Part shown: positions 1-64,000 of the stretch, one piece after another
Layout: every line of letters starts with the position of its first letter
Position numbering within the stretch: the first letter of the stretch is position 1
Notes under the pieces: generated by a model
What the model saw: only the letters and a program-made list of their open reading frames with translations
The model's database searches: none
What the model was told of the DNA's origin: nothing
Position numbers and translations under genes: made by a program
Origin: Polytrichum commune
Taxonomy: Eukaryota > Streptophyta > Polytrichopsida > Polytrichales > Polytrichaceae
Assembly (NCBI GenBank): GCA_950295325.1
Contig: OX485803.1
Location: forward strand, 41,059,554-41,123,553
Length of the DNA: 64,000 nucleotides
Reading direction: 5' to 3'

Positions 1-3000
1 ACGTACCTTTTTAGAATACAAATAGCACAATATTGACCTAAATGCTATGTAGGATTATTTAACGATGCCAATATGATAAATTACGAAAGCTTTGATGCCT
101 TCCATTGTTTTCCAAACAACAGTCCAATTGTTCCATTATTGAATGCTTGGTCCATTGTTAACTATGGAGCCAACACCTCATTATAAAAAAAATTATGATG
201 TTATATTGACATTGTTTATTGAAAGCCAATTAAACTATCGAGGTATAAACTAAGCACAAAACAAGAATGTGAGTCGCATCTTTTCAAATTTTGATCATTT
301 GTATCCTATCCAAAATTGACCTTTTATCAAGTATAGTTTTTAAATTAGTAGAATATCTTATTATCACTCAAAAAATGCACACCTAGGGTGCCCTTGGATG
401 TAAATATAAATTTAGTTTATCAATTATCATTGTCACCTGTGATTATAATATTTAGTCCTTGGCAAAAGATAATGTATTGAATAGTATCAAAACCCACAAT
501 CTTTAAACAAATATAATGTTACAACTTGGTGACAACTTGTATAAATTGTGTAAGGTAGATGAGACTAATGTGGACACCTCCAACTCTATGGAATCATCTA
601 ACTGACGGATTCGAGCATTAGAAGCTTGAGCAAGGTAGCAATTGCGAACCAGGACCAAAGAATTTGAAATCACTGAAATCGGAGTTCAGGAAGGTGCTGA
701 TCTAGGTTCTAGAATCAAAGATTCTCTACTTCCTAATGTGGTGCTATGAGAGGGGAACTCTTTTGTCATTCAATGTTGTGTATGTGGATAACATCATTAG
801 CAGATTCTACATGGATCATTTGCCAATGAAAACCACGTTTAATGTGATTGTTGGTTGTGTCATGTCTCCAAAGTGGTCACATGTAAGATAAAATGTTGTT
901 GAATTGCTTTTTCATTATAAAATACCCACAATACAAGTTGGTGAGCACCTCACAACCACATGCCGCCTCTTAATTTGCCCACCTTAGGCACAAAATCAAG
1001 TGTGTCATAACTTGACGGATAGCACTCCACATTATGGAGGATAGTGGATATAGTTTGACTTTTGCAGAGGTGACTAACCCAAATATCATCAAGATAGTGG
1101 CTAAATCATGTATTATTCACCCACCTAATTTAAGCACCGATTAGGAACCAAAAATAGTTGTCTGATTAAGAAAGCTAACCAAATTAGCCTCATCTACCTT
1201 ACATATATGTCAATGCAACATCATAAATTTCATTTAATGACATGATATTTACATCACTTTGCTTCTCTTTTAGATTATGCTCCAAATTACAGTGCTACAA
1301 TGAAACACATATTAATAGATAATACATATATTAATATATTAATACAGTGTGTGATGTGGATCATACCTGAGCCATCCTTCAAAAGATTCTCCTGGAATTG
1401 CAAATCACAGTTGCCCAAGAAACATGCTACGCCTGTTAGTCCGACTTACAGGAGGACGTGAGTACATTATCTCTTAAATCCACCTCTTGGTTCTGTATAT
1501 CATACAATCTCGATTGATCTCTTTTGGTGCCCTAAAATTTCAGCTGATTTTGCAAGAGGTTTTCAGATGAGAAAGCCTTTCCTATGTTGTTCCTTAGACT
1601 GCTTGCAAAGTATCTTCTCGTAGAACATGCAGGTTCACTTCCCTATTTGATTACATGAATTGACTTGGAGTACATTCCACAGGATTGACCTACATGCTGA
1701 CTTGGCATGTTCTTGATTAGAAACTGCATTGAGTTTACAAAGCCCACTGAGACTGCACAATTGATTTGAGAGAAACGCAAATAACAAGGATTATACTCAT
1801 GTAGAAGACATCCAGTAAGTATGAAGACAATGACACTGTTGATGATAAGTACAGCAGCCGGGAAGAATAAATTCATTGCAAATTGCATGACAAGGCCTTA
1901 GGAAGTAACAAGTTCATCCTTACCCATAACGCTCCAGAAGATGTTCAGAATTTGTCATTAGCTCAGAAGTGTCATCTCTGTGAAATCAGAAAGTCGTTGC
2001 CCTAAACAAAACTTTGGGCCATGAGAGTAATTGGATTTTTTCCAAAAGTGATTTACTTTGGGCCATGAGAGTAATTGAATCAATCCACTGCCTGAAAGAG
2101 AGGCATGGGACGTCTGCTGGAAAAATCCATGCACACCTCTTGAAAAAGAATCAGCTCATGAAATAAGAGACTCATTCAGCCTCATCCTACTTTCAGGCAT
2201 AAAAGTTTTAAGTTCCAACACTCTTGAATTGAGAGGAAAGAGGGAAGAGGGCCCTGAGGACAGTCAAACAAGCTCTGATGAATGTGGCACCACCTCTTAC
2301 AAGTATCAAAATTGCCACTTCCTGCACTCATTGTCAAGAAAACCTTAGCACAAAATGACACGTCCAAACATACCAGAATAACAGCCATTGCTGTGGTGAT
2401 GCTTAAGAAAGTGAATGTCATGTATCCACTATAAATTGATAATTGTGGAAAAATTAGAATAAATTCCATAGCACTAGTACAAGCTCATGGATGTAGATTA
2501 CAGTTCAGAGCAATGAGTTAGATGGAAACTAAAGGATCAGAGAGAAGAAGACCTAGGTACTAGTTAATGTAGAGAGATCACCTGATCGTTGGGCACAATG
2601 TAAGGCAAGTTGAGGAGGCCTGATAATCTCTAATAACCATACAACTAAAGTTCCTGAGCTTGGTGCCCATGATGTTGAATGATGATGCGCTATTCAAAAG
2701 TCACCGGCTCCCTGATGTCCAGTCAACTGACTGAAGAAGGATTGGGAGACACTAATATGCAAGATTAGCTACAACTCCCAGGATAAATGAGTGCCCAAGA
2801 GTAGTTCAGAATTTGGAGGCGCTGATCCCAAAAATGCGAAGAGTGCACAAGCCCGGTTGAAAGTGCCCAAACTACTTAACCTACGGGAATTGTCTGATGC
2901 ACGCCTATGACATGCTTATTCACATATGTATGTGTGATACAGAATGGAAGTGAATTTACATGGACAGGTGAATCTACAGCTGCAATGGGAAGATTTTGGG

Positions 3001-3147
3001 AGATACAGTTGTTGACCATTCTGGCAGCTTAATGTGCAGTAAGGCCTGTAAGTCCCAGGATATCCAGGTTTCTCCCCACTGGACAACAAAATGCAGTGGG
3101 TTACTTACACCCCACCCCTTTGGTGTTAAACACAATGGATTCCACTA
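1..3147. other. 3' flank of the coiled-coil gene and AT-rich intergenic DNA
   Basis: No gene is supported here. Bases from roughly 1370 to 3147 have a base composition like the neighbouring gene's introns and probably include its 3' untranslated region on the minus strand. Two minus-strand open frames (1643-1888 and 2182-2469) lack convincing protein character. At about 560-735 (plus) one frame reads protein-like but is broken by three stops; it may be a decayed transposon fragment. Bases 1-550 are plain AT-rich sequence. Confidence 0.4.
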
Positions 3148-6100
3148 TTACTGCCTTCGCCCATTCCGGAGGTTTCGTATGGTCATAACAAGCTCCTCAC
3201 GCTCAACCTCCACTTCCGCAAAGCGTAGACTCATGGAAGAGTATCGATCCCGCATATCTCGCAATTCACCTTCCAATTGTTTGACTCGTTTCCGCAGTCC
3301 TACAAGATCATTGACAACTGTGTCCACATCCCCAAAGTTTTGGAGTGCAACAGCATGGACATTCTGTTGCTCCGCAAATGCACTGATTCCAGGCCAAAAG
3401 ACCCACAATAATCCGTCAGCACTACATAAAACCCAGCAGAAGAATATTCACAAGTATTAACAAAGGAATGCTGGTGACATTGAGAATTAGTTTGCCCAAA
3501 ATTAACTACTACATTGGGACCAAGGTACAAATAAAAATAGAAAATTTGTAAAATTCCCAATGTCCATGTATTTTTACAGAAAGATACTTTGCAAAATGAG
3601 TTAAGTTAATAAACTGATAGACAGTGAGAAGAAGATATATCCAAAACTGCCTAAGAGATTTAAAAACGACTGTCCCATATGTGTTTCTTGCAAAAAATTA
3701 TTGTCCGCTAGAACCACAACATCTCTGCTTGAAAGACAAACTGCAACCAGATGGGACATGAAACATTGAAATTTCCAAGTATGATGAGCAAGGAAAGGTG
3801 CGGGTCCAACATACCTTCGCAGTTGCAATTTGTACATGTTGTTTGCCTCCATTGCTTCAGCTAATTCTGTCTCCAAATGTAGAACTCTCTCAACCATATC
3901 ATTGCCACCAGCAGCCACCTTGTATTTCTGGAGTCTCGCCTCCAGCTTCTCATTGACCTGCAATATATGCAAATGAACATGTCACGTTTCCCATACATTT
4001 TGAGCGCAAACCAAGAAACATGTAGGCCCTACTTCAACCGTATCTACCAAACACGCCAATGAGGAAATAGATCAAAACATAAGACACATGCCCATGAGAA
4101 TATCAAGCTGACCCATAGCCATCTAGTAATCAGATAATTTTGGTTGGCAATGTCCAAAATCCCAGTTGTAGACATCATCTTCCAGTTGGCAGTGAATTAT
4201 GAATCTCTCCCTGGCTTTTGCAAAGAGACTTAATCTTAACAACTATACTAACGAAGGTGTGCATTGACTTCACCTGGTTGATTACAGTGTCCATATGTGC
4301 AGCTTAGGGCAGGGCAAGTTGAGCAGAGACAAATGAATATTAACAAGATTGCAAGAGGCTCTTGCTTAATTATTGTGACTACAACCCAAGCATGAAAGAG
4401 GGGAAGAGTTCAAACCTCTTGCAATCGTTCCAATTCACTCTGAAGCATCTCTTGTGTGGTAAGTTTGGATTGCAGTTCGCTAATGAGACGACTAGAGGCT
4501 GCATTCTGGTTATGCAGCCGTGTTAACTGCCATTCAAAAACAAAATACAAATTCAGGCCTCACAAAGTAGTTCCCATCTGGCATAAATAAACTTCCAAAA
4601 ATCTTCATGTAGAAAAACTCTTAATCCTGAATGCCACAACTAGCACTAAGCTCATCATCAGAAGAGATCGAATAAGCCTCATGTAGCTCAGAGAAGATTT
4701 TAACAAGACCTCCAGTATGTAATTTCAGCTGCAAATAAGAGTCATATGAACTGCATAGGAACATGGTATACTTGAAACGATGACTTGGAAATTACCTCCA
4801 TTTGAAGTTGCTGTAGATCTGAGTCAGGAGGCCCCTCAGCTAGCTGCTCGTTGGCTAACTCTAAACGCTCAATTTCTGTGAGCCACATTATTTCTTTCTG
4901 TTTGAAATCTTGCTTTAACTTCTCTATTTCATTTACCCTGTTAATGACATCTTCCTGCATATATGCAAAATTTAGGTCAATACAATGCCAAATCATCTGC
5001 ATCAAGTTTATAACCATGCACTTGTTTATTACAATTGATTGAACTCTTAAGCACAACACCTAAAAGGAGCAGCACTGCAATACATCCCATTTGGTCTTCT
5101 GATTTCATACATCTCCTTACCTCATGAGCCTCATGGCCATTGCTTGACCTAGAAATTGATCTTGAATGAGATTTTGCATTTCCATTGCTAGTTGCCTTCC
5201 TTAGTTGTTCTGTATACAGTGTTCGTTCATTTTGTTCATCTTCCAGTGCCAGTTCCAATTCCCTGATGCGATTCTCCAGGGCAGCCTTCTCCTTTTGAAC
5301 CATGGGACCCTTTTGCAGATCTTCTTCCACCTTTTCAGCCTGGTGATGTGGTGAGTCTTTCAGCATGGATAAGTTTCTGAATTCAGTAGCAGACTTCAAC
5401 TCCACATCCTCAAGGTCGTTCTGCAGTTTAGCAACTTGAACACCTAGGGCTTTTGACATAGCGATAGCATTCATGTGATCAGTAGTGACAGCATCCAACC
5501 TGTCCTCCAGCAGTACGCGAGTGCTTTCAAAGAATTGAGTCTGGATTTGAAGTTCTTGCTTGGCTTCCTTAAGTTCTCTTTGCAGTTGCTCAACTTCTTG
5601 TTCCAAACGATGTTGGGAAGTTTTTGAGTCTTCATGCTCAGCAGTGACTTCACTCAACTCCTCTCTCAAATGCTTCACAAGTTCCTGGTGCTTTGTCAAT
5701 GTAGCATCCAAAGTAGCTTGAAGCTGAACCTTCTCACTAAGAAGGTAGGACTTTTCCTCCTCAACCACTCCTGCTTCCTGCTGGTGCAAGTCTCTCTCTT
5801 TCGTCATGTATTTCAATTGTAATTGGAGACTACTTACATGATCCACCGTTTGCAATTTCTCTGATTCCAGATCTGCCAACTTGCTCTCTAAACTGGCCTT
5901 TAAAGCTTCGAGTTCTGAACATCTTGTTTCTGAAGTCCTCTTTTGCATCTCAAGGCTGTCCATTTGCTCTGCTAAATACTCCAACTCCTCCAATGCTTGT
6001 TTTAAGCGCTCCTGGCTCAATTGTACTCTCTCCTCAGCTCTACGTTGTATGCTCTCCTTCTCCAGCTTTTCACTATCGAGAAGCTTCCTTAGATTCTCCA

Positions 6101-9100
6101 ACTCCATCCAACTATTACTGTCCTCAGCGGAGGCACTGGTCGAGATTTCATGTTCCAGCTCCTCTACACGCAACCTTCACATCCAAATTGAAGTATGAAA
6201 ATGCAACCCACAAAATATCTCTTCTGCATGGTGAATAAACTAAAAGCCTGCAAAGTGTATATGTAAAGGGCTGGAGAGATTAGGCTTAGAGCTGGACAGA
6301 AGAAACGTCAAGATCCAACATGTGAGCAAGGAGATCAGGTAGGGAGCAATCACAAGAACTGAAACTTATATATACCTGCTGAGTCTGCATTCTTCTTGAG
6401 AATCCTGAAGTTCCCTTTCCAACCCGGCCACAGTATCAGCCAACTGCTGAAATAACTGACCATTTGCAACTTCCCTTTCTTTGCCAAGATTGTTCCGTTC
6501 CCCGCCTTCTAACAAAGTCTTTGTCTTCTTCAGTTCTTCATTCTCCACCTGAAGGAGGTGAATCATATTCTCAGTTTCTTCTCGTTCATCAAGTAGATGA
6601 GCTGCTTCCTCCTTCAACCTACTAAGTTCTCCCTGTAGGCTTGCAATTTTTCCTAGCAGCTGTGCACGCCCTTCCTCAGCAGTTTCCGAGTCAACCTCAA
6701 CCTGCCTGAGAAACACCATTCTTTCCTCTTTAGTGAATGACTTGCACAAAAGAAATCTGATGTACAAGAGAGTTACAGATGACTAGAAATATAAAGGATC
6801 GCAATGCTGAATCTCAGATGCTAGAAACTATCAAAGGTAGAAAATGAATTTCGATTGGGCAATCAAGGTTCTGCAACAACCATATGCAGCACATGGCACA
6901 CTTGAACAGAAGCCTGAACTTCCACCCTCCTGTTCACATTTATCATCTAACACATGGGCTACCATCCATACCAAGCCCTTCTAATTACACTAAAGGTTCA
7001 GGAGAAATTTGTACAAGTCAAGAAGAGCAAAACCAGCCAATGACATTGCCCTGTTGCAATCTCAATGACAGGACAATATGAAGGGTGAAAAGCAGCTGTA
7101 ATTGATGTCTTGAGCATGTAAAGGGATTCTACATCCAGTAACTAGTAGCAAATACAAAGCCCAGGAGGCAGATTAACAAAAGAGATAAAGGTGACTTCCA
7201 GGACTTTAAACATTGCTGATAGAGACAATTCAGAATTGCATGTTAATGAATACAAAATCTTGGAAAAGAAACTGTTTCAATACGAAAGAGTGCCCTCATA
7301 ACATGTACTTCGTAAAATTTTCCCAACAACAATTGTATGGGTGCCAAAACCTCAAAATTACTTGCAGATAAAAGTGAAAAACATGTTCAAAACAAATTAT
7401 GCACCTAGATTGATGTGATGAAATGCTTTCAGCAGACTGAATTTCACGTTTCTCCAATTTAGCCTGCAAGTCTGTATTCTCATCTGTCAGCCGAATGGTA
7501 TCTGCCTCTAGCTCCTCTACGTCTTGCTGCAACTGTCTCACCATATTCTGTAGGCCACTTACAAGCACATCACTGCTATCCCCTGCAGATACAGAAGCAT
7601 TCTTCTGCACTTGAAGGTTCCTGGCTTCCAGACGTGTAATCTCGAAATGCAATTTCTGGATTTCACCTTCTTTAGCAGCAACTTTCTCAGACCATTCATT
7701 CTCTACCTGTTTAACCACGTCATCAGGCACATAAGGCTGCAGTGTCTCAACATTCTTAGCTGCTTTCAGAAGATCATCGATTTCTGAGACAAGCGCTGAA
7801 TTAGATTCTTGTGTCTTATGCAGCTGTGAGTTCAAATTCTTGATTGTGGTCTTTTCCAACATGATTTCCTCCTTCAGCTCCTGAATAACCCGTTGAGCCT
7901 CTTCTACAGACCATCTGTAGAATAGAGAATTGCACAACAGATTTAGTAACTCTGCATTCCATTCCAAACTCAAATCTAGAGGTGAGATCACTATATATAC
8001 ATCACAGTTTGTGATTGAACAACATCATCATCCTAAGTATAGGATGTTTAGGTAGTGCATTAAGTTTCAATGATTTAGTTGAAATTTTGTGGCTCAGCAA
8101 AATGGGGATCTGCCGTATGTGGTGGATGTCAAACGCCATGTAGAAATGCCTTCTTATATCAACCTTACGTGAAATTTAGAGAAAATTCACATCCTAGGAC
8201 AAACAACACAAAAGAATGACCAAACAAGAAAGAGCCACCTCAGTCCTTCACTTAGAAATCACATCCGGAATGTCAGAAACTGATAACATGCTGCTAGAGA
8301 CTTCTCCTCATATATAGAGACCTGAAAGTGTGTGAACCATTCACTAAAAAGATGGTGTAAACTTCCTCTCATTTCATGATATCTTTGGCTAACAGAAAGT
8401 AAGTGATACTCATTCTCAACATTGTTGAAGCCTTCCCAAATCCTTCAATATTCCTACAAATCATGTTATCTCCCTGTAAGACTCACAAGCATTCTGAATA
8501 AAATAAAATAAAATAAATACAATTCCAAATCACTAGGTGCACCAAATTGGTGACTTGGTGAACTGACATATTCTGACCTCCTAGATGCTGTTAAAATGGA
8601 GTGTCTTCCCCCGCAAGATTGCATGAACCACTTGGAAACTAGAAAGTACTTAGCGCACCAGTATTTCGTACTTCGAAGAGATGACAAGGACTACCCACCT
8701 GGCCTTATTCTCCCCGATAACTTGATCTTGGAAAGCCTGCTTCTCCATCTTTAGTTGCTCAACCTCTTGCTTCAACCCATCTCGTTCAGACACTAGAGCA
8801 GATAATTCCATCTCCTGTTCTTTGCTGAGCTGAACAGTAGTGTCAAGTTTGTGACTCAATTGCTGTACATCACCAGTGAGCTTACGAGCCTGCCTCTGCG
8901 AAGTTGTAACCTCCATCCGAAGTTCTTCTACAGTGGACTCAGCTGCTTCTAAGTTGGCCTTAAAAGAATTCTCATTCCTTGAAGAACTCTGAGGTGTTGC
9001 TGGCTGCGAACCCCAATTACTAGGAATGCTTTGTTCTACATTCTTAGATTGGTCAGGTCCACCTGAAGTTGCTGATGAAGACAGTGTCCGCTTGTGAGTG

Positions 9101-12089
9101 AAGCTTGGTGCTGGAGATGCATCAACCCTCTCTGACACACTAGCAAATGAGCTTGAAGGAGATATATTTTCTCCCTGGTACCCTTGACCACTTTCATTGA
9201 AGGAATTGGTGCCTGGTGTGGATGGAACCTCCAAAGAATCAAAGCTACTGCTGCTATAGCGCAAGGAAGACTGCGACACATTCCTCTACAATAATACAGT
9301 GGAGAGGAAATTCAGAAGAATAAAATGGCAGTGATAGATACTCTGAACTGAACACTTAATTCAACCAATGAAATGTGAGCTTCAAATGCCTTGAGACAGA
9401 CTGACATGCCCTATGCCACAGTTTTTATGCAGAGGATATCCAGGTTCCCAACAGTAGTGATATGACAGTGTGTAAACATTAAACAAAATTGGTATACTCA
9501 CCTGCTGCAGCTTTTTTGCTCCTGGTGATACTGGAGATAGAGGGGGAGATTCAATTGTCACCTGCTTAAATACCACAGTTGAGAAATCAGCATTTGTTCA
9601 CATCACCTGTTTGAGCTGTATTGGGAACAAAGCAATAATGCAAGAACCAAAGGGACAAATAAAAATCATTTAAACCAAGGCACAAATAAATTTCATCTAA
9701 ATGACAAATGATGTAGACCCCGATCAGCTACTATGGGCTGTGCTAACACAGTCCAAGGGTATATCCAACCTTTCGAGGACTTTTCAGGTGGCCTCCATTG
9801 CTTGGTACAACAATTGTAGGCCTGGCAGGCTGACTCTCATCATCTGAACCAACTTCGGCTTCCTCTTCATCTGCATCATTCCTGAGTTTTATTGCCCTGT
9901 CTGAGTCCTTGCCACTGATGGATAATAGTGATCATAATCAGATGTGCTCCAAAAAATACATGAGTCTACCTTGCTAGGAGCATCACTACATGGGCAGATG
10001 TTGAACACATACAGGTGGGGAATGAGTGCCTTCACAATGCCCACATATGGGCCAGATTGACGTTTAAAACCATCAACCCAAGATCTCGTATAAATAGGCA
10101 CGCTATAGACTTGTCATTGATGTACATACTGACTAGATAAAAGCACTTTCACATGATCCTTAGCATAGCACAGATTCTCTTTCTTTTTGTAAACATCAAC
10201 CAGCCACAAAAGCAGACCCCCATTGTACAGCACCACGTATTACTTCCATAGATGCTCCTTGAACTTAAGAGTAGTAATCATTTGATCAGACCTTCACATT
10301 AATAACAGCAATCACAAGACACACTCGCAGGAAATGCAAAGATGTATATTTAAGGAAAGAGTGCCTGAGGTAAAGTACCTCTCACTGGATCTTGCAGTTG
10401 GGCAGGTAACATTGATCTGTCAAATCACAACAATCCTTTCTTGAGCTGCTTGAGATTGGTTCTAACAGTCCATTTGCAACAAAACCTAATCAAGACCCAT
10501 GAGACAACAACAATATGACTACAAATCGATATAACATTTGCATGTCCTTAAGCCTTGATAAGAAGGTGCTCTGTCCTTGGGCGGAGTTGTGGTGTTTCCC
10601 AGCCTTACATGTAGCACCGTCCCAGTGGTGCAGCTTTTCAGAGGCAGTGCTCTCTGTTGTGCATTTTTGGATGCAGCAAACTCCCCTAAGTTGACGGTGA
10701 CCTCTCCCAGGACTCCTGACCGTGAGGAACCCTGCTCATTCAAGCATTCAAACGAACTCTTTGATTCAGTTTCATTCATCAACATCTGAAACCCTTGCTG
10801 ATGTTGACCAATCTCCATTACAGTCTCTTGAGGACAAGTATCGCATTCATTCTCCTATCAAGTTTTTATTGCAAGGATTCATGAACAGCTCCACTTACAA
10901 ACTCCTGGTAACCAAGAGAGTAAAGAGTAGAAGCAGAGGACTTTATTAATCCTTTTGCATGATCAAGGCGAGCATATAATGAAGAACTTGAAGACAGTAT
11001 CAACACAATCCGACAATGCTTACTGATGAGACAATAAACTTGTATTTCTTTTCCTCGTACTCTTTGGTCTTGGTATCATATAGAAGCCTTGTGGACTCAA
11101 TGATAATGTCAGGCCACTGACAGGTGCCATTTTTTACCACCGCTCTTGATGTCTTAGCAACAGGCCTCCCAGTCTCATACGGAATAACAGATATCACCAG
11201 CTTCTCCCATCCATGCAATGGTACCTGCCAAAAATAAGGATAATTTGGGGGTGTCATAAGATTGTAGGACTACAAGATTGACTCCAGTGTGGGGGACTCT
11301 GTTGGCAGCAAATTGCACGCAGGTCTACTAAGTGACGAAAATCCGCTTAATTATGAAAAATCCTTGAACTCAAAATTCACTACACCATCAAATTCCCATT
11401 CCAACTGCACAGTGCTCTGCCTGATATGGGTTCAGATATATCTGGCACTAGGCCCGGAGTCACAAGCCATAGTGACTGCAGATTCAAAAATAGGCACTGA
11501 GAACATTCTTGGCTAGCAAATTACTACCGACCCATAATTCATGCTCGGAACCACTTCCTGATTCGTTATGTCAAAAGGTCTCGGAGGGGGCAGCAGCAGT
11601 GCATCCATGCGTGCAGGTCTTTGTTTGTTTCATATTCAAGAAAATCTCTCTTTTCAACAGACGTATAATGCCGCAAGTATGTCAGTTTAAGGTACAATTC
11701 CTTCACGAAAACTTCTTCGTGTCATGTCAAAGACCATCCTAACACGGCTTGACCTAAATAGCCAAAAGGCCCCACTATTCAAGTATTAAACATTCACATC
11801 CCAATCTCATTTTCACATTGACACTCTATCAAATTTGTTGACAGCGAATCGAGCTGCCAAGGTCACCAGAGACTCTGAATCTGAAACATCACGACCTTCT
11901 CAGGGCGGGAGACAAGTGAAGACAGGAGCTTGAGGACGTAATAAAAGGGGCTTGGGGAAGAGAATAGAATGGTCAGCAACAAGAAGAGACAGGAGAGAGA
12001 AAGAGACAAACCCGAGTGGCATGGAAAGTGAACTTGAAATCTGCTTTTTCCTTCACTTTTTCCGGCTTCTTCTTTAAAGACTTGAACAT
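3148..12089 (-). CDS. NT-C2 domain / long coiled-coil protein (plant myosin-heavy-chain-like, EEIG1/EHBP1 type), 14 exons
   Basis: Minus-strand coding exons: 12012-12089, 11024-11224, 10609-10731, 10379-10416, 9770-9914, 9502-9561, 8699-9285, 7405-7914, 6376-6705, 5121-6174, 4796-4954, 4416-4526, 3815-3957, 3148-3382. All junctions are GT-AG, phases agree and the sum is 1258 codons. Residues about 1-150 form an NT-C2 (EEIG1/EHBP1) domain: it starts MFKSLKKKPEKV, continues VPLHGWEKLVISV and VVKNGTCQW, and ends GVLGEVTVNLGEF. An acidic/serine-rich linker follows (about 150-320), then near-continuous Glu/Leu/Lys heptads to the conserved tail RFAEVEVEREELVMTIRNL. Plant relatives are annotated as myosin-heavy-chain-like or USO1-like but lack a motor. 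A membrane-associated scaffold or trafficking role is inferred from the domains. The MFKS start is characteristic of the family, although an in-frame ATG lies 26 codons upstream (12167). Confidence 0.9.
4621..4728 (-). other. Candidate extra or alternative exon of the coiled-coil gene
   Basis: Directly downstream of exon 4796-4954 on the minus strand a good acceptor (TTATTTGCAG) opens a frame that fits the preceding phase 0. It encodes 35 protein-like residues including FSELHEAYSISSDDELSA, then TAA. No GT donor gives phase 0 into the next exon (4416-4526); the nearest alternative would be a non-canonical CAG|GA junction just before the stop. It may be an alternative terminal exon yielding a shorter protein, a decayed exon, or chance. 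Confidence 0.35.
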
Positions 12090-13189
12090 CTTCACAGTCT
12101 GTAATGTTGCTGGCTTGAAGCCAAATAAAATATTCCTGTTCTTGACCTCTACCCTCGGCCAATGCAACCGATAAGTAAATCCCGTCCAAACAAGTGACCG
12201 ACCGTTGCAATAAGAAGTAGCTCTTCTAGTATCTTCTTCGCACCAGAATCCTCGTCTATGTCCTCTGTCATATGCACAAGAATGGACCTCTCCTCCATTC
12301 GCAAACTTCCACTACTCACACCTCGGATCTCACATCCCTGTGTATATTCCCCTGCAAAATCTTCTCCCTCTCAGATCTGCGCCCGCCGGGTACTAACAGA
12401 TTTTCCTCGCCTATGTCATCATATAAATATTTCTTTCACTCTCATTCTCCCCCTGTCCAAAATCACTGAGACTTCAGCTCCATCTCTGAGCCATAAAATC
12501 ATCGCATCCAAACAGGGCTAGCTAATGTGTTGTCGGTCAATTCCTCACCGAAGCCTCCAGAAGCGCTCGCTCTCCATTCCTTTCCTAACCTGATATCAAC
12601 CACATCTCACACATAATCCCTCCCTCATGCACATCAGTCTCCCGCTTAAGCTACCGTCCTCCCCTCTTCTTTCACAGCAACTCCCTCAAATCCACACCAA
12701 TCGGACTCCTGTTGGTCTCAAACTCTTCCAAATCGCATAATGCCGTAGTAATCCACGACCACAGGCGAGTTTTAAATCATTCGACAACAAGGAACGCCTA
12801 TTACATCCCTCTCCCCCTAAACTTCCACCATAACCTCCTGGAATCCGCACCGATGCAAACTCCGCCCGAGCTCTATCACCTCCAAACCGCGATAACTCGT
12901 AATCCACCGTCGTGCCGCCCTACGAGCATCAATCTGGCCACAAACAAATCAACAGCCCTCCCCGAACTTTTCACCGTAACTTCCTCAAGTGCGCACCAAC
13001 CCGCCTCGCGCTGGTCTCATACGGTTTCGCATTAAGAAATCTCGTATACTACAAGTACAGCACAGTATTCTCAATCGTCGAGAGGTGATGATCGGGTGAG
13101 CACGGGGATATTTCAGCGACTGGAGAGTGTCAAGCTTAGCAGCAGGTGTGAGAAGCGAGGCCCCCAAGCTCATCATGCCATGCCAAGCG
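12090..13189 (-). promoter_or_regulatory. 5' leader and upstream region of the coiled-coil gene
   Basis: The stretch upstream of the minus-strand start codon at 12089 is pyrimidine/purine biased, consistent with a plant leader and promoter. An in-frame ATG at 12167 is not separated from 12089 by a stop, so a 26-residue N-terminal extension is possible. The several open frames on both strands have no protein character. No specific core promoter element was assigned. Confidence 0.4.
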
Positions 13190-13384
13190 GCCTGGGGTAC
13201 CGGGTCGGGCCGGGCCGGGCGCCCGTGGACCCGCTCTGGGGCACGGGCACCCATGGACCCGTTCTCCGGCGCAGGCCGGGCAGGCCGGGCAGGCCGCCAG
13301 GTGCCGGCGGCGGGCGGCTGCCCCTGCCCGGCCGGGCTCTCTGCGCGCTGCCCGGGCGGCCGGGCAATCAAGGAGGGGGGCCAT
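13190..13384. repeat. Extremely GC-rich island with short degenerate tandem repeats
   Basis: About 195 bases of almost pure G/C sit in otherwise AT-rich DNA. Two diverged copies of a roughly 29-base module (GGGCGCCCGTGGACCCG and GGGCACCCATGGACCCG) are followed by repeats of GGCAGGCCG. Open frames on all strands follow from base composition and are not called genes. It could be a fragment of a GC-rich mobile element or a local microsatellite expansion. Edges are abrupt, with AT-rich sequence returning by 13420. Confidence 0.6.
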
Positions 13385-13680
13385 AACTGCGCACTGGCTG
13401 GCACTCTTCATAGAATCTGCTTTCCTACTTCTTTATAATTATGTGTCCATCCTATATTTACCCCCTCTTAATTCTATACTATTAAAAGTGGACCCCCTTT
13501 TCACTTCCTAGTGTATGTAGTTCTTACGTGTTTCCTTCCCATGCGTTTCGTCCCAAACACACACCTATGTTTAGGTTCCGTTTTGGGTTTCGTCCCATAA
13601 CGGAAGGAAAAGGAACATCCGTGTTTTTACTTTGACATGCAATGTCCATTCACGGCCTCCTGCCAGGGGACGCGGACATG

Positions 13681-14088
13681 ACCTGTCCAGTGTTCAAGAT
13701 TGAGGTCTTCAATGCCCTTCAAATGTGATTTGGCGCTTCAAAATACACCTCTCTCAAAACAGCCCGTCAAAACACAACCTCAAATTGAAAATGAAGACGT
13801 CACTTGAAGTCTTCAATATAATATGTCCACCACAAGAACCAACAAGTGTAGGGCATTGTCACTACAAGAGGTGGAGTTAGATGGTTGATTCTTAATTCTT
13901 CACATTGTAACTAGAAACATATACCATATAGTTCATGCACAAGTTTAATATGAGTTTCGTATTTCATTTCTATATTCTTTGATTGACGTCTTGGATTTGA
14001 ACCAACCCTTCAGTTGAAGGGCTGAAATTTGAGAGCCCTTCAAAATGAAACTCATACGAGGGCTTCAATCTCGAACATTGGACCTGTC
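13681..14088. mobile_element. Small non-autonomous element with terminal inverted repeats
   Basis: The left end (CCAGTGTTCAAGATTGAGG) is repeated in inverted form at the right end (reverse complement CCAATGTTCGAGATTGAAGC). The ends flank about 400 bases containing many CTTCAAA/TTTGAAG motifs. No coding capacity is seen. The arrangement is that of a MITE-like element; the superfamily is not assigned. Confidence 0.5.
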
Positions 14089-14734
14089 TCGTCTCATAAC
14101 ACCTACCAAGGGGTAATGAGTGAAAGCATACCCTGTATATGTTCGTTATTGGTTCATCCCCATATAAGTTCACTACATTGTTTTGAAGCCTCCAGCCCCG
14201 GTTCATGGGTTAATTTGGGTTTTGAAAGGAATGTATGATCTTTACAAGAACAACCACCATTTTCACAATCCCATTGAAAAAATGGTATGAACATTCACCC
14301 AACATATGTCATCGCGGGTGCAGTAAAAACCTATCCCTTTTGAGGTTCATTGTTGATTCGTACTAAATTGAATAATTCAAGGTCTCTAACCTCAATTTAA
14401 CTAGACTAATTCAAGGCCCATGATGCTAATTCCAATGTTATATATAGGACTTATATCTAGTTATACCATCATGCTTGGGCAGCTTCAATGAGAGTTGTAT
14501 CATCTCAAAGGTTACCAAGTGTTTTAGATTTTGACATTTTTCTAAATATTCAAGGATATTGTTGAAAGAAAAAATGGTATTTGGATTTTTCAAAATAGAG
14601 TAAAGGTTTGAATCTAGACTTTGAAGCCCCTTTCACCTTTAAGTTACTTGAGTGGCACAAATCCTTGCCCGTTCTCATGCATGGAATACATTGCCCATAG
14701 TTCATTCTACATACAAGTCTTATTGCCGTTGGGC

Positions 14735-14975
14735 TCATGCCCTCGTGAGTGTGCCTCTCATACATCCAACATTTAAAAGCCCTCAAATAGTGTGCAATTC
14801 ACATGTTGTTGTTTTCTTTTTATGCCATGATTTGCTTTAGAGACCATGAATTAGTGTAGTCCAAGTCATTTGAGATGAATTGGCCACAACCTTGTAAACT
14901 CAGGTCCCAACTTTTTTAATGTTGGATGGATGAGAGGTACGCTCATATGTGATAATTTTCCTCTCTCCCCTCGTG
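14735..14975. mobile_element. TIR element, family B copy 1 (truncated left end)
   Basis: The right end (TTGGATGGATGAGAGGTACG followed by CTCATATGTGATAATTTTCCTCTCTCCC) matches the ends of three other copies in this window. The left side (GCCTCTCATACATCCAACAT) is its inverted counterpart but lacks the outermost GAGAGAGGG segment. No coding capacity. Confidence 0.5.
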
Positions 14976-15262
14976 AGGTACTTAGATGTCAACAACGCTC
15001 GATGTTTTTACGTTTATGCCTCAAGAATTTTCTTTTGCACAAGTGCATCATTTGTTTAAAAAATGTGTAGGAAGAAGATAGAATCGATTGCATATTGCGT
15101 CTACGAGACGATAATGTACACCTTAAAATCAAAGATGTGTTATGAAATTCAAGTTAACATACGCAAAGAAGTTAAGCACAACGATTCTTACAGCACATTA
15201 ACATGGTTGAACTCGTGATATCTATTTGACATTTACATTCAAAAAAATTGGAGTCAAAAAGG

Positions 15263-15417
15263 ACGATGAAGACACGACATGTGGTCACGTGACCTGTCAA
15301 AATTTGATTTTTCTTCACACAAATCCAAAATATCAGTTCTAACCCTCCCTTTTGGTTATGATAGGAGAAAAAAAAATCGAAGTTTTGATAGGTCATGTGA
15401 CCACCCAACACATCATT
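15263..15417. mobile_element. Short TIR element with about 40-base arms
   Basis: GTGGTCACGTGACCTGTCAA at the left is mirrored by the right end (reverse complement GTGGTCACATGACCTATCAA), and the similarity extends into the flanking T/A-rich bases. The 155-base element has no coding capacity and could fold into a hairpin. Confidence 0.55.
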
Positions 15418-17302
15418 GTGGTTGATTTAACAACCTCCCTTTAAATAGTATGACTTGTAACAAAGTATCCTTTGATATTTGAAGACTCCAAAGCATAAAC
15501 ATTTGGTAATTAGAACGCTACAAGACATTTGATGCAACCGGTCTAGAAACTCCGGTACGATAGAAAAGAAAACAACAAACTTTGTATAGCCAAATTTTCA
15601 TACTTTGAAGTGGCATAAAAATAACATAATCAACCCATTCTTATTTTCTATCAATTCTAAAAGGGATAAGCAGTTAAAGCTATTGCATTTTAGGAATCAT
15701 AGAAACAAAGTTCCCATAGAACATAGGCAATTCTTAGAATGCTATAATATCCATCAACATGAGTTGTCTTTTAACCACTAGAAAATCTAAAATAAAACAT
15801 CAGTTTTGGGACTATGTAGTGTCCATGTTACACTCATTTTTGCAATTTATTAGAGTCATCCGTAAAGTCTCTCAAAGAGTGACAAAACCGTTGGTTTCGT
15901 CCTTCTTTGAGAAAACTTTATATTAAGAGTTGGTTAGCTTGTCATACATTTGGAGCCTGTTTCGAAGGTTGGGTGAAACTTTTGAAACCTCGTTTTTCCA
16001 CCTGTTAACACTTTGGAAAACAATTAGGATTTAAAACAGGGTGTGTGCGTGGGACCCATTGTCCTAAATTCTGGATCCGCCTAAGCAAGGCTAGCTTGAG
16101 CCACCCATCCTAGTAGGACAAGCTAGCTAAATGGTTTTTAATAGACTGCCACCACTCCATATGTGTGGTAATTTAAGCATTAAACGAATTTGAGTGACTT
16201 TGTGTTGATTCTCGTAAACTCAAGGTTCAAGACTAAACCCATGGTTTCATCAACTTTACTATACAAATATCTTTGTTACATCATGATTTGAGGTTTGTGT
16301 GGGCTGCATGTTTGTTCTACTATTCATTTCAAAGTGAATCTAAAGATATTCTCAATAACCCAACTTCTCAATTTTATGGATGGATGCATCGATACACTTC
16401 TAATCAACCTAAATTAAATGAAAAAGAAGTGAACCTACAACAACTACTTTAATGTCATGATATTATATATCATTAATTCAACATATATGTATAGACATTA
16501 AAGATACATAATCAATTGACTTAGAAAGATGAAAGTTAAAAACAATTGTTGTAATATTATCAACATAGTCTTTGCATATTCTAGCAAAGAATCCTACAAC
16601 ACGATTCAACATGCTGTAATTATGGATTGGGACTCCATCTAATTTTACCTAAATATCAACTCTAGCCTGCAATCTCATAGTATCAATTTTTTTGTGGTTT
16701 TGTTTGTATGCTTGATGACTTCACCATACCTTTTACTAAGGAATCTTACCAATATGATCCTTGAGAGCAAGACAAGTGGTTCTTGGATTTGAATATGCAT
16801 CCGCATCCAAGAACGAAAAATATCCTCCATATTGGATGCGGATGTAGATCTAGGACACCACATCCACTCACTGCCTATATTTAGGCTAAATTATTACAAC
16901 GTGTCATTATTTACTACAGTAATACATGATATTTTGATACCAATACAAAAAAATTCCCATCCAAATTCCAAAGCTTTAAATAACAAATTAAGGCAAACAA
17001 AAATCGCAATATCTTTTGATATTAGATGTTCACAAACTTCATGTGAAAATTAAAAAAATTCACATGTCCATGAATAGGGGTGAATAGGGCATAGTTATAT
17101 TAGTAAAGAGTGTTTATTGTTCTACAAATTAGGTCCATAATTTTATTGGGATATGTGGTTGCAAGTATTCTATGTATGTTCCACGAAGCGTTTCGAGTGG
17201 GTCTCAACAACCAATTTAGAGCCACGGCATCGTCAAAAAACCAAGGAGATTTTTGAGGGATTTCAACAAGGTAGGAGAAACAAAAATGGTGAATAACCAC
17301 TA

Positions 17303-17621
17303 CACTACATAGGATATTTAGTGTTTGATACACTAAATACGAACACATACACTAAATATCAATAAAACTTATGAAAGTAAGTAACCTTAAAAGTAAACTC
17401 AAATACTAATTATCAACTATGGTAATATGTGGAAGTTACTTGTTTAAATTTAGAGTTAGTAAGAATACGAAAAAAAATTAACCATGATAAAAGGAGAATT
17501 CCAATATATCTTCTAGCACACCTTCTAACACTAATTGTCAATAAAATTAAAAATCAGTGTTGAGCAAGGTAGGGTGGTAACAACATTAAATATAATCAAG
17601 CATTAAATATCCTATTTAGTG
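17303..17621. mobile_element. 319-bp TIR element flanked by TA
   Basis: The left end CACTACATAGGATATTTAGTG and the right end (reverse complement CACTAAATAGGATATTTAATG) are inverted repeats, and both flanks carry TA. A TA target duplication suggests a mariner-like or similar MITE rather than true CACTA, despite the terminal CACTA bases. No coding capacity. Confidence 0.5.
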
Positions 17622-18085
17622 TATTGGTGCACTAGACTAGAAGTGGAATGATTCTTGCATGGACACAAAATGGCTAGTTATAAAAATGATGGCCCAAAAA
17701 GGATGCAGTGATATGTGGGACGTATCGATTGGGTGGATAGGTGTTGTTTCACACCACTTGCGATCACTTTTGGGTGCTACTTGAGTTGATTGTTTTGTGT
17801 GCATTCATATGCAGAGTAGGATATTTTGATGCTCAAATTAAGGAGCCTCTAGTGTACAAGTTTGACTTACTTGTATCTTTGAGAAAATGTGACTAATTAT
17901 TTACATACAACAAAATTATGAAACAACTTGCATTCCTCATCATTTCCTCTATCCCATCTCTGGAAAATATTGAACAAATTTCAAGCCACTCATTTTGGCC
18001 GAATCAACCCATTTTTCATCGTTTTCCATATATCTACCTTAGAGAGCCCTCAATGGTAGTTGTTCAAACCGTACATAATCAATTG

Positions 18086-18599
18086 CACTACACCATTCAT
18101 GGTGTTTAATGTCACATACGTCATAGTGTCACTTACCCTATTTTGAGGCGTATGCTAGGTTACACTAATGATCGACAACTTCAACATTAGTATTGCCACT
18201 TGGCAACATTAGGCGTTCAAATGCACTTATTTATATTTGGGCATGAGTGTGTGCAATGGTATTATGAGGTGCTTATGCTGCACAATGACACTTGGCATTG
18301 GTATGCTCAAGAATATCTTCCTCTTGCATACCAAACTATAAACACATAACATTGGGCGTTAGTATGCTCACTAATAATTTTCGTTTTGCATACTAAACGC
18401 AAAACTATCATTTCAAGTATCCCAATGTGCTACGCTAAATATCACAATGTAAATAATCTTTCACTTGAAAAAGTTACTCAAGTTGACAAAATAGTATCAT
18501 GCTAAGAATTAGTAGACATGACACTTTGAGACATGTAAACATCTAGTTTAGACCCTTTGCAAATAGTATATGTGACACTAAATACCCAAAATAGTGTAG
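18086..18599 (+). mobile_element. TIR element, family A copy 1 (about 514 bp)
   Basis: The ends CACTACACCATTCATGGTGT and the right-end complement CCTACACTATTTTGGGTATT are inverted repeats continuing into TTTA(A/G)TGTCAC. The interior matches, in reverse orientation, nearly the full length of the element at 46413-46940 (for example GGTTACACTAATGATC and TTCCTCTTGCATACCAAA). No transposase is encoded, so this is a non-autonomous element. Confidence 0.65.
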
Positions 18600-19063
18600 G
18601 AAGAATTATGCTTTGTAATATCAAATAATTTTGTACATGGAATGGAAAGTGCAAATCAAAAGGAACTTAGAAAGATGCAAATTGGCATAAAGTAAACCAC
18701 ATCGGTTATATTCTCCAATAATACCAACCCTCCAAAAGTACTTGCCATGCTTCAAATAAAGTACAACAAAGTTTTTCCTTACCGTAACTTAATTTTGTTA
18801 TCATAGGCCAAAATCGTGACCTACTATCCAACTAAGTTACAAAGAGTGCAACGCATGGTTATTTCCCATTTTGGCAGTTGTGATGCAAGACTAACTCTAA
18901 TCAATGATACACCCCAAAGGGGGGGGGGACTATTGCCTCCAAAGCAAAGAGGTCATTCCTACAACAAGCCAAAGATGTGTGATATCCTTTCTTCTTCATT
19001 TTAACTTCATCGACTATAATTCTAGAGGAGCCAATTTGTTTTTTCCTATTTGTTCTAAAATGC

Positions 19064-21600
19064 TTACATTTGGTCCACAAATCCGGTGGGTTGCTTCAAG
19101 GGGAAGAAAATGTTGGATTTTCGATAGAATGTGTCCCTCACTATGGGTTTCCTGGCATGAGCAGGTTTTGCGTAACTAGCCGTAGCTGCCGTGCTTCCAT
19201 ACTCATCTGCAAAAGTCCGATAGTCTCCACTTTCCTACACACACAAAATTATACACTAAACATTGAGAGAGAGAGAGAGAGAGAGAGATCACCTTGATCA
19301 TAGTCGTGAGCTCATATGTGAACTCAAGATGGCTTTACAAAATAGGGGCAATTGGAACATGTGCTATTGCCTCATGTCAGCAGTCATCCCTTTTGCTATC
19401 CATGTGCAGAGGGACGTGGGGAAAAATCCATGTTTATGTGTATACCATGTGTTTAGGTGAGAATTATGGTGACAATGTGTCTAAATTGGTTTCAAGAAAA
19501 CGATCGACCAACAAGAATATCACAACTACTCTCCAAGCTAAACACATCATCATGCCAATCAAGAATTGTCAAGTAAAGAAAAGAAACAATATGTTCTTAA
19601 GAATGATAGGCTACACGGAGGGTTTGGAGAATATAATTGAATTTGAAGGATAATTTTAATTTTCTTTTGTTCAAATACCTTTTTGAGCTCGGGATTATTG
19701 GCGCAATACGCGATTTGATGATGGCAATAGTATGTTTGCTTGTGGCATTTATGGCAATGGGCTGTTGTGGATAGCCCCGCTTTCCCCACATCGTAAACAA
19801 ATTTGGGTCCATCAAACTGCAACAAGATTATGATCTCCTAGTCAAATAAAATATGAAGACATTACACACTTATGAATACAATAACTTATAATGGACTACC
19901 TCAAGAAAAACACAATACCAACATGGCTACTGCCGTGCACATGTGGTGCCCAAAGATGCCATTGTAACGCTAGGTTTAAACCTGACATACTGTGTGACAT
20001 AGGCCACCCCTTGCAACCACCCCTCATCAAAACCCCATACACCTAAACTCACCATACAGTTCATAGAATTTGTTGTAGAAGCCCTCGACAAGAAAACTAC
20101 AAAGTATCAACCGCTCATCAATAACATCACAACAAGAGAATGGAATGTAGCCCCACTCATGGTCTTAGTTACAGGCGCAAAAGCCACAACACACATCTCA
20201 TCAATGAAAAGCTTGGAAATAAAACTTAAACTCCATGTTATGAAAATCAATAGTACGTTCAAACAAATCAACATAATTGCCACACAATATGCACATTCTA
20301 TACTAGTCCGTAAACGAATACTAGAGAACCGACAGCCTATCACAAACCTCCAAAACCCGCCATAGAACTAATTTTCTCTATACCATACTCTCTAAATGGT
20401 ACTTTGTTCTCAAATGATTTCTACTAATGATGGTTACATGCTTCCAGTTACTGTTAATGACTATTAGTTACCAAATGTAATGTCTACTCCATGTAAAGAG
20501 TGGAGTAGTTTCACATCTAATGTCATTGTCCAAGGATGTTTTATGAACATACACTTTATTCACTCCAACCTCCTTTGGAGACCATAATTCTTCTTCTCCT
20601 AATCAATTTCTTACTACAAAACATTAAGTCATTTTTCTACAACATCCTTGTTTTTACTTATGTGTAGAATGCACACCGGACCAATTTTGTAAGGGAAAGA
20701 AGGGCAGATTCCGAGTCCAAAGATAGGAAACACAAATTTTCCGTCCTTTCTCATGGATGGAATCGCCATAAACATTCAACCATTCATACAAGTTGTTGGA
20801 TGAGATTCCCAAATTTTGGATGAATGTGTCCATATTCAGTCAATATTATGTATGATTTAATACACACATGGTTTCATGACTCGGATTGTTGTCGCCAGTA
20901 TGACTTTCTTGAAAATTGTGAGAAAAAAAAGCATTGACTCACAAAATAAATATTTTTCAAAGTTCTCAATTCAAATTAATCTTCTTATCAAGCCACACAT
21001 GCGTTGTCAAAGTCAACTGAATTTGCTTTTGCCCGGGACATCTTTAGGACATTATTATGCATGAGGTAAATACATACTAAAATCAATTCCCCAATATGTA
21101 TGTATGTATGCATTCATTTATTTATCCTAAAATCTTGCAAAATAAGTACATAAATGTCCACCATCTTAATATAACGTCTTTGTGATAATTTTGGGGTAAT
21201 CCATCAATAAAAAACTGAAGTTTGACCCTTTAATGTGTTACTCATACATACTTTCAAGAAGACATATTTTGGTGCATTGGAATCTTTTGTCAACTGCTAA
21301 CGATGATCAATTAAGACTTATGGATATAACATTGGCCGTTTGACACACACTCAACGATTAGGGCCATTTGACACACTTGGCCAAGGGCCACGAGAGGGAA
21401 AATAAAATGATTTAGGGTTTCTCGTGGTCATGTTTGATCTTCTAAAGATCCCGACCAAGAAACATCCACAACACATTTTATAAGCTTTGCTCACATGGCA
21501 TAGTGTAACACCGACTTAGACCACGACGTGGTGTTTTAATGAAATTAAAACAAAAGGAACCTAAAATACAAATAGGATAAATATGTATATTCAAAAAGTT

Positions 21601-21632
<32 letters not shown>

Positions 21633-24600
21633 ATATATCTTATATGATCACCCTCGTTTTTGGATGAGATAACTCTTGCCACAAAATCTAGGTGACCACT
21701 AGACATTATCCATTTTTGGACATGTAGGATTCCATGAAACTCTCTCATTCATTGTATGACATGCTCGCCTATGGTGACTTTTAATTTGAGTGACCTTGTG
21801 TAAAAATAAAGGAGGATTGCCACTCATTTCTCAACCACTGAGAGATAGTAGGAAACGGTGGTTGTGGTTATTGATCATCAATGTAAACTTGGCCCTTAAA
21901 GTGATGGTTTTAGTATCGTCAAGTTGCCTTACACAAATAATTTTATAGGGGTTTATACTATGTATGGTAAACATTGTGGGTCACACCATAAACGAGGAAA
22001 CCAACACTAAAAACAACATGGATATTATTATGGGTGCATATTGTATATAACATTGGAGGTTTGCATCGTAGGCCACAAAATTCCTATTGGATGGAAAATA
22101 GTGTGCATTTTAGACACTTTCAACAAAGTGGGATCCATTTCATACCCATCCTATGTAGGTAGTTTCGAATCTACGATTCAAGAGTTTACTTTATTTTCAA
22201 AAACTCCAACAAAAATTAAACTCACCAAGAAATAGTCCTAACATTAGTTGTCTACAAATAAAAGCTTGTAACTTCAATCATATTATAGAATAATATTGTT
22301 CCATTGAAGCCGTGGATAGGACAAGTATGTATGTGGAGAGATTGTTGGAGAAACAAATATCTCAAGTCTATGGTTTCATGCTATTTTAACATTTGATGAT
22401 GTATAATGTGGGCCACACTAGGAGGGAGAGAGGGAATTATTGCATACGAGCATACCTCTCATCCATCCAATGCAAAAAACTCGACCCCCAATATGTGTGC
22501 TGCCTATTCGTCTTAGACAATCTCGGGTAGATTAGTCTGGGTCTTCAAAGCTAATTCTAATATCACATCAACTGAAACAAGCAACCTCCATGATGCATGC
22601 TATTTAAAGGCTTGGATGGATGAGAGGTACACTCGTATGTGATAATTCCCTCTACCCAGCACACTATAGTGTATCAAAGGGTAAGTCACGCTACTATAAA
22701 GTACATGTGCCCACACTACTCACCGTAAATAGTGTGGCTAGTGCACGTGAAACCACTCTCTTCCAAAAATGCCGATGAAGGAAATGATTTGAGGAATAGG
22801 GCGACCCCAATAATAATTGAGTGCATGATGGAATGCGGTTGAGATTGAACGAAACGTTCATTGCCAAGGGCAACAATTATGAACACTTTTAGGCGATTAA
22901 ACTTGTGTGTTGTGGGCCCTCATGTGGACTCGGCTAGAACTCCTTGCCCTTTTCTTGAAAGAGTCCTCAGGTTCAATATTTGTTGTTCGTATTGTGTTGA
23001 AGGTCGCCATGCATAGAGCAAGCACCGCCAAAAGGGCTCATGGGTACGTTCAAGGTGGAACCACATAGGAATCCGTACTAAAGGAATATGTGGGTGGGGC
23101 CGATTTAATGAATGAAATTGGAGGAACGACAAGGACTCCAAAGTCATGCCCACGGCCACACTAAATATGGCGGTGAGTGTCATATGGTATATGGGGTCAT
23201 CGTGGTAACTTTTCTAATGACATTCCTAGGGAACCGGACGATAAGTATTTGTCGATGGATGATTGAATGTTGGATGAAACCCATGCCAATCATTGAAACA
23301 AAGTTTGGTGTGTGACAAAATTATCGTTATAGATGATATGAGTTTTGGATGAAAAATTGTCTTGAGAAGCGACAATATTGGCAACGTTGTAAATCTAAAA
23401 TGCCTTGGTTTTTTTTGTCTTAAACATGCAATGACAAATATTGTTAGGTTTTGCGTTTAGTGTTGGTGACACTACATGGGTGGTTCACGATTAGTTTTGA
23501 GCAAGACAAATAAAATTGGTGACACTAAATACAATGTTTAGTGTAGCCACCCACCTCTTTGAGTTCAGCCCCTACCATTCTTACCAAGGTAAAGGGGGTT
23601 TAGTTTAGTAAAAACATGACCCCCATAGGGTGTGTGGTTTATTCATCTCGAGTGATACCCTCTATATTAATTTGGAGCTTCTAATACTATTTAAGTGTCG
23701 AATATTGTTAAAAAAGAGGAATCTATTTGATATTATAGAATTGCTCGTGTTTTCACCTCAGGTCATAGTGGTGGGGCCCAACTCAAAGAGGTGGGTGTCT
23801 AGCCTTGGCCCAAAGTTGTGGATTGAGTGGTCATCACAAACTTCAAAGGGTGATTGATGTGTAGCATAATTAGAGGTGGCTCGCATGGGATCCCAAGTCC
23901 TTAGTCCGAAGCCACTTGAGGTCAATCCTTTCAATCTCAACCGTTGAGAGCATGGGCATTGGGACTTACCACTTCACACGGGGTCCCAAGTTCTAGGTCC
24001 CAAGTATGACATGAATGCCTACATGGCCATACTTTTTGGAGGTGAGGCTTGGAGCTTGTGTTGAGAATTGGGTTGAGCAAAAAGTTAGACCCAACTCTTG
24101 ACACAAGCACCGCAACTTTGTTTCCATAGAATAATCAAGATCGAGATCAATGAGTATTTAGCCATATTTTAATGCGTTTTTTAAGGCTCAACAGTTGGGA
24201 CTTTGCCTCCATGTTGGGACTTGCTAATATGAGTGGGACTCGGGTTCCAATACGAATCGGCCCTTAGTTTATGATACAATTCTTTTGTACAAGTACAATG
24301 TGCCACATTATATAAGAAAAACAAGCAATTGATGATTCACATCAACATTTATATATTTATATATTATAAATCATGTGCTTCCGGAAGTTTGTGAGGATTT
24401 AGGATGTGTTTTGGTAGTGCATTAAGGTATGTAGTCCTAAAGTAGTGTGTGGTCTTAAATAGTTTCTAGCACATAATAATATCTTTGAGTATGAAATGTA
24501 CATATATGAAAGAAAACCATTTAAGAAAATCTATGAGCATCATAAGAAATTCACTTTCATTTCAAAAATAGCAAGACCAACTCTCATGCTCCTCATTTGG

Positions 24601-27600
24601 ACTCGCTAATATCTTCATGTAAGTTTTCTTGGATTGCCAAACCCTTACATATCTTGGAATGTTGGGAGTGTCCACTTTAGGCACACTTACCTTACGTAGC
24701 AAACTAACAACCATTGTTTTTTCACCACTATGTTTTGTCAATGTGCAAAGTTTTAGTGCCAGTGTACACTATAGCTTGAGGGCCCTTGACATGTGATGTG
24801 CAAATTATGTGATTGGTCTGAGCTCATTTTACACTAGATATTGAAGGCACAAGGGACCAAAGAAATTCAAATGGATGAGAATCCTACATGATGTCCTTAC
24901 ATGACAACAAGTAATAATGTTTCATGGTCTACTGGATATTGTGAGGCTCATCAAAAGCATGTGGGTCAAACCCAAAAAAAAACTAGGGGTTGTGGCAATC
25001 GATTGAATTGCCATTGGCTTCTAAGACAATTATATTGCCAAATGGGGACCCAAACCCTAACATATGTTGCAGTCCTTGTGACGCGGTACATTTTCTCTCT
25101 ACACTAAACTTCTCAAGGGCCCATCCATTACAAAATTGGATTTCCGTTGTCCACAGCATGAGTTTTAGATGATTTTCAAGGACCCTTAGATTGTCGTGGT
25201 CACAACTCTTGGTTTGTGTTTAAGGCACCCATGATTACGTAGTACCATAACAACTTCGACGCTGCTCAATTCAATTGAGGTGGACGTGCTTACCTTGATT
25301 CAAGTACTAATCTTATTCATACACCTACATTTGAGTGGCACGTGGTTTGGTGCAGCTCCAAAAACGGATACAAAAAAAACATGTGTTGAAAAGAGATCGG
25401 ATTACGTGCTCAAACTCTGATAACCATTATTAGACGCAATAGTCTACATAGCTGAGTTAACCTATATGACCATTGAATACAATAATCTCCACTTTGTAAT
25501 GAATAAAAAATACATATGAGCCCCAAACTCATGATGAGGAAAGCGGCTATGGCCTCGATTTGGATTTGCTAATCATGTTGCACTAATGTCGTATTTCATA
25601 TCTTAAGAGCAATGGCTAGCGTGAAAAGTAGCCATTTAAGACCCATCTATCTTATGAAGTATAACTTGGTTTGTTAGGGTTTAGGATGATTATGGACAAG
25701 GGGAAGAGATGATACTCTTGTAGGTTTCCTTGTTCCAATTTCCGGATACTTTGCCGCCAAGGCCTTCATCTTCTCGGCCATCATCTCCAACGATTTCTTG
25801 GCAAACTTGTCGTCCATCTGTATAATTATCACACACCCTAGAAAATTATCACCCACTAATTCTTCAAGGAATTATGAATGGCTCCAATCAAGTTAAAATT
25901 GCAAGAGGATGGGGTGTGAGAAGCTCGAGCTCGAGCTCCCCTTGGCATTTAGGGGATAATAAGCATGATGGAAGAGGAAAATGAGAGTTTAAATGTACAC
26001 TTTGTATACCCAAAACTAACATTGTATACCCAAAACCAACTCTATGTATCAAAATTGTATGTTGGTTTGGGAGTTTGAGATGTACAATTGTGGCACACAA
26101 TGTGGGTGACTATTGTATGTTATGATATTGAACTATAATTCAAGGTAGTGGTCGGACAACTATCTCCAAGAAGGCAAGTAATGCGGCTCATGTTGATTAT
26201 TTCCTCATGATTATTTCATTAATAATAATTGAACCGGTTAGTGTTTATAATTTAATGTGAGTTTTACATAATTATCATGTCCCACGCTAAGAAGACTATA
26301 TAATGTAGTTAGTACAATACCTTGAGCTGAGTGCGGTATTGCTCTGTGCGACAAACATTGCTGAACTCGTCGGTTTTAGAGAAGTCGGAGCTCAAGAAAC
26401 CCTTGTAGCGCTCCGGTTGCGATTGCAAGTACATGTTCCGGTCGATGTAGAGGTCTCCCTACCATACACGATGGTAATATAACATTGGGTCAGTCTCCTA
26501 ACACCTACTCAAGGGGTAATAGTAAAAGTTGTCTCCTAGATAATCATTGTCCATTCATCCTAATTTAATTCTCTATACTAACTCAAGATCTTTGACCTTG
26601 ATTTTGGAGTTAATATACCCAAATTTAAAAAAATGAACGTACTTTACAAATAGTAATACAAATTTTCACCCTCCCCTTCCCCCGGTTCGTCTTCTCACTC
26701 GGTATGTGATTTGAACATTCACCCACATAATATAACAAAGAAGAAGAACCATATTCATTAGTTACATGTATGAGCAACTACCTCAACCCACTGCAAACTA
26801 TTCATGGGTTAAGTTAGTTAAAACATAAATGACTTTGCTTGGAAAAAAAAGTGCATTCTCATGAAATTGGTATAACATTGTGTAACTCCGAATAGTAACA
26901 CACACTAAATGGAATAATCAATGTAGTTCCCAAGTTATCTTATTACCACAAGAAACTTTGGGGATCTTTCCACCTCGGGAAAACATGCGGTGAGGTTGAC
27001 AAGACTTGGTGGATGATGGTATCCCGTGTTTTGACCATTTTACCACACGTGAATTCCCTAGGTGGTAAATTGCCCAAAGTTCCATGTGTGCTCACAAGGG
27101 GAGTCACTATGGGAAAGTGGACAAAACTTGGTGGATGGAGGCTCGTTCACCAACTTTTGTCCACTTTATAATGTTGTTTTTCCCATGGTGATCAAGTCAC
27201 CAATCTTCCACGTGTGACTCTTCATTCCCTGTGTGTATAAGGGAGGACACGTGGTAAAGTGGACAAAACCTGGTGCATGGACAAATCTCGGTAGATAGAG
27301 GCCCATTTACCAGATGTAAAGAAGAGAATTAATGACTTTGATATTGCCACTGGCAGAACTTGGAAGACTAAAACACACATAAATAAAATCTTTTAACTAG
27401 AATAAAACTTCCATCCATACAATCGAATTTATCATAAGAAGTGGCGACTTTTGTTACTAATCTTCTGCATCGGGTTGAATTGCTTTAGACGAATCTTGGA
27501 CATATATTTTTGTTTCGACCTTTAGGGGTTGTATATAGAGTTCCATATCATCCACCGAGTAAACCTTGAGTTCAATACTTGTTAGGAGCTGGAACAAAAG

Positions 27601-30600
27601 ACATAACATCTACACAACTCCTTCGTTGCGTTCAGTGGGACAAAGTATCACACGAGCACAATTCTTCTTTGATTCTTGAATCCCTTATTTATATAAAGCA
27701 CTCGAGTTACGTACTGTGAACTTCTTAATTAACAAGCAGTTGTAAATGATCAAAGTTTCTTAATTGCAACCTCTTTCTTTGGAAAGAAGCCATCATGTAA
27801 CTACTTAGCAATGTTACGAAACATATGTAAGGTATACCGTACAAAACACCATCGGTCCTATAAAGGGACCTAAATTGCCCTAAAAGTTCCCAGTGGCAGG
27901 GAATCACTCACACGTGTGCAAAGGGTTAAGTTACATAGAAGTTACAAAAGGGCATGTGGAAATGACTTGTTGGCGGCTATGAACTCGAGGGCTTATTGTA
28001 TATATGTTTTAGGGTTTGGAATTTTGGGGAATGAAGTTTAGGCACATACATCAAAGACCCAAGGGTGCTCTTTTTGGAAGAAAACGTCGTTTGTTTGGAA
28101 GCCTTTCTTGGGCGTGTGTGATTGCATCTGCTTGCCCTTGAAGTTGCTTCGATCCTCTGCACCAAAAACGTTAATTCCCACACCAATTCCCTCACCATAA
28201 GAACGTCACCTTAAGTAACACCAATAGTAACCACGTGGGATTCACCGACATTCCACACTATTTTGGAATGTTTGTTACCACGAGAAGAAGACTATGTAAA
28301 TTGTGTGCTTTTTGAATGTGTTGTCGTATGGATGAGTACATAAAACTATTAAGTTTTTGGTGATTTGCATGGGGTAAAGAGGTAAAACATTTACGAGGGC
28401 AGCCTAATTGCACGTATCGGTGAACACTTTTAACACTTACTATTGAGCACGGGTAGTGTATGTCAAGGTCCATTGTGTTGTAAATGAATAAGACAATCGT
28501 TTATTCAAATGTAAAAATGAGGAGTGACTGGCATAATATTTATATTCTGGTATGTTGTTGATGTTGTGTTTTTTCTTATGTTCGGCATCTCATAGTAGTT
28601 CATGTTCGTGCAGAAGATTTGATTCTCTATTTCTAGGTTTTGAGCATATAGTGGTGTGGGCTCAAACCGAGACTAAAATTAACATGGTATGAAAACATTA
28701 TAGTGGGCTCTCGGGGGGTGCACCTTTCATTAAAACCTAGAATCACGTGCGTTCACTACATACTCTAAAAACCCCCTATATACAAGTTATTTTTTGTGAA
28801 ATGAAGTAATACACATACAATTGCAACAATAAATATACAAGTGACAATATGTATACACAAAAAAACATCCGTTCATATATAGTCATTAACATAAGTATAC
28901 AAATATACTTTTGAACAATAATCAACCCCTATAATATGTATAACAAAATATCCTAGCTTTCATCAGCAAAGTTGTTGAAAACTTTTTCATCTCCCGGATG
29001 TAACTCATTAACATTTCATCTTCAATGTATTAGGTAATCATTTTATTGGAAAGGTTATCGGTGCAGAACCGGTTCTGTCAAGGTGGCGAGCCCGCAAGGG
29101 CGAGCCAGCTAGACAGAACCTGTTCTGCACTGATGACCGGTTCCAATAAAACGATTACCGGACGTAACCGGTTGGCCGCTTTGTTGAGCCGCGCATGTGA
29201 CCTAAACAGTGGGTCACATGTCGTCTTCCTCCAGCATTTGAGATTTGGACGCCGTTGGAGATTTGGGTGCTGCGATTTAGATTTAGATTTATATCTGATT
29301 TAGATGATCATAACCGGCTGGGATGTCGAGGTTATCGTCTGCAAACCTGTGTGCTCAGAGCCAATCGTGTAGTGCCACCTCGGCAAAACAAAGCGGCCAA
29401 CCGGTTACGTTTCAATATCCCTCTCTAACCTCAAAACCCGTCCACATGGAAATGTTCACAACCAACATTGAGTGAAATGCACCCTAAACAACCCAAAATC
29501 TCGAATGGCTTGCAAAGTTTGGGGTTAAGCTTACTGGTTGGCTAGCTGAGATGCCTGAAGGCTTCTGTTGTAAGGACTTACTGCAGACCTGGGGGATAAG
29601 ATGCTACGAGTTTGTGAAGCTTTGTCAGAGTGAATCTGAGCCGTTGGTAGCCAACGGGACTGTCGACTTGGACGGCTCAGATTCACTCCCACACCCACTT
29701 TGTGTCACATGACACTGTGTTGGAGTAGTAGTAGTAGTACTACGGCAAATGGCAGACCCTCTCTACTTACTTAACTTACATCTCCAGACACCGGCAAAAT
29801 CGGACACCCATATATGATGTAAAAAACGTGCATGCCCTGGCATGTCAGCTTAAATAATCGATCAATTACGACACCGTTACACACACACACACATATATCT
29901 ATCTATCTATTTATTTATTTATCTATCTATCTATATATATATATATAATACTGGGGTTGGGTTTACATTAGGGCATGGGTCTAAGGAGCTTGGGGATTTT
30001 CTTTAGTGAAGATCGAGGAGACCTGGAGGGAGAGTGATGATGCCATTGTAAGTGCCACTTCAATTTTTTCATACCTTGAACCTGGGATCCTAGTGTAAAT
30101 CTCATGGGGTCCAAAGTTTTGCTTTCGACGAATGGGATCAGTCAGTTTTGAGAGTTATTTTGGTCTTGGACCCTTTGTGCCCACTATGGTGTGGGGAGGT
30201 GTTCCATTGATCTAGAACACGGTCAATTGCGTACACCAAGTCGTGGACTCGAACTCGAACTCGAAACCAAACCCAACTTCACTTAGTAGTACTTTTCAAA
30301 CCGATGTTTCCGTGGAGGAAAAGGTTTTTATTGAAGTTGGTGTTATACTGAAACCGTCATTGTGTGAGCTGGTCAACACGATTAAGACGGAACTGGTGAA
30401 TGTGGTCAATTGAAGTTCCATGCGTCCCCGAATTAGTTGGAAAAATGTGCGACGTGCATAGTTTGTGTGCATTTAGCCATGTAGGTTTGTAGTAAATTCT
30501 TTTATGCAAAGGGAAGTGTTATAGTAGCAAATGTCACAGAATTTGTAAATTCATGATAAATTCGAATTAGGTCGACCTAGGGACGCGTGCACCCAAACTC

Positions 30601-30954
30601 AAGTTGGGTGCCCGATCCCATGCTACGTCAATATCCTCCGGTGACAATGCAATATAATGCCATGTGAGAGTACATGGGAAACTTCTTTTCAAGTTAGTTT
30701 GCGATTAGAAGTGCAAAAACAATAAAGAGTAAGAGGAGAAAAACAAAAACAACCACAACAATCTTTTACCTACGGTTTGATTTCACCCAAAACTTAAGAT
30801 GGACACAAATTTGAGGTAGGTTTTGTGAGTAAGTCGAGCGCGCACCATTTTTGATGGGGTACGGAAACGGGTCTTCGGGCGACCCGAACGAGATGTAACT
30901 CGTGATCCCAAAGACATCGCGGAGCGCCCGCTCCGTCAACAAGTTATTATTCAT
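19064..30954 (-). CDS. Probable ciliary/flagellar protein, CFAP96 (C4orf47)-like, six short exons
   Basis: Minus-strand exons A 30846-30954, B 28050-28156, C 26321-26458, D 25716-25817, E 19679-19816 and F 19064-19234 splice with GT-AG signals and agreeing phases into 255 codons (254 residues). Key peptides in order: VFGITSYISFGSPEDPFPYP, QMQSHTPKKGFQTNDVFF, GDLYIDRNMY, SSDFSKTDEFSNVCRTEQYR, KKSLEMMAEKMKALAAKYPE, FDGPKFVYDVGKAGL, HARKPIVRDTFYRKSNIFFP. The layout (phi-G start, GKQM, FDGDLYID, DEFSNxxRTEQYRxQL, KPIVRDTFxRxxNIFFP) resembles the CFAP96/C4orf47 flagellar family as I remember it; that is not verified. A basal-body or axoneme role in motile sperm is inferred. Introns of 0.4-5.9 kb hold transposon relics. 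The exon D donor (AGA|GTATCA) is weak; read-through would stop at 25674 and give 165 residues. Exon E adds a Cys/His cluster. Confidence 0.6.
19266..19290. repeat. (GA)n microsatellite
   Basis: About twelve uninterrupted GA units lie just upstream (minus-strand sense) of the terminal exon F acceptor of the CFAP96-like gene. On that strand it is a CT tract and could serve as part of an extended polypyrimidine tract. Confidence 0.9.
20003..20365 (+). pseudogene. Retroelement (LINE-like) polyprotein C-terminal remnant
   Basis: A 120-residue plus-strand open frame without a proper start runs between stops. Its pattern REWNVAPLMVLVTGAKATTH, then KLKLHVMKINSTFKQINIIA, then YAHSILVRKRILENRQP, resembles the C-terminal tail found after reverse transcriptase in some LINE-type elements (family memory, not searched). 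No polymerase domain is present nearby, so it is a truncated relic. It lies antisense inside intron 5 of the CFAP96-like gene. Confidence 0.45.
21600..21640. repeat. (CA)n microsatellite
   Basis: An uninterrupted run of CA units grades into CATATAT. It lies inside the largest intron of the CFAP96-like gene. Confidence 0.9.
22421..22656. mobile_element. TIR element, family B copy 2 (about 236 bp)
   Basis: The left end GGGAGAGAGGGAATTATTGC, then ATACGAG...CCTCTCATCCATCCAA, is mirrored by the right end GGATGGATGAGAGGTACACT with CGTATGTGATAATTCCCTCT. The interior resembles the copy at 31648-32170 (ATTCGTC..GATCT, GGGTCTT). No coding capacity. Confidence 0.6.
23447..23556. mobile_element. Short element with TTTAGTGT...ACACTAAA ends, related to family A termini
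   Basis: The left segment GCGTTTAGTGTTGGTGACAC and the right segment GGTGACACTAAATACAATGT, then TTTAGTGTAG, are inverted relatives of each other and of the family A ends. About 110 bases, no coding capacity. It may be a deletion derivative. Confidence 0.35.
25318..25665 (+). repeat. Dispersed repeat C, copy 1
   Basis: This stretch matches 35866-36180 along its length (CACCTACATTTGAGTGG near the start, GAGCCCCAAA in the middle, AATTTGGATTTGCTAAT and the GGCCTA/GACCCATCT end); a shorter third copy lies at 34231-34378. It borders the terminal part of exon D of the CFAP96-like gene. No coding capacity; origin unknown, probably a non-autonomous mobile element. Confidence 0.55.
26490..26720 (+). 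repeat. Dispersed repeat D, related to 14090-14480
   Basis: Shared segments include CTAACACCTACTCAAGGGGT (14097: TAACACCTACCAAGGGGTAA), a middle part with TTCAAGGTC/CTCAAGATC and TGAACATTCACCCA near the end. The two copies are diverged and differently truncated. No coding capacity is seen. Confidence 0.4.
26970..27310. repeat. Degenerate internally repeated segment
   Basis: Variants of GACAAAACTTGGTGGATGGA occur several times in 340 bases (near 26998, 27120, 27263), alternating with CCACACGTGAATTCCC-like and CACGTGTG motifs, some inverted. It lies in intron 2 of the CFAP96-like gene and may be the eroded end of a mobile element. Confidence 0.4.
29032..29161. repeat. 130-bp fold-back hairpin
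   Basis: AGGTAATCATTTTATTGGAA, continuing through GGTGCAGAACCGGTTCTGTC, is mirrored by GACAGAACCTGTTCTGCACT through CCAATAAAACGATTACCGG. This gives arms of about 49 bases around a GC-rich loop of about 31 bases (TGGCGAGCCCGCAAGGGCGA). It is in intron 1 of the CFAP96-like gene and immediately abuts a second TIR element. Confidence 0.8.
29161..29411. mobile_element. 250-bp element with perfect 24-base terminal inverted repeats
   Basis: ACGTAACCGGTTGGCCGCTT plus TGTT (29162-29185) is repeated exactly in inverse at 29387-29410. Inside is a second palindrome (CATGTGACC...GGGTCACATG, about 29199-29224) and an ATTTAGATTTAGATTT run. The perfect TIR match implies recent insertion or a functional constraint. 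No transposase is encoded. Confidence 0.7.
29879..29950. repeat. Compound microsatellite (CA)n(CTAT)n(TA)n
   Basis: A simple-sequence tract: CA units, then CTAT/TTAT units, then TA units. It is in intron 1 of the CFAP96-like gene. Confidence 0.9.
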
Positions 30955-31330
30955 CGTGCTCCTCGCCGGCTCCTCCTCACAACTTGAAGATCAATCGATT
31001 TTCGCTCCACTCGAGGTAGATCAATCGATTCGCTCACAACTTCGAGAACCACGAATTGATTTTCTCCACTCGATTTCGCTCGCTCGCTCACTCACAATTT
31101 TGATAATTTCTCGAATTCGTTCCACTCGACGCCGCTCGCTCGATCCCGTGCACACACCGCGTCCGTCTTCGAAGCTCCGACGGCTGATGACGTAAAGTTC
31201 AAGTTACTCGAGCTGCTCAGACCTGACCTGGTGGAGAAGTTGAAGATGGCAGGCAGCGTTGAATCCCCGATGTCCGATCGCCAAAACTCCCTCTGCGCGC
31301 ACACAATCAAACCTAACAACTTTGTTACTC
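30955..31330 (-). promoter_or_regulatory. GC-rich leader/promoter region of the CFAP96-like gene
   Basis: Sequence immediately upstream (minus strand) of the start at 30954 is markedly GC-richer than its surroundings, with repeated CGCTCGCTCGC and ATCAATCGATT motifs. This fits a 5' leader and promoter. The plus strand holds an open frame without ATG (31020-31350) whose end reads protein-like (DDVKFKLLELLRPDLVEKLK), so a divergent exon cannot be excluded. Confidence 0.4.
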
Positions 31331-31647
31331 GAATCCTTCCGAAATCATGACCGCGTAAACTCCATCATGCTCCAATCCTCCGATCGATTCCATCATTCCC
31401 AAAATTCAATGCTTCTTCTTCTTCTCCTCCTTCTTCTTCAACAATACATCAATGCAGGCTGCAAAACCTAATATTAAGAATTGTTTGTGTATTTTTTTTG
31501 TTTTTCATTTTCCCTTTTTTGTTGGCCATCTCACTTCGTGGGCCGCGACAACCGCCTGCTGGTGGCGAAAGGGTATAGGTTCAGCCCAAGAGACACCGTT
31601 GCTGTTATTCACAAAAATTAACACGTAACCGAAAAGTCACGGGTAGA

Positions 31648-32170
31648 GAGAGAGAGAGGAGAGAGGGAATTATTGTATACGAGCGTGGATACCTCTCATC
31701 CATACAACATAGAAACTTGACCTCCTCTAGGTTTGTTGCCGATTCATCGTAAATGATCTTGAGTACACTAATTGGGGTCTTTGAGGCTATTTATGATGTC
31801 AAATCAATCTTGAAGAAGCAATCACTATATTCGTTAATTTGAGACTTTCTCTTGTCTCAAATTAATATATGGACCACAACAACATGGTCTAATGTTTGGG
31901 TCGTCCTACCTAAACTATCTTGATATGAACACCCGCTTCAAAATATTTGCATCTTACAACATTCTCCAATATTTGTGTGACTTTATCCATGTTCTTATAT
32001 TTGTAATTATCTCAAAATGCCGAAAAAGTCCCAAATTAATGAATATAGTGATTAAGTGATCTCCGGGCTACATGATAATTTAGGGTTTTATTTATCTTCT
32101 TTTTTTTAAATTTTTTTTTAAATGTGGGATGAATGAGACATACACTTGTATACGATAGTTCCCTCTCTCC
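31648..32170. mobile_element. TIR element, family B copy 3 (about 520 bp)
   Basis: The left end GAGAGGGAATTATTGTATAC, then GAG..ACCTCTCATCCATACAAC, is mirrored by the right end GGGATGAATGAGACATACAC, then TTGTATACGATAGTTCCCTCTCTCC. The left interior resembles copy 2. No coding capacity. Confidence 0.6.
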
Positions 32171-32247
32171 AAAACTCATGAGGGGGTTATGATCACGATG
32201 CCTAGCTTTAAGACTCCTAGGCTCACAAATGAATTTACTTGGGGGGG

Positions 32248-32732
32248 GGGAGAGAGGGGATTATCTTATACGAAGATACCTCGCTTTCATCCAACATAAT
32301 AGCCTTGAAATAGTATGCAACCATGAGGTTATTATATCATGTTGATATGAAATTGGGATTGTTTTAAAGGCCCCACATTTGTCTAGTCCAAGTCATTTGA
32401 AATGAAATGAGCACACTTATACGGGGTTAAGATCCTTGTATGCGATGCCCTCATGAAACATATACACCAAAACGCCATCAAATACCTCACATACCTAGTC
32501 CTAAATAAGAGAAAACTAGACAATAAACAAACCCTTGCCCTCCCCCCTGCCATAGTAAAGTTGGACCTACTAATATTATATTAGAGCCCACCTCCTGTGG
32601 AGGCAAAACACCTTATATTGCATCACGGAACACCGTGATCAACATAAGGTTAATGAGATCACATTCATGCCGGTACCGAGATATGGGCGTTTTTTTTCTT
32701 TTTCCCTTGTATGCGATGATTCCCTCTCTCCA
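32248..32732. mobile_element. TIR element, family B copy 4 (about 485 bp)
   Basis: The left end GGAGAGAGGGGATTATCTTA, then TACGAAGATACCTCGCTTTCATCCAACAT, is mirrored by the right end CCTTGTATGCGATGATTCCC, then TCTCTCC. The left edge starts in a run of ten Gs. It lies only about 80 bases from copy 3, a tandem or nested arrangement. Confidence 0.5.
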
Positions 32733-34230
32733 ACACTTGGCACCCCTGGTTCTTGAATGCAACCCTCACCGTGAAACTCATAAGCATGAGCCCACATGAT
32801 TGGGCAAAGTTTCTCACTACCATTGACTTTTGAAGCTTATTAAGTTGATTATTATTTCACTACCAACATATGAGACCTAGACTACTCATCTTACGTCGGT
32901 GAATTTTTATATATATATAGCATTGTTTCTTTTTGGACATGCTTTAGCCAATTTTTTGTGTCAACTTCTAGAAAGAAGTATATAGTAGCATATTCTTGAT
33001 TGTTTAATGGATAAAATGGCCAGCTGGTCACCCAAAAAGGATACATAGGGATGAAATTTCCATATTTCCAAGGGTTGACATTTAGTGTGACTTACATGAA
33101 CTACTAAAGGCAAGGGTATACTTGTTTGTGGGGTATTATCTTGTTGACAAGCAATTAAACATGTATTCAAGAACAATAGGAATTGCATTTATTGCAATCC
33201 CATGCATTGATGACATCTCCAAGCATAAAGAAGGTAATCCTTTTGCATATAATCCTTTTGCAAATTTTTATACTTTGCTATCTTAGAAGTAGTATAAACT
33301 TAATTTCGAGGAATTTATAACAACCTTCATTATTTTAAACTCAAAGTCATATATTAGGTGGGGCCTCTTTTATTTTGAAACCCATTCAATTTTTTTGTTA
33401 CCATCAATAAAATAAAATAAAATAAACCCTATCTTAGGCTGCATGTTGTTTCCAATTTTCAAGGAGTCTCTGCTTTGGGCCGCATTTTGCATAAATAAGT
33501 GTGAGAATGTAAGTGGTTTCTTCACTCCAACAATTTGATACCCATTGGAGCTCCTTCTAAGAAAGAAAAAATACATTGGTCACAACCAAATGAAACGGAA
33601 TTCAAACATTATTAGCCTACGCAATTGTTATGTACTTTTGAATCATCATGTCTTGACCATGTATTGATTGTAGGGAATTTGTCACGAGTTAGATTTGGTT
33701 GACATATTCTCTCCAACTTGCTTCTGTGAGCAACGTTCATTCCAAGACCATTTTATCATACTTATTCCAAGATATCGGGATCCTAATTAAATATTGATAT
33801 TTGTCGATTGTCCTTGTTTTGATAACTAGCTCTAAATGATGGACAACCCCTTCGAGTAACATGCGAGATCAACATAACATAACTCATCCTATTTCATGAG
33901 CTCTATTGGCCCATGAATTTATAGAATATGATATTTCCATTTTTTTCAGGTGGGAACAAATCCGGGCTTATAGTCAAAGTTGAGTGGAAGTGCATCCCAT
34001 TGTAGAGTATTTGGTAAGTGGTAGGAGCTCCATCCACAGCTGGAGTGAACAACTTGGCTGCCCACTTGATTCCAACAAATGTTGAGCTTACATTCCACAA
34101 CAAGGAGATTCTCCTAGCACATCAATAATATAGGAGCTTCTCAACTATCTCCTGCTTACATTTGATCATTGCACGCCTCTTACAACCGATCGCCCGAGTA
34201 GTTTGATTCACAACCTTGACATTTGTTTGA

Positions 34231-34378
34231 TGACTAAAATATTCATACGAGCTTTGAAAATTAGAAGAAAAGTGGCTATGGCCTCAATTTGGGTTTGTGC
34301 ATGATCGCATGTTTCATATCCTAGTATGAAAAGTGGGCTACTTGGGATAGGTAACCATTTAAGACCCATCTACCTAAA
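34231..34378 (+). repeat. Dispersed repeat C, partial copy 3
   Basis: Matches the second half of 25318-25665 (ATTCATACGAGC, GTGGCTATGGCCTCAATTTG, CATTTAAGACCCATCTACC). Truncated at the left. Confidence 0.45.
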
Positions 34379-35865
34379 TTTAGTCCCTCCCTTATCCGTA
34401 TGGTCACCTAACTTGATGCAAAATGCCAAAAATGGGCCATATACAAACCGACAAGACAATGAATGTACTAGTTATAGTGGAACCTTGTACTTGACTATGA
34501 ACACTTAAAGTGTTGTCGATACCACTTCAACATCACAGACACACACAACATTGAAGCTGTTACATCACAAGGAGAGTAATGGACTCACTATGGAGGGGTG
34601 TCGGAGCAATTAATTGAAGCACGACTCCAAAGTACATGACTCTATGGAATTTTGATTTCAACCCTTATAGGATGTGGCGTCTCAATATACGGCCATGTAC
34701 ACAACTTATATGGGTTTCACCAAGTTCATAAAATTACATTTTAGATGTATTTATGTGTTTGAAATCCTGTTATATGTATTGTCTTATCTCAAGACGACAA
34801 TGAAAAGGAATTCATACTAGACACTGATGCTCAAAATACGACGTGGGTGTATTTGCATCCGAGGGCATCCATACTGTGCGTGAACTTAAATCTTTGATAA
34901 CATCAAAGCATTTAACTTATTCGAATAATGCCCTTGAAGATTAAGTTGATTGTAGACATGGCGGCCTTTGACATGATTAACTAAAAATGCAAATATGTCG
35001 CTCAAGTATGTTGTTTTTGGCTTGGAGAGGCCTAGTTTGGGCCTTGTAGACGCTTGGGAGTTAATCGTCACATGGAAAGAACCAAACTGAAATGGGTCCT
35101 TGCACTTGACTGCAAATATACATTTAGGTTTATGTATCTTCCTATTAGCCATTTACCCATTCCTTAAATAAAATTCTTGGAGGTTATGTCAACATGTTAC
35201 ATACATGTACCATTGAGAAGTGTTGTAGTATTGTCGTGGGGGTTTTGGAGATGATTGTTGTAAAAAGAATCCTCTTTTCTAAAGGGATAATGAGATATAT
35301 ACCAAAAATATTGCATTTGTTAAAATTTAGTATTGAAAATGTATAAAATACTCAACAATGGGACTATTGTATCATGTTACTTGTCTTTGTAGCAATACCA
35401 ATAGGTATGCAAAGGAACAATTGGTGACCGAAATTGCCCACGCTCAAAATGTGGATCTATAGAACATATTTACTTGTCAAAGCTGAAGAAGACTAAGGTA
35501 AGGTACATGCACCCAATTCCCTCAACAACCAATTTCATGAATAGTGTTTGGATTTCAAAGTGGCACTTCAAAATGAATACCAATGACATGATTATAAGGA
35601 TTAAAAGTGCACCTCACTACTTGAGAGGGAGACAACAAATTAATGGTCAAGGCCATTTGCTTTGAAGGGCCTATATTAGAATTTCAAATTGCAAAAAAAC
35701 CTTGTAAAAATGTTGTATTTCATGAACTCCTCCCCCCCTTGGGTATCTCTACTAACATTTTGAAATTTGCCATGACATGTTCAAGCACGATGAGTGCTCA
35801 AAGTGCCTTTGTAGGCGCTTCTAAAATGGACCGGTCTTAATTCAACACCCCCACACTGTAGACAC

Positions 35866-36180
35866 CTACATTTGAGTGGTGTGTGGTTAGGAGCTGATCC
35901 AAGAATTGACGCCAAAAGACAAGTGTTTAAAAGAAATTGAACTACATGCCCAAAAATATGCTAACCATCGTAGGTTCACTAATCAACATGACCATTCAAT
36001 AAGAATCTTCATTTTAATAATGAATAAGATATTCACACGAGCCCCAAAAAGCATGAAGAAAATGGCTACAGGCACAATTTGGATTTGCTAATTATCTCCC
36101 ACTAATTGTGTGATTCATATCCTATGAGAAGTCTATGCAGAGATGAAAGTGTCTGTTTAAGGCCTACTTACCTCATCTGC
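35866..36180 (+). repeat. Dispersed repeat C, copy 2
   Basis: Full-length relative of 25318-25665: GACACCTACATTTGAGTGGT at the left, CACACGAGCCCCAAAAAGCA in the middle, GCACAATTTGGATTTGCTAA towards the right. Diverged, no coding capacity. Confidence 0.55.
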
Positions 36181-36200
36181 TCTCAATCTAATACCTATTT

Positions 36201-37846
36201 GCATAGAAGTATTTTTTGAGGCAACACAAAGTCTACATAATATTGCCATGTACATAGTAGGTAGACAGTAAGCCCTCACGTAAACAGCTCAAGAGTGTGA
36301 AATCTACAGTCAAGGACATAACACCTCAGGACCTTGTAAGAATCCAAACTTGCAGGAAATTTACTTGAAGCCAAGCCAGTGTTCCGATGTTTGCATGGGT
36401 TGGTCTTCCATAGTATTCATGCAAAATTTAATTGCAATGCAACATACCTGATGCTAGGAGTTAATCCACAGATGGCAGTTGCAATGTTGAGGAATGTTAA
36501 CAATTCTCTCATTCACATTCTATACATGCATGCGTCACAAGAATGTCATGTGCCAGTCGAACTGGAGAATGGTGCCTAATTAAAGCCCAGGTTGAGCTTC
36601 CCACAAGCATCACATGATACATACTTCCATGATGGTACGTCAGATCAGGTATAGAGGACTGATTGGTAATTGTATTGAAGAAAATTCTGTTGTACACCTT
36701 AAGTAGCATGTGGGTCTCACTAGTTTTACTCCAGCATTGGCATTGTTAAGTAGAGTAAGAGTCGTACCAACTGCAGTACAAGAGGCAAAACCAATCTCGA
36801 GGAAAATGCCAACAGTAGATCCTTTGGACAGCTGAAAATGCCTCTAAAGTTGCATTTGATAGAATGGTTGAGACTATATATTGGCAACCAAAGAGACATC
36901 ACTGTTATTCACTCTGGATTGGTTGGTGAGTGGCATCTAACGTACTTTACATACCCCATTTAATTTGGTGGCATTTGAGAGTGCTGATATGATTACTTCC
37001 TCACAATAAAAGTGAATTTGAGAAAGTTGCATGCATGGCCCCACCAACATCACCTTCAGAGAACTGATGCATGCCTTCTTCCTTATGTAAGACAACAATA
37101 TGTCTTGAAAACATGCAACAATGTTGAACTGCAGCAGAACAGCATCCAATACCTGGTTCTTTAGAGGAGACAAAGTGTGCCCTCTTAACTGGCTTAATTA
37201 TCACCCATTATACAGGGCGGTTGAACCCAGCGAATAAAATTACTGGCTCAAGTATTGAACAACTGATAGTCATGCAGAGGGACCCAAGCTGGATAGCTCG
37301 CGTCCTTTACTGCTTCCTCTAGTTTGCTTCTGCTCATAGTTTCTGAAATCGAGTCAGATAATGTCACAGAAACAACACCATCTGTGCTAAGCAGCTCATG
37401 TTAAGCCAAGAAAAAGAAACACAAAGTATCCCTGGCACATTCCTACTGGCACCCTAAATCCGGGGTCTCAGGCTGAGGTGAAATAGAAACATACAGAACC
37501 CCAGAACTTGTAAACAACACGGAGGTCACATATTCCAGATTTGCTGTCTCTGCAGACGGTCACTGGAATTGGACCTAGCCACGGAACATTGCCTCCCATG
37601 CTTCTCAAAACAGGACAAGAGACACAGAAGTGTTCAGTAAAGTAAATACTGTACAGAGTCAGTATTGATGGAGAATAGAGTGATGGCTTTCGTGTAAGAT
37701 GAAGAATTCAATACGAACCTCTGTAGGGAACCGTCTTACATATCTTGAACAGGAAAATATCACCTCACAAAGTTTGAATACATTTACAAAGTGCGTACTT
37801 CAGCCAAGATGTAGGAGCTACTTCTGACAACAGAATGTCGATCTTC
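36201..37846. other. Non-coding sequence downstream of the orphan exon
   Basis: Nothing with reliable coding character. The base composition is less AT-rich than the repeat region to the left, so on the minus strand it may include the 3' untranslated region of the transcript that uses the exon at 37847-38014. The small open frames are not supported. Confidence 0.35.
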
Positions 37847-38014
37847 TTATTTCCAGGATATGCCTCCATTTATTGCCCCTAGGAGCATTGTATAATGGCC
37901 CATTCCAACTTCCTCAGCAACAAGTTCCTGTAACAGAATCCCAGACATTCGAAGCAAACCAGCTCCAGCCCATTTCTTAAACAGGTCAATTTTAATATCA
38001 ACAACAATGTCACC
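37847..38014 (-). CDS. Orphan terminal coding exon, unidentified protein
   Basis: On the minus strand, after CATAGTCTGTCAG, an open frame of 55 codons plus TAA begins with GDIVVDIKIDLFKKWAGAGL and continues LLQELVAEEVGMGHYTMLLG to ISWK. The composition and the amphipathic/hydrophobic alternation look genuinely coding, and it is a plausible last exon. Upstream partners are uncertain: a start at about 38494 (MGGLLGIGLGFHGRS..) with a GT donor at about 38437 would need a 13-base micro-exon (about 38392-38404) to restore phase. I do not recognise the family. Confidence 0.45.
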   Translation of the reverse strand, partial: GDIVVDIKIDLFKKWAGAGLLRMSGILLQELVAEEVGMGHYTMLLGAINGGISWK

Positions 38015-39262
38015 CTGACAGACTATGAGGATTAGAAGAGATCAGTAGGCACTTTCAGAGGTCAATCAAGCAGCAAGCAACCAAACAGAGTGGAAACCAC
38101 CTCAAGTTGGTCAAGTACAAGTAGAACCAGTAGCTCTTGGTTTATGCAAAACAACCAATATCAATCCCTGTAGCCTGCATAAACACCCAAAGTCAAATCT
38201 GTATAATCCTCAGAGCACAATGCAGGTTCTTCAACCCATGGATGACATCTGTGTCAATCGAATGTGGCCAAAACTATTTGTAGGATGGAACCAGATACTT
38301 GACTCTACATGATGCAGTAAATAATAACCAAGGATGCAGACGGGGTGGCCCTAGACTTGGGAATATTGACAGTCGCAAAGCCCCTGAGGCGACTTACCAA
38401 GCATCCTTGACTTTTCCACTGATGAATGATGTACTCACAGGTGCTTAAAAGATCTGCCGTGAAATCCAAGACCTATTCCCAACAACCCGCCCATTTCCAG
38501 GCGAGTCCCCAGCCACACATACAAGGCAGGTTAAGATTGGATATCAAAGTCTCCTTCTCATTCCCACGATCTCAGCACCCAAGCTCCCATCAGAGATAGA
38601 GATTCAACTTGCAACTTGAGGTACACAAGAAGTGCCCTCTTGGACACCTATGGCCTCCATGCATACATCATGTAGGTTTCATTCCGTTTACACACCACAT
38701 CAAGTGTCTAACCATGCTTCTATGTAGCAACACTATACTTCTGCAGACAAATCCGAAGCAAAATATAGATGAAGAAAACATCAAGCCACTTAGGTTCAAC
38801 TAAACAGGAGTTGATTATGCAAGATCTTCTTTCACAAAAGATACAGACTCGGTGTGCAACACCATCAGTAACGTAGTCCAGCAACTACCTATATAGTGGA
38901 AGAAAAGTTCCGGATGACAGATGACGAGCCTTTGCAACTTTACCAAATTTCTGCTCTCTCTTACTCAGCCTGCATCACCCCAAAGCCTGGTATATAAACC
39001 TGACAAACCCTTCCAATCCCAGCCATTACCCTCCCAACACCCTCTCTGCCACAGGCAAGCCAAATCTCATGGCTCTTCTCTCCGATGCTCCACCTCTCCA
39101 GCACCTTTCTGCACGGGCACCCAAGAAATGGATATGACCAGTTATAGCTGTAATACTTCATTCTGATTTCGTCATCCTAAGAAACCTAAGTGCCACTGAA
39201 GTACAAGGAAACTGTCTACTGTAGCAACCCTCCATGTGTGATCAGAAACCTTCATTCCATGT
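38015..39262 (-). other. 3' flank of the RS-protein gene
   Basis: This lies between the orphan exon and the stop codon of the RS-protein gene and probably includes the 3' UTR of the latter. On the plus strand a TATATAAA (38991-38998) is followed by a C/T-rich leader and a 22-codon frame starting at 39069 (MALLSDAPPLQHLSARAPKK). It is not called as a gene. Confidence 0.35.
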
Positions 39263-42200
39263 CTACTCGCTTGCACTTCCACTAGCATGAGTGGGAGACT
39301 TTGAGACATCTTTCCGCCTATTCTCACGGTTACTCGCACGGCTCTTTAGAACTGGACCAACCATCTGATCCACATCTGCCGCTCCCTCAATTTCACCAAC
39401 TAGTACATCCTTCTCTAAAGACTCTGAAGGTGACTTCCCACGATGCTTATGCCTGCGTTTCCTTTTGTCACGTTTCTCATCATTGTGCTCACGTCCACTC
39501 CGGTGCTTTCTGCTGCTGCGATGGCGTCGCTCCTCCTTATCCTTACCACCATCTCCGTCTCTTTTATCATCTTCGTCATCATCCTCTTTCTCAGTCTCCT
39601 CATCTCGCCTTCAGTTTAAACACAGTTGTTGTTAGATGAGCAAGTAGATGCATGTTACACTTGTCTACAGATATATGTTTTCCAGTTCCCAACTATATGA
39701 GCTCACAAAAAACTCGTTTACAAAATGTGCTATATCACAGTGAGCAGCTCATGAGGGCACAACACCTCAGTCTCTGGATTGGGCTGGACAGTAAAAAATA
39801 CTCTTTAAATGAACAGAACACAAACCGCATATAGAGCTTCCTGTGATATGCAGTTATGGCTACCACATCTCTGAAGGTGTGCATTGCCACTACCAACCTT
39901 GCAAAGATGTTCACTAGATGTACCTTCTTGGTGGCAAACAAATCATTAGGTATGACACTAACAGAAACAATAAGAATGTGAGAGAAGCGTTTGGTTGACC
40001 ATATCACGATTGGCCTCCCAAATGCTTGAAATGAATTGAACATTACTTGCTTGAGGGACCACATCTCATTAGAAGATTGACACATTCTATACAGAACTTG
40101 CTGAGCCCATGATTGTTGAGGTTTCGTACACTTACCGGTGCTTCCTTTTATGTTTGCGATGCTTCTCTTTCCGTCTTTCACGATCTGCCTCATCTTCATG
40201 TCTTCTGCTTCTCTCCCTCGATCTTGACTTTTCTTTGACTTTAGAGCCACTATACAACTCATCTTCTTCCCTCACCCTTGACTTCCCTCTGTGAGTCCCC
40301 CGTACCTCCTCTTCATCCCTCAACCTACCCTTGTCTTTCCCCTTCTGAACTCCAACTTCTTCCACTTCCAAAAGATATGGTGGTAACTCAGCCCCCATTT
40401 CTTCTCCACTGTCCTCTTCATTCAGACTATTGTGAATTTCTCTACCAATATCCTGAAGAAAATCATCACCATTCTCACATAATTCATTAACTTTAGCTGC
40501 ACTAACCTCTTCATAAGCCAGTTTAGGGCCCTCAAACACCATGTCATCATCCTCATCCCTCTCTGCTACATCTGTGGACTCTGGGCTTGACTCCTTTATG
40601 ATGCCTCCCATATCCTCTTTCACTCCTCTATCACATCCTCCATGCCCCATATATCCTCTTTGTAGCATCTCCTCTTTTCCAATTACTACCTTGCTGCCAT
40701 TCAGATGACCCTCAAGTGAATGCACGGTCTCCACATGTGTGTATTGTTTGTTAAATGCCTCCTTTCTCGTCTTCTCAAGCACGTCATGATTGCCCAATAC
40801 CTCACTGTCCAAAGACTTCTGAACCAGTGCCTTCCTACCTTTACCAAGGTGTTCAAGTAATGTTACTCCATAATCTCTTACATCTTCCACAACAATGGGC
40901 TGAGCAGGTATAGCTTTCCTCTCCTCCTCTCTCCTCTCAAGCTCCCGCTTATTTTCCATGCGTTTAATCTTCTCCAACTCATTCGCCTTAATATCATCAC
41001 GCCAATCATCCACTTCTTTGTCCCCATCACTTTCATCGGAAGGAAATTCTGATCGGCCACTTTCCTTCCTAACATACCGTCCTTTCACACCAAAGTCAAC
41101 AGTCTTCCCCTTTGTAACTCCTTTGACATCAACCTCAGGTTCATGTGACGCTTCTGCATCCGATACTGCACCTTCAATAACCATTGCTGGGGAGCTCAGT
41201 TTCTTCCGAGCTACATCAGCTACACTGAGACCTTCATTAGTCCTCTCACCTACAGTATCTTGAACTGCATTCTTCTTCCTGTCACTCAGTCTGTTCACAT
41301 CTTCAAGTATATCTATATTTGTCTCTCTACTCCTAGGAGGAGGGGAGAGAGAAACAGAAAGTGACCTTGCTGGAGAGACGGATAACTCATCTCTACCCTT
41401 CATTTGGACCTTCGTATCTTCAGTTGCCTCTTTTCCTTTACTACTGGCACCATCATCTTGGTGAACCTTGTCTCTATAATCCTTCTTTGCAGGGCTCCTG
41501 ATCAGAGCACGTACACCATTTGTTGGCTCTGGGCTCAATTTTTCTTCTTTTCTAGAGTCTTTGCCACTAGCTCTAACTCTTGACTTTGAAGGGGGACTCC
41601 TACTGGTATCTTCCTTGTGCAGACTCTGACTTCGACTGTGACTACTGTGAGATGGACTCGCCTTTGCCTCAATAGACTTTGACCGTCTAGAGCTGCGCCC
41701 CGACCTCCGATCCTCATGACGATACCTAGGAGGAGTCACACTTCTGTCACGCCTACCACGAGGAGAACGTGAACGGGTATGAGACCTGCGCCGAACTCGA
41801 CTTCTGCTGTGGCTTCTACTCCGCCGTGACCGTGAGGAATAATGGTCCCTGTCACGTTCCCAATCCCGTCGGAAGGATGGGTTCCATGCATACTCCCCAC
41901 GGCCCCTGTAAAACCCACGTCTGCTTCGACCTCTGTAGCCGTAGTAGTCCCTTGACCTTGATGGTGATGGACGCGAATCACGCCTGTATCGAATTGGAGA
42001 CCGTGAGGCTGACCGGTCTCTGCGATAGCGAAGAGGAGATCGAGACTTAGATCTTGAAAATGATCGTGAACGTGAGTGTGAGGGCGTCCGAGAGCTAGAC
42101 CTGCTCCATAGTGAAACTTTAGAAATTGCTTATAACCACAGATGAGCATACATTAGACTAGCAGAAATCTTTTAAAAAGACCTCAAATACTCATTAAATA

Positions 42201-43852
42201 TCTGTTCTTTAAATTAGAAGGATTTAACCAACTCCTTAACACTTGATACTGTAGAACCAAATCCTTCTGCAACTCTCAAAATTTGCAGCATAACAACTTT
42301 GTCTACTAGCCATCCTGAGAAAAGCAACCACTACTGAATTCAAAGAGCAGAACCATTCTGTGAGAACCCCAAGCCCAACACCTGCAATTGTTGATGTTCC
42401 CAACCTCTTCACATTCAGCACCACAGAAAATGCTGGTGCACTCTTCTACTTCAACGACAATCAGCCATATACATGACATCAGAATACAAGGTGCTTCTAT
42501 AAAGGTAAAGTGTGACTGAAGACCAGAGAGGAAGACATTTTCCACAATTCTCATTACAATTTTACAAATTACAACAAGAATTCCTCTGTTCATCAACCAC
42601 TGCTCCATTTTGCCAAGTGGGTTACAGAAAAGAGAGACATTGCAAAAAAAAACATCACCATTCCCCAGTGTACACTTACAAGAATCTTTTCTAACACAGA
42701 TATTGGGAAGATAACCACGATATATTTGATACATATCCAATCAGTCAGCAAATAACACCACTTGCCCTTCCTTGGTTGCTTCTATCTGCAAAGCGCAAAG
42801 ATGTAGGCTAAATGGTTCAGAGTTTGTACCTTACTGGACTTTTCTTTTCCTCTTCTACATCTGGGTCGTTCCCCTTCAACTGTTTGCTAATTTCTGCAGC
42901 TCGAGCAGATGCCATTTCTTGAGCTGATTTCACAGTGGCTGCCCTTGCTGCAGCCTGTTGAGTTGCCATCACCTGGAAATAAAAGAAACATTAATTATAT
43001 CCATGCTTGTGATGAAATTAAGCAACTAAGAAAGCCTGAACCATTCAATCACAGTACTCTGGCTATCACAGTTAGCATAAAACCATGCTGATAATAACCA
43101 CTTTGAGAAATCCCCTATGAATGTAAACATGGAACCAATCCTTCTACACGTAAGTTTCAATGTCCAGAGGGTCTCCCTCCAAGTCAAGTTTTTGAGACAG
43201 GGGTGCAAGCTACTTCATGAAAATTGAAAAAATGGTGATTCATGACAGTAAAACGACTATTAATTGAGCCTCTCCTTTGATTCTTTCTCTATGGCTGGTT
43301 CTATTTTAAAAGGCTATACATATAGCTGAGGATGCTATCCACCAAAATACACGCTAAACTTCAGTTGGAGAAGTATATTACCATCTTATCACAGTGACCT
43401 GTTTGCAACCTTGTTGACTAGATTTTCCAATGGAAATGGAAATGATCTTCCAATACATGCAGCAAATAACTAATTTGTCCACCAAACTTTTTAAGTGCAA
43501 ATCATGATGAATGATCCTGAGGCCTTGCAACTGGCTAACCGGCTCATATTAGTGGGATATGTATTTTGAGATCAAAAGCCCAGGGAACAATATCCATGAA
43601 ACAACTGCATCCAACAAGAATATGATTGAGACACATAAAGGGCAGAGAATTTTGATAAGTTTGGCACAATCTCCTCACCTGCTGCATGAGCAATGCCTGC
43701 TGAAACTGAAATTGTTGCATAGCCACTGCTTGCTGCATCAGCATCATGGGTGGTGGCACTTGCTGGTTTGGCACCCCTGCCCCTCCCGCGCTCTGCTTCA
43801 TCAGGCGTGCCGCCTCTGTGAGATCCACATTTGAGGCACCCCCGAGGTTCAT
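39263..43852 (-). CDS. Arginine/serine-rich (RS-domain) nuclear protein, likely splicing-associated
   Basis: Minus-strand coding exons 43679-43852, 42830-42972, 40136-42100 and 39263-39608 join in phase to 876 codons (875 residues). Residues 1-105 are Met/Gln- then Ala-rich and helical (MLMQQAVAMQQFQFQQALLM; QQAAARAATVKSAQEMASAR). Residues about 106-290 form an RS domain (SRSSSRTPSHSRSRSFSRSK, RRSRSHSRSRVRRRSHTRSR). A long acidic/lysine-rich region follows, with a conserved-looking ESTDVAERDEDDDMVFEGPK segment. The C-terminus is strongly basic (KEKHRKHKRKHR; DKRKRRHKHRGKSPSESLEK). RS domains bind other SR proteins and RNA in nuclear speckles, so pre-mRNA processing is the likely role. No RRM or zinc finger is visible, so I give no symbol. 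The large RS exon produces many open antisense frames, which are not genes. Confidence 0.85.
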
Positions 43853-43856
43853 CTCC

Positions 43857-45950
43857 TCTAAGGTGTCAACACTACCTCAGGCTTCCCTTTACACTTGTAA
43901 TATCAGAGTGGTTGGAGATGTTAAATAGCCACGTCAGACATGAAAATCTGCACAAATTGTGCACACGAGAGAAATTGTAGGTTCTAGATAGGTCAAGAAA
44001 CATTGGAAAGAAGACCCTGATGGGCCAAGAAATTGCACAAGACAGTAGTTATCAACAAGATTTCTGACAACGACCTTCTTTACATACACCTTCCACACAT
44101 TGCAATTCAAATAATTATAGAGAGAAGAGACCAGCACGCTCAATCAAAACAGCAGAAAGCTACCAACCCCTGCGAACTCTGCATTCCTCACTCTGAATTT
44201 ACGGCCGTGGTGGACATGTTTCGTAAATGCCGACAGTATACACACATAAACAATTAAACCCATGCTCTATTCAATATTCATACATTTGGTTCTGGTGGGA
44301 GATTGCACCTTATCAGATGAATACCAGAGGTCCACCCCATGAGGCATGTAAATATCAGCACTCCCTGGCCATTTCAGTTGTTCAGGGATGTGCTCTTACA
44401 TGAGATCATTATCTAGAAGGGCTTCTAGTATAATTCACGCATGAGCAGACTTGGATTATAAATTTAAATTCAATAACAGCTGGAGGAGCTGGCTAAATAT
44501 CCTGACCTGCTTTTTGGCTTGTGAGTTGCTCAAAATCACAGTGAGGACATTAATCATTCTGTATTTCCAGCCGTTGCTACTTCTCAGTCTACTAACACAC
44601 ACAAGGTTTCTACTGATATGTCATCTCAGGAAAATCATCCTCCTTGAATCTCTGCCACATGAAGGAAATAAAGCCCCCTACAACTGACAGCTTCCTCGTT
44701 TTATGAGAGCTTGGGACGCTAAATAATGAGAACATAACTGGCGATTATGAGCATTACAAAGATCACTTCACGAATTCTGACTACATATGAAGCAACTGTT
44801 GAAATGGACAGTAATATTTCTCTGTCAAGGAACTGATAGAGTTATAGATTCTGCAAATACTCCCACAATACTTCTGACCAATTCTCTGTGACAATTCTTC
44901 AATTTGAAGAAATGCAGACCTGAATCCATACAACAAAAGAAAAAATCCTTCTCAGAAAAAGTTTACTTAACACTGCTTGAAAGATCATGCAAGCATTTGG
45001 AAGACGGAACCTACTGGGTACGTGGGTACGTAGCAGTTCCTACGGCATCGTAATTTTTCTACTACTCCATATGTTGGAGGTGTGCAAGGTGTTTTTAAGT
45101 CAAGGACTGCACCGTTAGGAAGATAAAACTGGAGACAAAATGTATGTCCAAAACCTTATTGCCTGTGCAACTCCACGATCGTACAAAAGCCAGGTTTCAC
45201 AAAAGCTGAAAATCTCTATTCAGCTTCCAATCAAGAAGTACCTAATAACTAATCGGGATACCTAACTATGGCATTATGCAACCATATAGATATTTCTATA
45301 GAAAATTCCAATGGCCAACAAGGAAAATTCCAACAGAGAACGTTCAACGTTCAATGTTCTTTGCGAGTCTGAAGTGAAACTATCTGATCAGTAAGTTTAA
45401 AATTGTGCACTGAGAAACACTGACAACCGCAGGTAAAACACAACCGTCCCAGCCATGCCCACACGAGACTTCAACACTCCACAAAAGATCTTCAATGCGT
45501 CAGGAGGATGTGAAACTTAAAGCGTAGGAATGAAGCATGCACAATTAGGAACATACAAGCCACTGATTACAGAATGCATGATAGTACATGTTGAGAGGAT
45601 GTCGTTCGAAGAAAGAAGGCAACGTTGGATGACCTTCCATAATCCAGAAAAGATTCACCATATGCACCAAAGCCAAGCACACCAAACCAACCCTAGCCCT
45701 TGAATAGCGTCCAATTGAGGAACAGAAAACATGATGCAAGGGAGCAAGAGAAAGCAAGAACCTCGTCCGCAGAGCCCGGGCATGGCCGTGTCTTCGCTGT
45801 AGCTGTGGCTATGGCTATGGCGTTGTGGAGAAGCTTTCCTGCCTCTGATGATACCAATGGCGATGGCGAGCTTGTTAGGGCAACCACGAGCAACAGCATG
45901 CGATGTGAGCGAGAGAGTGAGAGACAAAGAGAGAAGTTATTTTGCTTAAC
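43857..45950 (-). promoter_or_regulatory. 5' untranslated exon and leader intron of the RS-protein gene, with an upstream ORF
   Basis: A predicted leader exon (about 45762-45950) starts in a CT-rich stretch (TTCTCTCTTTGTCTCTCACT), ends at GACGAG|GTTCTT, and joins across a 1.9-kb intron to CCTTAG|AGGAGATG at 43857. An ATG at 45899 opens a 48-codon upstream ORF (MLLLVVALTSSPSPLVSSEA..) that, if this splice is right, ends with TGA overlapping the main start codon as ATGA. This would allow reinitiation or translational control. The donor is only moderate. Confidence 0.45.
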
Positions 45951-48128
45951 TTAGTAACTACCCTCGCTTCTTCCCATCATATGCTACCTACTTTATTTAA
46001 TGCCTTCATCACACCAAGAACCACTCTACGCCACTTTTTGGATATAGTGTGACACACACTATTTACGATATATCATGCTACTTCTTGATTGGGCACCTCT
46101 ATATGCCTCGCATGAATTTTAAAGTCATCCTTAAATGTCTACCTAATATGAAAATTGAAGGGGTGCACTAACTAGTCCTATTAGTGTGGGTGGAAGATTA
46201 GCGTGGGATAATTAGTGTGGGTCACACTAATTTTCTAGTCAATGTACAATTAACGTGGGTCCAAGACTCCGGGTCTTCCCATGAGTCTTCATGAAGACTT
46301 TTGACCACTTGTGAAAATAATAATAATGTGGTCCACCCTGATTTTCTACGTGAAATTTGACATGGGTTAAGAATGAGCGTAGCCACTAGAAAACTAGTGC
46401 CATCCACAATCGGACTTACGTTGTTTATGGTATTTAGTGTCATGTACATTGTTTGCGAAGGGCCTAAAGTAGATGCCTAGAGGTCTCAATGTGTCATTCC
46501 CATTAAATGCCAATATGATTCCATTCGTCAACATAAGTAACTTCTTCAAGTGAAAAAATGGTACACTATGACATTCATAGTAGCATATTGGGATACTTTA
46601 GATGATAATCTTGTGTTTTAGTGTGCAAGGGAATATGTTTTAGAGCATACTAATAACAAGTGTCATGTGTTTACATTTGGTATGCAAGAGGAAGCTATTT
46701 TTGAGCACACTAATGGCAAGTGTCACTTGTGTACAATTTAGTCAACTTGTAAATCATTATGTAACATAGGCATACACCTCATAACACCGATCAACATACT
46801 TGTGCAAGGATATTAGTAAATGCACTTGAACACCAAGTGTCATGAAGTGACAACAATGATGAATTTGTTGATCATTAGTGTAACCTAGTACATGCCTCAA
46901 AATAGGGCAAGTGACACTAAATACCATAAATAATGTAGTGATGTCCAATATGAGATGAACAACCACCCCATGTGTGGTTAATCAATGGTTGTATTTCGAT
47001 TATCATCTTCAATCTAAGCTTGGGTTAAATTATAACTATAAGCAAACTTAAACCCTAACATTTAGAAATATGTCAATGTTGAAACATCAATATAAGATGG
47101 ATTTATGGTTTGTCAAAGTCTACACGTGTTTAGTTGAACAACCTCAATGCATTCAACTATAAGTGGGGGTGGATGCATAACTTAAATTTGGGCTTCATCA
47201 CTAAAGAAGCCTTTAAAGATTAGGCATATATTTATCAAACACCTGCAAATGGTAAGTTTAAAATCATCTATCAAATACCCAAGTTGTATCATCTTGGTGG
47301 CACGTTGCATGCTCCAATTCCATGCCAAGTCTTTCCTAAGGAGTTTTTGATAACTTTTAGTTATAACTCATAATCCTACCTCTTAGGACATCTTATGACT
47401 TAGCCCTCTTCCATACAATTCACCTTTTGGGAATACTACTTGACAAAACCAATATGCCTTCAAAACATTTCACACACTCTCACCATTTGTATTTAATGCA
47501 TGAAGCTATGAAAATACAAAATATTATCCTAGTTTACATATTAAAATATGGGATATTCCAAACAAGGTGCATAGTCACCCAATACATATTAACAAGAAAT
47601 GAAATCATTGACTGAAACATGGATAATATGGCTCAACCATGTGGTATCCCATATTCAGGGTTGTAGCCGATGTATCACGTATTTGAAAAACATGTACATA
47701 TCCAGTGAGACACAATTAATGCCAACATGAATGCCACCTAGTATTGAAAATTCTACTCGACATTAGCAATGCGTCTTTAAGTAATTCATGCAATATCAAC
47801 ATCTCTATATAATACACGAAACTCTGAAAATACAAAAATTCCAATTTCCCATGTTGAAAGTTTAGATATTCCAAAACAACTTGGTGCCTAGTCACCCAAT
47901 GCCAAATAAAAAAATTAAATAAAAAACATGCCCAATTTGACCCGACTATATGATATCCGTAATTGAGGTACTTAGCCGATATATTATGTATCTGAGACAT
48001 AACTTATACCTATCCTGTGAGAAACGTATTGATGAGACACAGTTAATGCCAGCATGGATGCCACCTAGTTTGTTCACTGGATGAGCCAAGGGAAGCAAGC
48101 CACATCAGCATGAGAGGGCAAACTGGCT
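45951..48128. other. Intergenic region between divergent RS-protein and PIG-U genes
   Basis: AT-rich DNA with one family A TIR element (46413-46940). A short motif near 46047 (TAGTGTGACACACACTATTT) resembles the element ends. Two diverged direct copies of a roughly 90-base stretch occur near 47450-47710 and 47790-48060 (CCAATGCCAAATAAA/CCAATACATATTAAC, GAGACACA(A/G)TTAATGCCA(A/G)CATG(A/G)ATGCCACCTAGT). No gene is seen. Confidence 0.5.
46413..46940 (-). mobile_element. TIR element, family A copy 2 (about 528 bp)
   Basis: The right end (reverse complement CACTACATTATTTATGGTAT, then TTAGTGTCAC) and the left end (CTTACGTTGTTTATGGTATT, then TAGTGTCA) are inverted repeats. In reverse orientation the interior aligns almost end to end with 18086-18599. 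It is non-coding and lies in the promoter interval between two divergent genes. Confidence 0.65.
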
Positions 48129-48386
48129 ATGGCGAAGCAGGCCTCCAGGAGGAGGCGAAGAACTTGGGACGTGGAAACGGTGAAATTCGCACACGGAGCG
48201 GAAGAAGGCGGCGTTGGATCGCGTGTGAATTTTTTCTTGCTGCAATGCGGTTGCGTGGTGTCACGAGAGGGAGGTAGAAATGCATCGCACCAACATGTCG
48301 TCCAGCGGCACAAGCGAGGGTTGTTAGGGTTTAGGCGGTGAGGAGGAAGAGGGTGGCGAGATTGTGTGAATATAAGATTGTTGAAG
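48129..48386 (+). promoter_or_regulatory. Probable 5' leader of PIG-U with upstream ATG
   Basis: GC-rich sequence directly upstream of the PIG-U start. It contains ATGGCGAAG at 48129, opening a 70-codon frame (MAKQASRRRRRTWDVETVKF..) that ends at 48341, 46 bases before the PIG-U ATG. If transcribed it would be an upstream ORF. It has no recognisable domain. Confidence 0.35.
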
Positions 48387-51300
48387 ATGAAGATGGCGGG
48401 ATCCTGGATTGTCTGGGGAGGGGGAGCTCTGGCCATCGCACTGCGCCTGCTCCTGGTGAGCTTGGGATCCGCATCGCTGCTCGACCATCGCGTGGAAGTC
48501 GTGAGCTCGGTCACCAGCCTCGCTCGTTGTAAGTTGCCTACTTAACCTTCACGCAATCTGAAGGAAGAGAATCACAGAAAAGAAAGAAAGAAAGGAAAAA
48601 CGCCAGAAAAAGTGAGTCTAAATGGCGGCAAGCTCAGTGACATCGTAAAGAAGATGATACCTGTATAATTCAACCCTTGCCAATGCATGAGGTGGTTTGC
48701 ATAACATTCGAAGTATGGATGGGTGTATATGTGGCTCGGCATCAAGGGTGTAATTTCCGGATGGCTCATTGGATCCCAAGTCCGGAAATTTGCTTCAAAG
48801 AGAAGATAGAGTTTCAGTTCTTGTCGTCCTCTACTTGTGCACTTTTGGTCACGAAATTAAGATTCGTTTTTCATCTGATGGCAATCTAATACGCATTGTG
48901 GTTTCGAAGCAACCATTTTATTGGACATGTAGTGCATTAGGTGGTTTGCGTAGTATTCTATGTATGTATGGATGGATGTGTGGGTTCGACATTAAGAGTG
49001 TAGCCTCTGGATGGCTCATTGGGATCCTGAGTCCGGAAAATGGCTTCCAAAAAGAAGATAGAGTTTCAGTTCTTGTTGTTCCATTGTTGTGCATTTTTGG
49101 GTGTTGAATTTACGGTTCGTTATCTATGTGATGGCAATCAAATGTGCATTGTATCTTTAAGAGAGTGCTTTATCGGATGTGTAGTGCATTGTCAGAGAGA
49201 AATATTGGAGCAAGCGATGATACTTCTAAATTATACTACTATAGGTTTCCTGTCCTCCATGCTCCATGCTCCTACCACATGCACAAATATTCACCCCTCC
49301 ATTTTTTTTTTTCAAAGATGATAATTCATTTGTTTCAATCGTGCAATTGGACAATAATATGGTTTGTATAACATTTGATGGATATATGGATGTATGTGTG
49401 GCCCAGCACTGAGGGTGTAAGCTCAAGATGGCTTGTTGGATACCTTGTTGGATCCCGAGTCCAGAAACTGCCTTGAAAAGGAGATAGAATTTCAGTTATG
49501 GTCGTACCACTTCTGTGAATTTTTGGGTCACTAATTCATGATTCGTTGTCCATCTAATGGCAAATCTAATGCTCATTGTGGTTTTTAAGAGATTATTTTA
49601 TTGGATGTGTTGTGTATTGTCATAGACAAATCTTGGAGCAAACTTCTAATTCTTACTACTATAAGCTTTCTGTGCAACATGCTTCATGGACAAATATTCA
49701 CCCCTCCAGTTTTTTTCAAAGATGGCAATTTGTTTGTTTCAATTGTGCAAGTGGCAATAATAATCGTGGGTTCTTGTTTTAATCGCAGTGGCAGAGGGCT
49801 ATTGGCTAAAGGAGTATGGCCTGTCACCATATGCAGGTCAGTGATATATATATATATATATATAGATGCATATTGAATCTATTGTCAGCCTGGTCTGATT
49901 TTGTGAGTGATCAATGGATAGCATTAATGTACAGATTTTCATTGTCTTGTTGACACAGGTGTTAAGACCATAATATCACTAGATGTTTTTGGGCCAATTC
50001 AACCAGAACACTTCCTTATTTCTGAAGCTCTATATAGCTATCTATAGGCCATGGTACTTAATTTGCACCTTTTAGTTTTTCAAACTGATCAGAGACTAGC
50101 TTAGCTACATGTTTTTTCTACAAGGGCTTTAATGTTGCATGGGTACTTTATATTTGTTTGCAGGATCGGCGTATCATGCATCTCCACTATTACTTTCCCT
50201 GGTTGGTCCCATGATTGGCAATAGGTGAGCACTTTATACATCTTTGTTCCCAGGTGAAGTATAAAAAGTCATTACTCTCGCCAGTGCTGTTCCTGTTTGT
50301 ACAGGAGTGTGTCATTGCTTGTCTTCTCTTGTGCGTGTGCCTATTTCCTGAACAAATCACTTTTGAAATTTCTATTTCATCAAAAATCTGAGGCACAGGT
50401 GTATAGGCCTTTGTTCAGTACTCAATAGGAAGGTCAAGGATTCTTGAAGGTGTTTCAATTCATATCCAGGTTTTACTTCCAATTCATGACATGGTGGAAA
50501 ATATCAATTATTAGATTCAAAAGGTCCAAATCTTGAGAGAGTATTGTCATATCTTGTGAGATGGGTTAATTAAGGCTTTTATTAAATTATGTGATTGCTC
50601 TTCTGCAAGAAGGCCAGAGTGTTTTGGAGTACTTTGCTTATGTTGTTGGATGGTGTCATACCTGCAGACAAGGAACATCACTTTATGATCTATTTCGCAG
50701 GCATGCAATACTCTCCTCTTCTCCTGATTGGTGTACTGTATGTTGTCCTTGTTAGTGATCTACAATTGGCTGCATGCCATGTATACATTTCAAGATATAT
50801 GTGAAAGGACAAAATAATGCATGGGTTTCTGATATTGTATCTATGGTCAATTCAGCCATAGTCTTTCACCTTATTTGGAAGAGTCCAATACATTGCATAT
50901 TTTACACACAAAATTTTGATTTTTCTCAGAATTTGACATGCTCTTCATCACATGTCTCTGGATTCTGTACTGCCAACATGAAGTGGATTCAAACAAGGTG
51001 TTGGTGCAGTTGTTTGTTATTTGTTATTGCAGATTGCATCTGTGCTTTATTATTGAGGTCAATGGGGAAGATTTTGGATAGTGCCCACAATCAATACTTG
51101 TCAGAGCTGGGTGTGCGCGATTTGAATGAGGAGAAGAAAGAAAGCAAAGGTGAATATTTGGACTTAATTTCATGGCCTCAGTAGTTACGCAGGAGGATAT
51201 ACTGCCAACTTTGTTAACCCTCAAGGGAGGGTGCAGAGGAATTTCTATAATGCATTGATCAACCTCTATACATCCTCCCTAGTCATATGTACACATGATG

Positions 51301-54300
51301 TGGGGCAGATGTGGGGCAGCTCATAGCTGGTTTGTATAGACTAGTTTGGTTGTTTTAATATGCTCAAATTATTTCTCTAGTTGGTAAGCTTGATTTGACA
51401 TGTGTACTTATGTGGGTGTAGATAATAGATTGCTGTACGCTGGTACTTACTCTGGTCTCCTGCATTTATTTTTGTCACAGGTTGTATTGGAGTTGGAGAT
51501 ATTGTATTTTTGACATATCTTCTGAATCCATTCACGATTGCTGTATGTGTGGGAGGCTCCACGTCCTCTATTGAGAATTTGTTGGCAATTTTGGGCCTCT
51601 ATGGGGCCATGACAGGTCTCATTCTCATTCTGATCCCATAAACTTGAGTTCTTTTGCTGATTTTTCTTGATGACATGATGTGTTTTCCCTCTACCTGTTT
51701 GATTTCTGTAGATCAAAGCATCATCCTTCATTTCAAATCATTGATTTATTTACCTGGTTGGGTGGTAGGTAAAGTGCCACTAGCAGCTTTTGGATGGGCC
51801 ATGGCAACACACGTGAGCATGTATCCAGTTTTCCTCCTCATCCCTGTGCGTACAGAGTTTTCAACTTATGTACTTTTTCTGATATTATATTTATACTGAC
51901 TGCTCAATGTCTAGGCAAGGCTTTTTACCATGAATGGAGATCCAGGTTGCATTTTTATGTTTGTTTTTCAAGTATGGTAAAAGTGAATGCAGTGCATTCC
52001 ACTCTTCTGTCCTTGGCAGCAAAGTCACTGGCAGCTGCACTCCTTACTGAAGTTGACTGATGATTGTGAGCGATGCTGATTTTGTGTGTACCCTGTTCTT
52101 ACTATGGCGCGTTTCTCCTCAGATTGCTTACTTACTGGTGAATGGACCAGATTGCCCTCCAAGTAAATTATTCAAGTTCCAACAGGCTAAGCAAATGATT
52201 AATGACAAGGATGTACCATCCGAAGTTGGAGCAAAGCAGCCGCTTGGGCATATCCCCAAAGAAACTCAAGAAATGGTTATGTCTTTGTCAAGAAGGAAGT
52301 GGATGGTACTCATGAAGTTGGCTCTTTGGTCAGCCGTGTCCTGGGTGTGCATCTTAGGGTTATGCCAACTTGCGCTTCAGGGACGATCCAGCATAACCAA
52401 CATGTTACTAGAGTGAGTATAGCTGCTCCTTGCATGTTTTGGTCTTGTGCAATCTCTTAGCTACTGGACAAGTAACCTGGACTTTATAGGAATGCACAGA
52501 GTTCTTGAAGAACATGGTACAGATTTAATCATCAGTTCTGAGCAACATTCAGCCAAAATCATTGCTTTCCTATAAGATATGTGTGATGAATTCAGCATCC
52601 CTCATATCTCCTGATGATTCTGGTCATCTTGCTACCATTCATAATCATAATTCCTATCTCTAGAAATAAAATGTGAGCAGGTGTGTTTGGTAATTACTTT
52701 TGTATTTGAGTTTTGTACCTCATAAATTAGCTAGGTAGGATGGCAAGACACAGAAGAGATATTGTTGGTGATATTATAGCTTTATGCATCATGTGCGCAT
52801 GCACATACCTGCACACATGGAGCAACCACAATGATTAGCTAAACTTGGACGTTCTCAATGTCTGTTGGGTTACTTTCAAATACTGTGGGGGAGGTTGTCT
52901 CTACATTTACAAATAGACTTGCTCTTGACTGATGCTCTTAAATATGTGCCTTGAGTGCAGGACTTACAAGTATATGCTTACAGTAGAGGATCTGACTCCC
53001 AATCTAGGCATTTTCTGGTGAGTACTCTCTTGTTCCCAGACCAAGTCTCTTTCCTTTGAAGATTTACAATGTTCAGGAAAATCACACCACATGAGTAGTT
53101 ATTTAAAAACCTCTGCAGATAGGCAAGATATGGATCTGGATAGATTTTGAGTCGCAGGACTTTGACATTCAGCATGCCTCTAAAGCAGGATCACGTGGAA
53201 CCTGTAGTATAGTTGCAAAATATGCCCTTTTACTCTTTGTAGACTTACTTGGACTTGTTTACTCCTACAAGACATTGCTCAGAGGAAATATGGGTAATGT
53301 GCATAGTAATCAAACCTAAATCCTTATGAAAGTAAGGTGCACCCTGGGAGAGAATCTAATCAGGTGAGTTGTTGGTTAGGGCTGCAGGTATTTCTTCACA
53401 GAAGTTTTTGACTTCTTCCGAACCTTCTTTTTGATGGTCTTTCATGCAAACATTATCTTTATGGTTCCTCCCCTCACAATACGACTCCACCATCGGCCCA
53501 TGTTTCTTGCATTCATCTTGACAGCAATCTGCTCTATGCTCAAGTCGTATCCAACTGTAAGTAAATTATCTGGAATCACAATCACCACATATCTACAAGA
53601 AACCGGTTTGTCAATGTAACTTCTGGTGGGATGTCATGATTCATTGTGCTTCTGTGAGCCTTTGAAGTGGTGATGGTTTCTTCAGATTTATAGTAGTTGA
53701 GTATGAGATGGAACATATTACAACAAAACAAATGGTCTGAGTTCTAATAAACTGTCAGCATCTAGACCAGTTTGTAAAATGGAAAGATTTGTTTCCTGTT
53801 CACTCCTCATCCATCTCGACTTCTTTGACTATGATATGATCATAGGTTGGTGATGCAGCACTGTATATGGGGATGATGGCGCTGTGTATACGTGAATTAT
53901 CTGGTCAGTATAATGCTCTACTTAGCCAGCTTTGTCTTTGGTGATTTGAACAATCCTGTATTCATTTCTGGTGATGCTTCTGTCAGCACATTGAGGGTGG
54001 TCTTTGGGTTCTTATTTGCACTAAAAATGTCAATAGTTGTGCATGCGAATCATCAGACTTTGTTCCTTTTTCATATTGGAATCATGGTTTCCTTCTGCAG
54101 ATCTGCAGTACTCCTATCTCTTGCTGAATGGATACATACTAATCAGTGTCCTTGGGCCAGTCATGTACAACTTATGGATTTCTAGGGTATGCAACCTCAC
54201 ACTGTGCACTTTCTGTTATGCATCTCATGCTAAAGACATATCACCAGAATCTTAGCTGTGATTCCTTTTCCACCTTTTTAATATTTCAATTATGAAAGAG

Positions 54301-54683
54301 AGTTAATTTCGTACATGCTGTTGGTGAGCAGGGAACAGGAAATGCAAACTTCTACTTTGCTATAAACCTTGTATATGCCACTTTGCAGGTTTGTGTAATC
54401 TACTTTCCTCCCTGTTAAAGTGTATATTTTTAGTTTCTATCAATTGCAAGGGTGTGGCTGCTGCTCAAAGGCCATGCAATGTCACTTGTTTCATCAGGTG
54501 TAGTAGCATGTGCATGTTGAGGTATTCTAAGCCCTGGGCCTGTCAAGTAATGAGTATCAAGTAAATGGGTTATTGTGCTCCTTGCAGACTGTCCTCATTG
54601 TGGAGAGTGTGAGCACTGTCATAAGATATGACAGCAACCTAAAGAAGCAAGTCAAATGCTACAACAGTAAGAAAGCTTTATAG
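48387..54683 (+). CDS. PIGU: GPI transamidase subunit PIG-U (CDC91 family), 13 exons
   Basis: Plus-strand exons: 48387-48528, 49789-49836, 50164-50224, 51010-51149, 51481-51615, 51769-51845, 52123-52412, 52961-53017, 53388-53556, 53846-53903, 54101-54186, 54332-54388, 54588-54683. All are GT-AG with agreeing phases, giving 472 codons. PIG-U is a multi-spanning ER membrane subunit of the GPI transamidase that attaches GPI anchors to proteins. Recognition rests on ordered family signatures: LAEGYWLKEYGLSPYAG, YHASPLLL, CLLFVIADCICALLLRSMGK, FLTYLLNPFTIAVCVGGSTS (about 142-160), FGWAMATHVSMYP, LTPNLGIFWYFFTEVFDFFR, SMLKSYPTVGDAALY, LGPVMYNLWISRGTGNANFY (about 407-428). The protein is hydrophobic throughout, with roughly eight to ten membrane segments, and 471 residues is near family length. 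The N-terminal basic start (MKMAGSWIV) fits plant relatives. Confidence 0.95.
48688..49768 (+). repeat. Tandem repeat filling intron 1 of PIG-U (three diverged copies)
   Basis: Copies begin near 48688, 48937 and 49356. Each starts GG(T)TTGC/TATAACATT..TATGGATG, then GTGTA..TC(C/A)GGATGGCT and TTGGATCC(C/T)(A/G)AGTCC(G/A)GAAA, and later AGATAGA(G/A)TTTCAGTT. Copies 2 and 3 also share a second half ending CAAATATTCACCCCTCCA, TTTCAAAGATG and TTTGTTTCAAT(C/T)GTGCAA, which copy 1 lacks. The period is about 415 bases; copy 1 is about 250. Confidence 0.75.
49848..49863. repeat. (TA)n tract
   Basis: A short run of TA units just after the PIG-U exon 2 donor. Confidence 0.8.
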
Positions 54684-57600
54684 GTAGCCCCAGAATATGT
54701 GAATTTCATTGATTACAAGCAGCTGTTTTAATTTTTGAGGCGTCAATTCTTCAGGAGCTCAGAAGTAGAACTCTAGTTCCATGATTCTTTTCTCCTCCCA
54801 GCCGTTTGAAGTGCAATCTTTCGAAGTTGGGGACAGATATTCATCTAGGTAGTCAAGCTTCACTGAACAGATGCTGAGAAAGGCAAGATAGGGAAGAAGT
54901 CTGTGGACTTGCAAGTGCAGCTCTAATTTTGCATTGCAAGAACGGTCGGCAATAGTCGCTGTGCAAAGATTTCATCAAAACAAGGATGAGTGGCCAACTT
55001 ATTAGGGCACCAAGATGTGTGGTACTTGCAAGTCAAAATTGTCCCCTACATGTTCATTTTCAAGAATCTTTTTTATAATAATAATAACAAAATTTCATGT
55101 TTCGTGATATTATCCTACATGAACTCATATGAAAGACTTAAGGGGTTTTAAAGCGTTAGGGTTCCAAGTCAAATCAAAGATGTATATTAAAATGTAATTT
55201 AATATAAATGCTTGCTTTGGAGTGAACATGCAAAAGAAATTTTACAAGGTACAAAAGAAATATGTCCATACAATTGGAACTACAACATCATCATTGTTTT
55301 CATCAAATACTTTTTAAAACATTTGACTGCAAATAAATACATACTAAAAGATCTCGCCATCAAGTAGGTTTTAGAGATGGTAATATTTTTATTACTGTGC
55401 AAACCCTTGGTATATGTTGTTCCTACTTGGATTTACTCCATCTCAAACCTCTATGCACCTCCAATCTTGTTGACAACCAATTTATGTTAAAAACCATAGA
55501 AAGGAGAAGCTATTACATAACGAGCTTCGACTTCCAAAATATTCATAAATCTACAAATGAGTATATAACACAATATTGGGACCAGGGGCCTTCAAATGAG
55601 TACGAGAACAATGTTGGGTGGATGATGATGATAAGAGATCCCAAAGTGAAAGATATAGAATGTGGGAGTTGGCGAATACAAATCGTTTTCATGCTAGGAT
55701 CTAACTAAGTCAAGACAAACACTTAAAGCTTGGCGACCAAGATAGTACAAGCATGGCACTTTCAAGAAATCGAGGATTTTGTTCTATGATTGGCCGATTC
55801 AAATAAAGATGTAAGTGTTTATATGGTGTAGAAGATTGGACTCTCAAGTTAGGGTTTGCCTTAAATTTGTGATTGCAATGTTACACATGCCCATATATGT
55901 TATTCCTCTCAAATACTTCAATAGCTCCAATCTGGTTTTTACGCATGCTCATAAAACATTATACACTGGTCCAAGTGAATACCCAATGATTACCACTTTG
56001 GCAATAATTACCCCTACCAATAAAACCAATTAAATGGTTTACACCATCTAGTCTATTTGTAACCGCAAGAGCATTATGTATTGTTCCAAGTGAAACAAAA
56101 TGAACCCAACAAAACAAACCCAATTTGCATGGCATACCCCAAACCCTTCATCAATTTTGTAAATGGCAAAGAAATCATGCCACATATTATAACACGTGTG
56201 ATCATTCACAAACCAAATGTAGGAAAAAAGCAATGTATATCCAACTTATAGTTTATGTACCTCTCTTGTGAAACCCTTCAACTGTTCATCATCTACATAG
56301 TGCTTGTCATCACATAGCCTACAAGGGAGATTCTATAATCTATGATGTTATTCTTGCACCATTGTGTGATGCACTTCTTCCTCCTCTCTGTTTTGCCATT
56401 AGAGCCCATTCACACTCCCTTGTTGATGACAATGCACCAATTCGGAAGGTAGTTGAGCGCTCTCACATTAGTAAGTAAGTTTGTCATGTGATGTAAGGCT
56501 ACCAAGTGTTACTTATTGCATATGCCACAATTTGTTTTTAATTTTTTTAATTTTGTCACTTAATTGTTAGATTTTGTGTATCCAAAATGTTGATGTCCAT
56601 CAAATCTCCCCTTAGGGCGGTTTAGCTACATATATTGAAAGTGCAACCAAGGTTATGGTGGTGATATCTACACCTAGACCTAAAAGCAAGTCTAGACGTT
56701 TGAGTAGCCATCCATAGATGATATAGTAATTGAGTGTAATGATGTGGAGGGATGCTATGAGGACAGTAAGGGAATGAAAGAGGATATGGATAGTCATGAT
56801 GCTTCAACACAAGATTCTACTTATAGTGATTGTAGAGCAACCATTATTTTAATTTATGTGTGGTGTTTAGGTTTTTAATTTCATAATAACCACGATTGGT
56901 GGACATAATCTTAAATGTGGTATTCCACCATTTGTCTCAATCCTTGGATATGACACAATTTGTTCCTCATTATATTGTGTGCAATAAGAGTTCTTAGTTT
57001 TAAATTCCTACATGTAAGGGGGATTTGGGCTCATTAATTTTTATGTGCATTCCCAAAATATCTTGGTCATCCATAGGTATATGATACAAGTGCCCCTATA
57101 TCCATGTTTTTTCACGTCGCTACTCACATGATAGCATTCCCACACAAAAAGTATGTTTAGAGTCATCACAACTATTGCTAGTGCTAGGTTTGATTTGAAC
57201 AAAATTTTAAAATCATCTTAAGTGTTGAAATTTTAGGCCATATTTGTTGCATGCCTTGAGATTCCTCATTTGTGTGTTGTGTGCATGTCTCAACAACTTT
57301 AACTCTATTGTCACACCAGTCTAGGGTTTAGGACGATTTTGTGCTCTAGTTTGCTCTGTTGGATTTGTTTGCTTTTGGCCCTTCAAGCACTAAGCTTAGT
57401 ATAGGCCATTACAACATATAGTACACGCCATTTTTGACAAGCTTTACACAATTGTTTTAGCTAGAAAGGAGCTCTCTTTAGGGATTATGCATGACCCTTT
57501 CCTTCATCATATCTCCTCCTCTTCTTCATTTTATCTCCTCATATGCACTTTATCTTTCCTCTTTCCATCCCTACATCTCTACCTATTATGTCACAACTAT

Positions 57601-58600
57601 TACAAATATGAAGAACATGTTTAGATCAACCTTAATGTTGAGATCTAAAATTTGAAATGTACGTGTATAGAACATGCCCAAAATGATGGTTGAAACTTTA
57701 ATGGTTGAGCACTTTGGAGTTCATCACAAAGGACATAAACCATCTCCAACTTTAGGTCGTAAATGGAATAATACATAACAACGTAATAGTATAATGTGCC
57801 ACATCATAAAAGTAAATAATGTCATAACATATTAACTAGGCATTGTAGTCCGTTCAATCTCTAGGAATAATTCCAAACTGCTATGCCTTGACTTTAGAAG
57901 AAAATTGCATGATGCAAGATTTTGCTTCAATTTGAGTGTGAACCTCAAGTGGTTGGTCAAGAGGTGGGAGTAGGTTTTACTAGGATTACAAAGAGAACAT
58001 GCTTCATAAACGTGGTGATGTTATGCAATTATCATGACATTGAGTAGCAAAAGTTAATATGTTATGTGAACATCTTATCATGTGAAAGATATGCGGGTGT
58101 TATTCAGTCAATTTTCTTAATAAGACACCTATATATCATCACTATGTGGTTTGTGAAGGATCAAGGAACAAACACCATAAAGATACATGTTTTAAAGAGA
58201 TTGGACCAAGTCTTCAAATGTTATCAACTACTGCAAACTCAATAGTCACCACAATCAAAAAAACCTTTACATTTCGATTCAAAAATCAACACACATGCAC
58301 TTCCAATAACCAAAACTAAATCAGAGTAGGTCCGATTTTTGTTGACGCTCAATCGTAGATTTGCTCGTGCGGCAGACGTTTCGTATTGAGAATCTAATCG
58401 CTATGAGTTGGAGAGCATGAAAAATGAACCGAATAACACCCACAAACCTTATATATGCAATAGAGTGCGACTCCGAAATGAAGTTTGATAAGTCCGATTA
58501 AACATGTTGTCACTCTTTAATACATGCGTCTTCCCATCGAAGCCTGAAATAGCTGCGCAAGTACACGAGCTCACGTCCTTCAACTCTTTGAACAAGCCGG
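54684..58600. other. AT-rich intergenic region between PIG-U and METTL13
   Basis: The first few hundred bases probably hold the PIG-U 3' UTR. A 103-codon plus-strand frame at 55397-55708 (core YWDQGPSNEYENNVGWMMMI) and a 72-codon frame at 55815-56033 share a short repeated segment (ATATGTT(G/A)TTCCT...CCTCCAATCT) and may be mobile-element remnants. The rest shows no coding character. Confidence 0.45.
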
Positions 58601-58615
58601 CGGCGCGAGATCAAG

Positions 58616-58807
58616 AGAAGAGAAACAGAGATTGATAGAAGAGAGAGAGAGAGATTGAGAGAAGAGAAGAGAAGGGAAGAGCAGAGAAAGAGAGATTGGT
58701 AGAAGAAACAGAGATTGAGAGAAGAAAGGGAGATTGAGAGAAGATATTGAGAGATTGAGAGATTGAGCGGGAGTTGGCGGGGCAGGAGGATTGATTGAGG
58801 AGCTTGG
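58616..58807 (+). promoter_or_regulatory. GA-rich leader of the METTL13 gene
   Basis: About 140 bases of almost pure purine (GAGAGATTGAGAGAAG-type repeats) precede the start codon at 58808. GA-rich leaders are common in plants and can act as promoter-proximal or translational elements. The antisense strand is open over 236 codons only because of this composition and the GC-rich first exon. Confidence 0.5.
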
Positions 58808-61800
58808 ATGGCGTCGGGCTCGGTGCCTCTGCCGGCTACCTTGACCGATTTTCGGCAGGAGGAGTACTGGGACCAATTCTTCAAGGCCAGCCAGGGGCGC
58901 CCTTTCGAGTGGTACAGCTCGGGGGCCACGCTACCGCACCTCCTCCGCCACTCGTTCGGCCTGCGCCCCGACCGGCAGCCGCCCGTGGAGATTCTTGTGC
59001 CCGGCTGCGGCAATTCCTCCCTCTCCGCGCTCCTGTACGACTCCGGATTCACTAAGATCACCAATGTGGACTTCAACCGCCGCGTCATCACCGAGATGCT
59101 GCGCTCGAATGTGCGCGCTCGCCCCTCCATGCGATGGCTGGTCATGGACATCACCAAAATGCAGGTGCGTTTTAATTCTCTCATTCTTCGATTCTGTTTT
59201 GGTCGCTGGAGCTCATTCATTGGTGATACTAATTTGTGTCATCACTCTCAGGGTTTAAGGTGACTCTTCATGATGCGGGGTTCATGTAGATTGTAGGGTT
59301 TAGAGACGTGACAGAAGACCACATCATCAGCTGTTATGTCTGCCGCCTTTGGAAAATGTTTTTTGGTCGCGGGAGCTCATTTTATTGATGCTAATTCGTG
59401 TCATCAGTGCCAGGGTTTAAGATGATTTTTAATGCTCGGGGCTGAAGTAGATGACAAGGTTTTAAGATGTGATAGAAGACCACATTATCAGCTTCTGAAT
59501 CAAAATGGCGACGAGGTGGTGGAAATTCATGTATTTGTGACTGTTCCAGAAGTTTTTTGGTCGCGGGAGCTCATTCATTGATGCTGATTCGTGTCATCAA
59601 TCCCAGGGTTTAAGCTGATTCTTGATGTGGCGGTTCATGTAGATGTAGATGTAGACCACATCATCAGCTCTTGAATAGAGATGGCGACGAGGTGGTGGAA
59701 ATTTATGTCTTTGTGACTGTTCCAGTAGTGCTTTGCGGGAGCTTATTTAATGCTGTTTCGTACCATGACTCTTAGGATTTAAGGCGATTCTCAATGCGAG
59801 GGTTCATGTAGAAAATATAGGGTTAGAGAATTGGCAGAAGACCACATCATCAACTCTTAAATCGAGATGGCGACAAGGTAGTGGAAATTTATGTTGTTCT
59901 GCTTCTGTTCCAGTTGTACTTATCCCGGGTTGCCCTCATAAATTAGGCTAGATGAGTAGTCTCCATTAGACACTGCTCCAACCTAGCATACTCTTTTTTT
60001 CACTGTCTAGAATTTTGAGATCGAGTGGCGAGCACCTGGAGTAGGTGAAACACAGCTTGTAAGGTTGTTTGCGTAGGACCTAATTGCTATGTCTATTCGG
60101 GTCTGTATTCTTTGTGGTTTGATTATTAAGCATAAGACTTCTTCAGGGGATATGATGCGCTTTTTCTTCAATGGACGCTATGACTTGTTTCTTATGCAAC
60201 TCATTCCATCTTAGTTCAGCAGCATTGCTCGGCCTTTATATGAAATCGAAGAAACTGAGCTGCTGCGTGGCTTAGTTTCTGTGGTGAGCGGTAACATGCT
60301 TTCACCCTTACAAAGCTCAGGGATTCGAGTATAGTCTCGATGTCTATTGTCTACACCTTTGACAATCGCTTGAAATCATTATAATAAAAAATGAAAGTTC
60401 ACCACCACTGATTGCAAGGTGTCTGGAGTTGTAGGTGTAAGGAGTGTTTTTTTTTTTGGGGGGGGGGGGGGGGGGAGGGGGAGGGGGATACTGAGTGCTG
60501 TGGCTTACTTCTATGATGTGGATAGACTGTGTTCAAGGGAATTGCGGTACCTATTCTCTACTTAATATATTTTAGGCAGGCAAGGGTGGGTGAAAGGATT
60601 TGCATATATATTGCATGTGATGTTCCACTTGACAAATATCTGCTTGGTTCAGTTTGCAGACAGCTCATTCGATGTTGTACTTGACAAGGGCAGTTTGGAT
60701 GCCCTCACAGGGGAGCCAGAGGAGCCCCAAATCGCAGCGCAGGGTCTTCTTTCTGAGGTTTGTGGCGGTCTTGTGTATTCTAACACCTTACTAGGAACTA
60801 AGCTTGCCTTTTGTAAGTTGGGTATAGCAACATCATTTGGTTATAAATTACCAGAAACCTGAGTTATATTTTGAGCTCAAAAACTAGTTTTTAAGGCCAC
60901 TACCGGTGTCCAGACCAGTGTTAATCTGGTATCATTGTTTCATGATGCCACTTGGGCATATATAATGGGGATTTTACATTATATGATACTGGTAGGGTAT
61001 GGGTATATGAGGATATATTCGATTCTGATACCATTCGGGTCTATATACTGTGCAAGAACCTTCATACCTAGATAATTTACCTTAGTATCAATATAGTATT
61101 ATGATAGAAATGACCCATTATATGATTTGGGTATACAAAGATTCTCTCATCTTTGACAATATGACTTGGGGTATACAATGTTTGACTGGTATGACAATTT
61201 TAATATCAGGTGGGTAGGTTCTTTGATACCATCAATGATATTGTGTATTGATACCATGCATTCACCTATATACCAGTACAACATTGGTCCAAACTGGACT
61301 TGAAGATTGAATAGGGGCGATTGCTACTGTATAGTTCTAATGAGTTGTAACTTGCAATTTGGTGTCTTACTTGGGGATATCTTGTGGCAGGTAAAGCGAG
61401 TACTGAGAAAGGGAGGCAGATATGTGTGTATTACTCTTGCTCAAAAGCATGTGATTGGTATGTCCATACCCTCCACCTTGAAGGGTGTGCCCTCTGTTAG
61501 TGCCTGTAATCTGCATATGTGTTCTTCCAAGCGCATAAAAGTGTTAGGTGGAAAGCCTTTGTCTCACTGTAACCTCAAGTTTTCCAATAATGATGGTGAG
61601 TGACTTCCTTTGTTTTTGTTGTAGAATGCTGATTGTTTCCATCGGGCATGTCACGGACGACAGAATTACTGCTAGTAAATTTTAGGAGTGGATGGGAGGT
61701 CACGCTGCATCACATTCAAGAGGATCCAAATGAGGCAACCGCAGAATTACAGCCACTGCTCGTGGTTGCCATGAAGAATGACTCTCCTGAGGTTCTGCTG

Positions 61801-63402
61801 GTGAAGTCCTCAGTTCCGATCCACAACCCAGCAGCTGCAAATGCAGAACAGGTGACCCTTGTTTTACTACCGTACTCAACTCTATTGCAGTTAATCTGTT
61901 ATTTTAAACTTGGACAAGTCAGTGATAAGAGGAATTTCTGGATGTTGACCTGTTGCCCCTGCAGAATTGGGGTTGAGAGTTGATGTTGTTGATTTATCTA
62001 TAATGGAAATCCATAAATCTATAATCCACCAGAAATACACTTGGTAGGTCAAATTTAGTTTTTATAGATGATGAGGTTCTACATGAGTGCAATAAGTTGA
62101 TGTTAGTTTGCTGCTCATTGTTTTCCTACCTGAATAGAGGTATCTACTCATTGGATTGCTTTCTCATTACTGCAAAGATGTTTGAAAAAAATTCTTGAAC
62201 TCGCAGCTTCAATTAGATGTGAGCTAAGTTTATTTCACTGAGCTGATACATATGTCCTGCTGTTTGAACCAGCCGGAATGATGAAGTATGTCTATTTTAT
62301 CAGCTCACTGAGACATTCCATTTGCAGATGGGATGCGTGATACGTGTAATTGAAGAGGAGAACAAATTGCGCACTCGATCTGCAATTGCTGGTGGGAATT
62401 TTAGTGATGAGGCAGTGGAGGAGACTTCTGAGGAAATTGATTCGTTGTTGCTATCTGAGTTTGAGCAGTTGGATCCTGGTAAAGTAAGGTCGGTGGTTCT
62501 TGGAGGACACTACCCAGCAGTAGTCTTAGATGCCAAGCCCAACTCTGGACATCACACCTACGAAGCAGCTATATTTTTAGTCCCAAGGGTAAGATGGCGT
62601 TTCTTTAACTTGTCAAGTGTTTCCAAATCTCTTTAGTAAATCCCTTAGTATAAGTTTTTTCTTCTTTATTGCTTTCTCTTAATTTCTGTGCTTTCCATGG
62701 CATTCCTTTTTGTGCTTGTCTTCAGGGGTAGAGAGACTTCTGCTCTGCACTCCTTGTGCTGGATGTGGGCTGTGTACATTGTTGGGGTGAGAGTCCCCTG
62801 CATTAAATGAAAATGTATTTCTTCTGGTGCAGGGCCGTGCACATGAATGGCTATTTTCTACAGAGGAAGGGCAATGGAAGATTGTGGAGAGTGCACAAGC
62901 CCTTCGGCTTATTCTGGTGGGATGACATGACCACTTCAGCCATGTCTGGTTTTTGTTTTTGAGTATATTATCAGTATTGCTAGCTGATTCTCATTTTCTT
63001 ATAATGCAACTCAGTTGAGTAGTGGATTTGTTGATACAGATACTTGTTGATTTGAGTATACACTCTAACAGTGCTTTATATATCTGTAAATAACCCTAGA
63101 TTCCCATTGGATTTATTCATGCTTATGGGTTCAAGTATTATCATGAATGACAGCATTCAGATCTCCATAACTCCTCATTTCTTACAAGGTCAGAAGCAAT
63201 AGGATTTATGGGTTTTTGATGTATGGGGATTTTGCCTAGTACATTGGTCACATTTGTGAGGAATATATTCAGATCTGACAGTGGACCCAGCATCTCCTGT
63301 GCTTGGGAGTCATTATCACTGCTCTGACTGTACTAATGCTCTGTGCACATGCAGGTGATGCTCGATACGCAACAATACCCAGGAAGCCTGTCTGCTGTTC
63401 AG
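58808..63402 (+). CDS. METTL13: eEF1A lysine/N-terminal methyltransferase, METTL13-like (partial, runs off the right edge)
   Basis: Exons 58808-59164, 60653-60757, 61391-61457, 61664-61851, 62328-62588, 62833-62916 and 63355-63402 join in phase (370 codons) and end at a GT donor; the rest lies beyond the window. In animals METTL13 methylates eEF1A at its N-terminus and at a lysine, using two SAM-dependent domains. Here the N-terminal seven-beta-strand methyltransferase is complete: FRQEEYWDQFF (15-25), SAM motif I EILVPGCGNS (61-70), acidic D88, FADSSFDVVLDKGSLDAL (120-137), LLSEVKRVLRKGGRYVCITL. The linker to the second domain includes EQLDPGKVRSVVLGGHYPAV and HEWLFSTEEGQWKIVESAQA. METTL13 proteins usually exceed 700 residues, so about half is visible. 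Cytosolic. The start ATG follows a GA-rich leader and fits the family. Confidence 0.93.
59201..59920 (+). repeat. Tandem repeat in intron 1 of METTL13 (four copies of about 180 bp)
   Basis: Copies start near 59201, 59365, 59559 and 59735, each with GGTCGCGGGAGCTCATT, then GTGTCATCA..CAGGGTTTAAG, GTTCATGTAGA, AGAAGACCACATCATCAGCT and (copies 2-4) ATGGCGACGAGGTGGTGGAA. The array begins 37 bases after the exon 1 donor and lies wholly in the intron. Confidence 0.8.
60448..60490. repeat. T-run followed by long G-run
   Basis: About ten Ts are followed by about eighteen Gs and then GGGGGA repeats, in METTL13 intron 1. It could form a G-quadruplex; the run length may be imprecise. Confidence 0.9.
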
Positions 63403-64000
63403 GTACATACCTTCATATTTGTCAACGCATGTGCATCAATCCATAATTTTAATTCATTCTAAATTACCATACCAATCCCTCAGACATTGTATTTAGGTAT
63501 GTGGTGCTACTGTGGGCACTTTCAACTCCTCAGGCATTTATGGCCGTTGGATTGGGTCAGGAACTATCTCATTCAGTTAGCAATTGCGAATCACTAAGGT
63601 TGTTGTTTCAAGTTTCATCAGAATTGGCATTGAGAAACAAAAGTTTGAAGAGGTCAAAGTGTAAATTCTCTTCCTCTTTAAGAGATTACATAGGCCTCCC
63701 AAGTCAGTGAACTGCTGAACTTAGAATTTGTGTATATATTGAGCATGGAGGCCAATCATATCCTGACATGTGTCTTGTTGGTGTCCATCCTTAACTCCAA
63801 GCCTTGCCATATACCAGTCAAATGTAGGTGTCCCCGATTATTAAGAGTGACCTCATAAGATCCACATAGCTTGGACTTGCAACTTGCTGGTCCCATTGAT
63901 CAGCATAGTAGTCCTAGGGAATAGATGCTTGTAATCTAGCCTGTGGTTCATGTGTCAGTGGTTCCCTATTTTCTCAGTTAGCTGTGTGTAACTTGCACTG
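63403..64000 (+). other. METTL13 intron continuing past the window
   Basis: After the GTACAT donor at 63403 no further METTL13-like exon is seen up to the edge. A 69-codon plus-strand frame (63501-63710) has no family resemblance and no matching splice signals. Confidence 0.5.

Follow-up and report, generated by a model that had tools for sequence, protein, structure and literature searches.

A six-exon gene in the moss Polytrichum commune, probably the orthologue of Chlamydomonas FAP90

FAP90 is a Chlamydomonas protein that has been tabulated among the microtubule inner proteins of the B-tubule (PMC10460401). The structure 6U42, which includes it, is that of the doublet of C. reinhardtii (PMC10973386). 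Human CFAP90 (C5orf49) owes its name to a structural similarity to FAP90 and a similar binding site on the doublet; with CFAP45, CFAP52 and ENKUR it belongs to a cluster close to the inner junction (PMC9564825). An early bovine study removed FAP90 from its model for lack of density (PMC8595878), and a later human study reported that five of the six proteins it added, CFAP90 being among the six, are present in the bovine map (PMC9564825). FAP90 is possibly missing from Tetrahymena (PMC8742875). Both FAP90 and SPMIP1 have been classed as proteins with an SNYG module, for which the consensus [ST]-N-x-x-[ILVY]-G has been given (PMC10973386).

Land plants are not mentioned in the passages on FAP90 in the literature searched, and searches of it for microtubule inner proteins in the Marchantia axoneme or in land plants gave nothing relevant. 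The passages of PMC8128824, which deals with P. patens sperm, say nothing about FAP genes, and those of PMC2239267 nothing concerning moss. Public plant annotations may already contain the gene described here, which is a further member of the already known FAP90 family.

Here we investigate a window of 64,000 nt from the genome of the moss Polytrichum commune, on the minus strand of which six exons form one complete gene running from position 30954 to position 19064 (Table 1). Joined from the window sequence, the exons read from an ATG to a TAA through 254 codons with neither a stop nor a frame shift. The five introns, of 2689, 1591, 503, 5899 and 444 nt from the first to the last, all begin with GT and end with AG, and their phases are consistent. 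The exons have a GC content of 48%, rising to 60% at third codon positions, and the introns one of 39%. A sequence-only reading of the window had proposed six minus-strand exons of 102–171 nt over 11.9 kb, with introns of up to 5.9 kb; its positions, splice sites, phases and codon count were reproduced unchanged. It had also held that no single exon makes a convincing ORF, and between 19064 and 30954 the minus strand indeed lacks any stop-to-stop ORF of at least 120 aa, both ORFs listed for that interval lying on the plus strand. How far do such signals carry a gene model? On the minus strand of the whole window, 539 of 2793 AG..GT intervals of 100–175 nt are open in some frame, so splice signals and open frames are by themselves weak evidence. 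It is homology that lifts the model above the level of chance.

Table 1. Features of the gene, in window positions; the shuffle column gives, for each exon, how many of 2000 shuffles did as well against FAP90
Feature	Position	Strand	Length (nt)	Shuffles (of 2000)	Description
Exon 1	30846..30954	minus	109	0	Start codon, residues 1-36 and one further base; begins with MNNN, like FAP90
Exon 2	28050..28156	minus	107	0	From the remainder of codon 37 up to residue 72; joined to exon 1 inside ungapped FAP90 alignment
Exon 3	26321..26458	minus	138	0	Residues 73-118; block with the highest conservation (27 of its 46 residues as in FAP90)
Exon 4	25716..25817	minus	102	39	Residues 119-152; gap-free start against FAP90
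Intron 4	19817..25715	minus	5899		Largest intron; dispersed repeats in two main stretches
Exon 5	19679..19816	minus	138	893	Residues 153-198, phase 0/0; cysteine-rich motif; basis is splice signals, frame and similarity to a frame on C5
Four-cysteine motif	19694..19756	minus			C-x2-C-x6-C-x-H-x4-C-x-N-N in exon 5; Cys 173, 176, 183, 190
Exon 6	19064..19234	minus	171	0	Residues 199-254 and TAA; C-terminal block KPAHARKPIVRDTFYRKSNIFFP
SNIFFP	19100..19117	minus			Aligned with TNVFFP of FAP90; resembles an SNYG-type tubulin-binding patch

The homologue sought for the joined protein was found in Chlamydomonas FAP90 (6u42 chain 7Z, also in 8glv), which is the single strong match (E 1.8e-37) when 177,635 distinct PDB sequences are searched with phmmer; the second of the ten matches has an E of 0.38. 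The alignment runs over residues 1–243 of the 254 in the moss protein and residues 1–233 of the 242 in FAP90. The comparison was made with this one sequence, of which 233 residues were available, and a global alignment pairs 221 residues, 97 of them identical. The two proteins share the MNNN N-terminus, the block GFxxSDFSKxDEFxNxxRTEQxRxQLK, which lies in exon 3 of the moss gene, and the C-terminal KPxHARKPxVRxTFxRKxNxFFP, which lies in exon 6. The alignment has no gap across junctions 1/2, 2/3 and 3/4, which supports the exact splice choices at those places; junctions 4/5 and 5/6 are not backed in this way. When exon 4 is removed, the global score to FAP90 drops from 358.5 to 306.5. A tblastn search of the window with FAP90, run with filters and composition correction off, gave six matches. 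Three are exons 3 (E 3.4e-12), 6 and 2; the other three lie outside the gene, and the strongest of them (E 0.004), which falls in an Arg-Ser-rich frame at about 41.5–41.9 kb, was taken as an effect of composition.

Across the genome searched (407.8 Mb in 64 contigs, with gaps), the joined protein has seven matches at E 1 or better, namely the six exons and one weak match on another contig, C5 (E 0.098). The locus is thus the best and sole copy of FAP90 found in this gapped assembly. That the gene is complete, that it is the moss orthologue of Chlamydomonas FAP90 and that it encodes a B-tubule protein form a joint reading in which we place high confidence, orthology in the strict sense being presumed from comparison with the one FAP90 sequence.

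At the C-terminus, SNIFFP of the moss protein and TNVFFP within the 233 FAP90 residues both depart from the strict SNYG consensus. The moss protein has a weak likeness to SPMIP1 (Pfam PF22589) over residues 209–241 (E 0.0012). The scores, 19.5 bits for the whole protein and 20.7 bits for the C-terminal piece, are below the cut-off of 32.1, and the match is confined to this C-terminal patch. The 233 residues of FAP90 have no SPMIP1 match in Pfam up to E 10. No chain named CFAP90 appeared among the PDB matches up to E 10, either with phmmer or with a two-sequence profile, the presence of such a chain in the library being unconfirmed.

The two proteins differ in their middle part. FAP90 has one cysteine, at position 15, in its 233 residues, and the moss protein has a cysteine-rich segment, encoded by exon 5, with a four-cysteine motif that is a possible metal site and that was not found in those 233 residues. 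The weak match on C5 is an open frame of 213 codons (43707858-43708496, plus strand), a candidate gene, in which the motif recurs with x5 instead of x4. Flanking residues are shared as well, and the two frames have 28% identity. Their local score is 80, and none of 5000 shuffles of either sequence reached it (maxima 57 and 68), a result that is overstated because the pair was picked beforehand as the best remaining match in the genome. The protein of the C5 frame has no match in Pfam and one match only in the PDB, at E 0.5. Two partial copies of the 3' part of the frame lie directly downstream of it. A profile made from exons 5–6 and the C5 protein finds the FAP90 C-terminus in the PDB (E 0.00023, positions 66–94), a match that the window's own FAP90 row drives at least in part. 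Ribosomal proteins also matched this profile, namely eL37 (best E 0.002) and a single L32 (E 0.62); we attribute these matches to similar cysteine spacing and not to kinship.

Does exon 5, then, belong to the protein? FAP90 gives it no support, so the splicing in the middle of the protein could differ. The gene might be FAP90 with exon 5 wrong, optional or replaced, in which case the true protein would be without the cysteine motif or would carry it in some transcripts. The global score to FAP90 is slightly higher without exon 5 (360.5) than with it (358.5), 893 of 2000 shuffles make the exon no better than chance against FAP90, and the similarity that speaks for it reaches just E 0.098 genome-wide, with shuffles run on a pair already chosen as the best. 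Since its phase is 0/0, the exon could also be skipped without a shift of frame. On the other side, exon 5 has GT-AG on both flanks and an open frame, its motif and the adjoining residues recur in the C5 frame, and tblastn with FAP90 as the query found no further FAP90 piece in the introns that might be a missing exon. The splice sites, the frame and the C5 similarity favour exon 5 as coding, and we consider it unlikely that it is misplaced or dispensable. The C5 frame also suggests that another protein may carry this cysteine module. It may be that moss FAP90 has gained a metal-binding-like four-cysteine module common to a second gene on another chromosome, and that the sperm flagellum of the plant lineage has in this way acquired a set of microtubule inner proteins stapled by cysteines; we offer this as a tentative and rather doubtful proposal.

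The family and the state of the gene have alternatives of their own. The sequence-only reading had likened the protein to CFAP96/C4orf47, and it does weakly match the Pfam CFAP96-like model (PF15239) over residues 15–111 with E 0.0022; furthermore, the two-sequence profile, of which FAP90 is a row, returned from the PDB chains only FAP90 and a chain named FAP96B, the latter at E 1.6. The Pfam match is worth 18.6 bits, however, under a curated cut-off of 27, and the 233 residues of FAP90 reach a similarly sub-threshold 18.4 bits in the same region, so that the weak resemblance is a trait of the FAP90 family. It may stem from remote kinship or from a module that the families have in common. Given a FAP90 match of near full length, we reject CFAP96/C4orf47 as the identity of the protein, and membership of that family is very improbable. 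Could the locus instead be a decaying or silent copy? It has a long intron with dispersed repeats. Two stretches of intron 4 (intron positions about 1447–1850 and 5113–5874) recur with 77–84% identity at at least 33 and at least 8 other places, these counts being lower bounds from 65 matches listed and 40 of 13,490 candidates scored; a few further stretches match the genome more weakly among the matches listed. These counts concern intron 4, the part of the DNA for which the description as transposon-rich was examined. Yet the 254 codons have kept their frame, GT-AG is intact at all five introns, and this is the only copy found, in a genome that also has exons of other axonemal proteins. There is accordingly very little chance that the copy is decaying or silent, and a working FAP90 gene is the reading that we retain.

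In the flagella of moss sperm the product is most likely one of the microtubule inner proteins of the B-tubule, and the gene would be expressed in sperm. By analogy with the published structures of FAP90 and CFAP90, from which both position and role are drawn, it would be a short structural protein, neither an enzyme nor a motor, that lines the wall of the B-tubule inside the doublets of the sperm flagellum. Its neighbours there, close to the inner junction, would be FAP45, FAP52 and enkurin/FAP106, and by lying on the tubulin lattice it might stiffen or stabilise the B-tubule wall. Exons of FAP45 type and of enkurin type are present in the same genome, which supports an inner-junction setting. 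Seven ciliary Pfam families were sought in the genome, and five of them (PACRG, enkurin, DM10, radial spoke and TPH) have matches above the cut-off, the PACRG, DM10 and radial-spoke assignments being based on Pfam matches. The TPH family has three matches, and the two that were taken to the PDB are FAP45 (E 5.4e-10) and FAP53 (E 1.2e-13). The enkurin matches are individually weak, and that family also has a sub-cut-off match in one bacterial control. One of the two has seven PDB matches up to E 1, all of enkurin type, with E values of 0.0094–0.1 (FAP106 at 0.013), and the only PDB match of the other is an enkurin-domain chain (E 0.048). A separate CFAP96 or CFAP77 in the genome was sought with the Pfam families and gave no match, and since the control genomes were equally silent no absence can be read from this. 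Homology to FAP90 and the exons of other axonemal proteins agree with the earlier view that the exons are those of a spliced gene of the flagellum and that the plant has motile sperm; the family name is the part of that view that has been replaced.

The locus provides a concrete moss counterpart to the gene of a doublet inner protein that is known from Chlamydomonas. If the reading holds, plant and alga would share part of an inner-junction set that includes FAP90, FAP45 and proteins of the enkurin and PACRG families, and moss sperm would be a place in which the function of FAP90 could be tested.

Other features of the window and the genome were also seen. Several coiled-coil-like frames at 3601-9285 on the minus strand resemble the exons of a single large gene, with Pfam matches only below the cut-off. 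The Arg-Ser-rich frame, of 665 codons at 40132-42129 on the minus strand, has no Pfam match; it presumably resembles an SR-type, splicing-related protein. On the plus strand there is an open frame at 50759-51184 with a weak, sub-cut-off match to the N-terminal part of ABHD16 (E 0.0068), and a possible methyltransferase exon at 58799-59263, also with Pfam matches below the cut-off. The PsaL of the genome has its best PDB match in 8htu (E 1e-115), beginning at the first residue and therefore taking in the transit peptide; this chain is labelled PpPSI-L (PMC10005731), where Pp would stand for Physcomitrium patens, in keeping with a moss. Elsewhere in the genome, PsaL has four matches, three within 35 kb on C2 (65.09–65.13 Mb) and one on C31.
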